Shown one piece after another: positions 1 to 64,000 of a stretch of 64,000 nt of DNA. The translations under genes and the position numbers were made by a program. The stretch comes from Streptococcus henryi DSM 19005 (GTDB taxonomy: Bacteria; Bacillota; Bacilli; Lactobacillales; Streptococcaceae). Location of the stretch: contig NZ_AQYA01000031.1 in assembly GCF_000376985.1 (NCBI RefSeq), positions 1 to 64,000 of the forward strand. The letters run 5' to 3'. Numbering within the stretch: the stretch's first letter is position 1; every line of letters starts with the position of its first letter. The notes under the pieces are model-generated. The model worked only from the letters and a program-made list of their open reading frames with translations. It ran no database searches and was not told the origin of the DNA.

Positions 1-183
1 AATTCTATCAATCTCCCAGCCATCCTTATGGTAGTCTGAAATAAGTTCCTTATCTAAGCGTTCTAAGCAATGAGCCAAACTCTCTGTAAAGACCTTACTC
101 ATCAAACTCATTATTTCTGTTTCTAACTCAGATAAATGTTTACTAGTCTTTAAAATTTTTCCAATCTTTGTTACAATAGTCAT
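1..183 (-). CDS. ISLre2-family (UPF0236) transposase, N-terminal part, cut by window edge
   Basis: An open frame reads leftward from ATG at 183 and runs off the window edge, giving 61 residues. It begins MTIVTKIGKILK and contains the stretch SLAHCLERLDKELIS followed by DGWEIDRI. This acidic helical start followed by a 'GW.(I/V).R' segment is what I recall of ISLre2/UPF0236 transposases, which are about 400-480 residues, so most of the element would lie left of the window. No inverted repeat that I can assign as the IS end is visible downstream. Family assignment rests on a short N-terminal segment, so an old truncated copy cannot be excluded. Confidence 0.6.
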   Translation of the reverse strand, partial: MTIVTKIGKILKTSKHLSELETEIMSLMSKVFTESLAHCLERLDKELISDYHKDGWEIDRI

Positions 184-251
184 AGGTTCTATATCCTTTT
201 GGGTTATTTCGTCATTTCCTAGGATATAGGACTTTTTTTATTTTGAAAACA

Positions 252-265
252 TGTAAACGTTTTTC
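252..265 (+). promoter_or_regulatory. cre-like site
   Basis: TGTAAACGTTTTTC matches the catabolite-response consensus TGWAARCGYTWNCW at 12 of 14 positions. It lies in the gap between the IS fragment and nrdI, before a terminator-like hairpin, so its target is unclear. It may be a leftover of a promoter disturbed by the insertion. Confidence 0.4.
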
Positions 266-334
266 CGAGTATTATTTTACACTAACAATAGATAGATTTT
301 AGCTAGAATTTCTCAACTTTTAGCAAAATTCAAT

Positions 335-370
335 AAACCACTTCAGTATCTCATTGACTGGGGTGGTTTT
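335..370 (+). terminator. Terminator-like hairpin upstream of nrdI
   Basis: Arms AAACCACTTCAGT and ACTGGGGTGGTTT pair with few mismatches around a short loop and are followed by a T-rich stretch. It separates the left-hand region from the nrdI promoter. Confidence 0.5.
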
Positions 371-390
371 GCCTTGTTTGGTCCCATATA

Positions 391-419
391 TTGTGCTAAA
401 CTATCCTTAACAATACGAT
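391..419 (+). promoter_or_regulatory. Putative nrdI promoter
   Basis: TTGTGC (391-396) and TACGAT (414-419) are separated by 17 bp and lie just upstream of the nrdI start. The -10 is not ideal. Confidence 0.4.
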
Positions 420-440
420 ATCTAGTTTTAGGAGAAATAT

Positions 441-902
441 ATGTCCAACTTAACTGTTGCTTTTATCAGCCTCAGTGGCAATACACTGAGCTTCGTCAAA
501 CGTTTGAGTGACTATCTCAAATTGAATCATAACATTGACACGCGCCAAATTAACATTAAAGATCTTAATCACGAAACTTTCCCAGTTGATGAGCCATTCG
601 TAGCTATCTTGCCTACTTACCTTGAAGGGGGAAATGGAATTGATCATGGCGATATCGAAATTCTTACCAATCCTTTGGGAGATTTTATTTCTGCTCACGA
701 TAATTACAAAAACTGTTTTGGGATAATTGGCTCAGGTAACCGTAACTTCAACAATCAATATTGTCTAACTGCCAAACAATATAGCCAACGTTTTGGCTTT
801 CCAATGCTAGGAGATTTCGAACTTCGTGGTACCATTAGTGATATCGAGCGCCTAGCAGCTATCATCCTAAAAGCACAAGAAGAATTTACAGCTCAAAGAT
901 AA
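441..902 (+). CDS. nrdI: NrdI-type flavodoxin-like protein (ribonucleotide reductase activation)
   Basis: 153 residues with the FMN-phosphate loop SLSGNT (about residues 10-15) and the later loop [12 protein letters not shown] (about 98-109) typical of NrdI. NrdI is a small flavoprotein that supplies oxidant to the dimanganese centre of class Ib ribonucleotide reductase subunit NrdF. No nrdE, nrdF or nrdH is adjacent, so this is a standalone nrdI, as seen in several streptococci that carry a second copy. An AGGAG-like ribosome site precedes ATG 441. It is probably monocistronic: a hairpin terminator follows at 936-965. Confidence 0.85.
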
Positions 903-935
903 AGGTAAACTATCTCATAATTTTATATTTATACT

Positions 936-965
936 AAAAAGACTAAACGAAAGTTGAGTCTTTTT
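936..965 (+). terminator. Terminator after nrdI
   Basis: AAAAAGACT and AGTCTTTTT pair around a 12-nt loop, forming a Rho-independent terminator 34 bp after the nrdI stop. Confidence 0.75.
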
Positions 966-1080
966 AAAATTCTTTGAAGAATGTCTAAAAGCAGTAGACT
1001 AATGAAGTCTTTTGATATCAGACTAAAGCAGGCTCTTTAAAAAAATCTGTTCTAATCCCTTATTTTTATACAGTTTATAT

Positions 1081-1108
1081 TTGTAATTTTCTGACCTTTT
1101 GCTATAAT
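1081..1108 (+). promoter_or_regulatory. panBCD promoter
   Basis: TTGTAA (1081-1086), a 16-bp spacer and TATAAT (1103-1108) preceded by TGC, an extended -10. It sits 60 bp before the panB start and ribosome site AGAAGGAGA. Confidence 0.75.
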
Positions 1109-1167
1109 GGTAGCTAAATATGTTTTATTCTGAAAGCCTTTTCTGTTTTTAGTAGAAGGAGATTCTC

Positions 1168-1995
1168 ATGAAAAATACCGTATTAAGCTTTCAAAAGGCT
1201 AAAATTGACGGTAAAAAATTAACGATGTTAACCGCCTATGACTACTCAACAGCAAAACTAATCGACAGTACCGGTGTCAATAGCATTCTTGTTGGTGATT
1301 CGCTTGGAAATGTCATCCTAGGCTATGAAGATACTATTTCAGTAACCATGGAAGACATGATTCATCATGGTAAAGCTGTGTGCCGTGGGGCAAAAAATGC
1401 TTTAGTTATCGTAGACATGCCCTTTATGTCTTATCAAATTTCTGTTGAACAGGCTTTAGAGAATGCAGGGCGTTTGATGAAAGAAACGCATTGCCAAGCT
1501 GTCAAACTCGAAGGTGGTAAAAATATTTGTCCACAAATCGAAGCCATGGTCGCTGCTGGCATACCTGTTTGTGCTCACCTGGGCTTAACACCACAACACA
1601 TTAATGCCCTCGGTGGTTTTAAAGTCCAAGGTAAGACTGAAATGGCCGCTAAACAACTCCTTGAGGATGCTAAAGCTGTTCAGGATGCTGGTGCATTTGC
1701 CCTAGTTCTCGAGGCCATTCCAGCCAAACTAGCCAAATTGATTACCCAAACACTAGATATTCCAACTATCGGAATCGGGGCAGGAAATCAAACAGATGGT
1801 CAGGTGCTGGTCTATGCTGATTTGTTAGGACTCTTTTCAGATTTCACTCCAAAATTTGTTAAGCGCTACGCAAACATTGCCACACTTATCGATCAAGCTG
1901 TCAAAAACTTTATTGATGACGTTGACCAACAGATCTTCCCTGGTCCAGAAAATCAATATCAGATTGATGACAGCATCATTGATAAACTTTATTAA
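1168..1995 (+). CDS. panB: Ketopantoate hydroxymethyltransferase PanB
   Basis: 275 residues, the usual PanB length. Transfers a hydroxymethyl group from methylenetetrahydrofolate to 2-oxoisovalerate to make ketopantoate, the first committed step of pantothenate synthesis, in the cytoplasm. Family marks are [11 protein letters not shown] near residue 22, [12 protein letters not shown] near 42, the metal/substrate segment VKLEGG near 112, [12 protein letters not shown] near 200 and the C-terminal FTPKFVKRY. First gene of a panB-panC-panD operon; panC follows after 21 bp. A strong ribosome site, AGAAGGAG, fixes the ATG. Confidence 0.96.
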
Positions 1996-2016
1996 GTAGA
2001 AAGAGGCAGCAAATAC

Positions 2017-2859
2017 ATGAAAATTGTTCGTACTGTTGAAGAAGTCCGCCAAGCTGTAAGAACTTGGAAAGCTGAAGGTAAAACCATTGGTCTCGTTCCA
2101 ACCATGGGGTATTTGCATGAGGGACATAAAAGTTTGATTGACAGAGCCGTTGCCGAAAACGACCATGTTGTTGTCAGTATTTTTGTCAATCCTATTCAAT
2201 TTGGACCAGCTGAAGATTTAGAGACTTATCCCAGAGATCTTGAAAAAGATTCTGAACTTTGCCAAACAGCTGGCGCTAGTCTCATTTTCCATCCAGATCC
2301 TAGCCAAATGTACTCACCAACTTTTTCAAGCTTCATTAACATGTCCACTCTAACTGGAGGACTTTGTGGAAAAACTCGTCCTAGTCACTTCCAAGGAGTC
2401 TGTACTGTTGTTGGAAAACTCTTCAACATCGTTGAACCCAATAAAGCCTACTTTGGCCAAAAAGATGCCCAGCAATTAGCGGTAATCAGACATATGGTCG
2501 AGGATTTAAATTTCAATCTTGAAATTGTAGGTTGTCCAATTGTACGCGAAGCTGACGGTCTTGCTAAGAGTTCACGTAATTCTTACCTCTCAAAAGATGA
2601 ACGAAAGGCTGCACTCGTCCTCTCTCAAAGCTTAGCTATTGCCCAAAAGATGATTAATGAAGGCGAGAGAGACACAGGGAAGTTGACCTTGGCAATGACC
2701 AAACATATCGAAAATGAACCTCTGGCAAAGATTGACTATGTTGAATTTGTTGATTGGAAAACACTTGAACCTGTAGGTTTAATTGATAGACCTGTGTTGA
2801 ATGCTATCGCTGTCTACATTGGTAAAACACGTTTAATTGATAATCATATTTACGAATAA
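2017..2859 (+). CDS. panC: Pantothenate synthetase PanC
   Basis: 280 residues, standard for PanC. ATP-dependent ligase joining pantoate and beta-alanine through a pantoyl-adenylate. Clear marks: LVPTMGYLHEGHKSLI near residue 25 (HIGH-like HEGH), VSIFVNPIQFGPAEDL near 54, YFGQKDAQQLAVI near 148, and the KMSKS-like loop READGLAKSSRNSYLS near 176. It lies between panB and panD with short gaps and should be cotranscribed. With panB and panD it completes the route from 2-oxoisovalerate and aspartate; panE/ilvC activity for ketopantoate reduction is not in this window. Confidence 0.96.
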   Translation: MKIVRTVEEVRQAVRTWKAEGKTIGLVPTMGYLHEGHKSLIDRAVAENDHVVVSIFVNPIQFGPAEDLETYPRDLEKDSELCQTAGASLIFHPDPSQMYSPTFSSFINMSTLTGGLCGKTRPSHFQGVCTVVGKLFNIVEPNKAYFGQKDAQQLAVIRHMVEDLNFNLEIVGCPIVREADGLAKSSRNSYLSKDERKAALVLSQSLAIAQKMINEGERDTGKLTLAMTKHIENEPLAKIDYVEFVDWKTLEPVGLIDRPVLNAIAVYIGKTRLIDNHIYE

Positions 2860-2871
2860 GGGAGTCTAATC

Positions 2872-3273
2872 GTGCACATTCAAATGCTAAAATCAAAAAT
2901 TCATCGCGCTGTTGTTACTGGAGCGGAGGTCGATTACATCGGCAGTATCACTGTGGACCCTGTCCTTTTTGAAGCTGCTGGTATGCTAGAATATGAAAAA
3001 GTTCAGATTGCCGATGTTGAAACTGGAAACCGTCTAGAAACTTACATTATAGCGGGTGAGCCTGGCAAAGGGGAAATTTGTCTAAATGGCGCTGCTGCTA
3101 AACTGGTCAACCTTGGTGATCATATCATCATTATGTCTTATGCTGATTTAACTCCTGAAGAAGCTAAAAGTCATAAACCTCACGTCGTCTTCGTCAATGA
3201 AAAAAATCAAATCTCACGCCTCACTCGCTACGAAAAAGCAGGGAGTTTGTATGACCTAGAGGTCAATAAATAA
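2872..3273 (+). CDS. panD: Aspartate 1-decarboxylase PanD (self-processing)
   Basis: 133 residues. Pyruvoyl enzyme making beta-alanine from L-aspartate for PanC. The proenzyme cleaves itself between Gly24 and Ser25; the segment DYIGSITVD containing this pair is intact, as are the downstream [11 protein letters not shown] and [13 protein letters not shown] segments. The start taken here is GTG 2872, 8 nt behind GGGAG; the ATG four codons later (MLKSKIHRA) is an alternative and corresponds to the usual family start. Last gene of panBCD, followed by a terminator. Confidence 0.95.
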
Positions 3274-3279
3274 TAAAGC

Positions 3280-3313
3280 AAAGCAATCTAGAAAATTTTC
3301 TGATTGCTTTTTC
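3280..3313 (+). terminator. panBCD terminator
   Basis: AAAGCAATC and GATTGCTTT pair and are followed by TTTC, a few bases after the panD stop. Confidence 0.8.
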
Positions 3314-3345
3314 AAATAAAAGAAAAATGATAACTTATCAGACTA

Positions 3346-3448
3346 ATACTTAAATAAAATCAAAATTAGACGAGAAAACGAGACGAAGGCAGTATTAGGT
3401 AGGGCAAGTCGAAACTGACGATGGATCATTTTGATTTTAAAAGAGTAT
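3346..3448. repeat. About 103-bp intergenic palindromic-ended element, copy 1
   Basis: Begins ATACTTAAATAAAATCAAAAT and ends ATTTTGATTTTAAAAGAGTAT, so the ends are inverted repeats. The interior (AGACGAAGGCAGTATTAGG, GCAAGTCGAAACTGACGATG) is nearly identical to copy 3 at 20776-20879. All three copies are 103-104 bp and intergenic, suggesting a non-autonomous MITE-like element. With the promoter beyond it, this explains the gap between panD and the next gene. Confidence 0.75.
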
Positions 3449-3583
3449 AACTTTCCCCATTTAAATCCTTCTCACCTAACTTCCAGTTTGGAAAGGAAAG
3501 TGGAACTTACTTTAAAAAATTTCCGATTTAATAATAATTTAAACTCAACTTTTTACTACCAGCACAATAAGATTTTTTTCTGA

Positions 3584-3589
3584 TATAAT
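3584..3589 (+). promoter_or_regulatory. Extended -10 promoter of M42 peptidase gene
   Basis: TGATATAAT (TGn-TATAAT) 30 bp before the ATG, without a good -35 hexamer, as is usual for streptococcal extended -10 promoters. Confidence 0.55.
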
Positions 3590-3619
3590 GGAATGATGAT
3601 ATTTTAGATTGGAGCAATT

Positions 3620-4654
3620 ATGAAAACAACCGTAGATTACATTACAAGATTAACTAATATTCCTTCACCAACTGGTTTTACTGGTAAAATCATGGACTAT
3701 GTCCAAAATGAGCTAGAATCTTTTGGTTATACACCTGTTCGTACTAATAAAGGCGGGCTAATGGTTTCTGTTCAAGGCCAAGATGATGGCAAGCACCGTA
3801 TTGTAACAGCTCACTTAGATACTCTTGGTGCTATGGTTCGTGCCATCAAAGCAGATGGCCGCCTTAAAATGGATTTGGTCGGTGGTTTTGTTTACAATGC
3901 CATCGAAGGTGAAAACTGTACGGTTCACCTTGCCAAAAATGGTAAAGAAATTTCAGGGACTATTCTCATTCATCAGACTTCTGTCCATGTTTACAAAGAC
4001 GCAGGAACTGCTGAACGTAATCAAGCTAATATGGAAGTCCGTTTGGACGAAAAAGTGACGACAGCTGATGAAACACGCGCCCTTGGCATTGAAGTTGGAG
4101 ATTTTATTTCCTTTGACCCTCGCGTTGTCGTGACTGAGTCAGGCTTCATCAAATACCGCCACTTGGATGACAAGGTCAGCGCAGCCATTCTCCTAAAACT
4201 CCTCAAAACCTACAAGGAAGAAGGAGTTGAGCTGCCACATACCACTCACTTCTACTTCTCTGCCTTTGAGGAGGTTGGTCACGGGGCTAACTCAAGCCTT
4301 CATCTAAAGGCCGTGGAATATCTAGCCGTTGACATGGGAGCTATGGGGGATGACCAAGCCACTGATGAATACACCGTTTCAATCTGCGTCAAGGACGGTT
4401 CTGGCCCTTACCACTATGACCTTCGCCAGCACATGGTAGCCCTCTGCCAAGCCAACAATATTCCTTATAAATTAGACATCTACCCTTACTATGGATCTGA
4501 TGCATCTGCTGCTATGCGTGCTGGGGCTGAAGTTAAGCACGCCCTTCTTGGTGCCGGCATCGAGTCTAGCCACTCTTACGAGCGCACCCACACCGATTCT
4601 GTGGAAGCGACTGAACGCCTGGTTGACGCCTACCTCAAGAGCGCGGTCCTCTAA
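3620..4654 (+). CDS. M42-family metallo-aminopeptidase
   Basis: 344 residues, typical of M42 (FrvX/PepA-like, dinuclear metal) aminopeptidases, cytoplasmic. Metal and catalytic marks: TAHLDTLGAMV near residue 68 (His-x-Asp), HLDDKVSAAILL near 180 (bridging Asp), FSAFEEVGHGA near 214 (catalytic Glu pair), AVDMGAMG near 237 and the C-terminal SSHSYERTH (His ligand). It is not the classical PepA paralogue, so substrate preference is open. The stop codon overlaps the start of the next gene by one base (TAATG), so the two are translationally coupled. Confidence 0.88.
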   Translation: MKTTVDYITRLTNIPSPTGFTGKIMDYVQNELESFGYTPVRTNKGGLMVSVQGQDDGKHRIVTAHLDTLGAMVRAIKADGRLKMDLVGGFVYNAIEGENCTVHLAKNGKEISGTILIHQTSVHVYKDAGTAERNQANMEVRLDEKVTTADETRALGIEVGDFISFDPRVVVTESGFIKYRHLDDKVSAAILLKLLKTYKEEGVELPHTTHFYFSAFEEVGHGANSSLHLKAVEYLAVDMGAMGDDQATDEYTVSICVKDGSGPYHYDLRQHMVALCQANNIPYKLDIYPYYGSDASAAMRAGAEVKHALLGAGIESSHSYERTHTDSVEATERLVDAYLKSAVL

Positions 4655-5241
4655 TGCATTCAGCTCTCCTCTTGGGGGACTCTCTCTTTGCCCGTTTTGA
4701 GGGAATGGCAGAGCCCCACATCAATGTCGCCCTCAAAAACCTTTTGCCCCTAGTTCAGATTGATAACAAAGCTGTCTCTGGCGACAATAGCTTTGACTTA
4801 CTCAAAATCTTACAAAAGCAGATTCTAACCCCCTCTGACTGGGTCTTTGTCTTCATTGGCGCTAATGATTTGGCACAACATAAGCAAGTCTTTCTGGGAG
4901 AATACTGGGAGAACCTCAAAGCGATTGTCAAGCTACTCAAAGAAACCTATCCCAGCCAAGGCATTTGTCTTATCTCTCCACCACCAGTTGACGAAAGCAA
5001 GCAGGCCTACCGCAGCAACTACTTGGTCGCAAAATATACCGAGGTCCTAGCAAAAGTCAGCCAAGACTATGGAACGCACTTTATTTCACTCCAAGATTGT
5101 TTCCAAAACAGTGGCTATCCCCTTGAAGAACTGACCAAGGGAATCCTAGACGATGGCCTGCACTTTGGAAGTCTGACCTACAAGCTCTTAGCCAAAGAAA
5201 TGGTAAAAGTCATCAAGTCAGAAGAAGAAAAGTCATTCTAG
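4654..5241 (+). CDS. GDSL/SGNH hydrolase
   Basis: 195 residues. SGNH-fold esterase or lipase-like hydrolase without a signal peptide. Block I is LLGDSLFAR with the nucleophilic Ser at residue 10, block III is GANDLA near residue 69, and block V is DDGLHFG near 168 with the Asp/His pair. The physiological ester is unknown. Start ATG overlaps the M42 peptidase stop by one base. The following LD-carboxypeptidase gene starts 42 bp later behind AAAGGAG, so these four genes (3620-6740) look like one operon. Confidence 0.85.
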   Translation: MHSALLLGDSLFARFEGMAEPHINVALKNLLPLVQIDNKAVSGDNSFDLLKILQKQILTPSDWVFVFIGANDLAQHKQVFLGEYWENLKAIVKLLKETYPSQGICLISPPPVDESKQAYRSNYLVAKYTEVLAKVSQDYGTHFISLQDCFQNSGYPLEELTKGILDDGLHFGSLTYKLLAKEMVKVIKSEEEKSF

Positions 5242-5283
5242 AAAATCCGAAACACCTCACGATTGCAATGAAAAGGAGAATCC

Positions 5284-6264
5284 ATGAAACTCTTACAAAA
5301 AGGTGACCACATTCGTGTCATAAGCCCCTCAGACTCCATTCATAGGATTGGTGGTTTTGAAGCAAATCTAGCTGCTAAAGAAAGACTAGAAGCACTTGGT
5401 TTTAAAGTAACTTTCTCAAAAAATTATTTACAAGCTGCAGATGCTTTTGGCTCCACTTCAATTGCAAGTCGTGTGGCTGATTTTCATGAGGCTTTCCTTG
5501 ATGATTCCGTGGATCTCATTCTGGCTACCATTGGTGGTTTTAACTCAAACGAGCTCCTTCCTTACCTGGATTACGATTTGATAAGACAACACCCCAAACT
5601 TATCTGCGGCTACTCTGATTCGACAGCTTTTCTCAACGCCATCTACGCTAAAACTGGACTCCAGACCTTTATGGGACCAGCATATTCCAGCTTTAAAATG
5701 AATCTGGGTCAAGACTACCAGACCAAGATGTGGCTTGAGGCACTGAGCTGGCCTTCTTATAAGCTCCTGCCAAGTAAAGAATGGTCTAGCGATGCCTGGT
5801 TTATCCCTGACTCTCCTCGACAGTTTAAGCCTACGGCTTGGAAGGTTTATGCTAATGGCAGAGCTAGCGGTACTTTAATCGGAGGTAACTTATCTACTTT
5901 TTCTCTCCTATCAGGTACAGACTATGCTCCTCAGGAAAGTGACTATATCCTCCTTATTGAGGAGGCGGAAGGTTACCCGCCCGAACACACAGCCCGTCAG
6001 CTAGCAGCCCTCCTGCAAGTCTATCCCAATCCAAAAGCCCTGCTCATAGGACGTTTTCCAAAAGAATGTCAGATGACTGAAGAAGTCCTACACTTTATCT
6101 TAGACAAGCACCCCATCCTCAAGACCATTCCAGTTCTCTATGACTTAGACTTTGCCCACACCCAGCCCCTATTCACAGTAGCTATCGGTGGACAAGCTAG
6201 CATAAATACAAAGGAAATGAGGATATTGGTGGAAAGGATGGAAAAATGTCAAAACTCATTTTGA
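5284..6264 (+). CDS. S66-family LD-carboxypeptidase / MccF-like protein
   Basis: 326 residues. Peptidase family S66 covers cytoplasmic LD-carboxypeptidases of murein recycling and MccF-type enzymes that inactivate microcin C-like peptidyl nucleotides. Marks: N-terminal GDHIRVISPSDS, ATIGGFNSNELLPYLDYD near residue 78, nucleophile segment CGYSDSTAFLNAIY near 108, oxyanion/fold segment GTLIGGNLSTFSLLSGT near 195, catalytic Glu segment LLIEEAEGYPPE near 222. Sequence alone cannot separate murein recycling from MccF-like resistance; the SDSTAF and EEAEG pattern leans to MccF-like. Overlaps the next gene by 19 bp. Confidence 0.85.
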   Translation: MKLLQKGDHIRVISPSDSIHRIGGFEANLAAKERLEALGFKVTFSKNYLQAADAFGSTSIASRVADFHEAFLDDSVDLILATIGGFNSNELLPYLDYDLIRQHPKLICGYSDSTAFLNAIYAKTGLQTFMGPAYSSFKMNLGQDYQTKMWLEALSWPSYKLLPSKEWSSDAWFIPDSPRQFKPTAWKVYANGRASGTLIGGNLSTFSLLSGTDYAPQESDYILLIEEAEGYPPEHTARQLAALLQVYPNPKALLIGRFPKECQMTEEVLHFILDKHPILKTIPVLYDLDFAHTQPLFTVAIGGQASINTKEMRILVERMEKCQNSF

Positions 6265-6740
6265 TTCGTGGAAATTCCGCATCAGGTAAAACTACTTTGG
6301 CTAAGGCACTACAGGCTGAGTTAGGCGAAAATACTTTACTCCTTAGTCAAGATGAGCTTAGACGCCATATGCTTATAGCACATGATGGCTTCGATACACC
6401 GACTATTCCACTTTTACAAAATCTTCTAACTTATGGGTATAAAAATTGTCAATACGTCATCCTAGAAGGTATTCTTCGCTCAGATTGGTATGAGCCCGTT
6501 TGGAAGACTATCTTGGAACTTTATGGGCAAAATGTTTTTGCTTACTACTACGATCTTAGTTTTGAAGATACGCTTATACGCCATGCTAGCAGAGAAAAGT
6601 CTAAAGAGTTTGGGGCAGATGCCCTCAAACGTTGGTGGAATGAGAAAGACTATCTTGATCAAATTCACGAGAAAAAAATATACGCTGATGCGAGCTTAGA
6701 GAATAATCTGGAAAGAATTATAAATGATATAGCCGTTTGA
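6246..6740 (+). CDS. P-loop kinase-like protein (zeta-toxin/AAA-like)
   Basis: 164 residues. Starts with a Walker A loop, IRGNSASGKTTLAKAL, at residues 8-23, then SQDELRRHML near 34 (the Asp-x-x-Arg segment of zeta-toxin and chloramphenicol-phosphotransferase-like kinases), the Walker B-like VILEGIL near 73 and a lid-like RHASREKSKEFG near 112. A small-molecule or nucleotide kinase fold is well supported; the substrate is not known. It overlaps the S66 peptidase gene by 19 bp and so is likely cotranslated; the pairing may point to a shared antibiotic-resistance or recycling role. Confidence 0.7.
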   Translation: MSKLILIRGNSASGKTTLAKALQAELGENTLLLSQDELRRHMLIAHDGFDTPTIPLLQNLLTYGYKNCQYVILEGILRSDWYEPVWKTILELYGQNVFAYYYDLSFEDTLIRHASREKSKEFGADALKRWWNEKDYLDQIHEKKIYADASLENNLERIINDIAV

Positions 6741-6861
6741 ATTTGTTGATACATCGTCACTTTCGTCTTGCTCTACCCTCGGCTGAGTGCAAGATGTTTC
6801 CTAAGACCCAGCTCAGTTCCTTGTCTGAAAGCTCTTCATTCAGCTCTATTATAGTTGTCTT

Positions 6862-6964
6862 ATACTCAATGAACATCAAAATTAGAGGAGGCAAGCCGAC
6901 GCAGGCATATCTAATGGTAGGCAAAGAGGCTTAACAATCTATCATTTTGATTTTCGAAGAGTAT
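6862..6964. repeat. About 103-bp intergenic element, copy 2 (diverged)
   Basis: ATACTCAATGAACATCAAAAT at the left and ATCATTTTGATTTTCGAAGAGTAT at the right match copy 3; the centre is diverged. Fills the space between the kinase gene and the terminator at 6999. An apparent frame of 65 codons (6737-6934) runs through it and is not a gene. Confidence 0.7.
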
Positions 6965-6998
6965 TAGAATCCTCTCTGAACGATAAGTTCTACACATA

Positions 6999-7044
6999 AA
7001 ATAAGATGAACCTTCCTCAATCCGAGTGCAGGTTCATCTTATTT
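6999..7044. terminator. Bidirectional terminator
   Basis: AAATAAGATGAACCT and AGGTTCATCTTATTT are perfect inverted repeats between the rightward kinase operon and the leftward nuclease-like gene ending at 7069; A- and T-rich flanks allow termination in both directions. Confidence 0.8.
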
Positions 7045-7068
7045 ATAATATTCTTTAGGGGATAGAAC

Positions 7069-7887
7069 TCAAAAATCAAGCTCAACTTCTAGTCCATAGT
7101 GGTCACTCACAACGGGAGCTGTACCTCCATCAAGAGCTACTTTTGAAGATAAGATATGGACATCCTGAGTAGCAAAGATATGGTCAACCTTGAGAGACTG
7201 CTTATTATCTTCCCAGCCATCAATATCCTCTATAATAGTATGCCGTCCTTTCACCTTTTCCGCTACGGCATGGCTGTCTTGAAGATTTAATGGGCTATCC
7301 AAAATCATCTGATAACCAACGTCATCGGTTGGATTATTAAAGGCTCCCATCAATACAATTGGTGTTTTTGCATCACGGAGTGCATCCTCCAATCGGGGCC
7401 ATTCCGTCTCAAATCCTTTTCCAAGCCAAGACATGTGGACACCAACCACTGTGACAGATTTGCCATCAACCTCAGTCTCAGCAAGAATAGCACGGCGTGT
7501 ATTAAAGTTTGTTTCATCATCTGTCTCTGAAATATGGACATCTCTTGCTTGAATGGGGCTCTTAGATAAAATCGCAATCCCTTCATGATACCTATCGTAG
7601 CCGATATGATTATAAGCCCATGTCCAATAATAGGTCTTCCCTTGAGTTTTCAAATATTGAACTAATTGCAGAGCAAAATTATCTTTTGTTAGTGCCGGTG
7701 AGTTTGGGAGCTCTTGGTAATTTGAGGCAACCTGGGCCAGCTCACTGCCGATACCTTGATTAATTTCTTGCAAGCAAATCACATCACATTTTTCTTCCAA
7801 GATATGTTCGCCTAAGTCAAATAATTTTTTGAGAGCATTCACTTCTCTCCAAGAATGGGTATTTAAAGTTAAAAATTTAGCGGTCAT
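7069..7887 (-). CDS. Endonuclease/exonuclease/phosphatase (EEP) family protein, GDFN motif altered
   Basis: 272 residues, no signal peptide. EEP-fold proteins are Mg-dependent phosphodiesterases (DNase I, exonuclease III, sphingomyelinase relatives). Seen: N-terminal LTLNTHSW, metal Glu segment CLQEIN (Glu41), HEGIAILSK near residue 101, GVHMSW near 149, KVDHIF near 240 and C-terminal VVSDHYGLEV with the catalytic His. The expected GDFN is GAFN: residue 182 is Ala (codon GCC at 7342-7344), whereas the tandem paralogue keeps Asp. This Asp normally supports catalysis, so activity may be reduced or altered. Lies downstream of its paralogue and the PTS gene on the same strand. Confidence 0.8.
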   Translation of the reverse strand: MTAKFLTLNTHSWREVNALKKLFDLGEHILEEKCDVICLQEINQGIGSELAQVASNYQELPNSPALTKDNFALQLVQYLKTQGKTYYWTWAYNHIGYDRYHEGIAILSKSPIQARDVHISETDDETNFNTRRAILAETEVDGKSVTVVGVHMSWLGKGFETEWPRLEDALRDAKTPIVLMGAFNNPTDDVGYQMILDSPLNLQDSHAVAEKVKGRHTIIEDIDGWEDNKQSLKVDHIFATQDVHILSSKVALDGGTAPVVSDHYGLEVELDF

Positions 7888-7930
7888 CTTTTATCATCCT
7901 AAATCGAGAAATCTATGATAAGCAAAGCAT

Positions 7931-7944
7931 TGTAATCGCTTGCT
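7931..7944 (+). promoter_or_regulatory. cre-like site upstream of first EEP gene
   Basis: TGTAATCGCTTGCT agrees with TGWAARCGYTWNCW at 13 of 14 positions. A possible promoter for the leftward gene (TTTACA, 16 bp, TAGAAT on the minus strand) lies just upstream, so CcpA would bind downstream of the -10. Confidence 0.55.
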
Positions 7945-8106
7945 ATTTATATTTATTCTAGCATTTCTGAATCATTTGTAAAGTATTTTCAGGCAGACAA
8001 TTACATTTTTCATTTCTTAAACATTGCATTGGCCTTCGTGATAAACTGTTTCACTTAAAAGACTTCCTCATATTATCCATTCATGAAAATAAGATGAACA
8101 AACCTT

Positions 8107-8919
8107 TTAATTCCATGTCACAGTTAAGCCGTAGTGGTCACTCACAACAGGACTAGCTTTCCCATCAAAAATAACCTGAGAACTTACAAGATTAACATCC
8201 TTGCTGGTAAAAACATGATCAACTTTCAGATTCTTCTCATTACCATCCCAACCATCGATGTCAGCTTTGATCGTATAATCACCAGAAACAAGGTCTGCAA
8301 CTTGGTGGCTATCTTGCAACTCCAATGGGCTAGATAAAATCATTTGATAGCCCTGCTCATGACTTGGATTGTTAAAATCCCCCATCAAAACCAGAGAACC
8401 ATCTCTATCTAAAAGCGCAGCCTCAAGCTTGCTCCACTCTCCTTCAAATCCCTTGCCGAACCAAGAAAGATGAAGACTAACCACGGTCACTGCTCTGCCA
8501 TTGACCAAAGTCTCTGCCACAAGGACCCTGCGCGTGTGGTAGTCCGTTTCATCATCCATCTCCGAAACTAGGATTCCATCGGGTTTTATAGGAGTTTTGG
8601 ATAATAAAGCTACGCCTTCATGGTATTTGTCGTAACCAATGTGATTGTAAGCCCAAGACCAGTAATAGGTCTGGCCCTGCTTTTCAAGAAGTTGGACCAG
8701 TTTAAGGGCAAAATTGTCCTCATGAATTGGGGGCGTTTCAGGAATCTCTACATAAGAACCTAGCTTATCCGCAAGGGGTGATGCTATGAGCTGATTAATT
8801 TCCTGCAGACAAATCAAGTCATAAGATCCTTCAATAATCTGAGCTGTAATAGCCTCAAGCTTGTCCAATGGAGCATCCTCAAGCCAAGAATGCGTATTAA
8901 GAGTCAAACATTTAATCAT
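8107..8919 (-). CDS. Endonuclease/exonuclease/phosphatase (EEP) family protein
   Basis: 270 residues, closely similar along its whole length to the protein at 7069-7887, so the pair is a tandem duplication. All EEP marks are intact: CLQEIN (Glu40), HEGVALLSK near 100, SLHLSW near 148, GDFNNP with Asp181, KVDHVF near 238 and VVSDHYGL at the C-terminus. Cytoplasmic by lack of a signal peptide; substrate unknown. GAGAGAAGGAA precedes the ATG. It lies just downstream of the PTS EIICBA gene, an arrangement suggesting a link to sugar uptake, but no reaction can be named. Confidence 0.85.
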   Translation of the reverse strand: MIKCLTLNTHSWLEDAPLDKLEAITAQIIEGSYDLICLQEINQLIASPLADKLGSYVEIPETPPIHEDNFALKLVQLLEKQGQTYYWSWAYNHIGYDKYHEGVALLSKTPIKPDGILVSEMDDETDYHTRRVLVAETLVNGRAVTVVSLHLSWFGKGFEGEWSKLEAALLDRDGSLVLMGDFNNPSHEQGYQMILSSPLELQDSHQVADLVSGDYTIKADIDGWDGNEKNLKVDHVFTSKDVNLVSSQVIFDGKASPVVSDHYGLTVTWN

Positions 8920-8944
8920 CTATTTCTTTCCTTCTCTCTAGTTG

Positions 8945-8960
8945 TTTTCGAAGAGTATTA
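8945..8960. repeat. Solo right end of the 103-bp element
   Basis: TTTTCGAAGAGTATTA equals the right terminus of copies 2 and 3 of the 103-bp element; no matching left end lies nearby, so it may be a remnant. Confidence 0.4.
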
Positions 8961-9044
8961 CCAAGATGAAGATTAGCCTATCAGGGTTTGATCAAGCTTA
9001 CAGGATCTAGTCTGATGTTGCTTTTCTTCGACTATTAACAGATA

Positions 9045-9068
9045 AGGAGTTGGGAAATCCCAACTCCT
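9045..9068 (-). terminator. Hairpin after PTS EIICBA gene
   Basis: AGGAGTTGGG and CCCAACTCCT form a perfect stem with a 4-nt loop 25 bp after the PTS stop. The T-run behind it on the minus strand is weak, so it may terminate only partly or stabilise the 3' end. Confidence 0.55.
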
Positions 9069-9093
9069 CTGTAGTTCTCTTTATATTATCTCA

Positions 9094-11280
9094 TTAGAGT
9101 TCAACTTTAGCAACAGGAGCTTTTGCAGCAAGATTGCCTTTTGCTTCCAATGAAACAGATTTGATTTCTGCTGTATTTGTGAAGACAACAACGATTGTTG
9201 TTTCACGGTCAGCTGATTTGATGGCTGCTAGGTCTGCAACTGCCAAGACATCCCCTGCCTCAACACGTTGACCTTCAGTCACCTTAACTGAGAATGGCAC
9301 ACCATTTAGAGCTACAGTGTCCAATCCAACGTGAACCAAAACTTCCAATCCCTTATCAGTCAATAAACCATAAGCATGCTTAGTTGGGAATACGCCAGTT
9401 ACAAGACCTGAAACAGGAGCTACAATAGTGCCATTTTCAGGTTCTACAGCGAAACCATCACCCATCATTTTTTGAGCAAAGACAGGATCTTTAACATCTG
9501 CAAGGTCGATGACTTGACCATCAGCAACTGAAAGAACGTCTTCAGTCACACCTTTAAAGTTATCTGTTGCAGCTTTGCTATCATCAACAGCTGAGAAGTC
9601 AACACTTGGGATTGCAGCACCAGAGTCGAGCAAGTCTTGAATATCAGATTTCAAGATATCAGCTTTAGGTCCATAGACAGCTTGAACACCTGAGCCTTTG
9701 ACAATAAGCCCCATAGCACCTGCTTTTTTCCAATTATCTTCTGAACCCACTTGATTAGCGTCTTTAACAGTCACGCGAAGGCGTGTCATACAAGCGTCAA
9801 CGTCTTCAATGTTGCTGCGTCCGCCAAGAAGATTAATGATTTGGACAACTTGAGTATCGGCATCAACCTCACTTGCTGCAGGAGCGTCAGCTGATTCTTC
9901 CAACATATCGGCATCATAGTTACCATTGCGACCTGCTGTTGCAAGGTTTAATTTCTTAATCATGAAGTCAGAGATGAAGTACATGATAACTCCGAAGAGA
10001 ACAGATACCCAGATAAAGTTGATAAGATCTCCACCAAGTCCTGCTTTGATAGCCATTGGTGTACGAGTGAGCAATTCAATATTACCAAATGAGTGAACAC
10101 GAAGGTGTACAAAGTCAGCCATAGCAAAGGCACAACCTTGAACAAGTGCGTAAACAACATAGAGTGGCATTGCAGCAAACATGAACATATATTCAAGTGG
10201 TTCTGTAACCCCCGTAAGGAATACAGCTGCTGCTGCAGAAACGAACATCATTTTGTATTTTTTCTTTTTATCAGCATCGACATTACGGTACATTGCAAGG
10301 GCAACTCCCATAAGGATACCAGTAGCACCAATCATTTGACCAACTTTGAAACGAGCTGGTGTAACAGAAGCGAAAAGATCTGCTGCTGCAGAAGTGTCAC
10401 CTGCACCTTTAAGATTAATGATATCAGTTACCCAAGCTAACCATAGTGGGTCTTGTCCAAATACTTGACTGCCTGCTGCTGCCCCTGTCATAACATCATA
10501 AGTACCACCAAGAGCTGTGTAGTTCATTGGAATGGTCAACATATGGTGCAAACCAAATGGCAAGAGCAAACGTTCCAAAGTACCATACAAGAATGGCGCC
10601 AAAACTGGCGCAGTATCTTGAGATGTTGCAATCCATTTACCAAAACCATTGATACCTGATTGAATGACAGGCCAGAAGAGGGCAAGAACAATCGCAACAA
10701 TAGCAGAGCGTGTAATAACAACAAATGGTACAAAACGTTTTCCGTTAAAGAATGACAATACGTCAGGAAGTTTACGATAGTTGTAGTATTTATTATAAGC
10801 AGTTGCACCAACAAAACCAGCGATGATACCAACAAAGACACCCATGTTTAGTGCAGGATATTCAAGAACACTAGTGAAGTAGTCTGCAACTACCATCTCA
10901 GTACCTAGGAAGCTTTTTACAACAGCTGTTGAATCTGCTAACATATCACTTGAAATCCCATAGATACCACCTGTGATACGGTTAATCAAGATAAATGATA
11001 AACCAGCTGCAAACGCACCGCCAGCACGTTCTTTAGCCCAACTACCACCAATAGCCAAAGCAAATAATAGATGAAGATTACCGATAACAGCCCAACCAAT
11101 TTGAGCTACAACGTTACCAATAGTAGCCAAAAGCTCTGAATTAGGATTGATGAGTGGAATAGAATTTCCGATAGATACCATCAACCCAGCTGCTGGCATA
11201 ACGGCGATAACCACCATCAAACATTTCCCGAATTTTTGCCAAAATTCGAAACTAGTCAAATTTTTAAATGCCTTTTTCAT
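9094..11280 (-). CDS. PTS glucose/maltose-type EIICBA permease
   Basis: 728 residues with three domains in order. EIIC (about 1-430) has many membrane segments and the GITEPLEY-like segment GVTEPLEYMFMF near 365. EIIB (about 480-560) has the phospho-Cys in VDACMTRLRV. EIIA (about 590-728) has the phospho-His in VLVHVGLDTV. It imports and phosphorylates a glucose-family sugar. The neighbouring MalR-like regulator suggests maltose (like MalT/PtsG of oral streptococci), but glucose remains possible. Its EIIA could also phosphorylate the EIIBC at 43039, which lacks one. AAAGGAGTTG precedes the ATG; two LacI-type operators lie in the promoter. Confidence 0.9.
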   Translation of the reverse strand: MKKAFKNLTSFEFWQKFGKCLMVVIAVMPAAGLMVSIGNSIPLINPNSELLATIGNVVAQIGWAVIGNLHLLFALAIGGSWAKERAGGAFAAGLSFILINRITGGIYGISSDMLADSTAVVKSFLGTEMVVADYFTSVLEYPALNMGVFVGIIAGFVGATAYNKYYNYRKLPDVLSFFNGKRFVPFVVITRSAIVAIVLALFWPVIQSGINGFGKWIATSQDTAPVLAPFLYGTLERLLLPFGLHHMLTIPMNYTALGGTYDVMTGAAAGSQVFGQDPLWLAWVTDIINLKGAGDTSAAADLFASVTPARFKVGQMIGATGILMGVALAMYRNVDADKKKKYKMMFVSAAAAVFLTGVTEPLEYMFMFAAMPLYVVYALVQGCAFAMADFVHLRVHSFGNIELLTRTPMAIKAGLGGDLINFIWVSVLFGVIMYFISDFMIKKLNLATAGRNGNYDADMLEESADAPAASEVDADTQVVQIINLLGGRSNIEDVDACMTRLRVTVKDANQVGSEDNWKKAGAMGLIVKGSGVQAVYGPKADILKSDIQDLLDSGAAIPSVDFSAVDDSKAATDNFKGVTEDVLSVADGQVIDLADVKDPVFAQKMMGDGFAVEPENGTIVAPVSGLVTGVFPTKHAYGLLTDKGLEVLVHVGLDTVALNGVPFSVKVTEGQRVEAGDVLAVADLAAIKSADRETTIVVVFTNTAEIKSVSLEAKGNLAAKAPVAKVEL

Positions 11281-11307
11281 TAGACAACTCCTTTAGTTTT
11301 ATCAGTT

Positions 11308-11323
11308 GCGCAAACGTTTGCGC
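11308..11323. promoter_or_regulatory. LacI/MalR-type operator, downstream of -10
   Basis: GCGCAAACGTTTGCGC is a perfect 16-bp palindrome with the central CG typical of LacI-family operators. It lies between the -10 and the EIICBA ribosome site, where binding would block transcription. Confidence 0.8.
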
Positions 11324-11338
11324 TATCTTTATGAATTT

Positions 11339-11366
11339 ATTATAGCACATTTTTTCAATAATGCAA
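11339..11366 (-). promoter_or_regulatory. Promoter of PTS EIICBA gene
   Basis: On the minus strand TTGCAT (11366-11361), 16 bp, TATAAT (11344-11339). The -35 is part of the upstream operator. Confidence 0.75.
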
Positions 11367-11375
11367 ACGTTTCCG
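11362..11375. promoter_or_regulatory. LacI/MalR-type operator overlapping -35
   Basis: TGCAAACGTTTCCG contains the same AAACGTTT core as the downstream operator and covers the -35 of the EIICBA promoter. The two centres are about 53 bp apart, near five helical turns, which allows looping. Confidence 0.7.
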
Positions 11376-11391
11376 TAAACTTTTTTTAAAA

Positions 11392-11416
11392 AAATCTTCA
11401 GGGTAAACTGAAGATT
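11392..11416 (-). terminator. Terminator of LacI-family regulator gene
   Basis: AAATCTTCAG and CTGAAGATTT form a perfect stem followed on the minus strand by seven T, just after the regulator stop. Confidence 0.8.
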
Positions 11417-11421
11417 TAGAT

Positions 11422-12432
11422 TCATTTAATACTCGCTGTTGATTCTCTTTCGATAATTTGGTGAGGAATAATTAGAGTTTGCGACTCTTGTAGAATCTTC
11501 TTAAGTAAGAGATTCGCGGCCTCTTCTCCAAGTTCTTGTGGGAAAATATCAACTGATGTTAGTGATGGGTTAGCGATCTCTGTTATCAAAGAATTGTTGA
11601 AACCCAGAAGAGCATAACGATTATTAGCAATGTCAGCTTCTTTGAAAAGGCGCTGCAGACGGATGGCCTGAATATCATCACAAGCGATAAAGGCCTCAAT
11701 TTCTGGATTTTTGGCTAAAAAGCTCTGCAATTTCTCCAAATTAGCTCGGTTATCTACACGAGATAAGCCTAAATGATGGTCCCTGAGGCCCTGCTGGTTA
11801 ATGTAAGACTGGTAGCCTTCATAACGCTCAGCTTGGACCAGCTCTTCAAGATCAGTGTAGGCATAAACTATATTATGATAACCCTTCTGCCCTAAAAATA
11901 CTGCTGCATCATAGCCTGCTTGGAAGTTGTTGTTATCCACATACTGAATATGAGCCGTTGGAGCATCATATGCTTGTCCAACAACCACACAAGATACTTT
12001 CTGTTGTTTGACATAGTCAAAGACGGGGTCTCCCTTCTTAGAATAAAGGAAAATCAGTTTATCAATATTGCCACTTCGGATCAAAGTCTGAACATTTTTT
12101 TGTAATTCTTCATTTGAACGCCCGGTCGCTAGACTTACCATGTAATCATTCTCACTACAGATGCTTGAAATTCCCTGAATAATCTGCATGAAGAAGGGAT
12201 TGTTTCCAAGTGAATCCTGATTTTCACGGACAGGTAGAACAATCCCCACAGTATTAGTTTTTCGATTAACTAAATTTTGTGCAGCATAGTTAGGTGAATA
12301 ATCAAGCTCTGCCATTGCCTTGCGTACCCGCTCTTTAGTTGCTTCACTAATCATATTACTATCGTGTAAAGCTCGGGAGGCTGTCGAGGCCGATACCCCA
12401 GCTAATTTTGCCACATCTTTTATGGTTGCCAT
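11422..12432 (-). CDS. LacI-family transcriptional regulator, MalR-like
   Basis: 336 residues. N-terminal LacI helix-turn-helix (TIKDVAKLAGVSASTASRAL, residues 3-22, then hinge helix YSPNYAAQNLVNRK near 46-59) and a periplasmic-binding-like sugar domain (TVGIVLPV onward, AVFLGQKGYHNIVY, IEAFIACDDIQAIR). Marks match MalR-type regulators of streptococci. It should repress the adjacent EIICBA gene through the two operators at 11308 and 11362. It has its own good promoter (TTGACA, 17 bp, TATTCT) and its own terminator, so it is monocistronic. GAGGG precedes ATG. Confidence 0.85.
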   Translation of the reverse strand: MATIKDVAKLAGVSASTASRALHDSNMISEATKERVRKAMAELDYSPNYAAQNLVNRKTNTVGIVLPVRENQDSLGNNPFFMQIIQGISSICSENDYMVSLATGRSNEELQKNVQTLIRSGNIDKLIFLYSKKGDPVFDYVKQQKVSCVVVGQAYDAPTAHIQYVDNNNFQAGYDAAVFLGQKGYHNIVYAYTDLEELVQAERYEGYQSYINQQGLRDHHLGLSRVDNRANLEKLQSFLAKNPEIEAFIACDDIQAIRLQRLFKEADIANNRYALLGFNNSLITEIANPSLTSVDIFPQELGEEAANLLLKKILQESQTLIIPHQIIERESTASIK

Positions 12433-12463
12433 CGTATTCCCTCACACATTCATTCTTATATCT

Positions 12464-12492
12464 AGAATAGTCATTTTCAAGAACCCTGTCAA
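12464..12492 (-). promoter_or_regulatory. Promoter of LacI-family regulator gene
   Basis: On the minus strand TTGACA (12492-12487), 17 bp, TATTCT (12469-12464), about 30 bp before the ATG. Confidence 0.75.
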
Positions 12493-12620
12493 GAAAAAAT
12501 AAGACAATACGCCTGTCTCAATTAGCTCTTCATAGAGAGTTTGGTTGTTTAATGCTCAAAAAAATCAAATTCAGACAAGACATGTCTGTAGGTAGTTTTT
12601 GACTTTTTCTTGAAACCAAA

Positions 12621-12643
12621 AAACCTAGCAGGAGACTAGGTTT
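12621..12643 (-). terminator. Terminator of prmA-rsmE
   Basis: AAACCTAG and CTAGGTTT pair with T-rich sequence following on the minus strand. The first arm includes the rsmE stop codon region. Confidence 0.75.
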
Positions 12644-13391
12644 AAAGCATTTTATTCATTTCAGTCGCATAGCTGACAGCGCTAAGAGCATAAAATGGTG
12701 CTGTTTCTGTTCGCATGATGCGCGGTCCCAAGCCAACTTTAATTCCGCCAGCTTCTTCAAAGGCTTCAATTTCCTTAGGCGAAATGCCACCTTCTGGTCC
12801 GAAGATGAAAAGAATCTTTTGTCCTCTCTCTAAGTCAGCCAACTCACGCGCTAGAGTCGCCAGTTCTCCAGCCTTAGCTGTCTCTTCATAGGCAATGAAG
12901 ACCTTCTCGAAGTCTGCCACGGTCGCTAGAAAATCACGTTTTGACTCAAAGAGTTTGACCTCAGGAACCAGATTGCGTTTGGATTGCTCGGCTGCTCCCA
13001 AAGCAATCTTAGCTAATTTATCTTCCTTTTTAGCCAATTTTTTGCCGTCCCATTTGACCACTGACCAGTCTGCTGGGAAGGCCCAAATGGCATGAGCACC
13101 AAGTTCTGTTGCCTTTTGAGTGACCAAGTCCAGCTTATCACCTTTAGGAAAACCTGACGCGATGGTCACCTGAACTGGCATTTCGACATTATCGTCTAGT
13201 TCTTCGATGATTTTCAAAGAATGGGCTGCGCTGTCTGTCACGCACGCTAGGCGTTTGATACCGTCGTCAAAAACCAGCACGACTTCGTCCTCTTCAGCCA
13301 AGCGCATGACGTTAAACATGTGCTTGACCGTGTCCTTGTCGGTGATAGTCACAGGATTTTCAGCTCTGCCATTTACAAAATACTGCTGCAT
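12642..13391 (-). CDS. rsmE: 16S rRNA m3U1498 methyltransferase RsmE
   Basis: 249 residues. SPOUT-class methyltransferase that methylates N3 of U1498 in 16S rRNA. N-terminal PUA-like part (QQYFVNGRAENPVTITDKDTVKH...), then the knot: TQKATELGAHAIWAFPADWSVV near 86, IFGPEGGISPKEIEAFEEAG near 195 and LGPRIMRTETAPFYALS near 222. Its ATG directly abuts the prmA stop (TAG then ATG), so it is the second gene of prmA-rsmE, a common pairing of ribosome-modifying enzymes. Confidence 0.93.
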   Translation of the reverse strand: MQQYFVNGRAENPVTITDKDTVKHMFNVMRLAEEDEVVLVFDDGIKRLACVTDSAAHSLKIIEELDDNVEMPVQVTIASGFPKGDKLDLVTQKATELGAHAIWAFPADWSVVKWDGKKLAKKEDKLAKIALGAAEQSKRNLVPEVKLFESKRDFLATVADFEKVFIAYEETAKAGELATLARELADLERGQKILFIFGPEGGISPKEIEAFEEAGGIKVGLGPRIMRTETAPFYALSAVSYATEMNKML

Positions 13392-14345
13392 CTATCCTCC
13401 AATCACGCCTGAAATATCGTCGGTTTTCTTGAACACACAGGCGTTCCACTCGCCCTGAACCATGTGGGTCTCAAGGAAAAAGCCTGCCTTCTCAGCGCTC
13501 TCACGCACCATGTCCCACTTCTCAGAAATGATGCCACTCATGATCAGATAGCCCTCGTCCTTGACCAGACGGTAAGCATCCGCTGTCAAATTGACCAGGA
13601 TATCCGCCAAAATATTAGCGACAATAACATCAGCCTGGATATCAACACCCTTGAGAAGATCGCCGGCTGCCACATGGATATTGTCCATATTAGGGTTCAT
13701 ATCGATGTTCTCTTTAGCCACGCGCACTGCTACATCATCCAAATCATAAGCGAAAATCTCCTTGGCACCAAGAAGAGAGCTTGCGATGGAAAGGACACCT
13801 GACCCTGTCCCCACATCGATGACGGTTTCACCGCCGCGCAAGACTTGTTCTAAAGCGAAAAGACTCATCTTAGTTGTTGGGTGAGTCCCTGTACCGAAGG
13901 CCATACCTGGGTCCAGCTTGATGATTTTCTCAGCAGGACCAGCCTCATAATCGGTCCAAGATGGCACGATGGTCAGGTCATGGGTGATACGAGCTGGTTC
14001 ATAGTATTTCTTCCAATTGTCAGCCCAGTCTTCTTCAACCAACTCTTGACTTTCCAGAGAAATATCCCCTGTCTCCAATCCGAAACCTGTCAGTTCAGAC
14101 AAGCGACTAGCCAAATCTGCCTTGACTGCCTCAATGTCCATAGTATCTGGATAGTAAGCCGTAATGGCAACCATTTCAGACTGCTCCACATCAGGGTAAA
14201 GCTCCCCAAAACGGTCCTCTTGACCGATATAGTCAGCAGAGTCACTGATTGCAACCCCCTGACTGCCTGTTTCAATCAAGAGATTTGAAACAGCCTCTTC
14301 TGCATCACGATGAACGTGAATGGTTAATTCTTGCCATGAATTCAT
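13392..14345 (-). CDS. prmA: Ribosomal protein L11 methyltransferase PrmA
   Basis: 317 residues from [14 protein letters not shown]-dependent enzyme trimethylating L11. Marks: N-terminal substrate domain, [18 protein letters not shown] near 150, SAM motif [15 protein letters not shown] near 176, and [12 protein letters not shown] near 240. The frame stays open for 20 more codons upstream to an ATG at 14405 ([11 protein letters not shown]...), but that ATG lies inside an 18-bp palindrome at 14397-14414 and lacks a ribosome site; the 317-residue start matches the family. Neighbours: rsmE downstream with no gap, and a leader with two tandem hairpin units upstream. Confidence 0.92.
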
Positions 14346-14396
14346 AATATAAGTTACCAAGCCCGTAAAAGCCACAGCAAAAATAAGGACTCTGAA

Positions 14397-14414
14397 CAAG
14401 GCCATTTGGCCTTG
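14397..14414. repeat. 18-bp palindrome in prmA leader
   Basis: CAAGGCCATTTGGCCTTG has 8-bp perfect arms around two bases. Lies 52 bp before the prmA start; could form a hairpin in the leader RNA. Confidence 0.5.
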
Positions 14415-14429
14415 AAAGAGGCATCATTT

Positions 14430-14555
14430 TTGCACAGGATTTAGGGCGGGTTCAGTTAGATAGGCTAACTGAATTTTCCTTTCTATAATTGTTTCAAAGG
14501 AGTTCCTAGTATTTAGCCCAGGTTCAGTTTGGCTCTGTAACTGAACTCTCCTTTC
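14430..14555 (-). repeat. Two tandem leader units with hairpins upstream of prmA
   Basis: On the minus strand two units about 73 bp apart each start AGAAAGGA, then a hairpin (GTTCAGTT/AACTGAAC at 14522-14546; TTCAGTTAG/CTAACTGAA at 14451-14473), then GAACCYG and CTAAATMCT. Neither hairpin has a T-run, so they are not standard terminators. This occupies the gap between the GIY-YIG gene and prmA. A 60-codon frame across it shows the repeat as two similar peptides and is not a convincing gene. Confidence 0.55.
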
Positions 14556-14609
14556 TTTCAAATAATATTGTGTTGAGTAGAAAAAGTGATACCTCCCATA
14601 TACCAACTC

Positions 14610-15500
14610 TCACAACTCATCTTCTATTTCTTTCAGCGTACGCCCCTGCTCATCTTTCCAATCCGTTCGTCCATTAGTATTCCTCCCCAATACGAACGAG
14701 GCAGCATAAGACGGGCTGTTGAAAAATTGATTTTCACACAAGACTCCATCTTGAATGATACCTTTGTCTTGTAATTCATTTCGCAAGGTTTGAATGACTT
14801 CTGGAATGACTTTACCGTCCTCCGTCTCAATCATGCTCCCTTTGAGCACAACAAATCCTTCTGTCGTCTGTTTACAAGTTGCTGTGATTTCACGCCCTGT
14901 CCGCTTAATCTTTCGCTTCAGTGTAAAGATCTGCTCCGCATCAATCTGTTCTACCATCTCACTACTCACCCGCGGGATGAACAAGCGATACCCCAGCGAC
15001 CCAATGATGATTTTTGTGTTTTCAACCACCTCATCCAACTCAGACTGCTTTTCTTCCGTCACATTTCCAGAATTGGGCTCATTCCCATTTCGCACCAAAA
15101 ATCGATTGGCATCCTGTGCCAACTGGGTAAATTGATTTTCCAGATAGCTGATTTCCGTTGGTCCAAAGGAATTATTTTGCGTAGTCAAAATAATCACATC
15201 GTTAAAATAATCTGCGTGGTTGTCCCGAGTGTGCTCCTGCACACGCAATAAGACGCCTTCGCCATTTTTTCTCGTTGTTGCTTGCCCGATATAGACTGTG
15301 TCTTGTTGCTTGTCCTCATCATGACCAAACAAGAAATATATACCGCTCTGTTTCATTTCAAGACGTGTTTTTAAGTCCGCCAGCTGAATTCTAGGAATTT
15401 TATAAATCACACCTGTCCAGTTGGAAAGAGTGCACTTTATCTTGCCTGTAACATCGCCATCCATGAGAAAGATATTGATATTTTTGCCTCTTTTCCCCAT
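14610..15500 (-). CDS. GIY-YIG nuclease family protein with DUF4357-like C-terminus
   Basis: 296 residues. Residues 50-130 hold a GIY-YIG core: SGIYFLFGHDED followed by TVYIGQATTRKNGEGVLLRVQEH, with the Tyr-Ile-Gly and catalytic Arg segments. The C-terminal segment GRNTNGRTDWKDEQGRTLKE resembles the DUF4357 tail (N..W.d.Gk.l.e) seen in stand-alone GIY-YIG proteins. Role is unknown; such proteins are widespread chromosomal genes, not necessarily mobile. The start at 15500 is preferred to an ATG ten codons upstream because it lies one base after the DUF3013 gene stop, implying coupling. Confidence 0.75.
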   Translation of the reverse strand: MGKRGKNINIFLMDGDVTGKIKCTLSNWTGVIYKIPRIQLADLKTRLEMKQSGIYFLFGHDEDKQQDTVYIGQATTRKNGEGVLLRVQEHTRDNHADYFNDVIILTTQNNSFGPTEISYLENQFTQLAQDANRFLVRNGNEPNSGNVTEEKQSELDEVVENTKIIIGSLGYRLFIPRVSSEMVEQIDAEQIFTLKRKIKRTGREITATCKQTTEGFVVLKGSMIETEDGKVIPEVIQTLRNELQDKGIIQDGVLCENQFFNSPSYAASFVLGRNTNGRTDWKDEQGRTLKEIEDEL

Positions 15501-15501
15501 C

Positions 15502-15972
15502 TCAATACCTCGGATAGGCAAAAAACTCACTTTCTTTCAATTCCGCTCTGCCATTTTCAAAAGCTTCGTCATCCCAAGTCAAGCCGAAGTCTAGGGCATT
15601 TTCGTCGGTAAGGAAATCCATGAGGGCATCTAATCCTTGAGTTGCTACTTGGTTAAGCGTCTCAGCAAAGTAGGCCAAGAACTCACGTGACAAGCCTTTC
15701 TTAGGCTCATAAGGGATGGTCAGCAAGTAATCTTCCTTGTCAAATTTTGACTTGGCAGGATTGTAAAAAAGAACATAATCTTCAAAAATGATGTCTTCTT
15801 TACTCACTTCTCCGCTGGCATCAACGGTCTCGATGTTAGCGGCATTTTGGGCCTCAAGGACAAATGTCACTTCCACAGCATGGTTTTTCTTGTCCCAATC
15901 CATTGCATAGTCAAATGTAAAATGTTTGTCCATTTCTTCTTCAAGCACTGATAAAAAGCCAAATTTAGCCAT
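15502..15972 (-). CDS. DUF3013 family protein
   Basis: 156 residues from MAKFGFLSVLEEEMDKHF, the conserved start of this streptococcal family of unknown function; upstream in-frame ATG codons lie in the ribosome-site region (GGAAGAAAAGAG precedes this ATG). Acidic, soluble, no membrane segment. Other recognisable stretches are LLTIPYEPKKGLSREFLAYFAETLNQ and GLTWDDEAFENGRAELKESEFFAYPRY at the end. Ends one base before the GIY-YIG gene, so they are probably cotranscribed. No function can be stated. Confidence 0.8.
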   Translation of the reverse strand: MAKFGFLSVLEEEMDKHFTFDYAMDWDKKNHAVEVTFVLEAQNAANIETVDASGEVSKEDIIFEDYVLFYNPAKSKFDKEDYLLTIPYEPKKGLSREFLAYFAETLNQVATQGLDALMDFLTDENALDFGLTWDDEAFENGRAELKESEFFAYPRY

Positions 15973-16087
15973 CTCTTTTCTTCCAATCTTCATTTTGTGA
16001 TACAATTATTATACCATACTTGGGATGAAAGACTCCCAACTATTCCAGGACTAATATTTAACTATACCCACTACTCGGAGAAAATTC

Positions 16088-17356
16088 ATGCAAAATAATC
16101 TCGCGCTTCGTATGCGCCCCAAAACGATTGACCAGGTTATTGGTCAGCAGCACCTGGTTGGTCAGGGAAAAATTATCCGCCGCATGGTTGAGGCCAACAT
16201 GCTCTCTTCTATGATTCTCTACGGTCCTCCCGGAATCGGGAAGACCTCAATCGCTAGCGCTATCGCAGGGACGACTAAGTATGCCTTTAGAACCTTCAAC
16301 GCCACTACTGACAGTAAGAAGCGGCTGCAAGAAATTGCCGAGGAAGCTAAGTTTTCCGGCGGTTTAGTTCTTCTCCTGGATGAAATCCACCGCCTAGACA
16401 AAACCAAACAAGACTTTCTCCTGCCTCTCTTAGAAAATGGAAATATCAGTATGATAGGGGCAACAACAGAGAATCCTTTTTTCTCTGTGACACCTGCCAT
16501 CAGAAGCCGGGTGCAAATTTTTGAACTGGAGCCCCTCTCTAATGAAGATGTCAAAAAAGCCATCAGCACTGCTCTTTCTGATAAAGAGCGCGGTTTTGAT
16601 TTTGAGGTCAAACTAGATGACAAAGCATTGGATTTCATTGCGACAGCTACCAACGGAGACCTCAGGTCTGCCTTTAACTCTCTTGATTTAGCAGTCATGT
16701 CTACTCAGGCAGACCAGGACGGCAGCCGCCACATCAGTTTAGACATCGTCGAAAATAGCCTCCAGCGCAGCTATATTACCATGGATAAGGACGGTGATGG
16801 CCACTATGATGTCCTGTCCGCCCTACAGAAATCCATTCGCGGATCTGATGTTAACGCCAGCCTTCACTATGCTGCTAGGCTGATTGAAGCTGGAGACCTG
16901 CCTAGTCTGGCTCGCCGTCTGACTGTCATTGCCTATGAGGATATTGGCCTTGCTAACCCCGAAGCCCAGATTCACACCGTGACTGCCCTTGAGGCCGCCA
17001 AACAGATTGGCTTTCCTGAAGCCCGTATCCTGATTGCCAATGTTGTCATTGATTTAGCGCTCTCACCCAAGTCCAATTCCGCTTATGAGGCTATGGACAA
17101 AGCTATCGCTGACCTTCATAAGAGTGGTAATCTTCCTATCCCTCGTCACCTACGAGACGGCCACTATGCAGGAAGCAAGGAGCTTGGCAATGCTCAAGAC
17201 TATAAATACCCTCATGCTTATCCTGAGAAATGGGTTAAACAGCAATACCTGCCAGATAAATTGGTCGGTAAAAACTACTTCCAACCTAATGAAACTGGAA
17301 AATATGAGCGAGCTTTAGGAGCTAATAAAGACCGAATTGACAAGCTTTCACAATAA
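16088..17356 (+). CDS. rarA: Replication-associated recombination protein RarA (MgsA)
   Basis: 422 residues. AAA+ ATPase of the clamp-loader group acting at stalled forks. Marks: N-terminal LALRMRPKTIDQVIGQQHLVG, Walker A YGPPGIGKTS near residue 45, Walker B LLLLDEIHRLDKTKQD near 95, sensor 1 GATTENPFFSVTPAIRSR near 126, and the C-terminal tetramerisation and SAFE region with YPHAYPEKWVKQQYLP near 375. Divergent from the DUF3013 gene. A cre-like site and the 6S RNA promoter follow it. Confidence 0.93.
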   Translation: MQNNLALRMRPKTIDQVIGQQHLVGQGKIIRRMVEANMLSSMILYGPPGIGKTSIASAIAGTTKYAFRTFNATTDSKKRLQEIAEEAKFSGGLVLLLDEIHRLDKTKQDFLLPLLENGNISMIGATTENPFFSVTPAIRSRVQIFELEPLSNEDVKKAISTALSDKERGFDFEVKLDDKALDFIATATNGDLRSAFNSLDLAVMSTQADQDGSRHISLDIVENSLQRSYITMDKDGDGHYDVLSALQKSIRGSDVNASLHYAARLIEAGDLPSLARRLTVIAYEDIGLANPEAQIHTVTALEAAKQIGFPEARILIANVVIDLALSPKSNSAYEAMDKAIADLHKSGNLPIPRHLRDGHYAGSKELGNAQDYKYPHAYPEKWVKQQYLPDKLVGKNYFQPNETGKYERALGANKDRIDKLSQ

Positions 17357-17375
17357 TATCTTAACAGTTGTCAGG

Positions 17376-17389
17376 CGCAAACGTTTACA
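17376..17389 (-). promoter_or_regulatory. cre-like site between rarA and 6S RNA
   Basis: Minus-strand TGTAAACGTTTGCG fits the cre consensus at 13 of 14 positions. It lies about 20-30 bp upstream of the -35 of the 6S RNA promoter, so it could tie 6S RNA to carbon state; it could also be fortuitous. Confidence 0.45.
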
Positions 17390-17407
17390 GAAAATTCACT
17401 TTCCCCC

Positions 17408-17435
17408 TTGAAATTTTTCTAAAAAGTGGTATCAT
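17408..17435 (+). promoter_or_regulatory. Promoter of 6S RNA (and tRNA-Lys)
   Basis: TTGAAA (17408-17413), 16 bp, TATCAT (17430-17435). Predicted start near 17442. Confidence 0.65.
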
Positions 17436-17441
17436 AAGTAC

Positions 17442-17633
17442 ATAGATAAATTGCTGTGGCATACGAATTCACATCAATGTGTTGACCGACTATTTTTTTG
17501 TATTTTCGGGAAACAAAAGTCTTTCATCAGTATGCATGCCGTTACACCCGGAAGCAACTAAGATGAAGCGAGTTGCCCACCTGCTTAATTGCGCGGGTTC
17601 AATACAAAACGTGAATCACCGGTGCCAATACAG
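17442..17633 (+). ncRNA. ssrS: 6S RNA candidate
   Basis: About 190 nt without a reading frame, directly upstream of tRNA-Lys. The ends pair as GCTGT-GGCA (17453 region) with TGCC-AAT-ACAGC (17622-17634), giving the closing stem; inside are GTTACACCCGG and CGGGTTCAATAC, which pair to leave a large internal bulge, the architecture of 6S RNA that mimics an open promoter and binds sigma-A RNA polymerase. I assign it from structure and from my recollection that streptococcal 6S lies next to tRNA-Lys; a covariance search (RF00013) would settle it. Confidence 0.7.
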
Positions 17634-17639
17634 CTTCCT

Positions 17640-17712
17640 CCTCTCTTAGCTCAGTTGGTAGAGCAGTGGACTCTTAATCCATGGGTCGTAGGTTCGAGTC
17701 CTACAGGGAGGA
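17640..17712 (+). tRNA. tRNA-Lys (anticodon CUU)
   Basis: 73 nt. Acceptor CCTCTCT pairs with AGGGAGG, D-arm GCTC/GAGC, anticodon loop CTCTTAA giving CUU, T-arm GTAGG-TTCGAGT-CCTAC, discriminator A. The CCA end is not encoded. It begins a few bases after the 6S RNA end, with no separate promoter visible, so both probably come from one transcript. Confidence 0.95.
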
Positions 17713-17724
17713 TTGTTTTACCTA

Positions 17725-17754
17725 AAAAACGTTGATAGCAATCAACGTTTTTTT
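17725..17754 (+). terminator. Terminator after tRNA-Lys
   Basis: AACGTTGAT and ATCAACGTT pair and are followed by a run of T. Confidence 0.85.
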
Positions 17755-17943
17755 GTTGGAATTGAATTGATATCTATAGAACATCTAACTAATCATCATT
17801 TTATTTTAGTAATATTATAGTGACCCTCATACTATCACTACTGAAGAATCACAACATTTACATTTTATGATAGAATATGTAATGTATCATATTTACAGAT
17901 TATAATCTTAAATACTAGTGTTTTTTGGAAGTTAGGAGGCTAT

Positions 17944-18894
17944 ATGGACCTTGATCAATTTTTAATGACTGAAACTGAGCATGAACGTTTACAACGCGTT
18001 GCAGGCTTCATTCCTGATGTCAGTGATACTGAAATCCAAAATGGAGTCATGCAATTACCTTCCCGGCTCTTCTTTGATAATAAGGATATCCATATCTCAA
18101 AGCATAGTCGTTATGCCGACTACCCTGAACACTCTCACCAATTTTTGGAACTCAACTATATGTACAAAGGAAGTTGTCACCAAATGATTAACGGGAAAGA
18201 GTATGATTTACATGAAGGTGATATTCTTTTAATGGATGCAGGTAGTCGACAAGCTATCTCTGCTCTTGGAAAGAATGATATTCTAATCAATATCCTCTTT
18301 CAAAATAACAGTGTCTCCCTTGATTGGCTTTCTCGATTACAAGGACAGAATAGTTTACTTTATCAGCTACTTCTAGCTAATTCGACCGAACACCATCTAA
18401 ATAATTACTTGATTTTACCTACAAAGAATAATACTCATGTTCAGACTATCATAAAACAGATGATGACTGAATATTTCATTCCACGTGATTTTTCTCAACA
18501 GATTATCAGTCAATATCTACCAATTCTATTTTATGAATTGGCACGTTCAATGGAATCTATTAGTACAAGTAAGAAGATTAACTTAGAGGAAACACCTTAT
18601 TTGCAAGTACTCCGATTGATAGATGAAGAATTTCAAACACTTTCACTATCTTCACTGGCAGATAGGCTCAATTTCAATAAAAACTATCTCAGCAATTTGA
18701 TTAAAGAGCAATCTGGTAAAACATTTACTCAGTTAATCACACAAAGAAAATTGATGAAAGCTCAGCTATTGCTCCAATCAACCCGTATGCCAATCTACGA
18801 GATTGCACTTGAGGTTGGCTTCTCAAACAAAACCTATTTCTACGACAAGTATCGTGAACACTTTGGTCACTCACCTCGTGAAGAAAGAAAATAA
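17944..18894 (+). CDS. AraC-family regulator with cupin sensor domain
   Basis: 316 residues. N-terminal cupin-type sugar-sensing domain (about 60-125: HSRYADYPEHSHQFLELNYMY, then GKEYDLHEGDILLMDAGSRQAI) and C-terminal AraC/XylS double helix-turn-helix (about 215-313: LSSLADRLNFNKNYLSNLIKEQSGKTF and IYEIALEVGFSNKTYFYDKYREHFGHSPREE). Similar in plan to the regulators at 45870 and 53469. It converges on fucO, sharing the terminator region, and could control fucO or the rhamnose genes. AGGAGG precedes the ATG. Ligand unknown. Confidence 0.85.
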   Translation: MDLDQFLMTETEHERLQRVAGFIPDVSDTEIQNGVMQLPSRLFFDNKDIHISKHSRYADYPEHSHQFLELNYMYKGSCHQMINGKEYDLHEGDILLMDAGSRQAISALGKNDILINILFQNNSVSLDWLSRLQGQNSLLYQLLLANSTEHHLNNYLILPTKNNTHVQTIIKQMMTEYFIPRDFSQQIISQYLPILFYELARSMESISTSKKINLEETPYLQVLRLIDEEFQTLSLSSLADRLNFNKNYLSNLIKEQSGKTFTQLITQRKLMKAQLLLQSTRMPIYEIALEVGFSNKTYFYDKYREHFGHSPREERK

Positions 18895-18907
18895 TAGATA
18901 TTACTAA

Positions 18908-18935
18908 AAGCCACCAAGGAAATTCTAGGTGGCTT
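18908..18935. terminator. Bidirectional terminator between AraC gene and fucO
   Basis: AAGCCACC and GGTGGCTT pair around a 12-nt loop between two convergent genes. Confidence 0.65.
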
Positions 18936-18959
18936 CAATCATTTCAGCAAAAAATTTTT

Positions 18960-20111
18960 TTAGAAAAGTTCTTTATAGAAGGCAATGGTTTCTTCAAGTG
19001 TTGGCATGAATGGGTTACCTGGTGCACAGGCATCAATCAAAGCGTTTTTAGAAAGGTATTCGAAGTCAAATTCTTCTTCCTTGATATCAAGTTCAGTCAA
19101 TTTCTTAGGAATACCAACTGTTTCAGACAGTTTTTCGATTTCAGCGATGGCGTAATCAGCGCATTCTTGGTCAGATTTATCTTCTACATGTAAGCCAAGA
19201 GCTTTGGCAACATTACGGAAGGCTGCTGGTACGCGTTTGGCATTTTCTTTTTCAACAATTGGGAGAATCATAGCACAGCAGACACCATGTGGCAATTTAT
19301 AAACTGCTCCAAGTTGGTGAGCCATTGAGTGCACATAACCAAGCCCTGCATTATTAAAGGCCATACCGCCAAGGAAAATAGCATTTACCATAGCTTCACG
19401 GGCTTCGATGTCCTGGCCATTTGCTACCGCACGTGGAAGGTATTCTTTGATGAGTTCAATAGCGCCAATTGACAATTTTTTAGTAACGTCGTAGGCACCT
19501 GGTGTTACCAAGGCTTCAATAGCGTGGGTCAATGCATCCATACCAGTTGCTGCAGTAAGATCTGCTGGTTTAGACAACATGAGTTCAGGGTCATTAACGG
19601 ACATGAGAGCAAGACTGTTCTTGTCTACCATAACCATTTTGACCTTACGTTCTTCATCTGTGATAACGTAGTTAATAGTGATTTCAGCTGAAGTACCTGC
19701 GGTTGTATTGATAGCAACAACTGGCAGACCTTTGTTTGCTGATTTGTGAAGGCCTTCAAGTTCTTGCGGAGTTACATCATTTGTTGCCATGACTGAAATA
19801 CAGCTAGCAGCATCTTGAGGTGAACCACCACCAACTGAGATGATGAAATCACAGTCATTATCCTTCAAGACAGCCAAACCATCATAGACATTTTTACAAG
19901 TTGGATTAGGCTCAACATCTTTAAAGACAACATAATCAATACCTTCTGCATCAAGAGGGGCAACAACTTTAGTCAAGATATCACTTGACGCAATAAAGTG
20001 GTCTGTTACCAAAAGAGCTTTTTTGTAGCCCAATTCTTTGATGTGACCACCAATTTCATTAACAACGCCACGACCAATAAGGTTGACTGCAGGAACATAA
20101 AATACTGACAT
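18960..20111 (-). CDS. fucO: Lactaldehyde reductase / 1,2-propanediol oxidoreductase FucO-like
   Basis: 383 residues from MSVFYVPAVNLIG, close to the usual 382. Iron-dependent group III alcohol dehydrogenase; reduces L-lactaldehyde from RhaD to 1,2-propanediol with NADH. Marks: VGGGSPQDAASCI near 95 (NAD site), NTTAGTSAEITINYVITDEE near 138, GMDALTHAIEALVT near 190 and GYVHSMAHQLGAVYKLPHGV near 258 with iron-binding His residues. AAAGGA lies 9 nt before this ATG; an in-frame ATG seven codons upstream lacks a ribosome site. A cre-like TGTAAACGAT site lies in the promoter, like rhaB and the GPH-GH3-GH78 operon, supporting a rhamnose role. Confidence 0.82.
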   Translation of the reverse strand: MSVFYVPAVNLIGRGVVNEIGGHIKELGYKKALLVTDHFIASSDILTKVVAPLDAEGIDYVVFKDVEPNPTCKNVYDGLAVLKDNDCDFIISVGGGSPQDAASCISVMATNDVTPQELEGLHKSANKGLPVVAINTTAGTSAEITINYVITDEERKVKMVMVDKNSLALMSVNDPELMLSKPADLTAATGMDALTHAIEALVTPGAYDVTKKLSIGAIELIKEYLPRAVANGQDIEAREAMVNAIFLGGMAFNNAGLGYVHSMAHQLGAVYKLPHGVCCAMILPIVEKENAKRVPAAFRNVAKALGLHVEDKSDQECADYAIAEIEKLSETVGIPKKLTELDIKEEEFDFEYLSKNALIDACAPGNPFMPTLEETIAFYKELF

Positions 20112-20162
20112 AGGAATAAGTCCTTTCTTCATATTGGGGCAAAGCCCATTTTATAGATTTTT

Positions 20163-20176
20163 AGAAATCGTTTACA
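20163..20176 (-). promoter_or_regulatory. cre-like / rhamnose-group site upstream of fucO
   Basis: Minus-strand TGTAAACGATTTCT. Matches cre except A at the Y position. The same TGTAAACGAT core, with the same deviation, is at 53403 and 58259. Confidence 0.6.
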
Positions 20177-20281
20177 ATGTTATTTTATCATTTGCTCATT
20201 TAATCACAATATCAAATTCTATTACATTTTGGATCAAAAATACAGGTAAAAAAAGATTAAATAATCTTCCTAAATTTCCTT

Positions 20282-20623
20282 TTAAAATGGAAGCTCATTT
20301 TCATTAACCAGTTTACACTGTATTCTTTCATCTTGAGTTTTTTGTGATTTGATTCGTATCTCTAGGTGCTTTATCAGTTCAAGTTCCTTTGAAGAAAAAC
20401 CAGGAAAATTCAGGATTTGTTTGCTAGAATATCTTGCCAAATCCTCTGCACTGTAGATTTGTTTACGAGCCAGTGTTCCCTTTGCTTTTTTGGATAGCTG
20501 AGCTTTTAAACTATCAAAGGAATCTTGGTCAAATCCAACAAGTTCTTGGCTTATTGGGTCCCAGATAAGCTCTACTCCCCCATAATCATCTGCAGTCAAG
20601 TTAGCTCTCTTACTTTCAAACAT
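20282..20623 (-). CDS. Small protein with RNA-polymerase alpha-CTD-like helix-hairpin-helix
   Basis: 113 residues, unknown function. Residues about 54-90 (QIYSAEDLARYSSKQILNFP then GFSSKELELIKHLEIR) resemble the helix-hairpin-helix fold of the RNA polymerase alpha C-terminal domain (Y.v.eLa..s...Ll...g.g.ksl..i...l), usable for nucleic-acid or protein contact. The N-terminal part (DYGGVELIWDPISQELVGFDQDSFDSLKAQL) is not recognised. Monocistronic; the next gene upstream on this strand ends behind a terminator at 20724-20775. Confidence 0.6.
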   Translation of the reverse strand: MFESKRANLTADDYGGVELIWDPISQELVGFDQDSFDSLKAQLSKKAKGTLARKQIYSAEDLARYSSKQILNFPGFSSKELELIKHLEIRIKSQKTQDERIQCKLVNENELPF

Positions 20624-20723
20624 TCAACACCTCACTAATCCTGATTATTCTAGCTTGATTGTAACAGTTTGAAGGATAATTGCAAGGAAAAATGGAATCT
20701 AGCTGACTCTTTTCAGACATTAT

Positions 20724-20775
20724 AAAACACTCCCTTGTTTTTAGGTAATATCCTGAGACACAAGGGAGTGTTTTT
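20724..20775 (-). terminator. Terminator of GPH-GH78 operon
   Basis: AAACACTCCCTTG and CAAGGGAGTGTTT form a long perfect stem with T-rich flanks on both strands. The 103-bp element copy 3 is joined to its right arm. Confidence 0.8.
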
Positions 20776-20879
20776 ATACTCAATGAAAATCAAAATCAGA
20801 CGAGGAAGTGAGACGAAGGCAGTACTAGGGTACGGCAAGTCGAAACTGACGATGTATCATTTTGATTTTCGAAGAGTAT
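20776..20879. repeat. About 103-bp intergenic element, copy 3
   Basis: ATACTCAATGAAAATCAAAAT at the left and ATTTTGATTTTCGAAGAGTAT at the right are inverted repeats; interior matches copy 1 closely. Its left end abuts a terminator T-run and its right end abuts the stop codon of a gene fragment. Confidence 0.8.
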
Positions 20880-21020
20880 TAGTCTACCGTCACGATGACA
20901 CGACGATAGGTTTTTAAAGGAAGTGCAACTTTGTTCTGAACTTCTAAAATCAGGTGGATGCTATCTCCTGATTTAGCATCTGCTGGCACGGTAAAGCTCA
21001 CAGCTTCTGCGTCAGCATTT
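20879..21020 (-). pseudogene. C-terminal remnant of a DUF1593 (Sde182-like) protein
   Basis: The minus strand reads about 46 codons, NADAEAVSFTVPADAKSGDS then IHLILEVQNKVALPLKTYRR and VIVTVD, before TAA at 20881-20879. The pattern 'sFtvP......lHliLEV.d...p.LtrYrRVivtV' is the C-terminal Ig-like end of DUF1593/Sde182-type putative glycosidases (nucleoside-hydrolase-like). No upstream coding part remains: an in-frame stop lies just before and the GH78 gene ends only a few bases away at 21027. A deletion probably removed most of the gene. Confidence 0.55.
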
Positions 21021-21026
21021 TATATC

Positions 21027-23750
21027 CTAAATCTCCTGCTTATTAAGCTGGTCAATAACTGCTTCATAGAGCGGTCTTGCTTCAGGTGCCGCACCTAGGA
21101 CTTCAACCAAGGTCATGCCTCTAGCCATGTCAATCATAGGATTGTCAAGCATGCCTGGTGCCATTTGGTTAAACATTGCCACCGCTAATGGTTGCTCCAG
21201 AATGTCTCCGAAAGTACTTTCCAAACTAAAGCGTAGGAGGGTTAAATCTGTGGTCGTTTCATATTCATGATGATACTGTCCGGAACCAAGTGTAATGACT
21301 TCTTCTTTTTCTGGCAGATAAAGCTGGGCTGTCGTATTGGCTGGAACTGTCACATCAACGATAATTTGGCCATTTCGACAAATCCAGTGACTTGAAATCT
21401 CTCCATAAGGTGTTTCCAAAGTAGCTGTCACCTCATCCATCCCTTTGACAAAAAGCGGCTTGATGGCAAAGGTCTTATAACCTGGAGATGTTTGATTAAT
21501 ACCCGCAACCTTGCGATAGAGCCAGTAACCAATAGAACCATAGGCATAGTGGTTAAGAGAATTCATACCAGACTCATCAAAGGTTCCGTCTGGTTTAATA
21601 GAGTTCCAGCGTTCCCAAATGGTGGTTGCCCCCATATTAACAGCATAGAGCCAGGATGGGTAGTCCTCACGCATAAGAAGTGTTCCTGCCACATCATGGG
21701 CACCATTTTCTGACAAGGCATGATTGATGTAAGGTGTCCCCACAAAGCCAGTGGCCAAATGATTCTTATGATTTTCGATATTGGTCACCAAGGTCTTGAG
21801 GATGCGCTCACGGTCCTCAGGTCTTGCCAAATTGAAATATAGTGAGAGAATAGCACCTGTCTGTGTTTCGCTAACGATACGGCCTGTTTTGGTGTAGTAT
21901 TCATCTTGGAAAGCTGCTAGCACCTTATCATAGAGTTCTTTGTAGGCCACTGCTTCTTTTTCCTTGCCCAATAGCTGAGCTGTTTGACTGACAAGGTCTG
22001 TCACATAGAGATAGTAGGCATTGGCAATCAAATACTTGTCTGTAGCCCCTGTACGGTCTGCACTCTCTTCCTTATCCAAAGCCAGCCAGTCACCATATTG
22101 AAAACCTGACATCCAAAGGCCATTGTCTTCGGCATGGTTGGTGATGTAATCAACCCATTCATGCATGACTGTCCAAGAATCTTCTAAAACACGAAGGTCA
22201 CCGTAAACTTGATAGACAACCCAAGGCACTACAACTGCCACATCAGACCAGGCAGATGAGCTGTAGGAACCTAGAATATCAGGAACTACGTGTGGTACCC
22301 CTTTTTCAAGAGAGGAATCGGCTGCCACATCCTTCATCCATTTACTGAAGAATGGTGCTACATTGTAGTTGTAAGCAGCGGTCCAAGAGAAGACCTGGGC
22401 ATCCCCTGTCCAGCCTAAACGTTCATCACGCTGCGGGCAATCTGTCGGCACATCTAAGAAGTTGCCACGCTGTCCCCAGCGGATGTTGCTCTGGAGTTGA
22501 TTAATCTTAGGATTTGAAGTGGTGAAAGTTCCTGTTTGCTTCATGTCTGAATGAAGGACACAGGCTGTAAAGTTGGCATCAGCATCTTCAAAACCAGTAA
22601 TTCTGATATAGCGGAAGCCATGGAAGGTAAAGTGAGGACGGAAAACTTGCTCAGTCCCATCACAGATATAGGTATCAACAGAAACCGCCTGACGCAAGGT
22701 TTCCTTATAAAAATTACCATCCTTATCAAGAACTTCTGCATGTTCAACCACCAATTTTTGACCTGCTTTGCCCTTGACCTTAAGCTCAACCCAGCCAGTC
22801 ATGTTTTGACCGAAGTCAAGCAAGCGCTCCCCATTTGGTGCAATAAAGTCTGCGACAACTTCACGGCGTTCTGTAATGCGAACGGGTTCGTTTTCTTGAG
22901 CCACTAGAGTTGTTTTATCAAATGGCAAGACAAGAACATTACCTTTTAGAATTTGAGGTTGATAGCTGTCAATGGTTTCGCCTAGGTAAATTTCGCTGGA
23001 TTTAATAGCACCCGTCTCAACAGACCAAGTTTCATCTGTGGCAATGCTTTCTCTGCTACCATCTTCATAAGTGACATTGAGTTGTAAAAAAGCTCCAACA
23101 TGGTCACCATAGTGGTGGTTTTTCATCTCAAATCCCATGATGCCAGCATACCAGCCTTGACCGACCGTCACAGCAAGTTCATTAGACTCTGATAACTGTT
23201 CCGTCACATCGTAGATTTGATACTGAAGTCGTTTATTGTAAGAGGTCCAGCCTGGTGCAAGGTAGTCTTGCCCCACCTTTTGACCGTTCAATTCCAATTC
23301 ATAAACACCCTGGCTGGTCACATAGACCATAGCTTTCTTCACCTTCTTATCAAGGCTAAAGGCTTTTTTGAAAATAGGCGGTGCTGTCACACTTGCATCA
23401 AAATCATGGCCAATCATTTCTGCAACAAAGTTCTGAGGATCAGAAATACCTGTTGTAAATTGTGTCACTGCTTCTGCAATTTCCCCATGATTGTCTTCAA
23501 CTGTGATTTTGACCTGATAGTTTGTCTCATCTTCTAAGTCAGCGCCAGCATATTCAATTAGAATAGACTGGTCAGACGCAACTCTTCCGCTATCCCATAC
23601 AAGTGAATCACCATTTGAAACAATAACTTGGTAGGCTTTTTGGACAGTGTCATTTTGGTCACTAGCCAATTTCCATGAAAATCGTGGGAGTTTCACAGCT
23701 AAACCGAGAGGCTCTGTCTGGTATTCAATAGTTATATCATAAAGTTTCAT
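21027..23750 (-). CDS. GH78 alpha-L-rhamnosidase (first copy)
   Basis: 907 residues from MKLYDITIEYQ; GGAG lies 7 nt before this ATG, while the frame extends 36 codons upstream without a ribosome site. Plan: N-terminal Ig-like and two beta-sandwich modules (ELELNGQKVGQDYLAPGWTSY, VTVGQGWYAGIMGFE), then the (alpha/alpha)6 catalytic barrel with DCPQRDERLGWTGDAQVF (catalytic acid region) and GATTIWERWNSIKPDG, SLNHYAYGSIGYWLY (base region). No signal peptide: a cytoplasmic enzyme releasing L-rhamnose from small glycosides. The last 60 or so residues (STFGDILEQPLAVAMF...GMTLVEVLG...) are extra to GH78 and resemble the tail of the GH3 at 27761. Cotranscribed with the GPH-IIA symporter. Confidence 0.9.
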   Translation of the reverse strand: MKLYDITIEYQTEPLGLAVKLPRFSWKLASDQNDTVQKAYQVIVSNGDSLVWDSGRVASDQSILIEYAGADLEDETNYQVKITVEDNHGEIAEAVTQFTTGISDPQNFVAEMIGHDFDASVTAPPIFKKAFSLDKKVKKAMVYVTSQGVYELELNGQKVGQDYLAPGWTSYNKRLQYQIYDVTEQLSESNELAVTVGQGWYAGIMGFEMKNHHYGDHVGAFLQLNVTYEDGSRESIATDETWSVETGAIKSSEIYLGETIDSYQPQILKGNVLVLPFDKTTLVAQENEPVRITERREVVADFIAPNGERLLDFGQNMTGWVELKVKGKAGQKLVVEHAEVLDKDGNFYKETLRQAVSVDTYICDGTEQVFRPHFTFHGFRYIRITGFEDADANFTACVLHSDMKQTGTFTTSNPKINQLQSNIRWGQRGNFLDVPTDCPQRDERLGWTGDAQVFSWTAAYNYNVAPFFSKWMKDVAADSSLEKGVPHVVPDILGSYSSSAWSDVAVVVPWVVYQVYGDLRVLEDSWTVMHEWVDYITNHAEDNGLWMSGFQYGDWLALDKEESADRTGATDKYLIANAYYLYVTDLVSQTAQLLGKEKEAVAYKELYDKVLAAFQDEYYTKTGRIVSETQTGAILSLYFNLARPEDRERILKTLVTNIENHKNHLATGFVGTPYINHALSENGAHDVAGTLLMREDYPSWLYAVNMGATTIWERWNSIKPDGTFDESGMNSLNHYAYGSIGYWLYRKVAGINQTSPGYKTFAIKPLFVKGMDEVTATLETPYGEISSHWICRNGQIIVDVTVPANTTAQLYLPEKEEVITLGSGQYHHEYETTTDLTLLRFSLESTFGDILEQPLAVAMFNQMAPGMLDNPMIDMARGMTLVEVLGAAPEARPLYEAVIDQLNKQEI

Positions 23751-23820
23751 ACATTTCTCCATTATTCTTAAAAACAAACAGCAAGGATTGAAAAGCCTCC
23801 TTTCCAACCCTTGTCTGCAT

Positions 23821-25740
23821 TTAGGCTTTAAGTTCCAAGACCTTATCTGCCTTAGCAACTGTGTCAGCAGCTATAGGTTTAATCTCAGTATAGTCTTTAG
23901 TATTAGTTACAAGAAGGACTGTTGTATCGCTTAGACCAGCGTCAGCAATTTTAGCCTTGTCGAAAGTACCAATAATGTCGCCTGCTTTGACTCTGTCTCC
24001 TTGTGAGACCTTAAGATCGAAACCATCACCATTCATTGTCACGGTATCAATACCGACGTGAACAAAGATTTCGGCACCATTTGGTTTCACAATATTAACG
24101 GCATGACCTGTGGCAAAGGCTAGGCTAACCTGACCAGCAGCAGGGGCATAGAGCACACCCTCACTTGGTTTGATGGCAATACCTTGACCGATTGCACCAT
24201 TTGAGAAGGCTGGGTCATTCACTTCTTGCAATGAGAAGGTTTGACCAGCAACAGGAGCAAGAAGGACTTCGCCTTTCACAACTTCTGCTTTTTCGATGGC
24301 TAGCGCAGCTTCTTTTGCCTCGCCCCCAGCACGACGCTCTGCAATGGCTGCATAAATTTCAACCATACGACCTTCTAAGTCAAATTTGCGAAGGGCTAGG
24401 AAGACAGCCAAGTTCAAGAGAAGCGGAATATAAATTGAGAAAGTAAAGATGGCTTGACGAACAGGTTCTGTTGCAACAGTAGCAGTTCCATCATAGCTTG
24501 CAAGAGCTAATGTCCAACCGACCATTGATGCTCCGATACCAGTACCAATTTTATTAGCAAAACTTTGTGCACTAGAAGAACGTCCAACCATTTTTGAACC
24601 AAACTTGTAGTCGTTATAGTCAACAACCATTCCCATGAGAACACCTGTAAGAGCCATAACTGGAATACCAGTAAAGGTTGTTACCAAACCAATAGCAGTA
24701 TTAAAGATGAAGTGATCTGGATTGATAATTCTGACTGCTGTCACAATAGTTGTAATCAAAGCCATATTCTTCAAGAGTTTTGTAGGACCAAATTTCTTAA
24801 CAAGTGGTGTTAGAAGAGCAAATCCTAGGAAGGTTGGAATCAGTCCCAAACCACCCATAACCGCAACAAGGTTATCATTGCCATAAATCCATTTAGCATA
24901 GTAGGCACCTGAAGTTCCAGTCAAACCGTAAGAAACATTGGCAGCAAAGTTTACAATCAATAAAAGAACCCAGTATTTGTTTTTGACGAGTTTTGAAAGG
25001 GCATCACGCATGGTCATTTGCTCTTCTTCAGCAACCACCTCTGCAGTCTCAACTTTATTTTTACGATCAACTGCTGATTCTTTAGCAAAAGCATAACAAA
25101 CGAGCATAAAGACAACAATGAGAGCGCCAAAGATTGTTCCCAATTTTACCCAGGCTGCCTGATTACCACCCAAGAGATTTGTCACAGGGATAACCAAGAT
25201 AGAGATAAACATCCCTGATACATAACCTGCAGCCGCACGCCAAGTTCCGATGTAAGAACGCTCTTCCTGACTATGTGTCCGCACAATTTGAAGAGAGACA
25301 TAAGGAACTGCTATAGCTGTATAGAGGATTGCTGTCAAAAGCAGATTGGTTGCCATAACGTAACCTAATTGGAAAACGTCTGTTCCTTTAGGCACTGTAA
25401 ACATGGCAATGAGCATTAGACCAGCTGGAACACCAGCCTTAAGCAACCATGGACGATACTTTTCCTTACCAGGTTTGGTATTATCAATAATGTTCCCCAT
25501 GAAAACATCGGTGAAAGCATCAAAGATTTTATTGACCATGAAGATGGTAGCAATGGCACCTGCAGCCAAACCTACCTTATCGGTGTAGAAATAGGTCAAT
25601 TGTCCAACAAGTCCAGAAATCACATTAAGCGAGAACTGTCCAAGCGAATCCGCAAAATAGTCACGAACACGCATTACTTTTTGAATGCCGTCACGGTCAT
25701 AACGGATAGCATTCTTATCTTTTTTAGGTTTTCTAGCCAT
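23821..25740 (-). CDS. GPH-family glycoside symporter with C-terminal PTS EIIA domain
   Basis: 639 residues. Residues 1-460 form a 12-helix glycoside-pentoside-hexuronide:cation symporter (VRDYFADSLGQFSLNVISGL start, KIFDAFTDVFMGNIIDNTKPGKEKYRPWLL loop, MVVDYNDYKFGSKMVGRSSS). Residues about 485-639 are an EIIA-Glc-like domain (LLAPVAGQTFSLQEVNDPAF, EIFVHVGIDTVTMNGDGF with the phospho-His), as in LacS and RafP. The PTS can thus tune uptake. Upstream of and cotranscribed with GH78, so its cargo is probably a rhamnosylated glycoside. AAAGGAG precedes the ATG; a cre-containing 20-bp motif shared with the GH3 gene at 30028 lies in the promoter. Confidence 0.88.
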   Translation of the reverse strand: MARKPKKDKNAIRYDRDGIQKVMRVRDYFADSLGQFSLNVISGLVGQLTYFYTDKVGLAAGAIATIFMVNKIFDAFTDVFMGNIIDNTKPGKEKYRPWLLKAGVPAGLMLIAMFTVPKGTDVFQLGYVMATNLLLTAILYTAIAVPYVSLQIVRTHSQEERSYIGTWRAAAGYVSGMFISILVIPVTNLLGGNQAAWVKLGTIFGALIVVFMLVCYAFAKESAVDRKNKVETAEVVAEEEQMTMRDALSKLVKNKYWVLLLIVNFAANVSYGLTGTSGAYYAKWIYGNDNLVAVMGGLGLIPTFLGFALLTPLVKKFGPTKLLKNMALITTIVTAVRIINPDHFIFNTAIGLVTTFTGIPVMALTGVLMGMVVDYNDYKFGSKMVGRSSSAQSFANKIGTGIGASMVGWTLALASYDGTATVATEPVRQAIFTFSIYIPLLLNLAVFLALRKFDLEGRMVEIYAAIAERRAGGEAKEAALAIEKAEVVKGEVLLAPVAGQTFSLQEVNDPAFSNGAIGQGIAIKPSEGVLYAPAAGQVSLAFATGHAVNIVKPNGAEIFVHVGIDTVTMNGDGFDLKVSQGDRVKAGDIIGTFDKAKIADAGLSDTTVLLVTNTKDYTEIKPIAADTVAKADKVLELKA

Positions 25741-25783
25741 GAGAAGCTCCTTTTAGTTTTTTCTTAAGTTTATTTTACATGAT

Positions 25784-25803
25784 ATTGTAAGCGTTTTATT
25801 GTA
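25784..25803 (-). promoter_or_regulatory. cre plus extended motif, GPH-IIA/GH78 operon promoter
   Basis: Plus-strand ATTGTAAGCGTTTTATTGTA. The cre-like part is 25786-25799 (13 of 14). The whole 20 bp recurs with one change at 30073-30092. Confidence 0.6.
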
Positions 25804-25999
25804 GTATTGGTCTTTTTTTTATAATTTTAGGTCATCTTCTTGACTTATTATTAAACTCAAGAAAAGATGTGATAATCTACCAATTATTGCTACTAATTCT
25901 TTTCATTTTTTAGAAAAATAAGCAGGTGTCGAGTAAAACACAAAAAAACTTGAACTTTTTCTTGGATTTGCCATACTATTCCTAAACAGAGGTGAAATA

Positions 26000-26713
26000 A
26001 TGAATCAATCCAAAAGAATTAGAACTGCAATTTCAAATATTTCAGAAAACAAAGTTATTTTCGCAAGTGAGCTATTTCTAAAACTAACTAGTGGCGAAGA
26101 CTATTCAGAAGAAAATTTTTACAAAGTATTAGAAAGACTAGTAACTAAAAAATCTCTAATGCGTATTAGTAAAGGTGTTTACGTCCGGCCAAAGGTATCT
26201 CATTTCGGTCCGATAGGTCCAACAGATGACGAAATTATCAGTCTATTTATTGACCATGAGAAGGGGATGCTAATCGGTTACCATCTTTATAACCAATTAG
26301 AGTTAACAACCCAAATTTCAAAAAATTATAAGGTCCTTACCAATAGTTCACACGGAAAATCCACCATACAAAATATATCCATAAAAGAATGTCATCTTAA
26401 ATTTACAGAATCTGTTAAACAGATAATATCCATGCTTGAGGTGCTGTCCCATGTGGATACAATACAAGATTTAAATGAAGAAAAATTTATTATTTTTTGT
26501 AAAGAATTTGCGAATAAATATTATGATAATCTTGTTTTAGAAACTGTTTTGCAGGAAATGAAATATAAAAAGTCCACACTCTATTTTCTTAAGTTGATTT
26601 TAGATGCCTATCAGGTCCCAAATACCCTACAAAAATACCTATCAAGATTATCCAAATATAAAGAACCGCAGGTAAGGTATTATGAAACTACATTTGGATA
26701 TAAACACATTTGA
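26000..26713 (+). CDS. AbiEi-like / DUF6088 putative antitoxin
   Basis: 237 residues. N-terminal winged-helix (IFASELFLKLTSGEDYSEENFYKVLERLVTKKSLMRISKGVYVRP, about 22-65) followed by an all-purpose C-terminal domain, the plan of AbiEi-type and DUF6088 transcriptional repressor antitoxins. It precedes an AbiEii-like nucleotidyltransferase gene and overlaps it by 32 bp, the classical type IV toxin-antitoxin order. GAGGTG precedes the ATG. Base composition is AT-richer than the flanking sugar genes, consistent with later acquisition. Confidence 0.75.
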   Translation: MNQSKRIRTAISNISENKVIFASELFLKLTSGEDYSEENFYKVLERLVTKKSLMRISKGVYVRPKVSHFGPIGPTDDEIISLFIDHEKGMLIGYHLYNQLELTTQISKNYKVLTNSSHGKSTIQNISIKECHLKFTESVKQIISMLEVLSHVDTIQDLNEEKFIIFCKEFANKYYDNLVLETVLQEMKYKKSTLYFLKLILDAYQVPNTLQKYLSRLSKYKEPQVRYYETTFGYKHI

Positions 26714-27591
26714 AGATCTTTCACAAATCGTAAGTCAGTGGCGACAAATACCCATTGAAGCAGTAAAGCGAGATTATTTAATCGTCCTTATGCTCCAAAA
26801 CTTATCTAAAAGCCATCTTGCTGATTCCTGTATTTTCAAAGGTGGAACCTCATTAAGCAAATGTTATCCTGGGACTATCCAACGATTCTCTGAAGATATT
26901 GATTTAACTTTTTTAGATACTGTTCTGAGTAACAAACAAAAAGATAGAATGCTAAAAGAAATCGAAAAAGTTATATGGGCAGATTTGCCTCATAAAAAAA
27001 TTGCTGACGAACGTAGCAGGATTTCAAAGAGCTCATTTGTATGGTTAAAAGAAATTGGCAAAGAAAATCGTATCAAACTAGAAATTGGTAGTACCATCCG
27101 TCCTGAGCCAAGTCAAAAAATGACTCTAAAAACTTACTTTCAAGAGTTTTTAGAAGAAAATGGGTATGTTGATCTTATTTCAACCTTTGAGCTAGAATCT
27201 GTAAATCTTAGTGTTTTAGATATTACAAGAACATTTTTAGATAAAGTTTTAGCCGTTAAACGTCATGCTTTTAATAATGATTTGAAACGTAAGGTCCGTC
27301 ATATATATGATGTCGTCCAACTCTTTCATACCACAGAAATCCAACTATTCATGGAGTCCCATCATGACCTTAAAAATCTTCTCACCCTAACAAAACATAC
27401 AGATCACTATTACATATGAATCCTTATTCCTTTGAAGATTGGAGGCATCTCTTTGAAGACAAAGAAATAAGAAGCGCCTATCAAAATCTTCATAAGGATT
27501 TACTGTACACAGAAAAACCTCAAAATTTGAAGAAGCCATTCTTGTCTTTGAACACATTAATAAAGCTCTTGAAAAAGTAGAAAATGACTAG
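26682..27591 (+). pseudogene. AbiEii-like nucleotidyltransferase toxin, C-terminus broken by two frame changes
   Basis: The first 245 codons (26682-27419) hold the core of AbiEii/AbiGii toxins: CIFKGGTSLSKCY near residue 46 and RFSEDIDLTF near 66 (GGTS and DxD motifs), the mid segment NRIKLEIGS near 125 and LDKVLAVKRHA near 190. The usual C-terminal helices continue in other frames: NPYSFEDWRHLFEDKEIRSA (27419-27478), HKDLLYTEKPQN, then after another shift near 27524 FEEAILVFEHINKALEKVEND to TAG 27591. The stop and the next ATG overlap as ATGA. So the toxin seems disabled or truncated while the antitoxin is intact; a sequencing error is the alternative. Confidence 0.65.
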
Positions 27592-27668
27592 TCCCCAAAA
27601 ATCTTCTAATCGTTTTTCTCTTGGTCAACAGTCAGGGATTCAATTACAATTTGATAGCAACCTATAGC

Positions 27669-27717
27669 AAAAACACCATGAGCATTATTGTCAGTTTGAC
27701 CTTACTCATGGTGTTTT
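27669..27717. terminator. Terminator between AbiE module and GH3 gene
   Basis: AAAACACCATGAG and CTCATGGTGTTTT pair between the convergent toxin remnant and GH3 gene; A/T runs flank both sides. Nothing else recognisable lies between 27592 and 27760. Confidence 0.7.
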
Positions 27718-27760
27718 ATTATTCTCTTGATTTTCTACTTGCTTCCAGCCTCATAGGACT

Positions 27761-30028
27761 TTAGCTATTCAAAGCATCGATAAGTTGCTGCAAACTAGCC
27801 TTTTCGACACCCGGTACAAAGCTGAGCAGCTGACGCAAAGGCATTCCTTCCATCATGGCTGCGAACATTTCAGCATTCATCATGTCGTCTGGACCTGCTT
27901 CAGCTACCTTAGCAGCTTCTGAATTTCCCATCATAGCCCCCATGCTTTGCTCAAGAATAGCTTTACCTTTTGGATCTGCCATGATTTCCCCCATGGTGGA
28001 GTTAAGTGTAAAGACTTTTGGCAATGGCAGAGCTGGGCTTACATGAACCTTAGCATTAACAATAGTATCCACAGCTGAACGTCCAAAACCAATCTCGTAA
28101 TCTAAATCCTCGACATACCAGTCATGGATAGTTGTTTCCCAGTAAGCAAAGGCCCGTTTGTCAAGCTCGAAGGTCACAGTCTTAGTCTCGCCTGGCTCAA
28201 GTGAGACTTTGTCGAAGGCACGCAGTTCCTTGACAGGACGGATCAATTTACTATTTTCTGGTGACACATAAAGTTGAACCACTTCTTTACCAGCAAGACT
28301 ACCAGTATTAGTGACATCAACTGAAACTTTAAGAGTCTCTGCATCAGATAGTTTTTCTTTATCAATGGTCATATTACTGTAGGCAAAAGATGTGTAAGAA
28401 AGTCCATGTCCAAATGGGAAAATAACGGACATCTCTTTCGAATTATAGTAACGATAGCCAACAAAGACTCCTTCTGAATAAATTGACTGATTTTTTTCAC
28501 CACCAAAGGTTAGATAGGCTGGTGTGTCTTGGAGACGAAGTGGGAAAGTTTCAGCTAAACGGCCGCTAGGATTTACTTTTCCGTAAAGAACATTTGCTGT
28601 TGCTCCGCCGACTGCTTGACCGCCAAGGTAAACTTCAAGCACCGATTTAACCTTATCAATCCATGGCATTTCAATAGCTGAGCCATTATGAAGAACGACA
28701 ACAAGATTTTCTTGAACAGCTGCTACTGCTTCGATTAAGGCAACTTGATTAGCTGGCATTTGTAAGTGTTTGCGATCATAACCTTCTGATTCAAAGCTAT
28801 CAGGTAACCCCACAAAGAGAACCGCCACATCTGATTCAGCAGCAAGCTTAACAGCTTGAGCATGTAAGTCTTGGTTCACGTCTTCTGTAGAATCATCAAA
28901 GCCAGGAGCATAGCTAACATTTTCTCCAGCGACTGAAAGAGCTGACTCAACCTTATGGCTGTTAATATGTGAGCTACCACCACCTTGGAAACGTGGTTTG
29001 TCTGCATATTTACCGATATAGGCAACTTTTTGGCTAGTCTTTAATGGTAAAAGTGAAGCCTCATTTTTCAAAAGGACAATAGACTCTTCAGCCAATTGAC
29101 GGGCTACTTCATGATCTTGGTCTAAAGTGTAAGTCGCTTCCTTATCACGATTATCTTCAAAGCGATAGACAATGTTTAGGAGGCGCTCAACTGCTTGGTC
29201 CAAGACAGCTTCATCTAAATGACCTGCTTTGACTGCATCCACAATTTCCAAATCATTAGTCGTGTTGCCACCTGGCATTTCCAATTCACAACCGGCTTGA
29301 AGTGACTTAACACGGTCATTCATTGCTCCCCAGTCGGTTACTACGAAACCGTCAAAGCCCCAGTCATCACGAAGGACACCAGTAAGCATGGCTTCATTTT
29401 CACAAAGGTAAGTGCCATTTAACTTATTGTAGCTGTTCATGATAGTCCATGGCTTGGAATTTTTTACCATTCCTTCAAAAGATGCAAGATAGATTTCACG
29501 TAGGGTGCGCTCATCAACAATGGAATCGCTAGTCATACGACGGTACTCTTGGTTATTAGCTAAGAAATGCTTAGGACTTGTTCCTACATTTTTTGATTGA
29601 ACGGCATTGACGTAAGCTGCGGCCATCTCTGTTGAGACCAAAGGATCCTCAGAAAGGTACTCAAAATTTCGACCGCAAAGAGGAGAACGCTTGATATTCA
29701 TTGCTGGACCAAGGATGGTACTAATATTTTCAGCTTGACATTCATTTCCAAGTGTCTCACCTAATAGTTGAGCTACTTCACGGCTAAAGCTTGAAGCAAT
29801 GGCACAGCCTGCTGGGAAGCAAACTGCCTCAATACTATCAAGCATGCCAAGATGGTCCCCACCCTCACTTTGTTTGCGCAGCCCATGCGGACCATCTGAT
29901 ACCATTACTGATGGAATTCCCAATCGTTCAATTGCTTTTGTACGCCAGACATCTTTCCCCGAACAGAGAGAAGCCTTTTCTTCTAAAGTCATTTTACTAA
30001 TCAATTCTTTGATTTCTTTACTAGTCAT
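27761..30028 (-). CDS. GH3 beta-glucosidase-type enzyme (755 aa)
   Basis: Cytoplasmic GH3 enzyme. Three-domain plan: TIM barrel with KHFLANNQE near 153 and nucleophile segment VVTDWGAMND (Asp232), alpha/beta sandwich with EESIVLLKNEASLLPL near 315 and SESEGYDRKHLQMP near 410, then fibronectin-III-like domain (ELRAFDKVSLEPGETKTVTFEL near 590). The final 80 or so residues (STMGEIMADPKGKAILEQ...MMEGMPLRQLLSF...) form a helical tail also found on the GH78 at 21027. No His-Asp dyad of the NagZ type, so a normal hydrolase. It is divergent from the AraC gene at 30144; its promoter shares a 20-bp motif with the GPH-IIA operon, so both likely answer to one regulator. Confidence 0.9.
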   Translation of the reverse strand: MTSKEIKELISKMTLEEKASLCSGKDVWRTKAIERLGIPSVMVSDGPHGLRKQSEGGDHLGMLDSIEAVCFPAGCAIASSFSREVAQLLGETLGNECQAENISTILGPAMNIKRSPLCGRNFEYLSEDPLVSTEMAAAYVNAVQSKNVGTSPKHFLANNQEYRRMTSDSIVDERTLREIYLASFEGMVKNSKPWTIMNSYNKLNGTYLCENEAMLTGVLRDDWGFDGFVVTDWGAMNDRVKSLQAGCELEMPGGNTTNDLEIVDAVKAGHLDEAVLDQAVERLLNIVYRFEDNRDKEATYTLDQDHEVARQLAEESIVLLKNEASLLPLKTSQKVAYIGKYADKPRFQGGGSSHINSHKVESALSVAGENVSYAPGFDDSTEDVNQDLHAQAVKLAAESDVAVLFVGLPDSFESEGYDRKHLQMPANQVALIEAVAAVQENLVVVLHNGSAIEMPWIDKVKSVLEVYLGGQAVGGATANVLYGKVNPSGRLAETFPLRLQDTPAYLTFGGEKNQSIYSEGVFVGYRYYNSKEMSVIFPFGHGLSYTSFAYSNMTIDKEKLSDAETLKVSVDVTNTGSLAGKEVVQLYVSPENSKLIRPVKELRAFDKVSLEPGETKTVTFELDKRAFAYWETTIHDWYVEDLDYEIGFGRSAVDTIVNAKVHVSPALPLPKVFTLNSTMGEIMADPKGKAILEQSMGAMMGNSEAAKVAEAGPDDMMNAEMFAAMMEGMPLRQLLSFVPGVEKASLQQLIDALNS

Positions 30029-30072
30029 TGAAAAACCTCACTTGTTTTTTTCTTACATTTATAATACAATTT

Positions 30073-30092
30073 ATTGAAAGCGTTTTATTGTA
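30073..30092. promoter_or_regulatory. cre plus extended motif between GH3 and AraC genes
   Basis: ATTGAAAGCGTTTTATTGTA; cre-like part 30075-30088 matches 13 of 14. Nearly identical to 25784-25803, beyond what cre alone needs, so a second regulator may overlap. Confidence 0.6.
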
Positions 30093-30143
30093 AAAAGAGA
30101 TTTTTTCTTGTAAAATTAGATTTTATTTAAAAAGGAAACTGTC

Positions 30144-31319
30144 ATGAATTTAGAAAAATTTTGCCAAACCTTCTACTTAGCTACCTATATTCCCATCACC
30201 AAAATGACGGTACCTGCTCAAGTTAATTATTCTTTTCCTAAGCACACTATGGATCTACCTGTCTTTTCTAGCTACACGCAAAATATTCACTTTAACAAGA
30301 AGACAGATTACTACATCACCAAATCCTTTGCTTTCTTTGGTATTATTGAAATCAAAAATAGCTCAGACTATTTAGTCATTGGCCCAATCTTCAGCACAAG
30401 TTTTGTCTCTAATCACGTGGAAGCCTTTATGCAAGAATTTGACATTCCAAAAGATTATGAAGAAACTCTGCACAATCTTTTAGAAAATACACCTGTTTAC
30501 TCTCTCAATCAGTGTCTCCACATGCTCAATTTTCTCAATCTCTATTTGAACAATGAGCTCATGGATTTAACACAAATTATAACTCCCAAAAACAAACACA
30601 GGACAGACTTCAATCGTCAATTAGCTCAGCAATTGACAGAGAGGAAAGAGGAAAAACGTATCCACAATACCTATCATTTTGAACAAAGTCTGCTTAAGGC
30701 TGTTGAGACTGGCAATACCAAGAGAATTATGGAGATTCTTAATGAAGCTGGCAATATTAGCGCTGGGAAGGTAGCAGAAAATACCCTTCGTCAGCAAAAA
30801 AATATTTTCATTACTGCTGTCACTTTAGTCACACGCGCTGCGGTTGCTGGTGGGCTAGACATCGAACAAGCTTACAGTTTGAGTAACATTTACATTCAAG
30901 AATGCGAACGCCTGGGTGACATCAATAAGATTTTGGACCTCAGCCAAACCATGTATCTTGATTTCACAAGTAGAGTGGCTAGACAGAAATTGAACACCCA
31001 AATGAGCAAGGAAGTCTTTGATGCAATCCAGTTCATTCACAATCAGACCAACCAAAGCATTCAAGTGGAAGATGTAGCAGAAAACTGTGGCTATAGCTAC
31101 TCCTACTTAAAGAAAAAATTCAAAAACGAAGTGGGCATGACCATCACTGAATACGTCACCCACACCAAACTGGAAGAGGCCAAAGAATTGCTCAAGTACT
31201 CTGATTACAGCATCAGCGAGATTAGTAACTATCTTTGCTTCTCCAGCCAATCCTACTTCCAAAACCTCTTCAAAAAACACTATAGCATCACACCGCTGCA
31301 GTACAGAAAGGGGAAATAG
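30144..31319 (+). CDS. AraC-family regulator (391 aa)
   Basis: N-terminal domain of unknown ligand specificity (about 1-170; NYSFPKHTMDLPVFSSYTQ, FAFFGIIEIKNSSDYLVIGPIFS), a helical linker domain (about 180-280; LRQQKNIFITAVTLVTRAAV) and a C-terminal AraC double helix-turn-helix (about 290-391; VEDVAENCGYSYSYLKKKFKNEVGMTI, ISEISNYLCFSSQSYFQNLFKKHYSITPLQYRK). Same plan as the next gene, so the two are paralogues. Divergent from the GH3 gene at 30028 with a shared 115-bp control region, making that gene (and the GPH-IIA/GH78 operon with the same motif) its likely targets. AAAGGAAAC precedes the ATG. Confidence 0.85.
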   Translation: MNLEKFCQTFYLATYIPITKMTVPAQVNYSFPKHTMDLPVFSSYTQNIHFNKKTDYYITKSFAFFGIIEIKNSSDYLVIGPIFSTSFVSNHVEAFMQEFDIPKDYEETLHNLLENTPVYSLNQCLHMLNFLNLYLNNELMDLTQIITPKNKHRTDFNRQLAQQLTERKEEKRIHNTYHFEQSLLKAVETGNTKRIMEILNEAGNISAGKVAENTLRQQKNIFITAVTLVTRAAVAGGLDIEQAYSLSNIYIQECERLGDINKILDLSQTMYLDFTSRVARQKLNTQMSKEVFDAIQFIHNQTNQSIQVEDVAENCGYSYSYLKKKFKNEVGMTITEYVTHTKLEEAKELLKYSDYSISEISNYLCFSSQSYFQNLFKKHYSITPLQYRKGK

Positions 31320-31451
31320 AGCAGATATTTATCAAAAGACTTAGGCTATTTAACCTAGTTTTGTCCTAAACATGCATGAGACCTATCACAGCATTTTTAA
31401 CTAACTCACTCAGTCCAACTTCTCCTCAATTAGCAATCAAAAGGAGGTATT

Positions 31452-32654
31452 ATGCTTAATTTTGAAGATATTTCCAACTTGTTACCACAAATCTATCAGT
31501 CCTTTGAAATTCCAGTCATGCTCTATAAAATTAGCGATTCTGAAGATTTTATTTTCTATCCCGAGGTCAAGCACTATCAAGAATTACTCCTGCCTTATCA
31601 GAAGACATTTGCAAACATGAACCAGTCTGTCCACTATCATATTAATGAACTCTTCTATACTGTTGCTTGTTTTTTTAACGCTGCTGAAGGTTATAAATTA
31701 ATAATAGGGCCGGTTCCTTCAACTCTTGTATCTAAATCGACCGCCAAATCTTTACTTCAAACATGTAAATTGCCATCTTCAGAATGGCTAATCAAGGAAA
31801 TACTAGGTTTACCGATTTATCAACAGATTCGCTTATTTAATATCTTTAGCCTCCTTCATCAAACCATCTTAGATAAACATATTGCTCCTCTTGAAATCAC
31901 CAACATCATAGACAAGTCGACTTCTATTTCCCTTGCAGAAAAAAAGACTGAAGAATTTTATCAGCGGACAGAGGAACAAAATTTTCACACCTCTTGGGAA
32001 TTTGAACAGCGTTATTTGACCTATATTGAAGAAGGAAATTTAGCAAAACTGAGGTTGTTATTAGATAATCCCATAAATGTAGATACGGGTATTGTTGCCG
32101 ATGACAATCTAAGACAAATAAAAAATCTCTTTATTGCATCAATTACACTGGCAACCAGAGCAGCAATTAGAGGTGGCTTGGAACCTCAAGTCGCCTATCA
32201 CTTTAGTGATTTAGCAATCTTAGAGATGGAAAAACTGAACACACTTCAAGTAATGATGGAATGGCAAAGAACTTCAATGTATGAATTGACAAAACAGGTT
32301 GCAGCTTTAAAAACAAGTAAGGAAGTCAGTCCAGTAGTCCAAAACACTCTCAATTATATAGCAACTCATATCAATGAACCTCTATCTGTTGCTAAACTTG
32401 CCCAAGAGCTTTATCAAAACCGTTCCTATCTGTCACGACTTTTTAAAGCTGAGATGTCTGTCAACCTTAGTGAGTATATTTTGACTCGGAAAATTATTGA
32501 GGCTAAAGATCTATTGCGCTTTAGTGAAAAATCAATCAGCGAGATTAGTAATTTTCTTGCCTTTTCTAGTCAATCTTACTTTCAAACGGTTTTTAAAAAA
32601 CACACTGGTCTGACACCCGTTCAATACAGAAATCAAGAAAAATCTTATTCTTAA
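31452..32654 (+). CDS. AraC-family regulator (400 aa), paralogue of upstream gene
   Basis: Same three-part plan as 30144-31319: N-terminal sensor-like domain (NELFYTVACFFNAAEGYKLIIGPVPS), helical domain with LRQIKNLFIASITLATRAAI, and C-terminal AraC domain (SVAKLAQELYQNRSYLSRLFKAEMSVNL, ISEISNFLAFSSQSYFQTVFKKHTGLTPVQYR). AAAGGAGG precedes ATG 31452. It is 132 bp after its paralogue and converges on the GH53-like gene, separated by a terminator. Probably regulates one of the neighbouring glycoside operons, for example GH3-SDR-SDR (34292-39281), which has no other adjacent regulator; this is inference. Confidence 0.85.
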   Translation: MLNFEDISNLLPQIYQSFEIPVMLYKISDSEDFIFYPEVKHYQELLLPYQKTFANMNQSVHYHINELFYTVACFFNAAEGYKLIIGPVPSTLVSKSTAKSLLQTCKLPSSEWLIKEILGLPIYQQIRLFNIFSLLHQTILDKHIAPLEITNIIDKSTSISLAEKKTEEFYQRTEEQNFHTSWEFEQRYLTYIEEGNLAKLRLLLDNPINVDTGIVADDNLRQIKNLFIASITLATRAAIRGGLEPQVAYHFSDLAILEMEKLNTLQVMMEWQRTSMYELTKQVAALKTSKEVSPVVQNTLNYIATHINEPLSVAKLAQELYQNRSYLSRLFKAEMSVNLSEYILTRKIIEAKDLLRFSEKSISEISNFLAFSSQSYFQTVFKKHTGLTPVQYRNQEKSYS

Positions 32655-32655
32655 T

Positions 32656-32709
32656 AAAAAATGAGTTGTAAAGTCATCCTAATATCTGACTCTAGCAACT
32701 CATTTTTTT
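32656..32709. terminator. Bidirectional terminator, AraC and GH53-like genes
   Basis: AAAAAATGAGTTG and CAACTCATTTTTTT are perfect inverted arms with T-runs on both strands between convergent genes. Confidence 0.8.
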
Positions 32710-32731
32710 GTTTACATGGACTGACTAAAAA

Positions 32732-34045
32732 CTACTGATCCAAAAGAGCTTTTTTCGGTCTTCCATATTTTTCTTCGAACTTGAAAAGCCCCATACTGCC
32801 CCAATTTTCATAGTCTGCTGCCCAATAACGGATACCATTCACACCGTGATTTTTCCCCCACTCGGTTACATCTCGATAGATAGCCGCTTGTCCCTCTTCG
32901 CTATCCTCATAGCCTTTTGCCTTCTTATTCCAACCTGCAAAATCGCCAGACATCTGCCCTGAAGGATAAGAAAATTCACCAATAAATACCGGAAGTTTAG
33001 CCTGTTTATTGATAGCCATGACAGTCTTTTTGTAAAGAATCATTGGATCTAGGTACATAGAGGGTGCGCTTGGATAGAAGCTAATTCCTGCTGTATCCAT
33101 GTCATAGCCATATTTTTGCATGGCTGTAAAATATCGGGCACTAGCCTTAGGGGTCATGACAACAGTTGCAATATGTGTTGAAAATTTAACATTTTTACTA
33201 TCTACCCCAAGGTCATCATAGGCTTCTAAAATGCCTGTTTTAACTGCAAGAAACTGACTTGCATTGTACTTCCAAATATTTTTCTCCAACCATCCTGGAT
33301 TAAAAAGAGGAAGAAGATAGCGCATCATATCCGGAACGCTCTCCAATTTTGGATTGACCGCGGTTTTCAATCCTAAACTCACTCCTGCAAAACCAAAATT
33401 TGCTTCATTTCCAAGATTCCAATTATTAACTTTACTTCCTGTTTTTAGAATTTCAGTGGCAAGAAATTTACCATAAGCTTTTAAGACTAGGTTCATTTCA
33501 TCTAAGCTTAATTCACTCCAATCCTTACCTTTTTGCAAAGCGTAAATTTCTGGATATTCATGAAATCTTGGAGCCTGCTGTTTTTCCATATCCATGTATG
33601 TATAAGCTACCATTACTTCTGGATTTAAAGGAATATCTAATTTTGCAGAGATTTTAGCCAATTCAATAGCTTGATCAAAGGTATGAACATTGGCATTGCT
33701 ATCCTTCTCGCCATCCGTAGTATCTTCTTGGCTAACATGGCGTTTGGTTGCAATCCTAACATACATCTCAGTAGCACCCTTATCTATATACAATTGTTCA
33801 AGTTCTTCTGTTGAAGTGATGGTTTTTCCTTCGTATTCATAAGTATAACCTTCCTTGAAACTTTTCTCTGTAAAAGGACTGACTGATAAAGCTAAACGAA
33901 ATGGTTCGTCAGTTTCAACTGGTTCGTAGCCTTTTTCAGAATAATAAAACTGTGATATCAGGATCTTCCCTCCAATTACCAATACCAAAAATGTCAATGC
34001 AACTAATGCTAAACGCACTATTTTTGTATTTTTCAAGAATCTCAT
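32732..34045 (-). CDS. Membrane-anchored GH53-like (clan GH-A) glycosidase
   Basis: 437 residues. One N-terminal hydrophobic segment (about 11-31: VRLALVALTFLVLVIGGKIL) with no cleavage or LPXTG sorting signal, so an outward-facing, membrane-anchored enzyme. The rest looks like a TIM barrel: MYVRIATKR near 97, NNWNLGNEANFGFAG near 206 (acid/base Glu in GNE) and KLPVFIGEFSYPSG near 352 (nucleophile Glu), positions fitting GH53 endo-beta-1,4-galactanases and their relatives. Activity is not certain. It is the only predicted exported glycosidase in the region and could trim extracellular pectic side chains. Own gene, terminated by the shared hairpin. Confidence 0.6.
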   Translation of the reverse strand: MRFLKNTKIVRLALVALTFLVLVIGGKILISQFYYSEKGYEPVETDEPFRLALSVSPFTEKSFKEGYTYEYEGKTITSTEELEQLYIDKGATEMYVRIATKRHVSQEDTTDGEKDSNANVHTFDQAIELAKISAKLDIPLNPEVMVAYTYMDMEKQQAPRFHEYPEIYALQKGKDWSELSLDEMNLVLKAYGKFLATEILKTGSKVNNWNLGNEANFGFAGVSLGLKTAVNPKLESVPDMMRYLLPLFNPGWLEKNIWKYNASQFLAVKTGILEAYDDLGVDSKNVKFSTHIATVVMTPKASARYFTAMQKYGYDMDTAGISFYPSAPSMYLDPMILYKKTVMAINKQAKLPVFIGEFSYPSGQMSGDFAGWNKKAKGYEDSEEGQAAIYRDVTEWGKNHGVNGIRYWAADYENWGSMGLFKFEEKYGRPKKALLDQ

Positions 34046-34291
34046 TCTAAACTGTTTACTCCAATCTTTAAGTTAAGCTTCTATGATACAGCATTTCAAA
34101 ATATAATTATTTCATTTTCGTTACTTATTTTTTGAAATAGTTACTTGTTTCAATTGGTCTGTAATAGCTATACCTGAACGATTGAATCACATCCAGAAAA
34201 ACAGTGGGGCTACACTTAGAAATTCCTTTCTTGAATATTCTTGAATCTTTACTAATTTTATACAAATAGGCTGTTAAAAAGCATTCTCAGC

Positions 34292-35299
34292 TCACTCCGC
34301 TCTCATTTCAACCATGGTTTTATCCAGGGATTCTAGAGATTGTTTTACTGAATCATGGATAGCAGCAACAATGTCATCTTCTGTCACACCAAGATACTCC
34401 GCAGCCTGTGTTTTGTCAATAAAGAGCTTATTGCACTGCAAGTCAGCAAATTTGACCATTTCCAAGCCACCTTCATGCCCTGCTTTTTCCTGAGCCTTAA
34501 CAATCTGTTTGCCAGCTAAAGCGTAGGCCCATTTGGGAATAGAGATGACCTTTTTCTTTGGTGTTCCGATGGCATCATGAAAATGGCCTAACAATTCTTT
34601 CCAGTCCATATTGTAATAACCAAGCGGGTAGGCATTACCTCCACGATTCTTTTCCAAGGCACCAGCCAAGGCTTGTCCAACCTGTTTGACGGTAACCATG
34701 GTCGTTCCGCCTTTTGTCCAAAAGGTCCATGGCTTCATATCACGAATTGACTTAACAAAAACAGACCATACTGGCTTTCTGCCAGGCTGTGTCCCAAAAA
34801 TGTAAGGCAGTTCAATAATAGAGACATCAAAACTCTCATCCGCAAAAGACAAGGCCATGATTTCCTGGTCTCTGCGACTGCGAATATAGGGATGGAAATT
34901 ACTTAGTTCCAGTTCAGGCCAGGCTTTTTCAAAGTAGGCGAAATAGGAACCGCAGACAACGGCATGTTTGACACCTACTGACTTACCTATCCTAAGCAAG
35001 CGTTCCAAGGCCGTAATGTTATACTTCTTGAACAAGTCGTAAATTGGCGCCGGACCTTCAACTCTCTCGTCAATACCAGCTGCGAAGATTAGACCCTGAC
35101 ACCCAGATAATAATGTTTCAAGTTCACTATCAGACATGTCCAGATAATTGCCGTAAACAATTTCCATTTCCGAAGGAAGAATGGCCCCTTCAGGTAAAGG
35201 AGGAAGGGCAACCCCTACCACCTCATGGCCCCGGTCTATTAATTCTTGAGCAGCTTGGGCCCCTAAAAGACCTGTTCCACCAATAATACATACTCTCAT
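34292..35299 (-). CDS. Extended SDR oxidoreductase with YxxxR active site
   Basis: 335 residues. NAD-dependent epimerase/dehydratase (extended short-chain dehydrogenase) fold with dinucleotide motif IIGGTGLLGAQAA (residues 5-17), acidic-end YGNYLDMSDSELETLL near 49 and ELPYIFGTQPGRKP near 165. The expected YxxxK is Tyr138-Ile-Arg-Ser-Arg142, Arg instead of Lys. Third gene of GH3-SDR-SDR, 4 bp after the previous stop, with GAGG before ATG. Extended SDRs include sugar epimerases, 3-beta-hydroxysteroid dehydrogenases and dihydroflavonol reductases; the substrate is open, but the setting suggests a step on the aglycone or the freed sugar. Confidence 0.75.
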   Translation of the reverse strand: MRVCIIGGTGLLGAQAAQELIDRGHEVVGVALPPLPEGAILPSEMEIVYGNYLDMSDSELETLLSGCQGLIFAAGIDERVEGPAPIYDLFKKYNITALERLLRIGKSVGVKHAVVCGSYFAYFEKAWPELELSNFHPYIRSRRDQEIMALSFADESFDVSIIELPYIFGTQPGRKPVWSVFVKSIRDMKPWTFWTKGGTTMVTVKQVGQALAGALEKNRGGNAYPLGYYNMDWKELLGHFHDAIGTPKKKVISIPKWAYALAGKQIVKAQEKAGHEGGLEMVKFADLQCNKLFIDKTQAAEYLGVTEDDIVAAIHDSVKQSLESLDKTMVEMRAE

Positions 35300-35303
35300 T
35301 TGC

Positions 35304-36818
35304 CTACCTCACATTCTTTTCTGAAACAATTTTTGGGTACTCTCTTAATTCTGTCTTATCATGCAGTGGGTTCCAGACTTGGGCAAAGAAGGGCTCCTTC
35401 AAGGCTCTCTGGCCATAATTCCATGATTTGCTTTCGCATTCGGGACAGAAATGCCCCGCCTCTAGTACTAGTTTAGGACTGGCTTGGAAGTGGTGATTGA
35501 AGGCGCATTGGAAGCGGAGCTTTGTAGTCCAGTCCCCCATAATCATCCTATCTGAGAGGCAAGCCCCACCCCGGAATTTAGCTGCGCTTTTGACATCATC
35601 AAGAGATAGTTGATTTTTTGGTTTTGATTCATCATAGCCATGATCCAATAGCTGAATTTCTGACCAGTTGGTAAAATGAGTCATCTGACTTAGCTTGGTC
35701 GGAAGGCTCTGCCATTTTTCCCAACCACCCCAATAGGCTTCAACCTTATCGTCCAGCTTATCTTCAATGAAGCGAAGGGTACCAAATTGAGTTCTAGCCA
35801 CCTTTTTAAAACGCCTTTGGATGATACTACCCATCAATTTTTGCCCACCAGGCAATTTATTGATGAAGCGAATCAGTGGTTTGGTACGCTCAACATTTTT
35901 GTCTAAGCAATCATAAAAATACTGGATGCTGTCTTGGCGAAAATGGAGGTAGTTTTCTAACTTATCTGAGTCCAAATAATATTGGCCATGAAAATTTCGC
36001 GTCGCGTAGAGCTTAGGATTGATGACATGGTCTAAGTTGGTAAAGCCCATACCGCCATACATGACTTGATACATCTCATAGGTACTGACCCGACAGGACT
36101 CGCCCCCACCGATATTATAGACATGGTTCCAAAAGTCGTCGGGAAGACTAGAATCTGCAACATACTGACAAAGATGGGCGACCAGTCTGCCCGAATCCCT
36201 ATCTGAAACATACTCTAAGACATTGTCCAAGCAGTTATGGAACATGATGGCGTCATCTATACTTGCCATGGCTGGTCCCATAATTCCTGTTTGACGAAGG
36301 CTGGCCCAATAAGACAGGCCGGATTCAATTAGGTAACGTTCTGCAGCCACCTTAGAAACGGCATAGTAGTCAAAAATAGAAGGCTTTATGGGATCTCCAA
36401 CCCGCCCCCAATGAATTCCAGGCATGCGGTCACCGGTCTCAGCAACTGTCCCAATGCTGACTAGTTTAGTCCTTTTCTCCTGGCCCCAGTGATAGATGGC
36501 TTCAACCAGATTTTTCATGGAACCATAATTGACCTGCATGGCCTTTTCAGGATAGTAATCTGCTGCAGGCGATACAAATGCTGCAATGTGAACAATCAAA
36601 TCAATCTCTTTAACGATGGTTTGAACAAAGCCTTTGTCGGTTAAGTCCCCATAGACCATTTTGATTTTGGGATGATCCAAATAGTTTTTGACAGCCTTTT
36701 TGTCTTTTTCCGTGTCTAAAATGGGTAAGACCAATTCAAAGTTCATATTCCCCTTTACAATTTCTTTTAAACTGCACTGCCCCATGGCACCAGAGGCACC
36801 CGTCATTAATACTTTCAT
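35304..36818 (-). CDS. Extended SDR oxidoreductase fused to a C-terminal zinc ribbon
   Basis: 504 residues. Residues 1-300 are an extended SDR: TGASGAMGQ (6-14), VYGDLTDKGF near 55, VHIAAFVSPAADYYPEKAMQVN near 76, and the active site Tyr152-x3-Lys156 (DYYAVSKVAAERYL). Residues about 400-465 form a zinc-ribbon-like unit, with GGACLSD, then KLRFQCAFNHHFQASPK, then GHFCPEC (Cys438, His442/443, Cys458, Cys461), like the 'CLS...KL.W.C..GH.W...G.WCP.C' units of DUF4379-type domains. That fusion is unusual. It sits 9 bp after the GH3 at 36828 and 4 bp before the second SDR, in one operon. Confidence 0.75.
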   Translation of the reverse strand: MKVLMTGASGAMGQCSLKEIVKGNMNFELVLPILDTEKDKKAVKNYLDHPKIKMVYGDLTDKGFVQTIVKEIDLIVHIAAFVSPAADYYPEKAMQVNYGSMKNLVEAIYHWGQEKRTKLVSIGTVAETGDRMPGIHWGRVGDPIKPSIFDYYAVSKVAAERYLIESGLSYWASLRQTGIMGPAMASIDDAIMFHNCLDNVLEYVSDRDSGRLVAHLCQYVADSSLPDDFWNHVYNIGGGESCRVSTYEMYQVMYGGMGFTNLDHVINPKLYATRNFHGQYYLDSDKLENYLHFRQDSIQYFYDCLDKNVERTKPLIRFINKLPGGQKLMGSIIQRRFKKVARTQFGTLRFIEDKLDDKVEAYWGGWEKWQSLPTKLSQMTHFTNWSEIQLLDHGYDESKPKNQLSLDDVKSAAKFRGGACLSDRMIMGDWTTKLRFQCAFNHHFQASPKLVLEAGHFCPECESKSWNYGQRALKEPFFAQVWNPLHDKTELREYPKIVSEKNVR

Positions 36819-36827
36819 ATCTTTCCT

Positions 36828-39281
36828 CTATTTCTGATTTTTCGGTAGATTTGGAACCTTATATTTTTTGAAAAAGTAGAACATGGCTTTAATGACATGT
36901 CCATTCATGAGATCAAGGATTCCCTGCGCCATTTGGTATTTGAATTGACCCGCAGAGGCAGCACTCATGGATCGGATGCTATTATTTGGCATCATTTTGG
37001 AAATGAAGACCCCATTCTTTAAGCGCGTGGTCCGCTCAGGCCCATCAGGAAGTTTAAGCGCATTTTGATACTGTTTCTGACCAACACCAACTACCGCTCG
37101 GTAAAAATACTTACCAAGGAAATGAGACTTGAATTCATCTAACTTACTGTCCAGAGAATACTTTTCGGATTGGGTCAGTTCTGAACAATCGCTACTTTCT
37201 AGCAAAGTTTCAAAAGTTTCCAAAGATATGGTTTCTATCAAGGCAAGGTCATAATATCCTTCTAAAATATCTCGCTGATAAGGACTTCTTATATCCGGCT
37301 GTTCTTCAATTCTTATCTCTTTTGTATCTAAGATTTTTTGGCTTGAAGTGGCAATATGAAATAAGTATTTACCATTCTCAACAACCCAGTCCTTTAGTTG
37401 TGTGTGGTAATAAGCAAGGTCCTTTAAGTCAAACTCAAAGGTCACTACTTTAGTTTCATCAACTTCTAAAAAGACTTTTTCAAATGCCCTAAGTTCCTTA
37501 ACAGGCTTATAAACATCTGACTTTGGATTTGAGACATAGAGCTGTGCAACCTCAGCACCAGCAAACTTACCACTATTTTTTATTTTTACAGACGCTATTA
37601 TTTTCTCATCTAGATAATCTACCTTGAAATCTGAATAATCAAAGCTAGTGTATGATAAGCCATGGCCAAATGAATAAGCAACTTTACTCCTATCAACTCC
37701 GTCGTAATAGCGATAGCCAACAAAAATAGACTCACGGTAGTTTTCGACTTTACCAGTAACATAATCTTTTCCAAAGGGCACTGAATCATAACTGCTAACC
37801 CAGGTCTCCGCCAGTTTTCCAGATGGGTTCTTTTCTCCGAAAAGGAGTCTAGCTGCTGCTTCACCCCCACCTTGACCAGGTAGGTACATATTTAATATTG
37901 CGTTAGTTTGATTCACTTTAGACAGTTCAACAGGAGACCCTCCAAATAGGATGGTTACAACCTTCTTCCCAGTTAAGAGAAGTTTGTCTAGTAACTCTAA
38001 CTGATTTTCTGGTAAAGAAATATCATCACGGTCATAGCCCTCACTCTCAGTGAAGTCCGTTTGCCCCATAAAATAAAGTATGATTTCTGCATCAGCTAAT
38101 TTAGACTCAACCTCCGACCACAAGACTTCTGAATCTGCTAGGCCAGTTTGATCATAACCTTTTGCAAAAGAATAATTAAGTCCTCGCATTTCAAAAGCCT
38201 CTTTTGGACTTGTGATTTGTCGGGGATTGACTAAAGAAGATCCTCCACCTTGGAAGCGCATGTCTTCAAAGAAGTCGCCAACAAGGAGATACTTCTTATC
38301 TTTTGAAAGAGGTAAGATCCCATCATTCTTCATTAAGACAGCCCCCTCAGTAGCAAGTTCAATGGCCAAGTCATGATGCCTCTTCCAATCAGGTTCTATC
38401 ACTTCTTCTGTCGAAACGGTTTTGTCAATCAACTCTAAGACTCTAAGAACTGACTGATTCAGCTCTATTTCTGACAATTCGCCAGAACGGATTGCTTCAA
38501 GCAATTGAAAACGGTAAAATTCAACATCACCAGGCATTTCCAAGTCCATTCCAGCCTTAAGGCTCTTCACCCGATGATTGACACCACCCCAATCACTAAC
38601 AACAAGTCCTTGATAACCCCACTCTTTTCTCAGAATGTCATTTAGAAGGTATCCGTTCTCTGAACAATAGAGACCATTGACCTTGTTATAGGCACTCATA
38701 ACTGTAGAAGGTTTAGCCTTTTTCACAATCCTTTCAAAAGCCTTCAAGTAAATTTCACGAAGAGCACGTTGATCCAGGCGTGAATCACCATTAAAACGGA
38801 AATTTTCGTTATTGTTGACGGCAAAATGCTTGAGTGAAGTGGCGACACCAGCCTTCTCAATTGAAGCAACAAACCTTTCACCTAATTTTCCACTTAAGAG
38901 AGGGTCTTCTGATAAATACTCGAAATTTCGACCACATCTGGGATTTCTCTTTATATTGACAGCTGGCCCAAGAAGCACCTGAACATCATAAAATTTTGCC
39001 TCCTCAGCCATGGCCTGACCCATTTGTTCAAATAGCTCAGGATTCCAACAAGAAGCTGTACACGATCCTGTTGGAAAGGCGGTAGCCGGTTGACTCTCGT
39101 TTAATCCTAAGTGGTCTGCATTGTCTTCCTGGCGCCTTACCCCACAAGGACCATCAGTTAAATTAATTGAAGGGATTCCTAATCGTGGGATAGGATTAGT
39201 CTTCCAAAATTCTGTTCCTGAGACCAGTGCCACCTTCTCTTGGGTGGTCAATTGTTCAAGTAAAAGGCTATAGTTCTTCAT
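36828..39281 (-). CDS. GH3 beta-glucosidase-type enzyme (817 aa)
   Basis: Cytoplasmic GH3 enzyme of the same three-domain plan as 27761-30028: SLKHFAVNNNENFRFN near 149, nucleophile segment VVSDWGGVNHRVKS (Asp230), EGAVLMKNDGILPLSKD near 315, TESEGYDRDDISLPE near 415, fibronectin-III-like domain (ELRAFEKVFLEVDETKVVTFEF) near 600. A C-terminal extension of about 150 residues follows, including a helical segment (SMSAASAGQFKYQMAQGILD) related in style to the tails on the other GH3 and GH78. First gene of GH3-SDR-SDR; GAGGAAAG for the next gene overlaps its end. Probably removes beta-glucose from an imported glycoside that the SDRs then modify. Confidence 0.88.
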   Translation of the reverse strand: MKNYSLLLEQLTTQEKVALVSGTEFWKTNPIPRLGIPSINLTDGPCGVRRQEDNADHLGLNESQPATAFPTGSCTASCWNPELFEQMGQAMAEEAKFYDVQVLLGPAVNIKRNPRCGRNFEYLSEDPLLSGKLGERFVASIEKAGVATSLKHFAVNNNENFRFNGDSRLDQRALREIYLKAFERIVKKAKPSTVMSAYNKVNGLYCSENGYLLNDILRKEWGYQGLVVSDWGGVNHRVKSLKAGMDLEMPGDVEFYRFQLLEAIRSGELSEIELNQSVLRVLELIDKTVSTEEVIEPDWKRHHDLAIELATEGAVLMKNDGILPLSKDKKYLLVGDFFEDMRFQGGGSSLVNPRQITSPKEAFEMRGLNYSFAKGYDQTGLADSEVLWSEVESKLADAEIILYFMGQTDFTESEGYDRDDISLPENQLELLDKLLLTGKKVVTILFGGSPVELSKVNQTNAILNMYLPGQGGGEAAARLLFGEKNPSGKLAETWVSSYDSVPFGKDYVTGKVENYRESIFVGYRYYDGVDRSKVAYSFGHGLSYTSFDYSDFKVDYLDEKIIASVKIKNSGKFAGAEVAQLYVSNPKSDVYKPVKELRAFEKVFLEVDETKVVTFEFDLKDLAYYHTQLKDWVVENGKYLFHIATSSQKILDTKEIRIEEQPDIRSPYQRDILEGYYDLALIETISLETFETLLESSDCSELTQSEKYSLDSKLDEFKSHFLGKYFYRAVVGVGQKQYQNALKLPDGPERTTRLKNGVFISKMMPNNSIRSMSAASAGQFKYQMAQGILDLMNGHVIKAMFYFFKKYKVPNLPKNQK

Positions 39282-39414
39282 CTCAAACTCCTTATCGACT
39301 CGTTTATCCTTATTTTAGAGTACATTTACAAAAATATATTATAAAATTGTTGCCAATATTTTGATTTTGTGACTGTATTTAAGCTAATTTTTGACGATTG
39401 GACTAATAAGAAAA

Positions 39415-39438
39415 AGCAACGGAAAACAGTCCATTGCT
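39415..39438 (-). terminator. Terminator of GH140-EIIBC-GH106-like-esterase operon
   Basis: On the minus strand AGCAATGGA and TCCGTTGCT pair with one mismatch and run into TTTTTCTT, just after the esterase stop. Confidence 0.6.
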
Positions 39439-39444
39439 ACATTT

Positions 39445-40383
39445 CTAAATATCTAAGCTAAAGCGCTTCTCCAACCAGGCTTCTGCCAAGTCTATCCACT
39501 TGCTAACGTCTGAGTTGAGGTGAGAGCTCTTTGAAGCTGTTGCCTGAGTACCAAGAGCAAGGCCATGTTCACCCTCTTCAAAGATATGGAGTTCAAAAGG
39601 AATTCCTTTCTCGGCCAGGGCTGTAGCTAACCTTGTAGATTGACTAACATGAACCAATTGGTCACCTGCTGTTGCCCAGATAAACATGGGAGGAGTTGCC
39701 TCATCAATCAGACGACTGGCACTTGCCGCTAGTAGTTGCTGGTCACTTGGTTTCTCAGCCCCAAAAAAGGCTAAATTCGAAAGCTTAAAGAGCCCCTTCA
39801 TCCAGTCCTCTTGTTGATCAACATACGCTTGATGAGAGAGATAATCAGTAATAGGGTAACCAGCTATGACCGCTGCTGGCTTCAAAACTGCCACATCAAA
39901 GTCCTGTGTTAAAACAGGTTTATTCCAATGTACTGCATAATTGGTGACGCTGTTCCCACCAGCTGAAAATCCACAGAGGATTAATTTATCGGTATCCACA
40001 AGCCATTCTTCTGCCCTTTGGTGGATAATGGTAAAAGCCTGCGCAATATTTCTCATTTGAGCAGGAAAGATGTCCTCCTCCCTATCTTCTAGAGAAATCT
40101 GGCTCAGCTGTGAAAAATCAAAGTCCCTAGCTCTGCCTTCTCCCCTACCATCCGACAAGACTTGATAACGCAGCACAAAGGCATGATAGCCCATAGCAGC
40201 AAAGCGCAAGGCGACTGCCTCAGCCTCCCTATCCGAACAGTAGAGGTAAGCACCTCCCGGGCAAATGATAACCGCTGGCCTATTCTTGCCATTGAGGAGT
40301 TCCTGAGAATCTTCTAAAAGATAAGTGGTTAATGTCAATTCCGGCTTGGTCTCATCTAACGATATTTTTTCAATAATCATCAT
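39445..40383 (-). CDS. Alpha/beta-hydrolase, carbohydrate-esterase-like
   Basis: 312 residues, no signal peptide. Oxyanion segment VIICPGGAYLYCSDREAEAVA near 40 (GGAY type), nucleophile elbow LCGFSAGGNSVT near 138, FIWATAGDQLVHV near 232 with the Asp, and HIFEEGEHGLAL near 264 with the His. This is the BD-FAE/acetyl-xylan-esterase-like group, which removes acetyl or aromatic acyl groups from sugars. Fourth gene of the operon starting with GH140 and PTS EIIBC, so it could deacylate the imported glycoside. ATG context is GAAAGTGAGAC. Confidence 0.8.
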   Translation of the reverse strand: MMIIEKISLDETKPELTLTTYLLEDSQELLNGKNRPAVIICPGGAYLYCSDREAEAVALRFAAMGYHAFVLRYQVLSDGRGEGRARDFDFSQLSQISLEDREEDIFPAQMRNIAQAFTIIHQRAEEWLVDTDKLILCGFSAGGNSVTNYAVHWNKPVLTQDFDVAVLKPAAVIAGYPITDYLSHQAYVDQQEDWMKGLFKLSNLAFFGAEKPSDQQLLAASASRLIDEATPPMFIWATAGDQLVHVSQSTRLATALAEKGIPFELHIFEEGEHGLALGTQATASKSSHLNSDVSKWIDLAEAWLEKRFSLDI

Positions 40384-40451
40384 TGTCTCACTTTCATCAG
40401 TAAAGAAAGCAAGGATCAGGTCATGTAGCCCTAATCCCTCTTCCTATTAGC

Positions 40452-42971
40452 TTATTTGCTAAGTAATGTAATTTCTTCAGTCAATCCAAATGGCTCAACC
40501 AGCAAATACTGGTTAAGTCCTCCACGGAAAACTGTTCCAAGGGTATTTGTCACCTCAATGCGAAGCTCATTCTCACCATCATGGAAAAGACCTGCAACAT
40601 CAAAGCGGTAAGGTGGGGCAATCTGAATCCCAGCTGACTGTCCATTGACAAAGACTTGAGCAATTTCATAGGCGTGGCCTAAATCCAATCCAATGATATC
40701 ACTGGCCTTGTCAAGGTTAACTGTCGCAGAATAAGCAACTGTTCCACTCTTGCGATCATAACCATCAAGGAGATTAATTGGTTTGAGAGCTGACATGGTC
40801 GTTACAGGCTCAAAGTTTGGATAGCTTTGCGCATCTGCCAAATCAACTTGCCAGTTTGCGCTTAATAGTAGCTCATGACTTGCTTGAACCTCCTCGTCAA
40901 GTTCGTTTTCTTCACCAAAGACCCAGACGATGGTTTGGTAGGGTTCTAAGACAAGTTGATTATCATTGACTACTTTAAAGCAATCCTTATAGGCATCATA
41001 GGCAATAGCTCTGCCCTGGTTACTTGCAAAGTTGACCTTAGTATTGACAGTCTCTGACAAGCTTTCATTGAAGAACATCCAATAATCTTTGCCATCTTTT
41101 TGATAGTGGTAATAAACTAATTCAGGGAATTCTTGATCTAATTGCAATTCTACATGAACTGCCATTTTTTGACTGAGTTCTTCCAGGGCCACCACTTCCG
41201 CCTGGCTATGAAGCTCTGCCTTGTTTTTAGGAAGGGCGTCAAGGAAGACAACTTGAATTCCAGCTGCCATAAGCTTGTTAAGGATTCCCATCACTTTTTC
41301 TGGAATGTACTCTGCATAAGGGACCACCAAAGCTTTAAAGTCATGCTGATTAATGGTCAATTTATCTGAAGAAAGCTCCGCTTTTTCCAAAAGATCGGCA
41401 CTAACAATATCAAAATCAATTTGTGCCTGGGTCAAAACCCGAGCAGGAACTTCGACCGGCATGTAGGCGCCAGCCCACTCAAACTCAGCAGGGTAAAAGA
41501 GTGCCACAGGAGCCTTGTGGTGGCCATCGCTAAAGAGGGTCATGAGGCGGTTCATGTAATCCGTCAATTGATTCATGTATCTAAACTGAGGATTGTTGCC
41601 ACGGGCATAAAAATGCGGTGGGCAATCCCAATCTGGGTAGTCTTTTGGACTAAAGGCATGGGGAACGATATAATTGATACCGCGGACAATCAGGTGGTCT
41701 GTAATCCATTTCATGGTTTTTAGACCCTCATTCCATCCATAAGCCCCGTAGGCTTCACACATGGCACGGCCTTTTTTATGAGGGTAGAGGTCCGCCTCTG
41801 AAGCACCCAATTTGGCAAGGGCATAGTGGTAAAACTGACCATCACTGCCCACTGATTGGAAGGAATCGTGGTGGTAATTCATACCTGGAACGACTTGACC
41901 GCCGATAACGTCAATTCCTGAAAAATGCTGGGCTTCTTGACCACGGAAGAAATGTCCAGCACCATATCCTAAGCGAGCATGGGCTCCATTATCCTCAATA
42001 TTGTGCCCCAAATAATCAAGGCCGTGAGCCTGACACCAGTCAGCTAGAACTTTTACAAAATTCTTATTGTATTCCTTAGTAATCAAGTCCATATAGGCAT
42101 AACGAACCTCACGCTCGGATTCATCAGCAGAAGGAACCCAAAGCAAAGGAAGGAGTGACTTGTCAAAAGCTAAATCCTTTTCAAGACCAGGTCGCCAAGG
42201 AAGGACCATATCAGGCTTGCCAATTGGTGCTTCTGACCCAGAAGCATTACCAAAACGAGGCTCATCTGAGAAAAATGCTGTAATGGTTGAACCAAAGTGT
42301 TCTCCAACATGGGCCAAATGCTTCTCATAAACTTCATCAACCAAAACCTGCGTCGCTTCAGCAACAAGTGGATTCAAGTAATCCTTGGTACTAGCTTCAC
42401 CACCTTCATGAGTTGAAAAGACGACAAAGACAGACCAATGTCCAGCAGGAATATCCAAATAGATGGTGTCGTCTTTGAAGGCGTCTGAAATATCAACCAG
42501 ACTAGTCATATCAATTGGGTCGCCAGATGTCTTGTAATCCAGATGGCGTTTAACCATGTAAACACCAATGACATCAATCATTTCAGTTTGTCCAGGCTCC
42601 CATGGACGACCTTTAAGCTGAGCGGCATCAATACGAGCGCCAGCCATTGGACCTACCACGTCAAAACGACGCATGGTTAGATATTGTTTAAGGTATTGAG
42701 GATAGTCCTCTTTCACTTTTCCATTAGCAAAGCCAGTTGGAAAATGAGAGTCATCAAGGACCCATATCTTCATATCCCGCTTTTGACACTCACGGATAAT
42801 AATACCTAGGTCTGTCCACCATTTATCCCCTACAAAATCAGGGTGGGGACGAGACTCAACACAAACAGCCTTCATTCCGGACTGATAGATTTTTTCAACG
42901 TATTCTACTAAAATTTCCTCTTCTTCTCCATGTTGCCAGAAGAATGGGAATAAATGATTAGAACTTTTCAT
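40452..42971 (-). CDS. Large putative glycoside hydrolase (GH106-like)
   Basis: 839 residues from MKSSNHLFPF; a GTG two codons earlier is an alternative, GAGG lies 5 nt before the ATG. The N-terminal two thirds resemble a TIM-barrel glycosidase of the GH106-like group of Firmicutes: WQHGEEEEILVEYVEKIYQSGMKAVCVE start, KIWVLDDSHFPTGFANGKV near 92, FSDEPRFGN near 238 and GHNIEDNGAHARLGYGAGHFFRGQEAQ near 330. The C-terminus has a beta-sandwich galactose-binding-like fold (IGLDLGHAYEIAQVFVNGQS, VEVTNTLGTVFR). Cytoplasmic. GH106 enzymes are alpha-L-rhamnosidases, but this branch is not characterised to my knowledge, so substrate is only suggested. Confidence 0.6.
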   Translation of the reverse strand: MKSSNHLFPFFWQHGEEEEILVEYVEKIYQSGMKAVCVESRPHPDFVGDKWWTDLGIIIRECQKRDMKIWVLDDSHFPTGFANGKVKEDYPQYLKQYLTMRRFDVVGPMAGARIDAAQLKGRPWEPGQTEMIDVIGVYMVKRHLDYKTSGDPIDMTSLVDISDAFKDDTIYLDIPAGHWSVFVVFSTHEGGEASTKDYLNPLVAEATQVLVDEVYEKHLAHVGEHFGSTITAFFSDEPRFGNASGSEAPIGKPDMVLPWRPGLEKDLAFDKSLLPLLWVPSADESEREVRYAYMDLITKEYNKNFVKVLADWCQAHGLDYLGHNIEDNGAHARLGYGAGHFFRGQEAQHFSGIDVIGGQVVPGMNYHHDSFQSVGSDGQFYHYALAKLGASEADLYPHKKGRAMCEAYGAYGWNEGLKTMKWITDHLIVRGINYIVPHAFSPKDYPDWDCPPHFYARGNNPQFRYMNQLTDYMNRLMTLFSDGHHKAPVALFYPAEFEWAGAYMPVEVPARVLTQAQIDFDIVSADLLEKAELSSDKLTINQHDFKALVVPYAEYIPEKVMGILNKLMAAGIQVVFLDALPKNKAELHSQAEVVALEELSQKMAVHVELQLDQEFPELVYYHYQKDGKDYWMFFNESLSETVNTKVNFASNQGRAIAYDAYKDCFKVVNDNQLVLEPYQTIVWVFGEENELDEEVQASHELLLSANWQVDLADAQSYPNFEPVTTMSALKPINLLDGYDRKSGTVAYSATVNLDKASDIIGLDLGHAYEIAQVFVNGQSAGIQIAPPYRFDVAGLFHDGENELRIEVTNTLGTVFRGGLNQYLLVEPFGLTEEITLLSK

Positions 42972-42994
42972 AAACACCTCATACTAAACTAGAA

Positions 42995-43030
42995 AATCCT
43001 GCCCAAAGCATTTTCTTTCTGAGCAGGATT
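42995..43030 (-). terminator. Intercistronic hairpin after EIIBC
   Basis: AATCCTGC and GCAGGATT pair around a 20-nt loop followed on the minus strand by TTTTC. It lies between EIIBC and the GH106-like gene and could act as a partial terminator that lowers expression of the downstream genes. Confidence 0.55.
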
Positions 43031-43038
43031 AAGTGACA

Positions 43039-44400
43039 TTATTTCTTAGACTCTTCACCTGTACCAAATACTAAGTTGAGAATAATTGGTCCGAAGAAAG
43101 CGATAATTGAAGCAATTAAGAATGAATAGAAGCTCTTCATATTGCCGTCAGGTCCAATAAAGAGAGGGAAGGCAAAGAGACCACCGCCACCAAAGGCATA
43201 AGCTACCGCATGGTTAAATCCTTGAATAGCACCAGCAATACCACCAGAAATCATGGCATAGATAAACTGTCTGCGGTATGGAAGAGCAACTGAGTAAATA
43301 ATTGGTTCTGTAATACCAACTAGACCTGTTACCCCAACCGAGTAACCAAGTGATTTATTTTTAGGATTTTTTGTTTTCAAGGCAAATCCAATCGCTGCCC
43401 CTGCAAGTGCTGTTACGGTTACACTAAATACAGCGTTAAGTGGATCTTGTCCCAAGTTAAAAGTATTGTTAATCAAGATTGGTACAAAGGCATAGTGAAG
43501 ACCAAAGATAACCACCAATTGCCAGAAAGCACCACCGATGATACCAAAGAGAATTGGGCTGATACCATAAATAGCCATAACAACTGTCGCCAATGCATTT
43601 GACAACCAAGTCATGACAGGACCAATAGCAAGAAATGCCAAAGGTGCTGTAATTAAGAAGGTCAAGGCTGGTGTCAGCATCCAGTTAATGGTTTCATGGA
43701 TGTGTTTCATAAAGAATTTCTCAATTTTGGCTGCAACCCAAGCTGCAAGCATGGCTGGGAAGAGTGATTGCGTATAGTTAACTAGGACAATCGGAATACC
43801 AAAGAAACTGATGGCTTCTCCAGCTGACTGTAGCGCAACAATATCTGGATAAATGAGGGCTGCACCTAGAGCCGCACCAATGAATTGGTTTCCTCCAAAT
43901 ACCTTGCTGGCATTAAAACCAACCCAAATTGGAAGGTAATAGAAGAAAGCTTCTGAAATAGCATACCACACTTGATAAGCACCATCAGTTTCTGCTAAGA
44001 GACCAGCTGATAAAGCCAAGGAAACAAAAGCCTTGATAATACCGGCAGCAGCCATTACACCAAAGGTAGGTGACATGATACCAACGATGGCTTTAAAGAA
44101 GCGATTGAAAAGGTTGGTTTCTTTTTCCTCTACCACTTCCTCATCAACTTCAGGAGCTCCCATTACTGTCAAAAATTCTTTGTGTACATCAGGTACACTC
44201 ATTCCAATGATAATTTGATACTGTCCCCCTGAAAAGACCGAACCAGCAACCTTTTCCAAACTATCAACCTTCTCTTTGTCGACCGCTTTCTCGTCTTTTA
44301 AAACCAGACGAAGACGGGTTGCGCAGTGAGTTGCCCGTGTAATATTATCCTTACCACCTACAGCAGCAAGAATATCTGTAACTAATTGTTCGTAAGCCAT
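43039..44400 (-). CDS. PTS EIIBC permease of the glucose/beta-glucoside superfamily, no EIIA
   Basis: 453 residues. EIIB (1-85) with the phospho-Cys in RATHCATRLRLVL (Cys26) and the GMSVPDVHKEF end; EIIC (about 105-450) with many membrane segments and GITEPIIYSVALPYRRQ near 370. No EIIA domain. EIIA could come from the fused domain of the GPH symporter (23821) or EIICBA (9094). It lies between GH140 and the GH106-like enzyme, implying import with phosphorylation of a sugar or glycoside unit. It is 20 bp after the GH140 gene with AGGAGA before the ATG. Confidence 0.85.
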   Translation of the reverse strand: MAYEQLVTDILAAVGGKDNITRATHCATRLRLVLKDEKAVDKEKVDSLEKVAGSVFSGGQYQIIIGMSVPDVHKEFLTVMGAPEVDEEVVEEKETNLFNRFFKAIVGIMSPTFGVMAAAGIIKAFVSLALSAGLLAETDGAYQVWYAISEAFFYYLPIWVGFNASKVFGGNQFIGAALGAALIYPDIVALQSAGEAISFFGIPIVLVNYTQSLFPAMLAAWVAAKIEKFFMKHIHETINWMLTPALTFLITAPLAFLAIGPVMTWLSNALATVVMAIYGISPILFGIIGGAFWQLVVIFGLHYAFVPILINNTFNLGQDPLNAVFSVTVTALAGAAIGFALKTKNPKNKSLGYSVGVTGLVGITEPIIYSVALPYRRQFIYAMISGGIAGAIQGFNHAVAYAFGGGGLFAFPLFIGPDGNMKSFYSFLIASIIAFFGPIILNLVFGTGEESKK

Positions 44401-44420
44401 GGATCTTCTCCTTTAAGTTT

Positions 44421-45707
44421 TTATTTTTGAATAATAAGCAGAGCATCTTTGGTAAAACGATGCATGTTCACTTGAGTTTGATTCTTTTCAGCAGCGTAAT
44501 GAGCTGTCGCAACCATCCTATCCTTGGACTCAAGATCCAGATAAGTCATCTGAGCATCCGTCAAGTCACCTGATAATTTAAGGGTGATGTTTGATGGAAT
44601 GTAGACCAGGATAAGTCTGTCATTTTGAGCAAGACGAATTTCTGATGTCTCATTTTGCAAAAGCTCTTGAGCTGGCTGCAAGTCAAATAAGTTTTGACTC
44701 TCAATGAAATCCTTGATAAAGGCATAATCCCATGCTCCTTTAAAATGCAGAGCATCATGCCAATCATAGGGACTTTCAAAGGCCTCGCCAACACTGGAAT
44801 CAAAGTCTAATTGACTATTGTGCCAAGACCAAATGCCGTGAGCTCCGTAGGTTAAGCCACTAGTGGCTCCCGATAAGACGCTCTGCCATGCCGCCTTGCG
44901 GACATCTTCCCTAGAAAAACGACCGTAGACACGGCGACTGTAGCCCATCATTTCATAACAAGGTTCAGAGTTGAGCAAGGGACGCTTGGGTTCCATTTGG
45001 TAGAAGCTTTCCGCTAACTGATAGCTCATCTCCTTGAACTCGCTATTATGTCCCGATTGGAACATATAGAAATCTAAATTAGGATTTTCTTTTATAGCCT
45101 TAGGCAAATCGGCCTCACGACCACGAATATGGAAGGTCGTCACCGCATGAGGATTATTGTTCTTAACACTGTCAAGGGCAGTATTATAGTAGTCCTCAAT
45201 GACCTCATCCGTTTGAAAATCTGTATCTCCGCTAATGACATAGATAGGATTATACTTGTCAAAAAGATTCATGACCTTATCGACATAAGATTTCACTTTA
45301 TCTTTTGGAAAAATTCCTAATTGCTTAATGGGAATCTGGCTGGCCCAGGTGTCTGGAACATAATTAGCCCATAGTAGAACTAGGGCAATGGTCATGCCCT
45401 TACTGTAGGCTCTTTCAAACATGTACTCAGCCCGTTTAAAATAGGTGTCATTGTAGCTGCCAAAATTAAAGCTTCCATCTGCATGGACTTCAAAAGGCTT
45501 CATATCAAGTTCTGTCTGACTAGCATCCCATTGCTGCAACATGTTGACTTGTAAAACATTAAAGCCCTGCGATTTGCGGTAATCTAGATAATAATCCCAA
45601 TCTTTGTCATCGATATTGGTAAAAGCTGACCAACAGGTGTCCGCTAGGTAAAATGCAGCTTTTCCATCTTTTTCAAAGTGACGCTGATTCTTTGCTATTT
45701 GAAACAT
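44421..45707 (-). CDS. GH140 / DUF4038-family glycosidase
   Basis: 428 residues from MFQIAKNQRHF (AGGAG 5 nt upstream). DUF4038 TIM barrel: FYLADTCWSAFTNIDDKDWDYYLDYRKSQGFNVLQVNML near 20-60, VISGDTDFQTDE near 155 and RPLLNSEPCYEMMGYSRRVYG near 243, carrying the Asp and Glu candidates for catalysis, plus ATSGLTYGAHGIWSWHN near 285. The characterised GH140 enzyme is a beta-apiosidase of rhamnogalacturonan-II; this protein has no signal peptide, so it acts on an imported small glycoside. First gene of the operon divergent from the AraC gene at 45870. Confidence 0.75.
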   Translation of the reverse strand: MFQIAKNQRHFEKDGKAAFYLADTCWSAFTNIDDKDWDYYLDYRKSQGFNVLQVNMLQQWDASQTELDMKPFEVHADGSFNFGSYNDTYFKRAEYMFERAYSKGMTIALVLLWANYVPDTWASQIPIKQLGIFPKDKVKSYVDKVMNLFDKYNPIYVISGDTDFQTDEVIEDYYNTALDSVKNNNPHAVTTFHIRGREADLPKAIKENPNLDFYMFQSGHNSEFKEMSYQLAESFYQMEPKRPLLNSEPCYEMMGYSRRVYGRFSREDVRKAAWQSVLSGATSGLTYGAHGIWSWHNSQLDFDSSVGEAFESPYDWHDALHFKGAWDYAFIKDFIESQNLFDLQPAQELLQNETSEIRLAQNDRLILVYIPSNITLKLSGDLTDAQMTYLDLESKDRMVATAHYAAEKNQTQVNMHRFTKDALLIIQK

Positions 45708-45720
45708 GCTACTCCTTTCC

Positions 45721-45790
45721 AAGATTACTTCTTAGTTTAAATCAAATATCATTTTTTTGTTTTTCTTTATCCAAGATTATTTCTTATTTC
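45721..45790. promoter_or_regulatory. Direct repeats in the GH140-AraC intergenic region
   Basis: AAGATTACTTCTTAGTTT (45721-45738) and AAGATTATTTCTTATTTC (45773-45790) are direct repeats 52 bp apart, about five helical turns. AraC-type regulators bind such direct repeats, so these are candidate sites for the product of the gene at 45870. Confidence 0.5.
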
Positions 45791-45797
45791 GATATCA

Positions 45798-45811
45798 TTA
45801 TAGCGCTTTCA
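45798..45811 (-). promoter_or_regulatory. cre-like site between GH140 operon and AraC gene
   Basis: Minus-strand TGAAAGCGCTATAA agrees with the cre consensus at 13 of 14 positions. Just beside the AraC gene's extended -10 (TGCTATAAT, 45812-45820). Confidence 0.6.
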
Positions 45812-45869
45812 TGCTATAATAGAAATATCAATTCTTGATATAAGGAATATCACTTTTTTAGGAGACTCT

Positions 45870-46862
45870 ATGAACTTTGAAGAACTAGACCTAGAACTTT
45901 ATCGCCTAACCGACAGTGAAGAACGCTATCTCCATCATGACTATATAGATTACAGGGCGACAGCCTTGACCACATCTCCTAAAGATAGTCGACTCTTCCA
46001 ATTTTCTTTAAAGCATATGATTGATCAGGAAAACAATGGCACCAGTTACTATATTCGAAAACAAAGCCGTTTTGCTCCAGTCCCAGCCCATATCACTGAT
46101 GTTATTGAATTAAATTATGTCTACCACGGCGAAAGCACCCAATACATCAACGGTAAAAAAGTTGACCTCCTGGAAGGTGATCTCATTCTTATTGATACAG
46201 AAGTTTCCCATCAAGTTGAAAGTGCTGATTACAACGACATTATCATCAGTATTAACATTGAACAATCCTTCTTCAAGGAGCACTTCCTTAACCACCTTCA
46301 AAATCAATCTGCCCTAAGTAATTTCCTCTCTCAGGCCATTTCAAAAAGCCAAAACCATAACCAACACCTACTATTTAGAAGTCAAAATTCCCAAAATCTA
46401 AAACTACTCTTTCAGCAACTACTTTGTGAAGTCTATGATCCCAAACTACTAGATTCTGACTACAAGAACCATCTCCTACAACTCATCTTATTGGAATTAA
46501 TTCGATCTTTTTCCGTAGAGGTCAATGGCACCAGCGAAGACTCCCATAAGCAACAACTAACCCTAGAAATCCTTTCCTATATCAACTCTCACTATAGTCA
46601 AACCAACCTTGAAAAATGCGCTCAGCATTTCGGTTACAACTCCAGCTATTTTAGTAGTCTAGTCAAAGACTACACTGGTCAAACCTTCATGCAATTATTA
46701 CAAGACAAGCGTTTAGAAGCAAGTTTACCTCTCCTTCTTCATAGTAAAGAATCCATAAGAGACGTCTCATTGGAAGTTGGCTTTTCCAATCTAAATCACT
46801 ACTACAAACTTTTTAAAGCAGCCTATGGCCTGACGCCAGCCCAATATCGAAAAACAAGATGA
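45870..46862 (+). CDS. AraC-family regulator with cupin sensor domain
   Basis: 330 residues. Cupin-like domain (about 70-130: SRFAPVPAHITDVIELNYVY, GKKVDLLEGDLILIDTEVSHQVE) and AraC double helix-turn-helix (about 228-328: LEKCAQHFGYNSSYFSSLVKDYTGQTF, IRDVSLEVGFSNLNHYYKLFKAAYGLTPAQYRK). Divergent from the GH140-EIIBC-GH106-like-esterase operon, its likely target. AGGAGAC precedes the ATG, and an extended -10 TATAAT is at 45815-45820. Confidence 0.87.
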   Translation: MNFEELDLELYRLTDSEERYLHHDYIDYRATALTTSPKDSRLFQFSLKHMIDQENNGTSYYIRKQSRFAPVPAHITDVIELNYVYHGESTQYINGKKVDLLEGDLILIDTEVSHQVESADYNDIIISINIEQSFFKEHFLNHLQNQSALSNFLSQAISKSQNHNQHLLFRSQNSQNLKLLFQQLLCEVYDPKLLDSDYKNHLLQLILLELIRSFSVEVNGTSEDSHKQQLTLEILSYINSHYSQTNLEKCAQHFGYNSSYFSSLVKDYTGQTFMQLLQDKRLEASLPLLLHSKESIRDVSLEVGFSNLNHYYKLFKAAYGLTPAQYRKTR

Positions 46863-46924
46863 GTGCAGACGAGGCTGCGAAGAAAATTGAGTCTTAGTTT
46901 GACTTTCGAAAAATGAATATTTAA

Positions 46925-46970
46925 AAAAGGTATAGAATCAACGTTTAGATGACGTAATCCTATACCTTTT
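46925..46970. terminator. Bidirectional terminator, AraC gene and beta-PGM
   Basis: AAAAGGTATAG and CTATACCTTTT are perfect inverted arms between convergent genes. Confidence 0.75.
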
Positions 46971-47001
46971 GTGTACTTGGGATATTTTATACCCTCTTTT
47001 C

Positions 47002-47652
47002 CTATCTTTTAAAAACTTTTTCAATCTTCTCCAAAGTCACATCTTTAGTTGTCTCAAAGCGTGCCTTAGCATGATTTAGTTCAGGTCCGCCTACTCCGAT
47101 TGATACTATTCCTGCTGTGTTGATAGCAGTTATACCTGCAACTGAGTCTTCTAGACCAACACATTCTGATGGAAGCAAGTCTAATTGTCGAGCTGCTGCT
47201 AGGAAAATATCTGGGGCAGGCTTTCCTTTTCTCACTTCTGAGGGGTCTACAATGGCATCAAAAACATGAGCTAGGCCTAATTTATCCAGAATAATTGGAC
47301 CATTCTTACTGGCTGATGCCAAGGCTAGTTTAAGGCCTTTTGACTTACAGTCATCAATTAAAGATTTAATCCCAGGTAGGATATCTGTTTCTGTCATTGT
47401 AGTTAAAGATTGAAGGTAAAGTTGGTTTTTTTCAATAGCTAAAGCTTCAAATTCTTCCTCAGAAATATCTATCTTGAGGTAGCTTAAAATAGCTGTTAAG
47501 GAATCCTCGCGACTAACCCCTTTGGTTTTCACTTCCAATTCATCTGGTAAGTCACAATTGAAATGCTTTTTAATGAGCTGTCTCCATGCACTAAAGTGAT
47601 AGACAGCAGTATCAGCAATAACACCATCTAAATCAAATAAGATTCCCTTCAT
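47002..47652 (-). CDS. pgmB: Beta-phosphoglucomutase (HAD family)
   Basis: 216 residues. Interconverts beta-D-glucose 1-phosphate and glucose 6-phosphate. HAD marks: FDLDGVIADTAVYH (Asp7 nucleophile, Asp9 acid/base), cap segment KTKGVSREDSL near 42 with the Arg-Glu-Asp of beta-PGM, ALASASKNGP near 112, and VGLEDSVAGI near 166 with the metal-binding Glu-Asp. Last gene of GPH-GH3-GH78-pgmB, starting one base after the GH78 stop. Beta-PGM normally follows an inverting disaccharide phosphorylase; here no GH65 is present, so the NagZ-like GH3 of this operon is a candidate source of beta-glucose 1-phosphate. Confidence 0.88.
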   Translation of the reverse strand: MKGILFDLDGVIADTAVYHFSAWRQLIKKHFNCDLPDELEVKTKGVSREDSLTAILSYLKIDISEEEFEALAIEKNQLYLQSLTTMTETDILPGIKSLIDDCKSKGLKLALASASKNGPIILDKLGLAHVFDAIVDPSEVRKGKPAPDIFLAAARQLDLLPSECVGLEDSVAGITAINTAGIVSIGVGGPELNHAKARFETTKDVTLEKIEKVFKR

Positions 47653-47653
47653 C

Positions 47654-50257
47654 TCAAACCACCTTATCTTGGATCTGTGACTGACCAGCTTCTAAATCAC
47701 GAATACTACCGTCTGACAAGACGAAGTGTGCTTTTGTGCGAACAGGTAAGTCAATGGTTACAGTCACAATATCACCTTCAATTTTCCAGCTAACATTCAG
47801 GTTCCCATTAGGAGTTTTCAAACCACCTTTTATCCAGTCCAGCTGCTTAGTATAATGAGGTTGAATCTTATAGGTATCAGTTACATCATCCACTTCTGGT
47901 AAGTTAATACCTAAGATTTTTTCAACAACAAAATCTTGTACAGAGCCATATGCATAATGATTTAGACTATTCATACCTGTTCCACTAATGCTTCCGTCAG
48001 GCAAGATAGAATCCCAACGTTCCCAAGTAGTGGTTGCTCCCATGTTTACTTCAAATAGCCAGCTTGGAGCTGCTTCTTTAAAGAGGAGTTCAAAAGCTTC
48101 AGTCCTCAAGCCATTTTCCAAAAGGGCATGTGGCAAAGCTGGCGTTCCTGCAAAACCTGTTGTTAGAAAGCCATCGTGCTCTGCCATTTTTTCTTGCAAT
48201 TTTTGGCTTAGAGCTTCTTGGGCTCTTTGGCTTGGATAAAGGCCATAGCGGAGCAAAAGTGCCAGTCCTGTTTGGGTATCGATAGCTGTTGGAATTTGAA
48301 CACCTCCGTAAGATTGAGCCATCTGCTGACGCATGAGTTCAACCTCAGATTGAAGCGTGACAGGAGTTAGGTTAAGCTCGTCTTCTATGAAATAGGTCTC
48401 CAAAATAGCTTGCTTAACCTGATTAGATAATTCATGATAGAAACTAGCTCTGCTATCACCCAAAACAGCCAAAGCTTGAGCAGTATAAGTAGCAGAAATA
48501 TAATAATAAACACTTGCAATAAGAGAGGAATCTGTAGCTCCAAAAACAGAACCAGCAATACCTGAATCCAGGGCTAACCAGTCGCCTAATTGCCAGCCAA
48601 AGTCCCAAAGTCTCCTTCCACCACGCGCCTGGTCTTGTTCATAAATATAATCCACCCAGTCTGTCATGGCATCAATATGCTGAGCAAGAAGCCCTTTGTC
48701 ACGGAAGTGTTTGTAAAGGGTGTAAGGAAGAACCGTACCAGCATCTCCCCAGACTGCAGCTCCTGCTGAAGCTAAAAATGGATTTAAGCCTTCTTGTGGA
48801 GCAATCTTAGGATAAGGCGCAAAGAAAGGAACAGCACCCTTCAATTCTTTTTGCTCGAGTCGAAGGTTCTTCATAAAATGTCCCAAAAAAGCTCTGGTTT
48901 CCATATTATAGGAGGCAGTATTAGCGAAGACTGTGATGTCCCCAGTCCAGCCCATACGTTCGTCGCGCTGTGGGCAGTCAGTTGGAATACTAAGGAAATT
49001 ATCCCTCTGACTCCAACGGATATTACTCAATAACTGATTGAGTTTCGCATGTGAGGAATTGAAGGTAAAGGTCCCATCCATCTTACTTTGAAGGGCTTGA
49101 GCTGTAAATTTCAGAGCTTCTTCCTCAGACAAGCCTGTAACCTTGACATAACGGAAGCCAAAGAAAGTAAAGTGAGGTCGAATCTGACGCTCTTCCTTAT
49201 TATTTCGGATGATAAATTCCTGCTTTGCAGTCCGAAGATTATCGATATAAAAAGCGCCATCTTGTAAGACTTCAGCAAATTGGAAACTAACATTGGATTT
49301 ATCAGCAGGTAGAGGCCCACTAATCCAACCTGTGATTTCTTGACCAAAATCAAGAATCAAATCTCCCTTGGAATCAAAGAAGGCACGTGCTTTCAAGGTT
49401 TCAGCAACCTCCACTGGCAAATCAAGTCGTGCTGTTAATAGTTCTTTTCCCGCCTCTTCAACTACTGTTGTCAACTTTTGAATTTTAGCGGCGTAGTCTA
49501 TAGTCTCACCATCATAGATAGCATTTTCTTGGGTATGATTGCTTCTTGTCAACCAAGTGCCATCAGTTACAATGACATCGTCGCTACCATCTTCATAAGC
49601 TATATGGAGTTCGGCAATAAGTTTTTGCTTATCTCCATAAATATTTTCAAAACCACCTTCAAAAACAAAACGTCCGCGATACCAACCATCACCAACCAAA
49701 AAGGTTAAGTCTGTATCTGCCTCTAAATAATCAGCCACATCATAGGTCTGATATTGTTTCATTAAATCATAACTGTGATATCCTGGCGTTAGGTATTCAT
49801 GACCGACTTTTTCTCCATTAATTTCTAACTCGTAAAGACCTAAAGCAAGCGTATAAAGTCGGGCACTTTTAATAGCTTTTGAAAAATGTAATACTTTTGA
49901 AAAGCTAACACTAGCTAGACTCTCTTCCTCATATGAAATCCAGTCTGCTTGCCACTCTTCGTCCATTTTTGCCGTTTCAAACCAACTTCTAGCACTGCTA
50001 TTCCCAGCTGATACACGCCAAAAATATCTGCTGCGAGGTTTTAAAAATTCAGCTTCAGTTGACAAATTATTAAAACTGCTATCAGTTTCACCTTGCCAAA
50101 GAATGTTTTGGAAGTCTGCATCCTCTGAAACATCAACCGAGAATGAAAGAGTGTCTGGCACAGTTGCAGCCTCTAAATCCCAAGAAAATGTTAAATAGTC
50201 AAACTGGTAACCAAGCGGTTCATTGATACCATTAACCTTTAAATTACTTATCTTCAT
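47654..50257 (-). CDS. GH78 alpha-L-rhamnosidase (second copy)
   Basis: 868 residues from MKISNLKVNG, with GGAGG 9 nt upstream; the frame continues ten codons further but without a site. It overlaps the GH3 gene end by 14 bp. Same plan as the GH78 at 21027: YELEINGEKVGHEYLTPGYHSY, LVGDGWYRGRFVFE, catalytic region DCPQRDERMGWTGDITVF near 440, GATTTWERWDSILPDG near 735 and SLNHYAYGSVQDFV near 760, with beta-sandwich at the end. It lacks the helical tail of the first copy. Cytoplasmic. Operon position between a GH3 and beta-PGM suggests a rhamnosyl-glucoside substrate. Confidence 0.9.
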   Translation of the reverse strand: MKISNLKVNGINEPLGYQFDYLTFSWDLEAATVPDTLSFSVDVSEDADFQNILWQGETDSSFNNLSTEAEFLKPRSRYFWRVSAGNSSARSWFETAKMDEEWQADWISYEEESLASVSFSKVLHFSKAIKSARLYTLALGLYELEINGEKVGHEYLTPGYHSYDLMKQYQTYDVADYLEADTDLTFLVGDGWYRGRFVFEGGFENIYGDKQKLIAELHIAYEDGSDDVIVTDGTWLTRSNHTQENAIYDGETIDYAAKIQKLTTVVEEAGKELLTARLDLPVEVAETLKARAFFDSKGDLILDFGQEITGWISGPLPADKSNVSFQFAEVLQDGAFYIDNLRTAKQEFIIRNNKEERQIRPHFTFFGFRYVKVTGLSEEEALKFTAQALQSKMDGTFTFNSSHAKLNQLLSNIRWSQRDNFLSIPTDCPQRDERMGWTGDITVFANTASYNMETRAFLGHFMKNLRLEQKELKGAVPFFAPYPKIAPQEGLNPFLASAGAAVWGDAGTVLPYTLYKHFRDKGLLAQHIDAMTDWVDYIYEQDQARGGRRLWDFGWQLGDWLALDSGIAGSVFGATDSSLIASVYYYISATYTAQALAVLGDSRASFYHELSNQVKQAILETYFIEDELNLTPVTLQSEVELMRQQMAQSYGGVQIPTAIDTQTGLALLLRYGLYPSQRAQEALSQKLQEKMAEHDGFLTTGFAGTPALPHALLENGLRTEAFELLFKEAAPSWLFEVNMGATTTWERWDSILPDGSISGTGMNSLNHYAYGSVQDFVVEKILGINLPEVDDVTDTYKIQPHYTKQLDWIKGGLKTPNGNLNVSWKIEGDIVTVTIDLPVRTKAHFVLSDGSIRDLEAGQSQIQDKVV

Positions 50258-51890
50258 GCTGGAGTTCCTCCAAAATATCATTTTCACAAAAGGGATTCAC
50301 AGGACTAATCCCTTTAAAATCACTGTCACCTGTTAATTTAGCAATGGCCGCCTCGATAAAGTGATCATAGTTACAGTAGGCATTGACAACAGTATCAACC
50401 ATGGGTAAATCAAAAATATGATAAGGATTGCCAAAACTAATCAGAGCTGTAGGAATTTCTTTGACAAACCAAGGTAAATTATTTCCCAAGCCAAAAAGTG
50501 TATGCCAATTAATACGAGCGACGGTTTGATTGCTAGCATTTTCAACATTGGCAACATAGAGAACCGCATCATATTTGCTAGAAAAGTCACCTACTGTATC
50601 TAAATCCCAGAAATTAGTTTCTGGCTCGTAGAGACTAACATCAAATCCACGGTTCTCTAGCTCCGCCTTTACCTTCTTAGACACACGTGCATTAGATTCA
50701 AAACTTCCAAGAATTTGAACTAAAAGGTGTTTTTGCTTATCAGCTGATAACGGTAAAAGTGCTTGCTCATCTTTGACAAGGGTCACAGAGCGGTCTGCTA
50801 AATCTTCTTGCTCGGCAGTGTAATCTTCAAAACTTGCTGTACCATGATCTACAGTCTTATGCAAGCCAAGGGAAGCTTTAGCCGCTAAGATTCTAGTAAC
50901 TGCCTCATCCAGTCTTTCATGTGTTAGGATACCATTTTTGAGACCATCTTTCATAAATTGAACATCTTCTTCAAAGACACGATTGAAGAGCAGCATATCA
51001 CATCCTGCTTGGATGGTATAAGGTACTGCTTGACTGCGTTTCATAGCAGAGCAGAAGCCAACCATGGGGCTAGCATCTGTTATGGTCAAACCATTGAAAC
51101 CCAAATCCTCACGAAGAAGATTATTCAAAAGTTTGGAACTAAGTGTTGCTGGCATATTGTCTCCTGAATAAGCAGGAAATGCAATATGACCAATCATAAC
51201 AGCTTTAGAGCCAAAGCCAATTAACTCCTGGTAGACTTTTCCAAAAGTCTTCTTCCATGCCTCTACGGATAATGTATTCACAGACGTTAATAAGTGCTGG
51301 TCTCGCTCATCAACACCATCCCCAGGAAAATGCTTGATAGAAGTCATAAGATTATTCTCATGAAAGGCACGAATGTATTCTTTAGCATTAGCAATAACGT
51401 GTTCAACGTTGCTGCCATAAGTACGTACATTTGTAATGGGATTTCTAAAATCAAAATCTAAATCAACAACGGGTGAGAACCCCCAATTGACACCAACCGC
51501 TTTTCCATCACGCGCAGCGATTTTACCCAATGTATAGGCATCCTTGGCATCACCTGTAGCAGCGACCGCCATTTGACGACCATAGGCTGTCGCTTCAAAA
51601 GCAGCACCATTGCCGCCATCTTCTAAGTTTGCCGTTGTCAAAAGTGGAACTTTGCTTTTCTTTTGGATATAGCTGTAAGTCTCCTGAACCTCCTTGGCTT
51701 CCCCAGGTCGGAAAAAGAGGCCACCAATGTTGACTGAGGCAAGGTGATCAAGATAAGCAGTTTCTGTAGAATAACCAATTGGCAAAAAAAGCTGCCCAAT
51801 TTTTTCATCTGTCGTTAAACTATCACGTGTGTCTGCAACCCAAGCGATTGCTTCATCATCTAAATAAAATGGATTTCCCTTTAAATTCAT
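50244..51890 (-). CDS. NagZ-like GH3 enzyme with Asp-x-His dyad (possible phosphorylase)
   Basis: 548 residues from MNLKGNPFYLD; AGGAGACGAA precedes this ATG and 13 upstream in-frame codons lack a site. Two domains (barrel about 1-340, sandwich about 355-548). Motif SIKHFPGDGVDERDQHLL holds the Asp197-x-His199 pair that marks the NagZ branch of GH3, and LTITDASPMVGF holds the nucleophile Asp272. No fibronectin-III domain, unlike the two other GH3 proteins here. NagZ-type GH3 enzymes using His as acid/base include phosphorylases (Nag3 of Cellulomonas fimi). Being cotranscribed with GH78 and beta-PGM, it could release beta-glucose 1-phosphate; hydrolysis of GlcNAc glycosides is the alternative. 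Confidence 0.8.
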   Translation of the reverse strand: MNLKGNPFYLDDEAIAWVADTRDSLTTDEKIGQLFLPIGYSTETAYLDHLASVNIGGLFFRPGEAKEVQETYSYIQKKSKVPLLTTANLEDGGNGAAFEATAYGRQMAVAATGDAKDAYTLGKIAARDGKAVGVNWGFSPVVDLDFDFRNPITNVRTYGSNVEHVIANAKEYIRAFHENNLMTSIKHFPGDGVDERDQHLLTSVNTLSVEAWKKTFGKVYQELIGFGSKAVMIGHIAFPAYSGDNMPATLSSKLLNNLLREDLGFNGLTITDASPMVGFCSAMKRSQAVPYTIQAGCDMLLFNRVFEEDVQFMKDGLKNGILTHERLDEAVTRILAAKASLGLHKTVDHGTASFEDYTAEQEDLADRSVTLVKDEQALLPLSADKQKHLLVQILGSFESNARVSKKVKAELENRGFDVSLYEPETNFWDLDTVGDFSSKYDAVLYVANVENASNQTVARINWHTLFGLGNNLPWFVKEIPTALISFGNPYHIFDLPMVDTVVNAYCNYDHFIEAAIAKLTGDSDFKGISPVNPFCENDILEELQHEDK

Positions 51891-51911
51891 TTCGTCTCCT
51901 TTGTAAAAATC

Positions 51912-51945
51912 ACAAGGGAGTGTGTCCACGACCCAACTCCCTTGT
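51912..51945 (-). terminator. Intercistronic hairpin after GPH symporter gene
   Basis: ACAAGGGAGT and ACTCCCTTGT form a perfect stem. The following T-run on the minus strand is short, so it may act as a partial terminator or mRNA stabiliser between transporter and GH3. Confidence 0.5.
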
Positions 51946-51950
51946 TAACA

Positions 51951-53339
51951 TTAATCTTGGTCATCACCATGATGACGGGCTTGAATTTCTTTAACAATTT
52001 GTGGCAAGTTTTTGTCTAAATCATAGAATAGCATCAATACAATTGATAAAACTGATAAAATAATTGGAATGTAGGCAAAGACTGCTTTGATAGCAAAGAT
52101 GGTTGCTACTGACTGAGTAGCTGCACCAGCTACATAACCACCAATTGACATGACAACACCAAGAATCAAACCACCAATACCTGAACCAACCTTTTCACCA
52201 AAGGTTGCTGCTGAGAAAATCAATCCATCTGAACGAATACCAGTTTTCCACTCACCGTAGTCTGCAACGTCACCTAGCATAGCAAATCCTGCTACTGCAC
52301 CTGGTGCAATTCCCAATCCGCGGATTACTAAGCCCACAATCACCATTGAAAAGTTAGTTGGGAAAAGAGCAATGATACCTGTTCCAATAAGCATGACAAT
52401 ATTTCCTAAAATCATTACTGCACGTTTTGAAAGTTTAGCCATGATAAAGGGAACAATTAGACTTCCAGCAATAATTGGAGCAAAAGAAAGCATCCCAATA
52501 ATTGCGACTTTTGACACATCTCCCAAGATATACTGAGCATAGTAGATGTTAATACCACCGAGACCTGACACAATAAAGCTGATAAGCATGGTCAAAATAA
52601 GAATAACCCAGTATTTATTTTGGAATAGAGCTTTGATATTATCTTTAGTTGAAACTTTATGGGCTTGATCTGCTCCAAGAGCTTCACTAGTTTCAAGAAC
52701 ACGTTCATTTGAATTTTTATAAAGAACAGTCAGAAGAACAACGGATACAAGGGCAAAGGTGGCAGCCATTTTGGTCCATGAAGAAGCTGCTGTAACTTGG
52801 CCAAAACTTTCTACGATTTTAAGCACAGCCCCATTAACTAAGAAGGCACCACCAAAACCAAATAGGGTACGAGAAGTTGAAAGGTAACCACGCTCTTTTG
52901 AATCAGAGCTGGTTGTCCCCATCAGGGTGTTATAGGGTACCATGGTCATTGTGTAGACACCAGCAAGTGCTATAACATAGGTGATAAAGGCATAGATAGC
53001 TTTCATCCCTTCAGGCAAGAAGGATGGTGAGGTGAAAAGTAAAACAAGGGCCAAGGCGTAAGGAATAACCATGCGCTTAATCCAAGGGCGAGCCTTACCT
53101 GTCGCTGTCGCTGTTCTGTCAACAACCGCTCCCATAAAGAGATCTGATACGCCATCAAAGACACGGGCAAATAGAAGGATAGATCCAACGACACCCATAG
53201 TTAAACCAACGACATCTGTGTAGAAATAGGTAATGAAACCATTAGCTGTGGTAATCATGAGATTGGCTGCAAGATTACCAAAACCAAAGGTAACTTTTTC
53301 ACCTAAAGGAACTTTAGTTGTTGAAGTATTTTTAGTCAT
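51951..53339 (-). CDS. GPH-family glycoside:cation symporter
   Basis: 462 residues, 12 predicted membrane helices, no EIIA domain. GPH marks: VTFGFGNLAANLMITTANGFITYFYTDVVGL start, FDGVSDLFMGAVVDRTATATGKARPWI loop near 60-86, GDVADYGEWKTGIRSDGLIFSA near 355 and a C-terminal helix pair ending YDLDKNLPQIVKEIQARHH. Heads the operon with the NagZ-like GH3, GH78 and beta-PGM, so it likely imports an intact rhamnosyl-glucoside by cation symport. Divergent from the AraC gene at 53469. AAAGGAA precedes the ATG. Confidence 0.88.
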   Translation of the reverse strand: MTKNTSTTKVPLGEKVTFGFGNLAANLMITTANGFITYFYTDVVGLTMGVVGSILLFARVFDGVSDLFMGAVVDRTATATGKARPWIKRMVIPYALALVLLFTSPSFLPEGMKAIYAFITYVIALAGVYTMTMVPYNTLMGTTSSDSKERGYLSTSRTLFGFGGAFLVNGAVLKIVESFGQVTAASSWTKMAATFALVSVVLLTVLYKNSNERVLETSEALGADQAHKVSTKDNIKALFQNKYWVILILTMLISFIVSGLGGINIYYAQYILGDVSKVAIIGMLSFAPIIAGSLIVPFIMAKLSKRAVMILGNIVMLIGTGIIALFPTNFSMVIVGLVIRGLGIAPGAVAGFAMLGDVADYGEWKTGIRSDGLIFSAATFGEKVGSGIGGLILGVVMSIGGYVAGAATQSVATIFAIKAVFAYIPIILSVLSIVLMLFYDLDKNLPQIVKEIQARHHGDDQD

Positions 53340-53402
53340 GCTTGTGCATTCCTTTCAAAGTTATGTTTTAAAGCGCTTTTATAAGATTATTTTACACTTT
53401 GA

Positions 53403-53439
53403 AGTAATCGTTTACAATGCATTAAAGATAGGTTATAAT
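53403..53439. promoter_or_regulatory. Divergent promoters with cre-like site, GPH operon and AraC gene
   Basis: Rightward: TTTACA (53411-53416), 17 bp, TATAAT (53434-53439). Leftward on the minus strand: TTGTAA, 17 bp, TAAAAT. Both -35 boxes fall in or beside the minus-strand TGTAAACGATTACT (53416-53403), cre-like with the GAT deviation seen at 20163 and 58259. One bound protein could shut both promoters. A second symmetrical AAAGCGCTTT is at about 53370. Confidence 0.65.
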
Positions 53440-53468
53440 GAACTATCTACAGATTATTGAGGAATTTT

Positions 53469-54473
53469 ATGAATCTAAGTGAACTTGAAACCTACCTCCA
53501 CCATATTAATATTTTTGAAAAAAAACAAAGAGAAACGGGAATCTCTCAAAATGATATTCCTATCTTAGATAGCTCAAAAAAGGATTATTCATATATAGAT
53601 CCCGTCCTTAATATCGTGCGTTTCCCAAAATCTGTTTTCTTCACTCAGGGAAATAATATATACATCAGCCGTCATAACCGCTTTGCTCCTATGATTGAAC
53701 ACATTCATGATTTTATTGAAATGACCTATGTCTATTCTGGACAGTGCACTCAGAACATTAATGGTAAAAAAATTAAACTCCATCAAGGAAGCTTCTGCGT
53801 TCTTGATCGTGACGTCCCCCATTCTATTGAAGCTCTCGGAGAAGAAGACATCTTGATTAATATCTTGATTAATGAGGAGACCTTTTCTTCACTTTTTCTA
53901 CTAAAGCTTCAAAACACAACTAATCTACTAGCAAACTTCCTAGCAGATGCCTTCAACCAAGAAGCCAAGCACAATCAATTCATTATCTTTGAGGCCAAAG
54001 AAAGCTCCCTTATCCATAATCAGATTCAGCTCATGCTTTGCGAATACTGGTCTTACAAAGCTCAAGGAAATGAATTTCTGTCACACTATCTAGAGCTAAT
54101 CCTTATGGAATTAATGCGAATTTATAGCCAAGAAACTTATCGTTTAAATAGTACGAACCATTTTAATTATGCTAAAATCCTCAATTATATAGACCAACAT
54201 TACCAAGATTTAAAACTTGAAAAATTAGCTAAAGAATTTGGCTATAACAGCAATTACCTTAGTAACAAGTTAAAGCGAAGCACGGGAAAAAACTTTCAGG
54301 AAATTCTTCTAGAAAAGAGACTCCTTATTGCCTGCGACTTACTCTCTAACACTAATTTATCCTTGGAAGAAGTCTCTTTTGAATCAGGCTTCAACTCCAG
54401 CAGTTATTTCTTCAGACAATTTAAAAAGCATTACCAATGTACGCCATCTGAATACAGAAAGAATCAACACTAA
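53469..54473 (+). CDS. AraC-family regulator with cupin sensor domain, probable rhamnose regulator
   Basis: 334 residues from ATG 53469 with GAGGAATTTT before it (an in-frame TTG four codons upstream is discarded). Cupin-like sensor (about 75-135: NRFAPMIEHIHDFIEMTYVY, GKKIKLHQGSFCVLDRDVPHSIE) and AraC domain (about 232-332: LEKLAKEFGYNSNYLSNKLKRSTGKNF, LEEVSFESGFNSSSYFFRQFKKHYQCTPSEYRK). It sits between the GPH-GH3-GH78-pgmB operon (divergent) and rhaBAD (convergent), the best-placed candidate for a rhamnose-responsive activator of both. Terminator at 54473-54498. Confidence 0.86.
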   Translation: MNLSELETYLHHINIFEKKQRETGISQNDIPILDSSKKDYSYIDPVLNIVRFPKSVFFTQGNNIYISRHNRFAPMIEHIHDFIEMTYVYSGQCTQNINGKKIKLHQGSFCVLDRDVPHSIEALGEEDILINILINEETFSSLFLLKLQNTTNLLANFLADAFNQEAKHNQFIIFEAKESSLIHNQIQLMLCEYWSYKAQGNEFLSHYLELILMELMRIYSQETYRLNSTNHFNYAKILNYIDQHYQDLKLEKLAKEFGYNSNYLSNKLKRSTGKNFQEILLEKRLLIACDLLSNTNLSLEEVSFESGFNSSSYFFRQFKKHYQCTPSEYRKNQH

Positions 54474-54498
54474 AACCCAAGCCACTCAGCTTGGGTTT
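54473..54498. terminator. Bidirectional terminator, AraC gene and rhaBAD
   Basis: AAACCCAAGC and GCTTGGGTTT are perfect arms with a 6-nt loop between convergent genes. Confidence 0.75.
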
Positions 54499-54519
54499 CA
54501 CACTCTATTCAATTTTTTC

Positions 54520-55341
54520 TTACAAATCCAAGAATCCTTCATGAGGGGTCATGCCAAAGAATTCTGCGATTTCTTGGAGTTCTTGGTCTGTGATTTCTTG
54601 TTTGATAACACCACCTTGAGCTCCTACTTGTGAGAAGATCATGGCTGCTTTTTCGATAACTTCAACAAGACCATAAGTTTCATCAAGGGTTACACCTGAA
54701 GCGAAGAGACCGTGGTGTGGCCAAAGCACCGCTTGGAACTCAGACATTTTCTCAGAGGTTGCAACACCAATTTCATTAGTCCCTGGTGTCATGTAAGGAA
54801 TCACACCGATACCTTCTGGGAAGACAACAATAGATTCAGCCTGCATTTTCCAAAGGATACGAGACAGATGACGTTCTTCTAGAGGCTGTGTAAAGCTCAT
54901 AGCTATCAAGTTAGTTGGGTGGCAATGGAAGACCACGCGCTGATTAGGGTTAACCTTGAGGCGTCCAATGTGGCTCATAAGGTGACTTGGAAACTCAGAA
55001 GTTGGTTTACCACCATCTTCAAAGCCCCAAACAACATCATAGCTTTGACCATCTGCAGAAATCTTAACCAATCCAAGATCAAGTGTTGGACGAGCATAAA
55101 CATTACGGAAGTAACGACCAGTACCCGTTACAAGGTAGTAGTAGCCAGCTAGAGCTGAGGCATCAAAACCAAGTTCATAAGTAGCTGAGACCTCAGTCAC
55201 ATCCTCGTAGACTTCAACTTCCTCTGCTAGAAGACGGTAAGAAACATTACCACCGTTACGCTCATCCCAATAACGAAGATAAGATTCACGCGTCACTTCA
55301 CGCATATTAGTTACATAAGGAGAATCAATAAATTTTGCCAT
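54520..55341 (-). CDS. rhaD: Rhamnulose-1-phosphate aldolase RhaD
   Basis: 273 residues from MAKFIDSPYVT, as usual for RhaD. Zinc class II aldolase splitting L-rhamnulose 1-phosphate into DHAP and L-lactaldehyde. Marks: WDERNGGNVSYRL near 26, VTGTGRYFRNV near 70, metal ligands in VVFHCHPTNLIAM near 135 (His-x-His) and LWPHHGLFASG near 200. A TTG five codons upstream is in frame, but ATG is preferred. No normal Shine-Dalgarno is next to the ATG; the AGAAAGGAATT lies about 100 nt upstream, beyond a hairpin also found before leuS. Third gene of rhaB-rhaA-rhaD. Confidence 0.93.
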   Translation of the reverse strand: MAKFIDSPYVTNMREVTRESYLRYWDERNGGNVSYRLLAEEVEVYEDVTEVSATYELGFDASALAGYYYLVTGTGRYFRNVYARPTLDLGLVKISADGQSYDVVWGFEDGGKPTSEFPSHLMSHIGRLKVNPNQRVVFHCHPTNLIAMSFTQPLEERHLSRILWKMQAESIVVFPEGIGVIPYMTPGTNEIGVATSEKMSEFQAVLWPHHGLFASGVTLDETYGLVEVIEKAAMIFSQVGAQGGVIKQEITDQELQEIAEFFGMTPHEGFLDL

Positions 55342-55450
55342 AATATCAGATACCAAGGCCGACCAGAAGGTGACTGAAAAATAGGAAACGCAACCAAGAT
55401 ACTTGCATCTATTTTCCGAGCCTTCCGGTCGGGTTCAATTCCTTTCTTTT
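55342..55450 (-). promoter_or_regulatory. Conserved hairpin leader element upstream of rhaD
   Basis: Minus strand: AGAAAGGAATTGAACCCG, then a stem CCGACCGGAAGG pairing with CCTTCTGGTCGG (55432-55421 with 55370-55359, one G-U), an inner paired loop, then CCTTGGTATCTGATATT directly before the ATG. Both flanks recur before leuS (63261-63376). No T-run and no T-box consensus. Confidence 0.65.
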
Positions 55451-55519
55451 TTGAAAATAGCAGAGCTTTGACTGCATTAGCCTGCTTATTCTAATGAATG
55501 TTACTCTTAATTTTTACAA

Positions 55520-56785
55520 TTATGCACGTTTGCTCAAAACATCTTTTTCATATTGACGAACTTCAGCCAACCAATCTTCTCCGACTGGCACACCCTTAGT
55601 CAAGCAATAGTAATCCCAAACCGCACCAAATGGGAAAGATTTATACTCTTCAACAAGAGCCAAACGAGCTGTCAAATCACCTTCAGCTTCAGCTGCTTTA
55701 AGGTCTTCAAGCGGTGTCAAGAAGGATTGAAGCAAGGCTTTTTGAGTATTGCGAGTTCCGACAACATAAGCCGCTACACGGTTGATGGTTGCATCAAAGA
55801 AGTCAAGACCAATATGAGTTGTCTTAATCAAGTCATTGTAAACCAAGGCATTGGTAATGTTACGGAGCATATCATCCGCAATAACAACGTGGTCAGAATC
55901 CCAGCGCATTGGACGAGAAACATGGAGGTATAGACCTTGATTGAAAGGAGCTACTGCTGCAAATTTATCACCAGGATCTTCAGTCGGATGGAAGTGACCT
56001 GAGTCAATTGTCCAAAGGATGCCACGACTCATGGCATAAGAAAGATAAAATTCATGAGTCCCAACAGTGTAGGCTTCCACACCTGTACCAAAAAGTTTCC
56101 CTTCAACAGCATCCAAGGTATTTTCAGCAGGATAGTCCACTTCACGCGCCTTGTCCAAAGCTTCCATCAAACGTTTACGTGGTGACACACGGTCAATTGG
56201 ATTGTCTTTGTAACCATCTGGAATCCAAATATTGTTACAAGAAACAATGCCAGTTTCTTGACCAAAGTAGTTAGAAATCTCACGCACACGACGAAGATGT
56301 TCAATCCAAAACTCCTGAACTTCAGGGTCAGCTGATGAAAGTGTGAAGCCTGACTCAGCTTTTGGATGTGAGAAGAAAGTCCCATTGAAGTCCAAACCTA
56401 GACCACGTTCCTTAGCCCACTCAACCCATTTGGCAAAGTGTTTTGGCTCAATTTGATCAAGATCAATTGGCTCATCAGATTCCCCATAAATAGCATGAAG
56501 ATTAACCTTGTGGGTACCAGGAATCAGACTCAAGGCCTTATCCAAGTCTGCACGAAGCTCATCAGCATTACGAGCCTTACCAGGATAGTTACCTGTTACA
56601 GAGATAGTCCCTGACAACTCTTGATCTGGGAAAAGAGACCCATTGATGTCATCACCCTGCCAGCAGTGCATTGAAATTCTCACCTTGTCCAAGGCCTCAA
56701 TAGCCTTATCAACATCTACCCCGATACCTGCGTATTGCTCTTTAGCAATTTCATAAGCTTTTTGTACAGTTTCTGCATTTCTCAT
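55520..56785 (-). CDS. rhaA: L-rhamnose isomerase RhaA
   Basis: 421 residues, the usual size. Converts L-rhamnose to L-rhamnulose in the cytoplasm using Mn or Zn. Marks: ISMHCWQGDDINGSL near 37, SVTGNYPGKARNADELRADL near 62, HKVNLHAIYGES near 96, LGLDFNGTFFSHPKAESGFTLS near 132 and WTIDSGHFHPTEDPGDK near 255 with metal-binding residues. Second gene of rhaB-rhaA-rhaD; 10 bp after the rhaB stop, AGGAGA before ATG. Followed by about 180 bp holding the hairpin leader of rhaD. Confidence 0.96.
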   Translation of the reverse strand: MRNAETVQKAYEIAKEQYAGIGVDVDKAIEALDKVRISMHCWQGDDINGSLFPDQELSGTISVTGNYPGKARNADELRADLDKALSLIPGTHKVNLHAIYGESDEPIDLDQIEPKHFAKWVEWAKERGLGLDFNGTFFSHPKAESGFTLSSADPEVQEFWIEHLRRVREISNYFGQETGIVSCNNIWIPDGYKDNPIDRVSPRKRLMEALDKAREVDYPAENTLDAVEGKLFGTGVEAYTVGTHEFYLSYAMSRGILWTIDSGHFHPTEDPGDKFAAVAPFNQGLYLHVSRPMRWDSDHVVIADDMLRNITNALVYNDLIKTTHIGLDFFDATINRVAAYVVGTRNTQKALLQSFLTPLEDLKAAEAEGDLTARLALVEEYKSFPFGAVWDYYCLTKGVPVGEDWLAEVRQYEKDVLSKRA

Positions 56786-56795
56786 GTTTTTTCTC

Positions 56796-58238
56796 CTAAA
56801 ATACTGTTTTTTGATATTGTTTTAAATGATCCCTATCTGCAATAGGCTGTGGCTCATAGCGACTTAATTCTTGGTTTTGGCTAAGCCAATGGCGAGCTTC
56901 TTTCAAATCTTTCAACTCACCAGATGTCAGCATCTGCACCATAATATTGCCCAGAGCTGTCGCTTCGCCCGGACCAGCAACAACTGGTTTGCCGATAACG
57001 TCCGCCGTCAATTGGTTAAGCAATTTAACATTGCTGCCGCCTCCGACAATATGGAGTACTTCCAGCTCACGACCTGTCAAGCGCTCCAAAACCTTCCATT
57101 CATGAGCGTAAGCTAGTGCTAGGTTAGAATAGACACACATGACCAGCTCACCCACGGTCTCAGGAACGATTTGATTGCTTTCACGGCAAGCTGCCTGGAT
57201 CTCTTCAATCATATTGTCAGGATTGGTGAAGCGGTCATCGTTGAGGTTGATGTATTGTAAGAATGGTTCAACCTGATAGGCCTGCTCTGCCATTTCCGCA
57301 AAAGAATACTGATAATCCAGCATACGAGCAATTTCTTGTACGGCCCACATACCTGTAATGTTTTTGAGGAAGCGGTAGGTTTTGTAAGCTCCCCACTCAT
57401 TAGTGTAGTTCTCCGCAAAGGCTGCTTCAGTGGCCATAGGCTTGTCATTTTCTACCCCAATCAGAGACCAAGTGCCACTTGAGAGATAAGCCCAGTTGTC
57501 AGTCGTGGCAGGAACACCAACGACCGCAGAACCTGTATCATGAGTCGCTACTGCTATGACTTGAGCTTGAGGCAAGTCGTAGCTGTCATAAAGTTCAGGT
57601 AAGATTTGACCGATGACTTGACCCGTTTCAATCAGCTCAGGCAGTTTATCCCCTGATATACCTGCCACATCCAGCAAGTCCTTGTCATAGGCACGGCTAT
57701 GAATGTTAAGATACTGAGTGGTTGAGACATTGGTTACCTCACCAACCTTTTTACCAGTCAAACGATAGGCAAGATAGTCTGGAATGAGAAGAATGTCCTT
57801 GGTTTTTTCAAGCAAGTCTCTATCTTCAGCGTAGAGTTGGTAGAGAGTGTTAAAATTCAAAAATTGAATACCTGTTTTACTATATACTTCCTCTTTAGGA
57901 ATTTTAGCAAAAACCTGATCCATGACCCCTTGAGTTCTAGCATCGCGGTAAGCAACTGGCTCAGCCAGCAACTTACCCTCCTCATCTAAGAGGACATAGT
58001 CAACTGCCCAGGTATCAATACCAATGGTACAGTTATCAATACCCGCTGCCTTAACCTTTTCAAGTCCTTTTAAAATTTCCTCAGTCAGCTGTGTGACATT
58101 CCAACGGTCATGACCGTCTATTTTAGAAAAACCATTTTTAAAACGGTGTAATTCAGTTAATGTCAGGCCATTGCTAGTATCAGCTAAGATGACACGACCA
58201 CTTGATGCACCGATGTCAATTGCTACATGATAAGTCAT
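56796..58238 (-). CDS. rhaB: Rhamnulokinase RhaB
   Basis: 480 residues. FGGY-family kinase phosphorylating L-rhamnulose at O-1. Marks: VAIDIGASSGRVILAD at residues 5-20 (phosphate-1 loop), HDRWNVTQLTEEIL near 43, GIDTWAVDYVLLDEEG near 73 (catalytic Asp), VATHDTGSAVVGVPA near 230 and LHIVGGGSNVKLLNQLTADV near 392. First gene of rhaB-rhaA-rhaD, with a cre-like site in its promoter; GGTGGTAAGG precedes ATG. Confidence 0.96.
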   Translation of the reverse strand: MTYHVAIDIGASSGRVILADTSNGLTLTELHRFKNGFSKIDGHDRWNVTQLTEEILKGLEKVKAAGIDNCTIGIDTWAVDYVLLDEEGKLLAEPVAYRDARTQGVMDQVFAKIPKEEVYSKTGIQFLNFNTLYQLYAEDRDLLEKTKDILLIPDYLAYRLTGKKVGEVTNVSTTQYLNIHSRAYDKDLLDVAGISGDKLPELIETGQVIGQILPELYDSYDLPQAQVIAVATHDTGSAVVGVPATTDNWAYLSSGTWSLIGVENDKPMATEAAFAENYTNEWGAYKTYRFLKNITGMWAVQEIARMLDYQYSFAEMAEQAYQVEPFLQYINLNDDRFTNPDNMIEEIQAACRESNQIVPETVGELVMCVYSNLALAYAHEWKVLERLTGRELEVLHIVGGGSNVKLLNQLTADVIGKPVVAGPGEATALGNIMVQMLTSGELKDLKEARHWLSQNQELSRYEPQPIADRDHLKQYQKTVF

Positions 58239-58258
58239 ATCCTTACCACCTTTATCTT

Positions 58259-58272
58259 TGTTATCGTTTACA
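58259..58272 (-). promoter_or_regulatory. cre-like / rhamnose-group site upstream of rhaB
   Basis: Minus-strand TGTAAACGATAACA, 13 of 14 with cre, carrying the same TGTAAACGAT as fucO and the GPH-GH3-GH78 operon. It lies 20 bp before the rhaB start, below the likely promoter. Confidence 0.6.
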
Positions 58273-58355
58273 TCATTATTTAACTATATTTATCCCACAT
58301 AAACAATATCATAGACTAATGACAAGAGTATCAATTTTACAGGTTATAACAAAAA

Positions 58356-58380
58356 GAGGCTGGGAAAAGTCCCAATCCTC
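58356..58380 (-). terminator. Terminator of the 187-aa membrane protein gene
   Basis: On the minus strand GAGGATTGGG and CCCAGCCTC pair with one bulge and are followed by TTTTTG. The rest of 58273-58522 shows nothing else recognisable. Confidence 0.65.
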
Positions 58381-58522
58381 ATTTTTTAAGTCATAGACCC
58401 AAGACGCAGTGGTTGATTGGTAGTAAAACGGTCTGGAAAGAGATCTCTTGAAGTCAACAAGAAAAAATAAGACTTGTTGGAAAATCTATTTCCCAAATTA
58501 CTAATTTCTGTTCTACTTCCAA

Positions 58523-59086
58523 TTATTCTTCAGTTGACCAATAAACTGGTTCAATATAGTCCTTTAGTTTTGTTTTTGTAGTATAAGTTGTTAGTTTTTG
58601 CCAAGTCCCCTTAGCATCTTTCTTTTGGACATCAAATGTCTCTTCTTCTATCACAAGGGTACAGATAATGTTTCCTTTTTCTCCGACTGGTACTGGATAA
58701 GAAGCTCTGCTTTCATATGCTGGATCTTTCTGTAAATTTACAGGAAATCCATCAACTCTTAGTTTCCCCTTCATATTCAAGAACATTGTTCCTTCTTCAT
58801 CACTGGCTTCTACTGTATCAATGAGGTAGTCACTATGTTTTGATAGAGTTTTATTTGAGGTTCGCTCAGTTTTGTAAGCCTGAGCCTCATAACCTCCCAA
58901 CCACTGAAAAGCAAATCTATCTTTAGCAGTAGTAAATTCATAAATAATCTCATTCTTTTTATCATATAACCTTCTGCTATCAAGTAAGCGATAAGACCCT
59001 AAAATACCAAAATAGAATGATAAGATGACTCCGCCAATAATGGAAACAAGCACAAGAAATATAATTAATTTTTTATAAGTCTTCAT
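58523..59086 (-). CDS. Hypothetical membrane-anchored protein
   Basis: 187 residues, not recognised. One N-terminal hydrophobic segment (about 7-29: LIIFLVLVSIIGGVILSFYFGIL) with positive charges before it, so a signal anchor with the rest outside the cell. The outside part is mixed charged beta-like sequence (FAFQWLGGYEAQAYKTERT, TMFLNMKGKLRVDGFPVNL, IICTLVIEEETFDVQKK) without cysteines forming an obvious site except one. It lies between galM and rhaB but has its own terminator; no operon partner. Function unknown. Confidence 0.6.
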   Translation of the reverse strand: MKTYKKLIIFLVLVSIIGGVILSFYFGILGSYRLLDSRRLYDKKNEIIYEFTTAKDRFAFQWLGGYEAQAYKTERTSNKTLSKHSDYLIDTVEASDEEGTMFLNMKGKLRVDGFPVNLQKDPAYESRASYPVPVGEKGNIICTLVIEEETFDVQKKDAKGTWQKLTTYTTKTKLKDYIEPVYWSTEE

Positions 59087-59249
59087 CTAAATCACCTCAT
59101 TATGTTAGCGTTTTCTATTATTCGCCATCATTATATCATATTCTCTTTTGAGTTTTGGATAGTAAACATTCACGAGAATAAACATAGTCTCTCTAATCTT
59201 TTTTCACTTTACTATTAGTAATTATTCATGACTTCAAAAATCAACTAAA

Positions 59250-59290
59250 AAGACTTAACATCTTGCTTTTTAAAACGAGATATTAAGTCT
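59250..59290 (-). terminator. galM terminator
   Basis: On the minus strand GACTTAATATCT and AGATGTTAAGTC pair (one G-U) and run into TTTTT, about 30 bp after the galM stop. Confidence 0.7.
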
Positions 59291-59320
59291 GTTTACTTTT
59301 CATTCTTAGAAATAGGATAG

Positions 59321-60355
59321 CTATTCTGCTCTGCTATATTCAAAAGCAATATGATAAGTTTTTGTCGTATTTGGTTCGAGTGTAATGTCGCCAAAATCAT
59401 CGTGGTTAATGGCATCTGGCAAGAATTGTGCTTCTAATGCGACAGCTTCAAACTCCTTAGCTTCTTGGCCTTTATCACGCGCTGGATAAATACCTCCTGG
59501 TAGTCCTCCCATAGTATAAACAACCCAAGCATTACGATCTGAATAAAGTTTAAGTTGGTCTCCACTTTCTTCATCTTTAAAAAGTCCAACAGGCTCAACC
59601 AATGATGGCTCAACAACAAAGGCATCGTCAAAACCACCAATCTGAGCAATTGCAGCTCCCAAATTTTGTCCTTTTCTGAAATCATAGGCAGTCCCTGCTA
59701 CATCAAGGAATTTTCCAGTTGGCACCAAATCATCACGCGTTTCCAAATACTGGTGACTCAACAAATGAAAGCTATGATGTGTCAAATCTTGTCTTTCTCC
59801 TAGATTAAAATAAACGTGATTGGTTGGATTAAACAAGGTTGACTGACTTGTATCTTTTCCTGTATAAGTAATTGCAAAGCGGTTAGCATTATCTAGAGTA
59901 AACTTGGCTTCAATCTTCATATCTCCAGGAAAACCATCAACTTCTCCTTTGGCGCTATAAGTCAAAATAACACTGACAGCATCCGAAGTTTCTTCAAGTC
60001 GATAATCCCAGTTTTGCTTATGAAATCCTTGAGGTCCCCCGTGTAAACAATTTCCCTTTTCATTTTGTGGCACTTGGTAATCGTGACCATTTAAGCGAAA
60101 GCGTCCTGCATCAATTCGCCCTGCAACACGACCAATACTTTGACCAGCACAAAGTGAGTTTGTAAAATAATCACTTGGCTTATCAAATCCTAAAATTAGA
60201 TTTTTAGGCTCACCACTTGATGTGGGAACTAAAAATTCTTGCCAAGTAGCTCCCAAGGTCAATACACTTGCCGAGACACCCTGATCATTGACAAGAGTGA
60301 TTTTTGTAACAGGTTTTCCATCTATCTCTTCTACAAGTTGCGTTTTAATTTCCAT
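59321..60355 (-). CDS. galM: Aldose 1-epimerase (mutarotase) GalM
   Basis: 344 residues, typical. Interconverts alpha and beta anomers of aldohexoses. Marks: LGATWQEFLVP near 34, IGRVAGRIDAGRFRLNGHDYQVPQNE near 73, CLHGGPQGFHKQNWDY near 102 (His), FNPTNHVYFNLG near 170 (catalytic His), FDDAFVVEP near 241 and AVALEAQFLPDAINH near 302 (catalytic Glu). Carries a perfect cre site upstream, so catabolite-repressed. It lies next to the rhamnose genes but has its own promoter; sugars released by the beta-glucosidases are possible substrates. Confidence 0.92.
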   Translation of the reverse strand: MEIKTQLVEEIDGKPVTKITLVNDQGVSASVLTLGATWQEFLVPTSSGEPKNLILGFDKPSDYFTNSLCAGQSIGRVAGRIDAGRFRLNGHDYQVPQNEKGNCLHGGPQGFHKQNWDYRLEETSDAVSVILTYSAKGEVDGFPGDMKIEAKFTLDNANRFAITYTGKDTSQSTLFNPTNHVYFNLGERQDLTHHSFHLLSHQYLETRDDLVPTGKFLDVAGTAYDFRKGQNLGAAIAQIGGFDDAFVVEPSLVEPVGLFKDEESGDQLKLYSDRNAWVVYTMGGLPGGIYPARDKGQEAKEFEAVALEAQFLPDAINHDDFGDITLEPNTTKTYHIAFEYSRAE

Positions 60356-60411
60356 ATTAATATTCCTTTCGAAGATATATACCCCTATATTTTACTCCAA
60401 GAAACAAAGTT

Positions 60412-60425
60412 TGTAAACGTTTACT
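60412..60425. promoter_or_regulatory. cre site upstream of galM
   Basis: TGTAAACGTTTACT fits TGWAARCGYTWNCW at every position, 60 bp before the galM start. Confidence 0.75.
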
Positions 60426-60463
60426 TAAAAATTTTACTAACATTAGCATTCAACTCATTTTTC

Positions 60464-60502
60464 TAAAAAATAAAGCCTGCCCTACATGAGGACAGACTTT
60501 AG
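60464..60502 (-). terminator. leuS terminator
   Basis: On the minus strand AAAGTCTGTCCT and AGGGCAGGCTTT pair with G-U pairs around a short loop, then ATTTTTT. It lies beyond the leuS tail repeats. Confidence 0.7.
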
Positions 60503-60554
60503 AAAATATAAGTTTGTTGGTTAGATCTTAAAACTTAGAATACCCATTAAGCTA

Positions 60555-60761
60555 GGAAATGGAGCTAATAAACTTGGAAACTTATTTTACAACAATGTTG
60601 ACAAGTTTATTAGGAACAGCTGAAAAGCTCTGGGGGAGGTTTTCAGGTTGGAAATAAGCAAATAAATTGGTTTACTTAATATCGATATTAACCAATTTAG
60701 TTGGCTCAAACAGTTTGGGGAACTGTTGGAGGTGGGAAATGAAGCTAACAAGCGAGTCTTA
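60555..60761 (-). repeat. In-frame tandem copies of the leuS 3' end
   Basis: After the leuS stop (60759-60761) the same frame repeats the LeuS tail twice, each with its own stop: EPTKLVNIDIK then stop at 60672-60674, and [12 protein letters not shown] then stop at 60582-60584, against the true tail [12 protein letters not shown]. Stops are spaced 87 and 90 bp, both multiples of three. After the last stop VSKFISSIS repeats the sequence that follows the leuS stop (DSLVSFIS). This fills the gap between leuS and its terminator. Confidence 0.75.
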
Positions 60762-63260
60762 CTTAACTACAATATTGACGAGCTTGTTAGGTACCGCTAT
60801 CACCTTCACAATCTCTTTGCCTTCGATTTCGGCTTTGACTTTGTCGTTGGCAAGAGCAATGGCTTCAAGTTCTTCACGGCTTGAGTCTTTGGCTACCATG
60901 AGTTTAGCGCGGACTTTACCTTTGATTTGAACCACGATTTCGACTTCGGCTTCAACCAGTTTTGCTTCATCCCATGTTGGCCATGCCACGTGTGAGATTG
61001 ACTGGCCAGAAGCTGTAAGGACTTGCCAGAGTTCTTCACCCAAGTGTGGTGCGAATGGGGCAATCAATTGAACAAAGCCTTTAGCATAGTCAGCAAAGAG
61101 TTTGTCTTCCTTGTTGGCTGCGTTGACGAAGACCATGAGCTGAGCGATAGCCGTATTGAATTTCATTGACTCGATTTGCTCAGTCACTGATTTAACGGTT
61201 TCATTGTAAACCTTGTCCAAAGCTCCGCTATTTTCAGCAACGATTTCCTTAGTTGAAATGAGACGGTAAACGCGGTCAAGGAACTTACGTGAGCCTTCAA
61301 GGCCTTCTTCTGACCAGGCGATTGAAGCGTCGAGTGGTCCCATAAACATTTCGTAAACACGAAGAGTGTCGGCACCGAATTGTTCCACAACATCGTCTGG
61401 GTTGACAACGTTTTTGAGGGATTTAGACATCTTAGCTGGCGCTTGTTCGAGCTCTTCACCTGTTTCCATGTGGAAGAAGGAACCGTCACGTTTTTCAACC
61501 TTATCAGTTGCCACAAGAGCACCACGGTGGTCACGGTAGCTTGTACCTAGAATCATCCCTTGGTTAAAGAGTTTTTGGAATGGTTCTTTGGTTGGAACAA
61601 CTCCCAAATCATAGAGAACTTTGTGCCAGAAACGTGCGTAAAGCAAGTGAAGCACAGCGTGTTCAGCACCACCTACATAGATATCAACTGGCAACCATTG
61701 TTTAAGAAGGTCTTCATCAGCCAATTTTTCAGTATTGTGTGGGTCGATGTAGCGGAGGTAGTACCAGCTTGAACCAGCCCATTGTGGCATGGTGTTGGTC
61801 TCACGACGACCTTTAACGCCATCTTCACGGACCACTTCCAACCAGTCTGTCAAGTTAGCCAGTGGTGACTCACCTGTACCTGAAGGGCGGATATCCTTGG
61901 TTACTGGAAGGACAAGTGGCAATTCGCTTTCTGGAACAGCTGTTGATGTGCCATCTTCCCAATGGATGATTGGGATTGGCTCACCCCAGTAACGTTGACG
62001 GCTGAAGAGCCAGTCACGCAGGCGATAGGTTACTTTTTCATTTCCGACACCTTCTGCTTCCAACCAGTCTACCATTTTGGCAATAGCGTCACCCTTGTCC
62101 AAGCCGTCTAGGAAGCCTGAGTTGATGTGAAGTCCGTCTTCAGTGTAAGCAGCTTCTGCCACATTGCCACCTTCAAGAACTGGAATGATTTCTAGGTTGA
62201 ATTCTTTGGCAAATTCCCAGTCGCGCTCGTCATGGGCAGGCACGGCCATGATGGCACCTGTTCCGTAGCTAGCTAGGACGTAGTCGGCAATCCAGATTGG
62301 GATTTCCTTGCCGTTGACAGGGTTGATGGCATAGGCACCAGTCCAGACACCTGTTTTTTCTTTGGCAAGGTCAGTACGGGCAAGGTCAGATTTTAGGCTG
62401 GCTTGACGTTTGTATTCTGCAACTGCTTCCGCTTGGTCAGCGGATGCAATCTCGTCCACAAGGGCATGCTCAGGCGCCAGAACAGCGTAAGTTGCACCAA
62501 AAAGCGTGTCAGGGCGAGTTGTGAAGACGGTGAAGTCCTTATCCGTGTCCTTGATTTTGAAGGTTACGTTAGCACCAGTTGATTTGCCAATCCAGTTGCG
62601 TTGCATGTCCTTGATAGACTCTGGCCAGTCGACTTCTTCCAAGTCTTCCAAGAGGCGCTCTGCGTAAGCAGTGATTTTAAGCATCCATTGGCGCATTGGT
62701 TTGCGGACAACGGGATAGCCCCCACGTTCAGAAGTTCCATCAGGAAGCACCTCTTCATTGGCGATGGCTGTTCCAAGCTCTTCTACCCAGTTAACTGGCA
62801 CTTCAGCTTCATAGGCCAAGCCTTTTTCATAAAGCTTAGTGAAGATCCACTGGGTCCACTTGTAGTAGTTAGGGTCAGTTGTGTTGATTTCACGGTCCCA
62901 GTCATATGAGAAACCAAGGGCGTTAATCTGACGCTTGAAGTTGGCGATGTTCTCAGCTGTAAATTCAGCTGGGTCATTACCGGTATCCATAGCATATTGC
63001 TCCGCTGGCAAACCAAAGGCGTCCCAACCCATTGGGTGGAGAACATTGTAGCCTTGAGCGCGTTTGAAGCGGCTAAGAATATCAGTTGCTGTGTAGCCTT
63101 CTGGGTGTCCTACGTGAAGACCGGCTCCCGATGGGTAAGGGAACATATCCAATGCATAAAACTTAGGTTTTGAAGCATCAGTTCCTGTTTTAAAAGTATG
63201 ATTGTCAGCCCAGTGTTTTTGCCACTTAGGCTCGATTTCTTTGTGATTGTATGTTGCCAT
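60759..63260 (-). CDS. leuS: Leucyl-tRNA synthetase LeuS
   Basis: 833 residues, bacterial type. Charges tRNA-Leu. Marks: HIGH motif [14 protein letters not shown] near 51, CP1 editing domain with [13 protein letters not shown] near 246, [19 protein letters not shown] near 330, KMSKS loop [17 protein letters not shown] near 617, and anticodon and C-terminal domains to [14 protein letters not shown]. The ATG has no adjacent ribosome site; as with rhaD, AGAAAGGAATT lies about 110 nt upstream before a hairpin. Extended -10 promoter near 63399. Downstream are in-frame tail repeats, then a terminator. Confidence 0.97.
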
Positions 63261-63376
63261 AAATAAGATACCAAGGTCGACCAGAAATTACTAAATTTAA
63301 GAGCTTGCTTAAAATCTTATTTTGACTAGCAAGTTATCCTAAGAATAGGCTTTCTGACCGGATTAAATTCCTTTCT
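63261..63376 (-). promoter_or_regulatory. Conserved hairpin leader element upstream of leuS
   Basis: Minus strand: AGAAAGGAATTTAATCC, stem CGGTCAGAAA pairing with TTTCTGGTCG (two G-U pairs), an inner stem (CTTGCT/AGCAAG), then ACCTTGGTATCTTATTT directly before ATG. Flanks match the rhaD leader (55342-55450); interior differs. No T-box consensus and no terminator T-run. Confidence 0.65.
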
Positions 63377-63398
63377 CTGTGCTCAAGTTATCTCTACC

Positions 63399-63404
63399 AT
63401 TATA
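63399..63404 (-). promoter_or_regulatory. Extended -10 promoter of leuS
   Basis: Minus-strand TGCTATAAT, with no good -35. It would give a leader of about 130 nt containing the hairpin element. The remaining 63405-63605 shows nothing I recognise. Confidence 0.55.
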
Positions 63405-63605
63405 GCATGGAAAAGGTAAAGAAAAAAGGGAGTGGACTAAAAATCGGTAATTCATTTTTCTGAGTTTGCTATAAAGTCAGTGAATTTGATTTGGTCTCCC
63501 ACTTATCAATCTCAATGAATCAGTAATCAACTAGACAAATTGGTAAAAGCTCTGCATCAATTACTATTATTCGTGTCAATTCACTCTGACTCCTCTAGGG
63601 ATTCC

Positions 63606-64000
63606 TTATTCTGCTAAATAGCTCTGCAATTGTCCCATAGTAGCCTCAGCGTCTGATAAACCAAGGTTGTAGGCCTCATCAAATTTATCAGGATTTTTCT
63701 CGAGACGGCCGATTTCAATAGCTTGATGGGGACGAACAACAAAAACTTCCCCCTTATTCTCAAGGTCTATTATTTTTTCAACAGTTTCGTTATATTGCTC
63801 TGGACGTCTAGTCGCCACTTTAACAAAGTTTGGGTATTTCTTATAAAGGAGTTTGTAGAGACGTCCGCTGGAGGCTTGTTTACGGTAATCAATAGGACGG
63901 GTCAATACCACAATAAGCTTGTCAAATCCCAGACTTCTGGCAAATTCGACAGGAATAGAGTCAGATAAACCACCGTCAAGGTACTTATTGCCCTGCCATT
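63606..64000 (-). CDS. Patatin-like phospholipase family protein, C-terminal part, cut by window edge
   Basis: The frame is open from the window edge to the stop at 63606, about 131 residues. It includes KYLDGGLSDSIPVEFARSLG at its start, which holds the Asp-Gly-Gly of the patatin Ser-Asp dyad, followed by DKLIVVLTRPIDYRK. This is the RssA/YjjU-like bacterial patatin group of cytoplasmic lipid acyl hydrolases. The GxSxG half lies outside the window. Pointing the same way as leuS and about 345 bp upstream of its start; not an operon by spacing. Confidence 0.75.
   Translation of the reverse strand, partial: WQGNKYLDGGLSDSIPVEFARSLGFDKLIVVLTRPIDYRKQASSGRLYKLLYKKYPNFVKVATRRPEQYNETVEKIIDLENKGEVFVVRPHQAIEIGRLEKNPDKFDEAYNLGLSDAEATMGQLQSYLAE

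Follow-up and report, generated by a model that had tools for sequence, protein, structure and literature searches.

In the 64,000-nucleotide stretch of Streptococcus henryi DSM 19005 analyzed here (the window; contig NZ_AQYA01000031.1, positions 1 to 64,000), a glycoside hydrolase family 3 (GH3) protein is encoded in a unit that also carries a GPH-type symporter and a GH78 alpha-L-rhamnosidase and that ends with pgmB, a beta-phosphoglucomutase gene. Judged from sequence and gene order, this GH3 protein is predicted, with a probability of roughly 0.8, to be a phosphorylase that feeds pgmB. The symporter would import a small glycoside bearing both alpha-L-rhamnose and beta-glucose, GH78 would hydrolyze the alpha-rhamnosyl bond, and the GH3 enzyme would form a beta-glucosyl-enzyme on Asp272, aided by an Asp197/His199 dyad, and pass the glucose to phosphate, not water. 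The resulting beta-glucose 1-phosphate would be turned by pgmB into glucose 6-phosphate without ATP, saving one ATP, and the rhamnose would go to RhaBAD.

The gene unit and its surroundings

An earlier note, made from the DNA letters, had described four tightly packed genes on one strand, and ORF and profile checks recovered all four on the minus strand in the order and families given there (Table 1). The symporter and GH3 genes are separated by 60 bases, GH3 and GH78 share 14 bases, as they also do in locus L046, and GH78 and pgmB lie one base apart. The longest ORF of GH78 opens with a GTG at 50287, its likely start being the ATG at 50257; the protein is an alpha-L-rhamnosidase by its set of five GH78 domains. 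The last gene is a beta-phosphoglucomutase, as claimed, both by its score above the TIGR01990 cut-off and by Asp7, Asp9, Lys144, and Asp169, invariant in 41 sequences, and the nearly invariant Glu168, which we take to be the HAD catalytic residues. GH3, GH78, and pgmB, read by eye, lack a signal-peptide-like start, so the chemistry should be cytosolic.

Table 1. Features of the unit and of the neighboring plant-glycoside island, with the matches that support them
Feature	Position	Strand	Matches or remarks
Symporter-EIIA fusion with second GH78	21027-25740		plant-glycoside island
Classical GH3, two copies	27761-30028, 36828-39281		plant-glycoside island
BD-FAE esterase-like	39445-40383		plant-glycoside island
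GH106-like	40452-42977		plant-glycoside island
Beta-glucoside-type PTS IIBC	43039-44400		below its family cut-off
Apiosidase-like	44421-45722		plant-glycoside island
pgmB, beta-phosphoglucomutase, 216 aa, last gene of unit	47002-47652	-	TIGR01990 234.7 bits, cut-off 189.4; 1LVH E 8.4e-55
GH78 alpha-L-rhamnosidase	47654-50257	-	five GH78 Pfam domains; PDB matches 6gsz (3.1e-103), 3w5m, 6i60
GH3, 548 aa from ATG, BglX clade, predicted retaining beta-glucoside phosphorylase	50244-51890	-	PF00933
GPH-type cation symporter, 462 aa, first gene of unit	51951-53339	-	PF13347 4.2e-83; TIGR00792 328 bits, cut-off 231 (MFS_2/GPH)
Divergent intergenic region, unit/AraC gene	53340-53456	.	promoter-like sites on both strands
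AraC-family regulator, cupin + HTH, divergent from unit	53457-54473	+	PF12833, PF02311
rhaD, rhamnulose-1-phosphate aldolase	54520-55356	-	NF002963 367 bits, cut-off 170; TIGR02624 390 bits, slightly below cut-off 401
rhaA, L-rhamnose isomerase	55520-56785	-	TIGR01748 639 bits, cut-off 585
rhaB, rhamnulokinase	56796-58238	-	TIGR02627 624 bits, cut-off 528

The position of the divergent AraC gene makes it the likely regulator of the four-gene unit. The region between them contains a plus-strand promoter-like site, TTTACA-17-TATAAT (53411-53439), and a weaker 9-of-12 site on the minus strand (53417-53389), in a whole-window scan that found 20 such sites against 14.9 (sd 4.0) in shuffles. Three cre patterns were tried and none matched in this region. 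A terminator scan returned none 3′ of pgmB, although the letters there do show an inverted repeat with T after it. The rhaD, rhaA, and rhaB genes lie beyond the AraC gene, close to the unit. Further AraC genes occur in the island (window positions 20000 to 46000), whose GH106-like, second GH78, classical GH3, apiosidase-like, and esterase-like genes indicate that the window points to plant glycosides. Lactobacilli carry rhamnosidase units made of GPH, GH78, and AraC genes; the window unit has the symporter, GH78, and AraC in common with these and adds the predicted GH3 phosphorylase and pgmB.

Recurrence of the GH3 gene with GH78 and pgmB

A motif scan yielded at least 575 encoded relatives of the GH3 protein, and the loci of the best 80 were examined, the ranking having been made on GH3 similarity with context disregarded; locus counts use all ORFs, longest-ORF calling hiding GH3 or pgmB in several loci. 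Among these best 80 of at least 575 relatives, GH78 genes of two types were present in 50 loci, often adjoining GH3, and 30 loci were without GH78 of the two types counted. The link to GH78 is real but less universal than that to pgmB described below. The recurring adjacency of GH3 and GH78 supports a substrate common to both enzymes that bears alpha-rhamnose and beta-glucose, although it does not indicate the order of the cuts. Transport in the same 80 loci was represented by GPH symporters in 7, a second GPH-like cluster in 2, and a ribose-type ABC transporter in 49, each cluster's family being assigned from a single representative. In L114 (1388-3814) and 24 other loci, a GH39 domain is joined to an AraC regulator (clustered, with one representative annotated); the fusion is perhaps a glycoside-sensing regulator.

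A rhamnosyl-glucoside is a fairly probable substrate of the unit, and the chances that GH78 acts before GH3 are about even. A less probable course, which we rate as possible but doubtful, has the GH3 phosphorylase act first on beta-glucosyl-rhamnose, from gellan-like or other bacterial polysaccharide oligosaccharides, after which GH78 would free the rhamnose. A Bacillus reportedly breaks down gellan using an alpha-rhamnosidase and an intracellular beta-glucosidase, which speaks for this course, as do the recurrent neighborhood of GH3 and GH78 and the double GH3-GH78 cassettes found in L046 and L126 (two per unit) and in L047 (two on opposite strands), insofar as they bear on a shared substrate and not on order. 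Weighing against it, the surroundings look like a plant-glycoside island, with apiosidase-like, GH106-like, esterase-like, and beta-glucoside-type PTS genes, and no polysaccharide lyase was present among the 25 window proteins scanned.

The pairing with pgmB was found in most loci. Among the best 80 of at least 575 relatives, pgmB was present within about 10 kb of GH3 in 59 loci and absent from 21, some of which end early; the members of the pgmB cluster all lie on the GH3 strand (58/58), 43 of the 58 within 300 bases. Of the 46 loci among these 80 whose flanks reach 9 kb or more on each side, 36 had pgmB, 33 had GH78, 28 had both, and 10 were likewise without pgmB. All 41 pgmB proteins scanned matched TIGR01990 by E value (1e-10 or better). 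By comparison, NagZ-type GH3 controls had pgmB in 0/17 loci and GH78 in 0/17, some of these loci having flanks under 9 kb and three being 13 to 14.5 kb long in all. The GH3-pgmB pairing that the earlier note proposed to check is conserved across genomes (59/80 of the best 80 of at least 575 relatives, versus 0/17 NagZ-type controls), and related operons do not lack pgmB as a rule (59/80, and 36/46 with long flanks). In L120 (8217-9698), pgmB and an N-terminal SMP-30/gluconolactonase-like part share one 493-aa frame; this pgmB is counted among the 59 loci and lies outside the 58-member cluster. Another locus, L082, is filed under a Muribaculaceae MAG and has a Bacillota-like pgmB-GH3-GH78 order, which may reflect transfer or a misbinned contig.

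To place these counts against other GH3 genes, 30 genomes were taken from the loci, 23 of them chosen with pgmB in the locus and 7 without. pgmB was found within 10 kb of 33/65 GH3 genes of the BglX clade (defined below) versus 1/88 classical GH3 genes, and the lone classical case is a broken fragment that is also the neighbor of a BglX-type GH3. The other 32 of the 65 were without pgmB within 10 kb, with subtypes and contig ends pooled. Of the 46 pgmB genes in the 30 genomes, 31 were near a BglX-clade GH3 and 10 near a GH65; none had both neighbors and 5 had neither, a split indicating that pgmB has two usual partners, the second being BglX-clade GH3. By chance, pgmB would be expected in fewer than 1% of such stretches (46 above-cut-off pgmB genes over the roughly 129 Mb of the 30 genomes). 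The pairing counts span related, hence not independent, genomes, so that the Fisher values computed for them are too favorable.

The first partner, GH65, is missing from the organism that carries the window. The earlier note had stated that no GH65-type phosphorylase lay nearby; the result is stronger, in that no match at E 0.001 was found in the whole S. henryi assembly, and none at this threshold in 7 further genomes. Across 147 genomes of the genus, a GH3 like that of the window (E 1e-40, at least 40% identity) was present in 24, and 12 pgmB genes above the cut-off were distributed over 11. The GH65 search matched 46 of the 147 genomes, 44 of them over the nominal cut-off; 42 short matches, of 25 to 31 bits inside ORFs of at least 819 aa, were set aside as not GH65, although the nominal cut-off is passed by 40 of them. 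Full-length GH65 (338 to 406 bits) was left in 4/147 genomes, with pgmB within 3.5 kb of it in all 4. The other 7 pgmB genomes, that of the window included, have no GH65, and their 8 pgmB genes are near a GH3 with Gln between the dyad residues (D-Q-H), one of them, in G023, being beside the unit but on the opposite strand. Where pgmB is kept and no GH65 exists, another source of beta-glucose 1-phosphate is needed. To our knowledge, GH65 is the other known source of this compound. Pairs of GH65 and pgmB serve maltose, trehalose, and kojibiose pathways, GH65 being inverting on alpha-glucosides. From a beta-glucoside, a retaining enzyme yields the beta anomer and an inverting phosphorylase the alpha anomer. 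The GH65 systems (4/147 genus genomes) and the window unit have in common the same mutase and the closeness of phosphorylase and pgmB; unlike GH65, which is absent here, the window GH3 would be retaining on beta-glucosides and yield the same beta anomer.

Most GH3 enzymes are hydrolases, and the extent of phosphorylase activity among those with a His/Asp dyad was debated. The window GH3 might accordingly be an ordinary intracellular beta-glucosidase, with pgmB present for another reason; a 2022 review (PMC8950772) counts only two characterized GH3 phosphorylases, Nag3 and BglP. This alternative appears improbable, considering that the 7 genus genomes without GH65 still keep pgmB near GH3, that classical GH3 genes are rarely by pgmB (1/88 in the 30 genomes), and that the closest solved relative, BglX, is named and, in the same review, treated as a phosphorylase. 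Phosphorolysis by the window GH3 is rated as very likely.

Several consequences would follow from a phosphorylase feeding pgmB. Through the pairing, GH3 phosphorylases acquire a partner enzyme and a probable place in physiology, and sequence combined with gene order would let many more of them be predicted, given at least 575 encoded relatives. Many of the records of the best 80 of these relatives have titles naming gut or rumen bacteria, so ATP-free recovery of glucose from rhamnosylated glycosides may be common there. The rule that pgmB without GH65 points to a GH3 phosphorylase lends itself to direct testing, and beta-glucoside synthesis is a possible use of these enzymes. A 2021 study by Franceus deals, by its title, with the evolution of phosphorylases in GH3. 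No title or abstract opening among the papers listed in the literature searches describes the GH3-pgmB pairing, although the Franceus study and those of Macdonald (2015, 2018) may mention pgmB, and the passages of PMC8950772 that deal with phosphoglucomutase make no link to GH3. On the basis of the review and the literature search, we take the window GH3 as a new BglX-type member and the pathway as a new variant: the enzyme type is known, and the pgmB-linked rhamnosyl-glucoside route was not found described in the literature searched.

Placement of the GH3 protein

A PDB sequence search identified BglX (5VQD) as the closest solved relative of the window GH3, with E 5.8e-122 over nearly the full chain, the next solved protein following at 2.2e-43; identity to BglX is 43% over the full length. 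BglX (PDB 5VQD and 5VQE) is called BglP in papers and is described in PMC8950772 as a beta-glucoside phosphorylase of family GH3 that came from a metagenome of mine tailings. An AlphaFold model of the window GH3 (pLDDT 94.6), made from its own sequence together with 35 locus proteins, matched 5VQE with Z 57.0 and 1.7 Å over 527 residues, and the best structural match outside BglX was YbbD (Z 49.1). Among the matches listed, the closest GH3 from a named organism was that of S. porci (81% identity), to which L126, a locus from a genome of the window's genus, has 84 to 88% DNA identity over the unit.

The catalytic residues agree with this placement. In an alignment with BglX and 15 relatives, the window GH3 keeps Asp197, His199, and Asp272; the nucleophile, Asp272, is invariant in 17 and in 36 aligned sequences, and the GH3 catalytic domain itself is matched (PF00933). 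The Asp197/His199 pair, present exactly as claimed from the letters, stands in place of Glu and is invariant in the alignments, and its meaning as the GH3 acid/base dyad is taken from PMC8950772. The same dyad is shared by the aligned YbbD and 6k5j and, according to that review, by Nag3 of Cellulomonas fimi. The claimed lack of a fibronectin-III domain also held, with no Fn3-like and no PF01915 match at E 0.001. The window GH3 thus falls outside the classical GH3 beta-glucosidases, whose GH3_C and fibronectin-III-like domains went unmatched in Pfam at E 0.001, whereas both classical GH3 proteins of the window do match these domains. BglX and the window GH3 are alike in full-length homology, fold, dyad, nucleophile, and the D-Q-H sequence (Asp197-Gln198-His199). 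They were compared as proteins alone: BglP acts on cello-oligosaccharides and aryl glucosides (PMC8950772), whereas the window GH3 sits in a rhamnosidase-pgmB unit.

In a GH3 tree of 104 of 142 rows, built by a quick method under LG+G4 with YbbD, 6k5j, and Nag3 outside the row set, the window GH3 grouped with the known phosphorylase BglX in one 57-row clade (SH-aLRT 98), BglX being flagged among long branches that meet. Of these 57 rows, 40 are D-Q-H proteins with pgmB in the locus. A branch with SH-aLRT 99 separates the 18 NagZ-type rows from the rest. The earlier assignment of the protein to the NagZ branch is imprecise: its place is in the BglX clade, which neighbors the NagZ-type enzymes. 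The residue between the dyad members is Gln in 103, His in 12, and Pro in 7 of the 122 BglX-clade rows and Ser, Ala, or Thr in the 17 NagZ-type control loci, and the window GH3 has KHFPGDG...RDQH versus KHFPG[H/R/K]G...D[S/A/T]H in those loci. A Gln-to-Ser change in BglP reportedly swaps glucoside for GlcNAc preference, and this Gln would correspond to that of D-Q-H.

A NagZ-like function for the window GH3, as a hydrolase or a phosphorylase of N-acetylglucosaminides, is very improbable: a dyad common to NagZ and a distant similarity to YbbD and 6k5j would suit it, but the motif differs from that of the 17 NagZ-type loci, which also form a separate clade and have no pgmB near, and pgmB and GH78 as partners fit glucose, not GlcNAc. 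NagZ beta-N-acetylhexosaminidase was rejected as an identity, with KHFPGDGVDERDQHL set against the KHFPGHG...D-S-H motif and the protein outside the NagZ-type clade, and a GlcNAc phosphorylase was judged unlikely. Given phosphorolysis, we have strong confidence that the sugar is glucose rather than GlcNAc.

Sister subtypes and their HAD partner

A second BglX-clade subtype, mostly with R-D-H-H and in some cases with T/K-EERDQH, lies beside a HAD protein in L132 to L145 (for example, L139:7360-12571). The HAD has a DxD motif and no NCBIfam match and sits inside glucuronate operons, which in L139 encode beta-glucuronidase, glucuronate isomerase, UxuA, mannonate oxidoreductase, and KDPG aldolase, the other loci being assigned by clustering. 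A PDB sequence search with it gave no clear match; its model resembles phosphoglycolate phosphatases and beta-phosphoglucomutase (Z 15 to 17.5). The HAD occurs in 20/147 genus genomes, and these 20 together with the 7 non-GH65 pgmB genomes are exactly the 24 genomes that have a GH3 like that of the window.

The partnering with HAD proteins suggests, at the level of gene neighborhoods, that phosphorolysis may extend across the BglX clade. We tentatively consider, at somewhat less than even odds, that the clade is a whole beta-glycoside phosphorylase family with each subtype wired to its own HAD: in rhamnosyl-glucoside units across Bacillota the D-Q-H proteins would pair with pgmB, and in glucuronate operons the sister subtype would pair with a HAD whose substrate would be beta-glucuronate 1-phosphate or something similar. 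If so, phosphorolysis would be a widespread intracellular use of plant and host glycosides. The HAD was the immediate neighbor of 11/12 D-H-H rows, the twelfth, from Paenibacillus, having pgmB, and of 4/7 T/K-EERDQH rows. The 95 other D-Q-H rows had as immediate neighbor the HAD in 2, pgmB in 45, GH78 in 29, and none of these in 19. A third subtype, D-P-H, is the second GH3 of the unit in L055, L058, L066, L108, L119, L122, and L123; the fit is looser in these rows, the immediate neighbor being the HAD in 1/7 and pgmB in 5/7.
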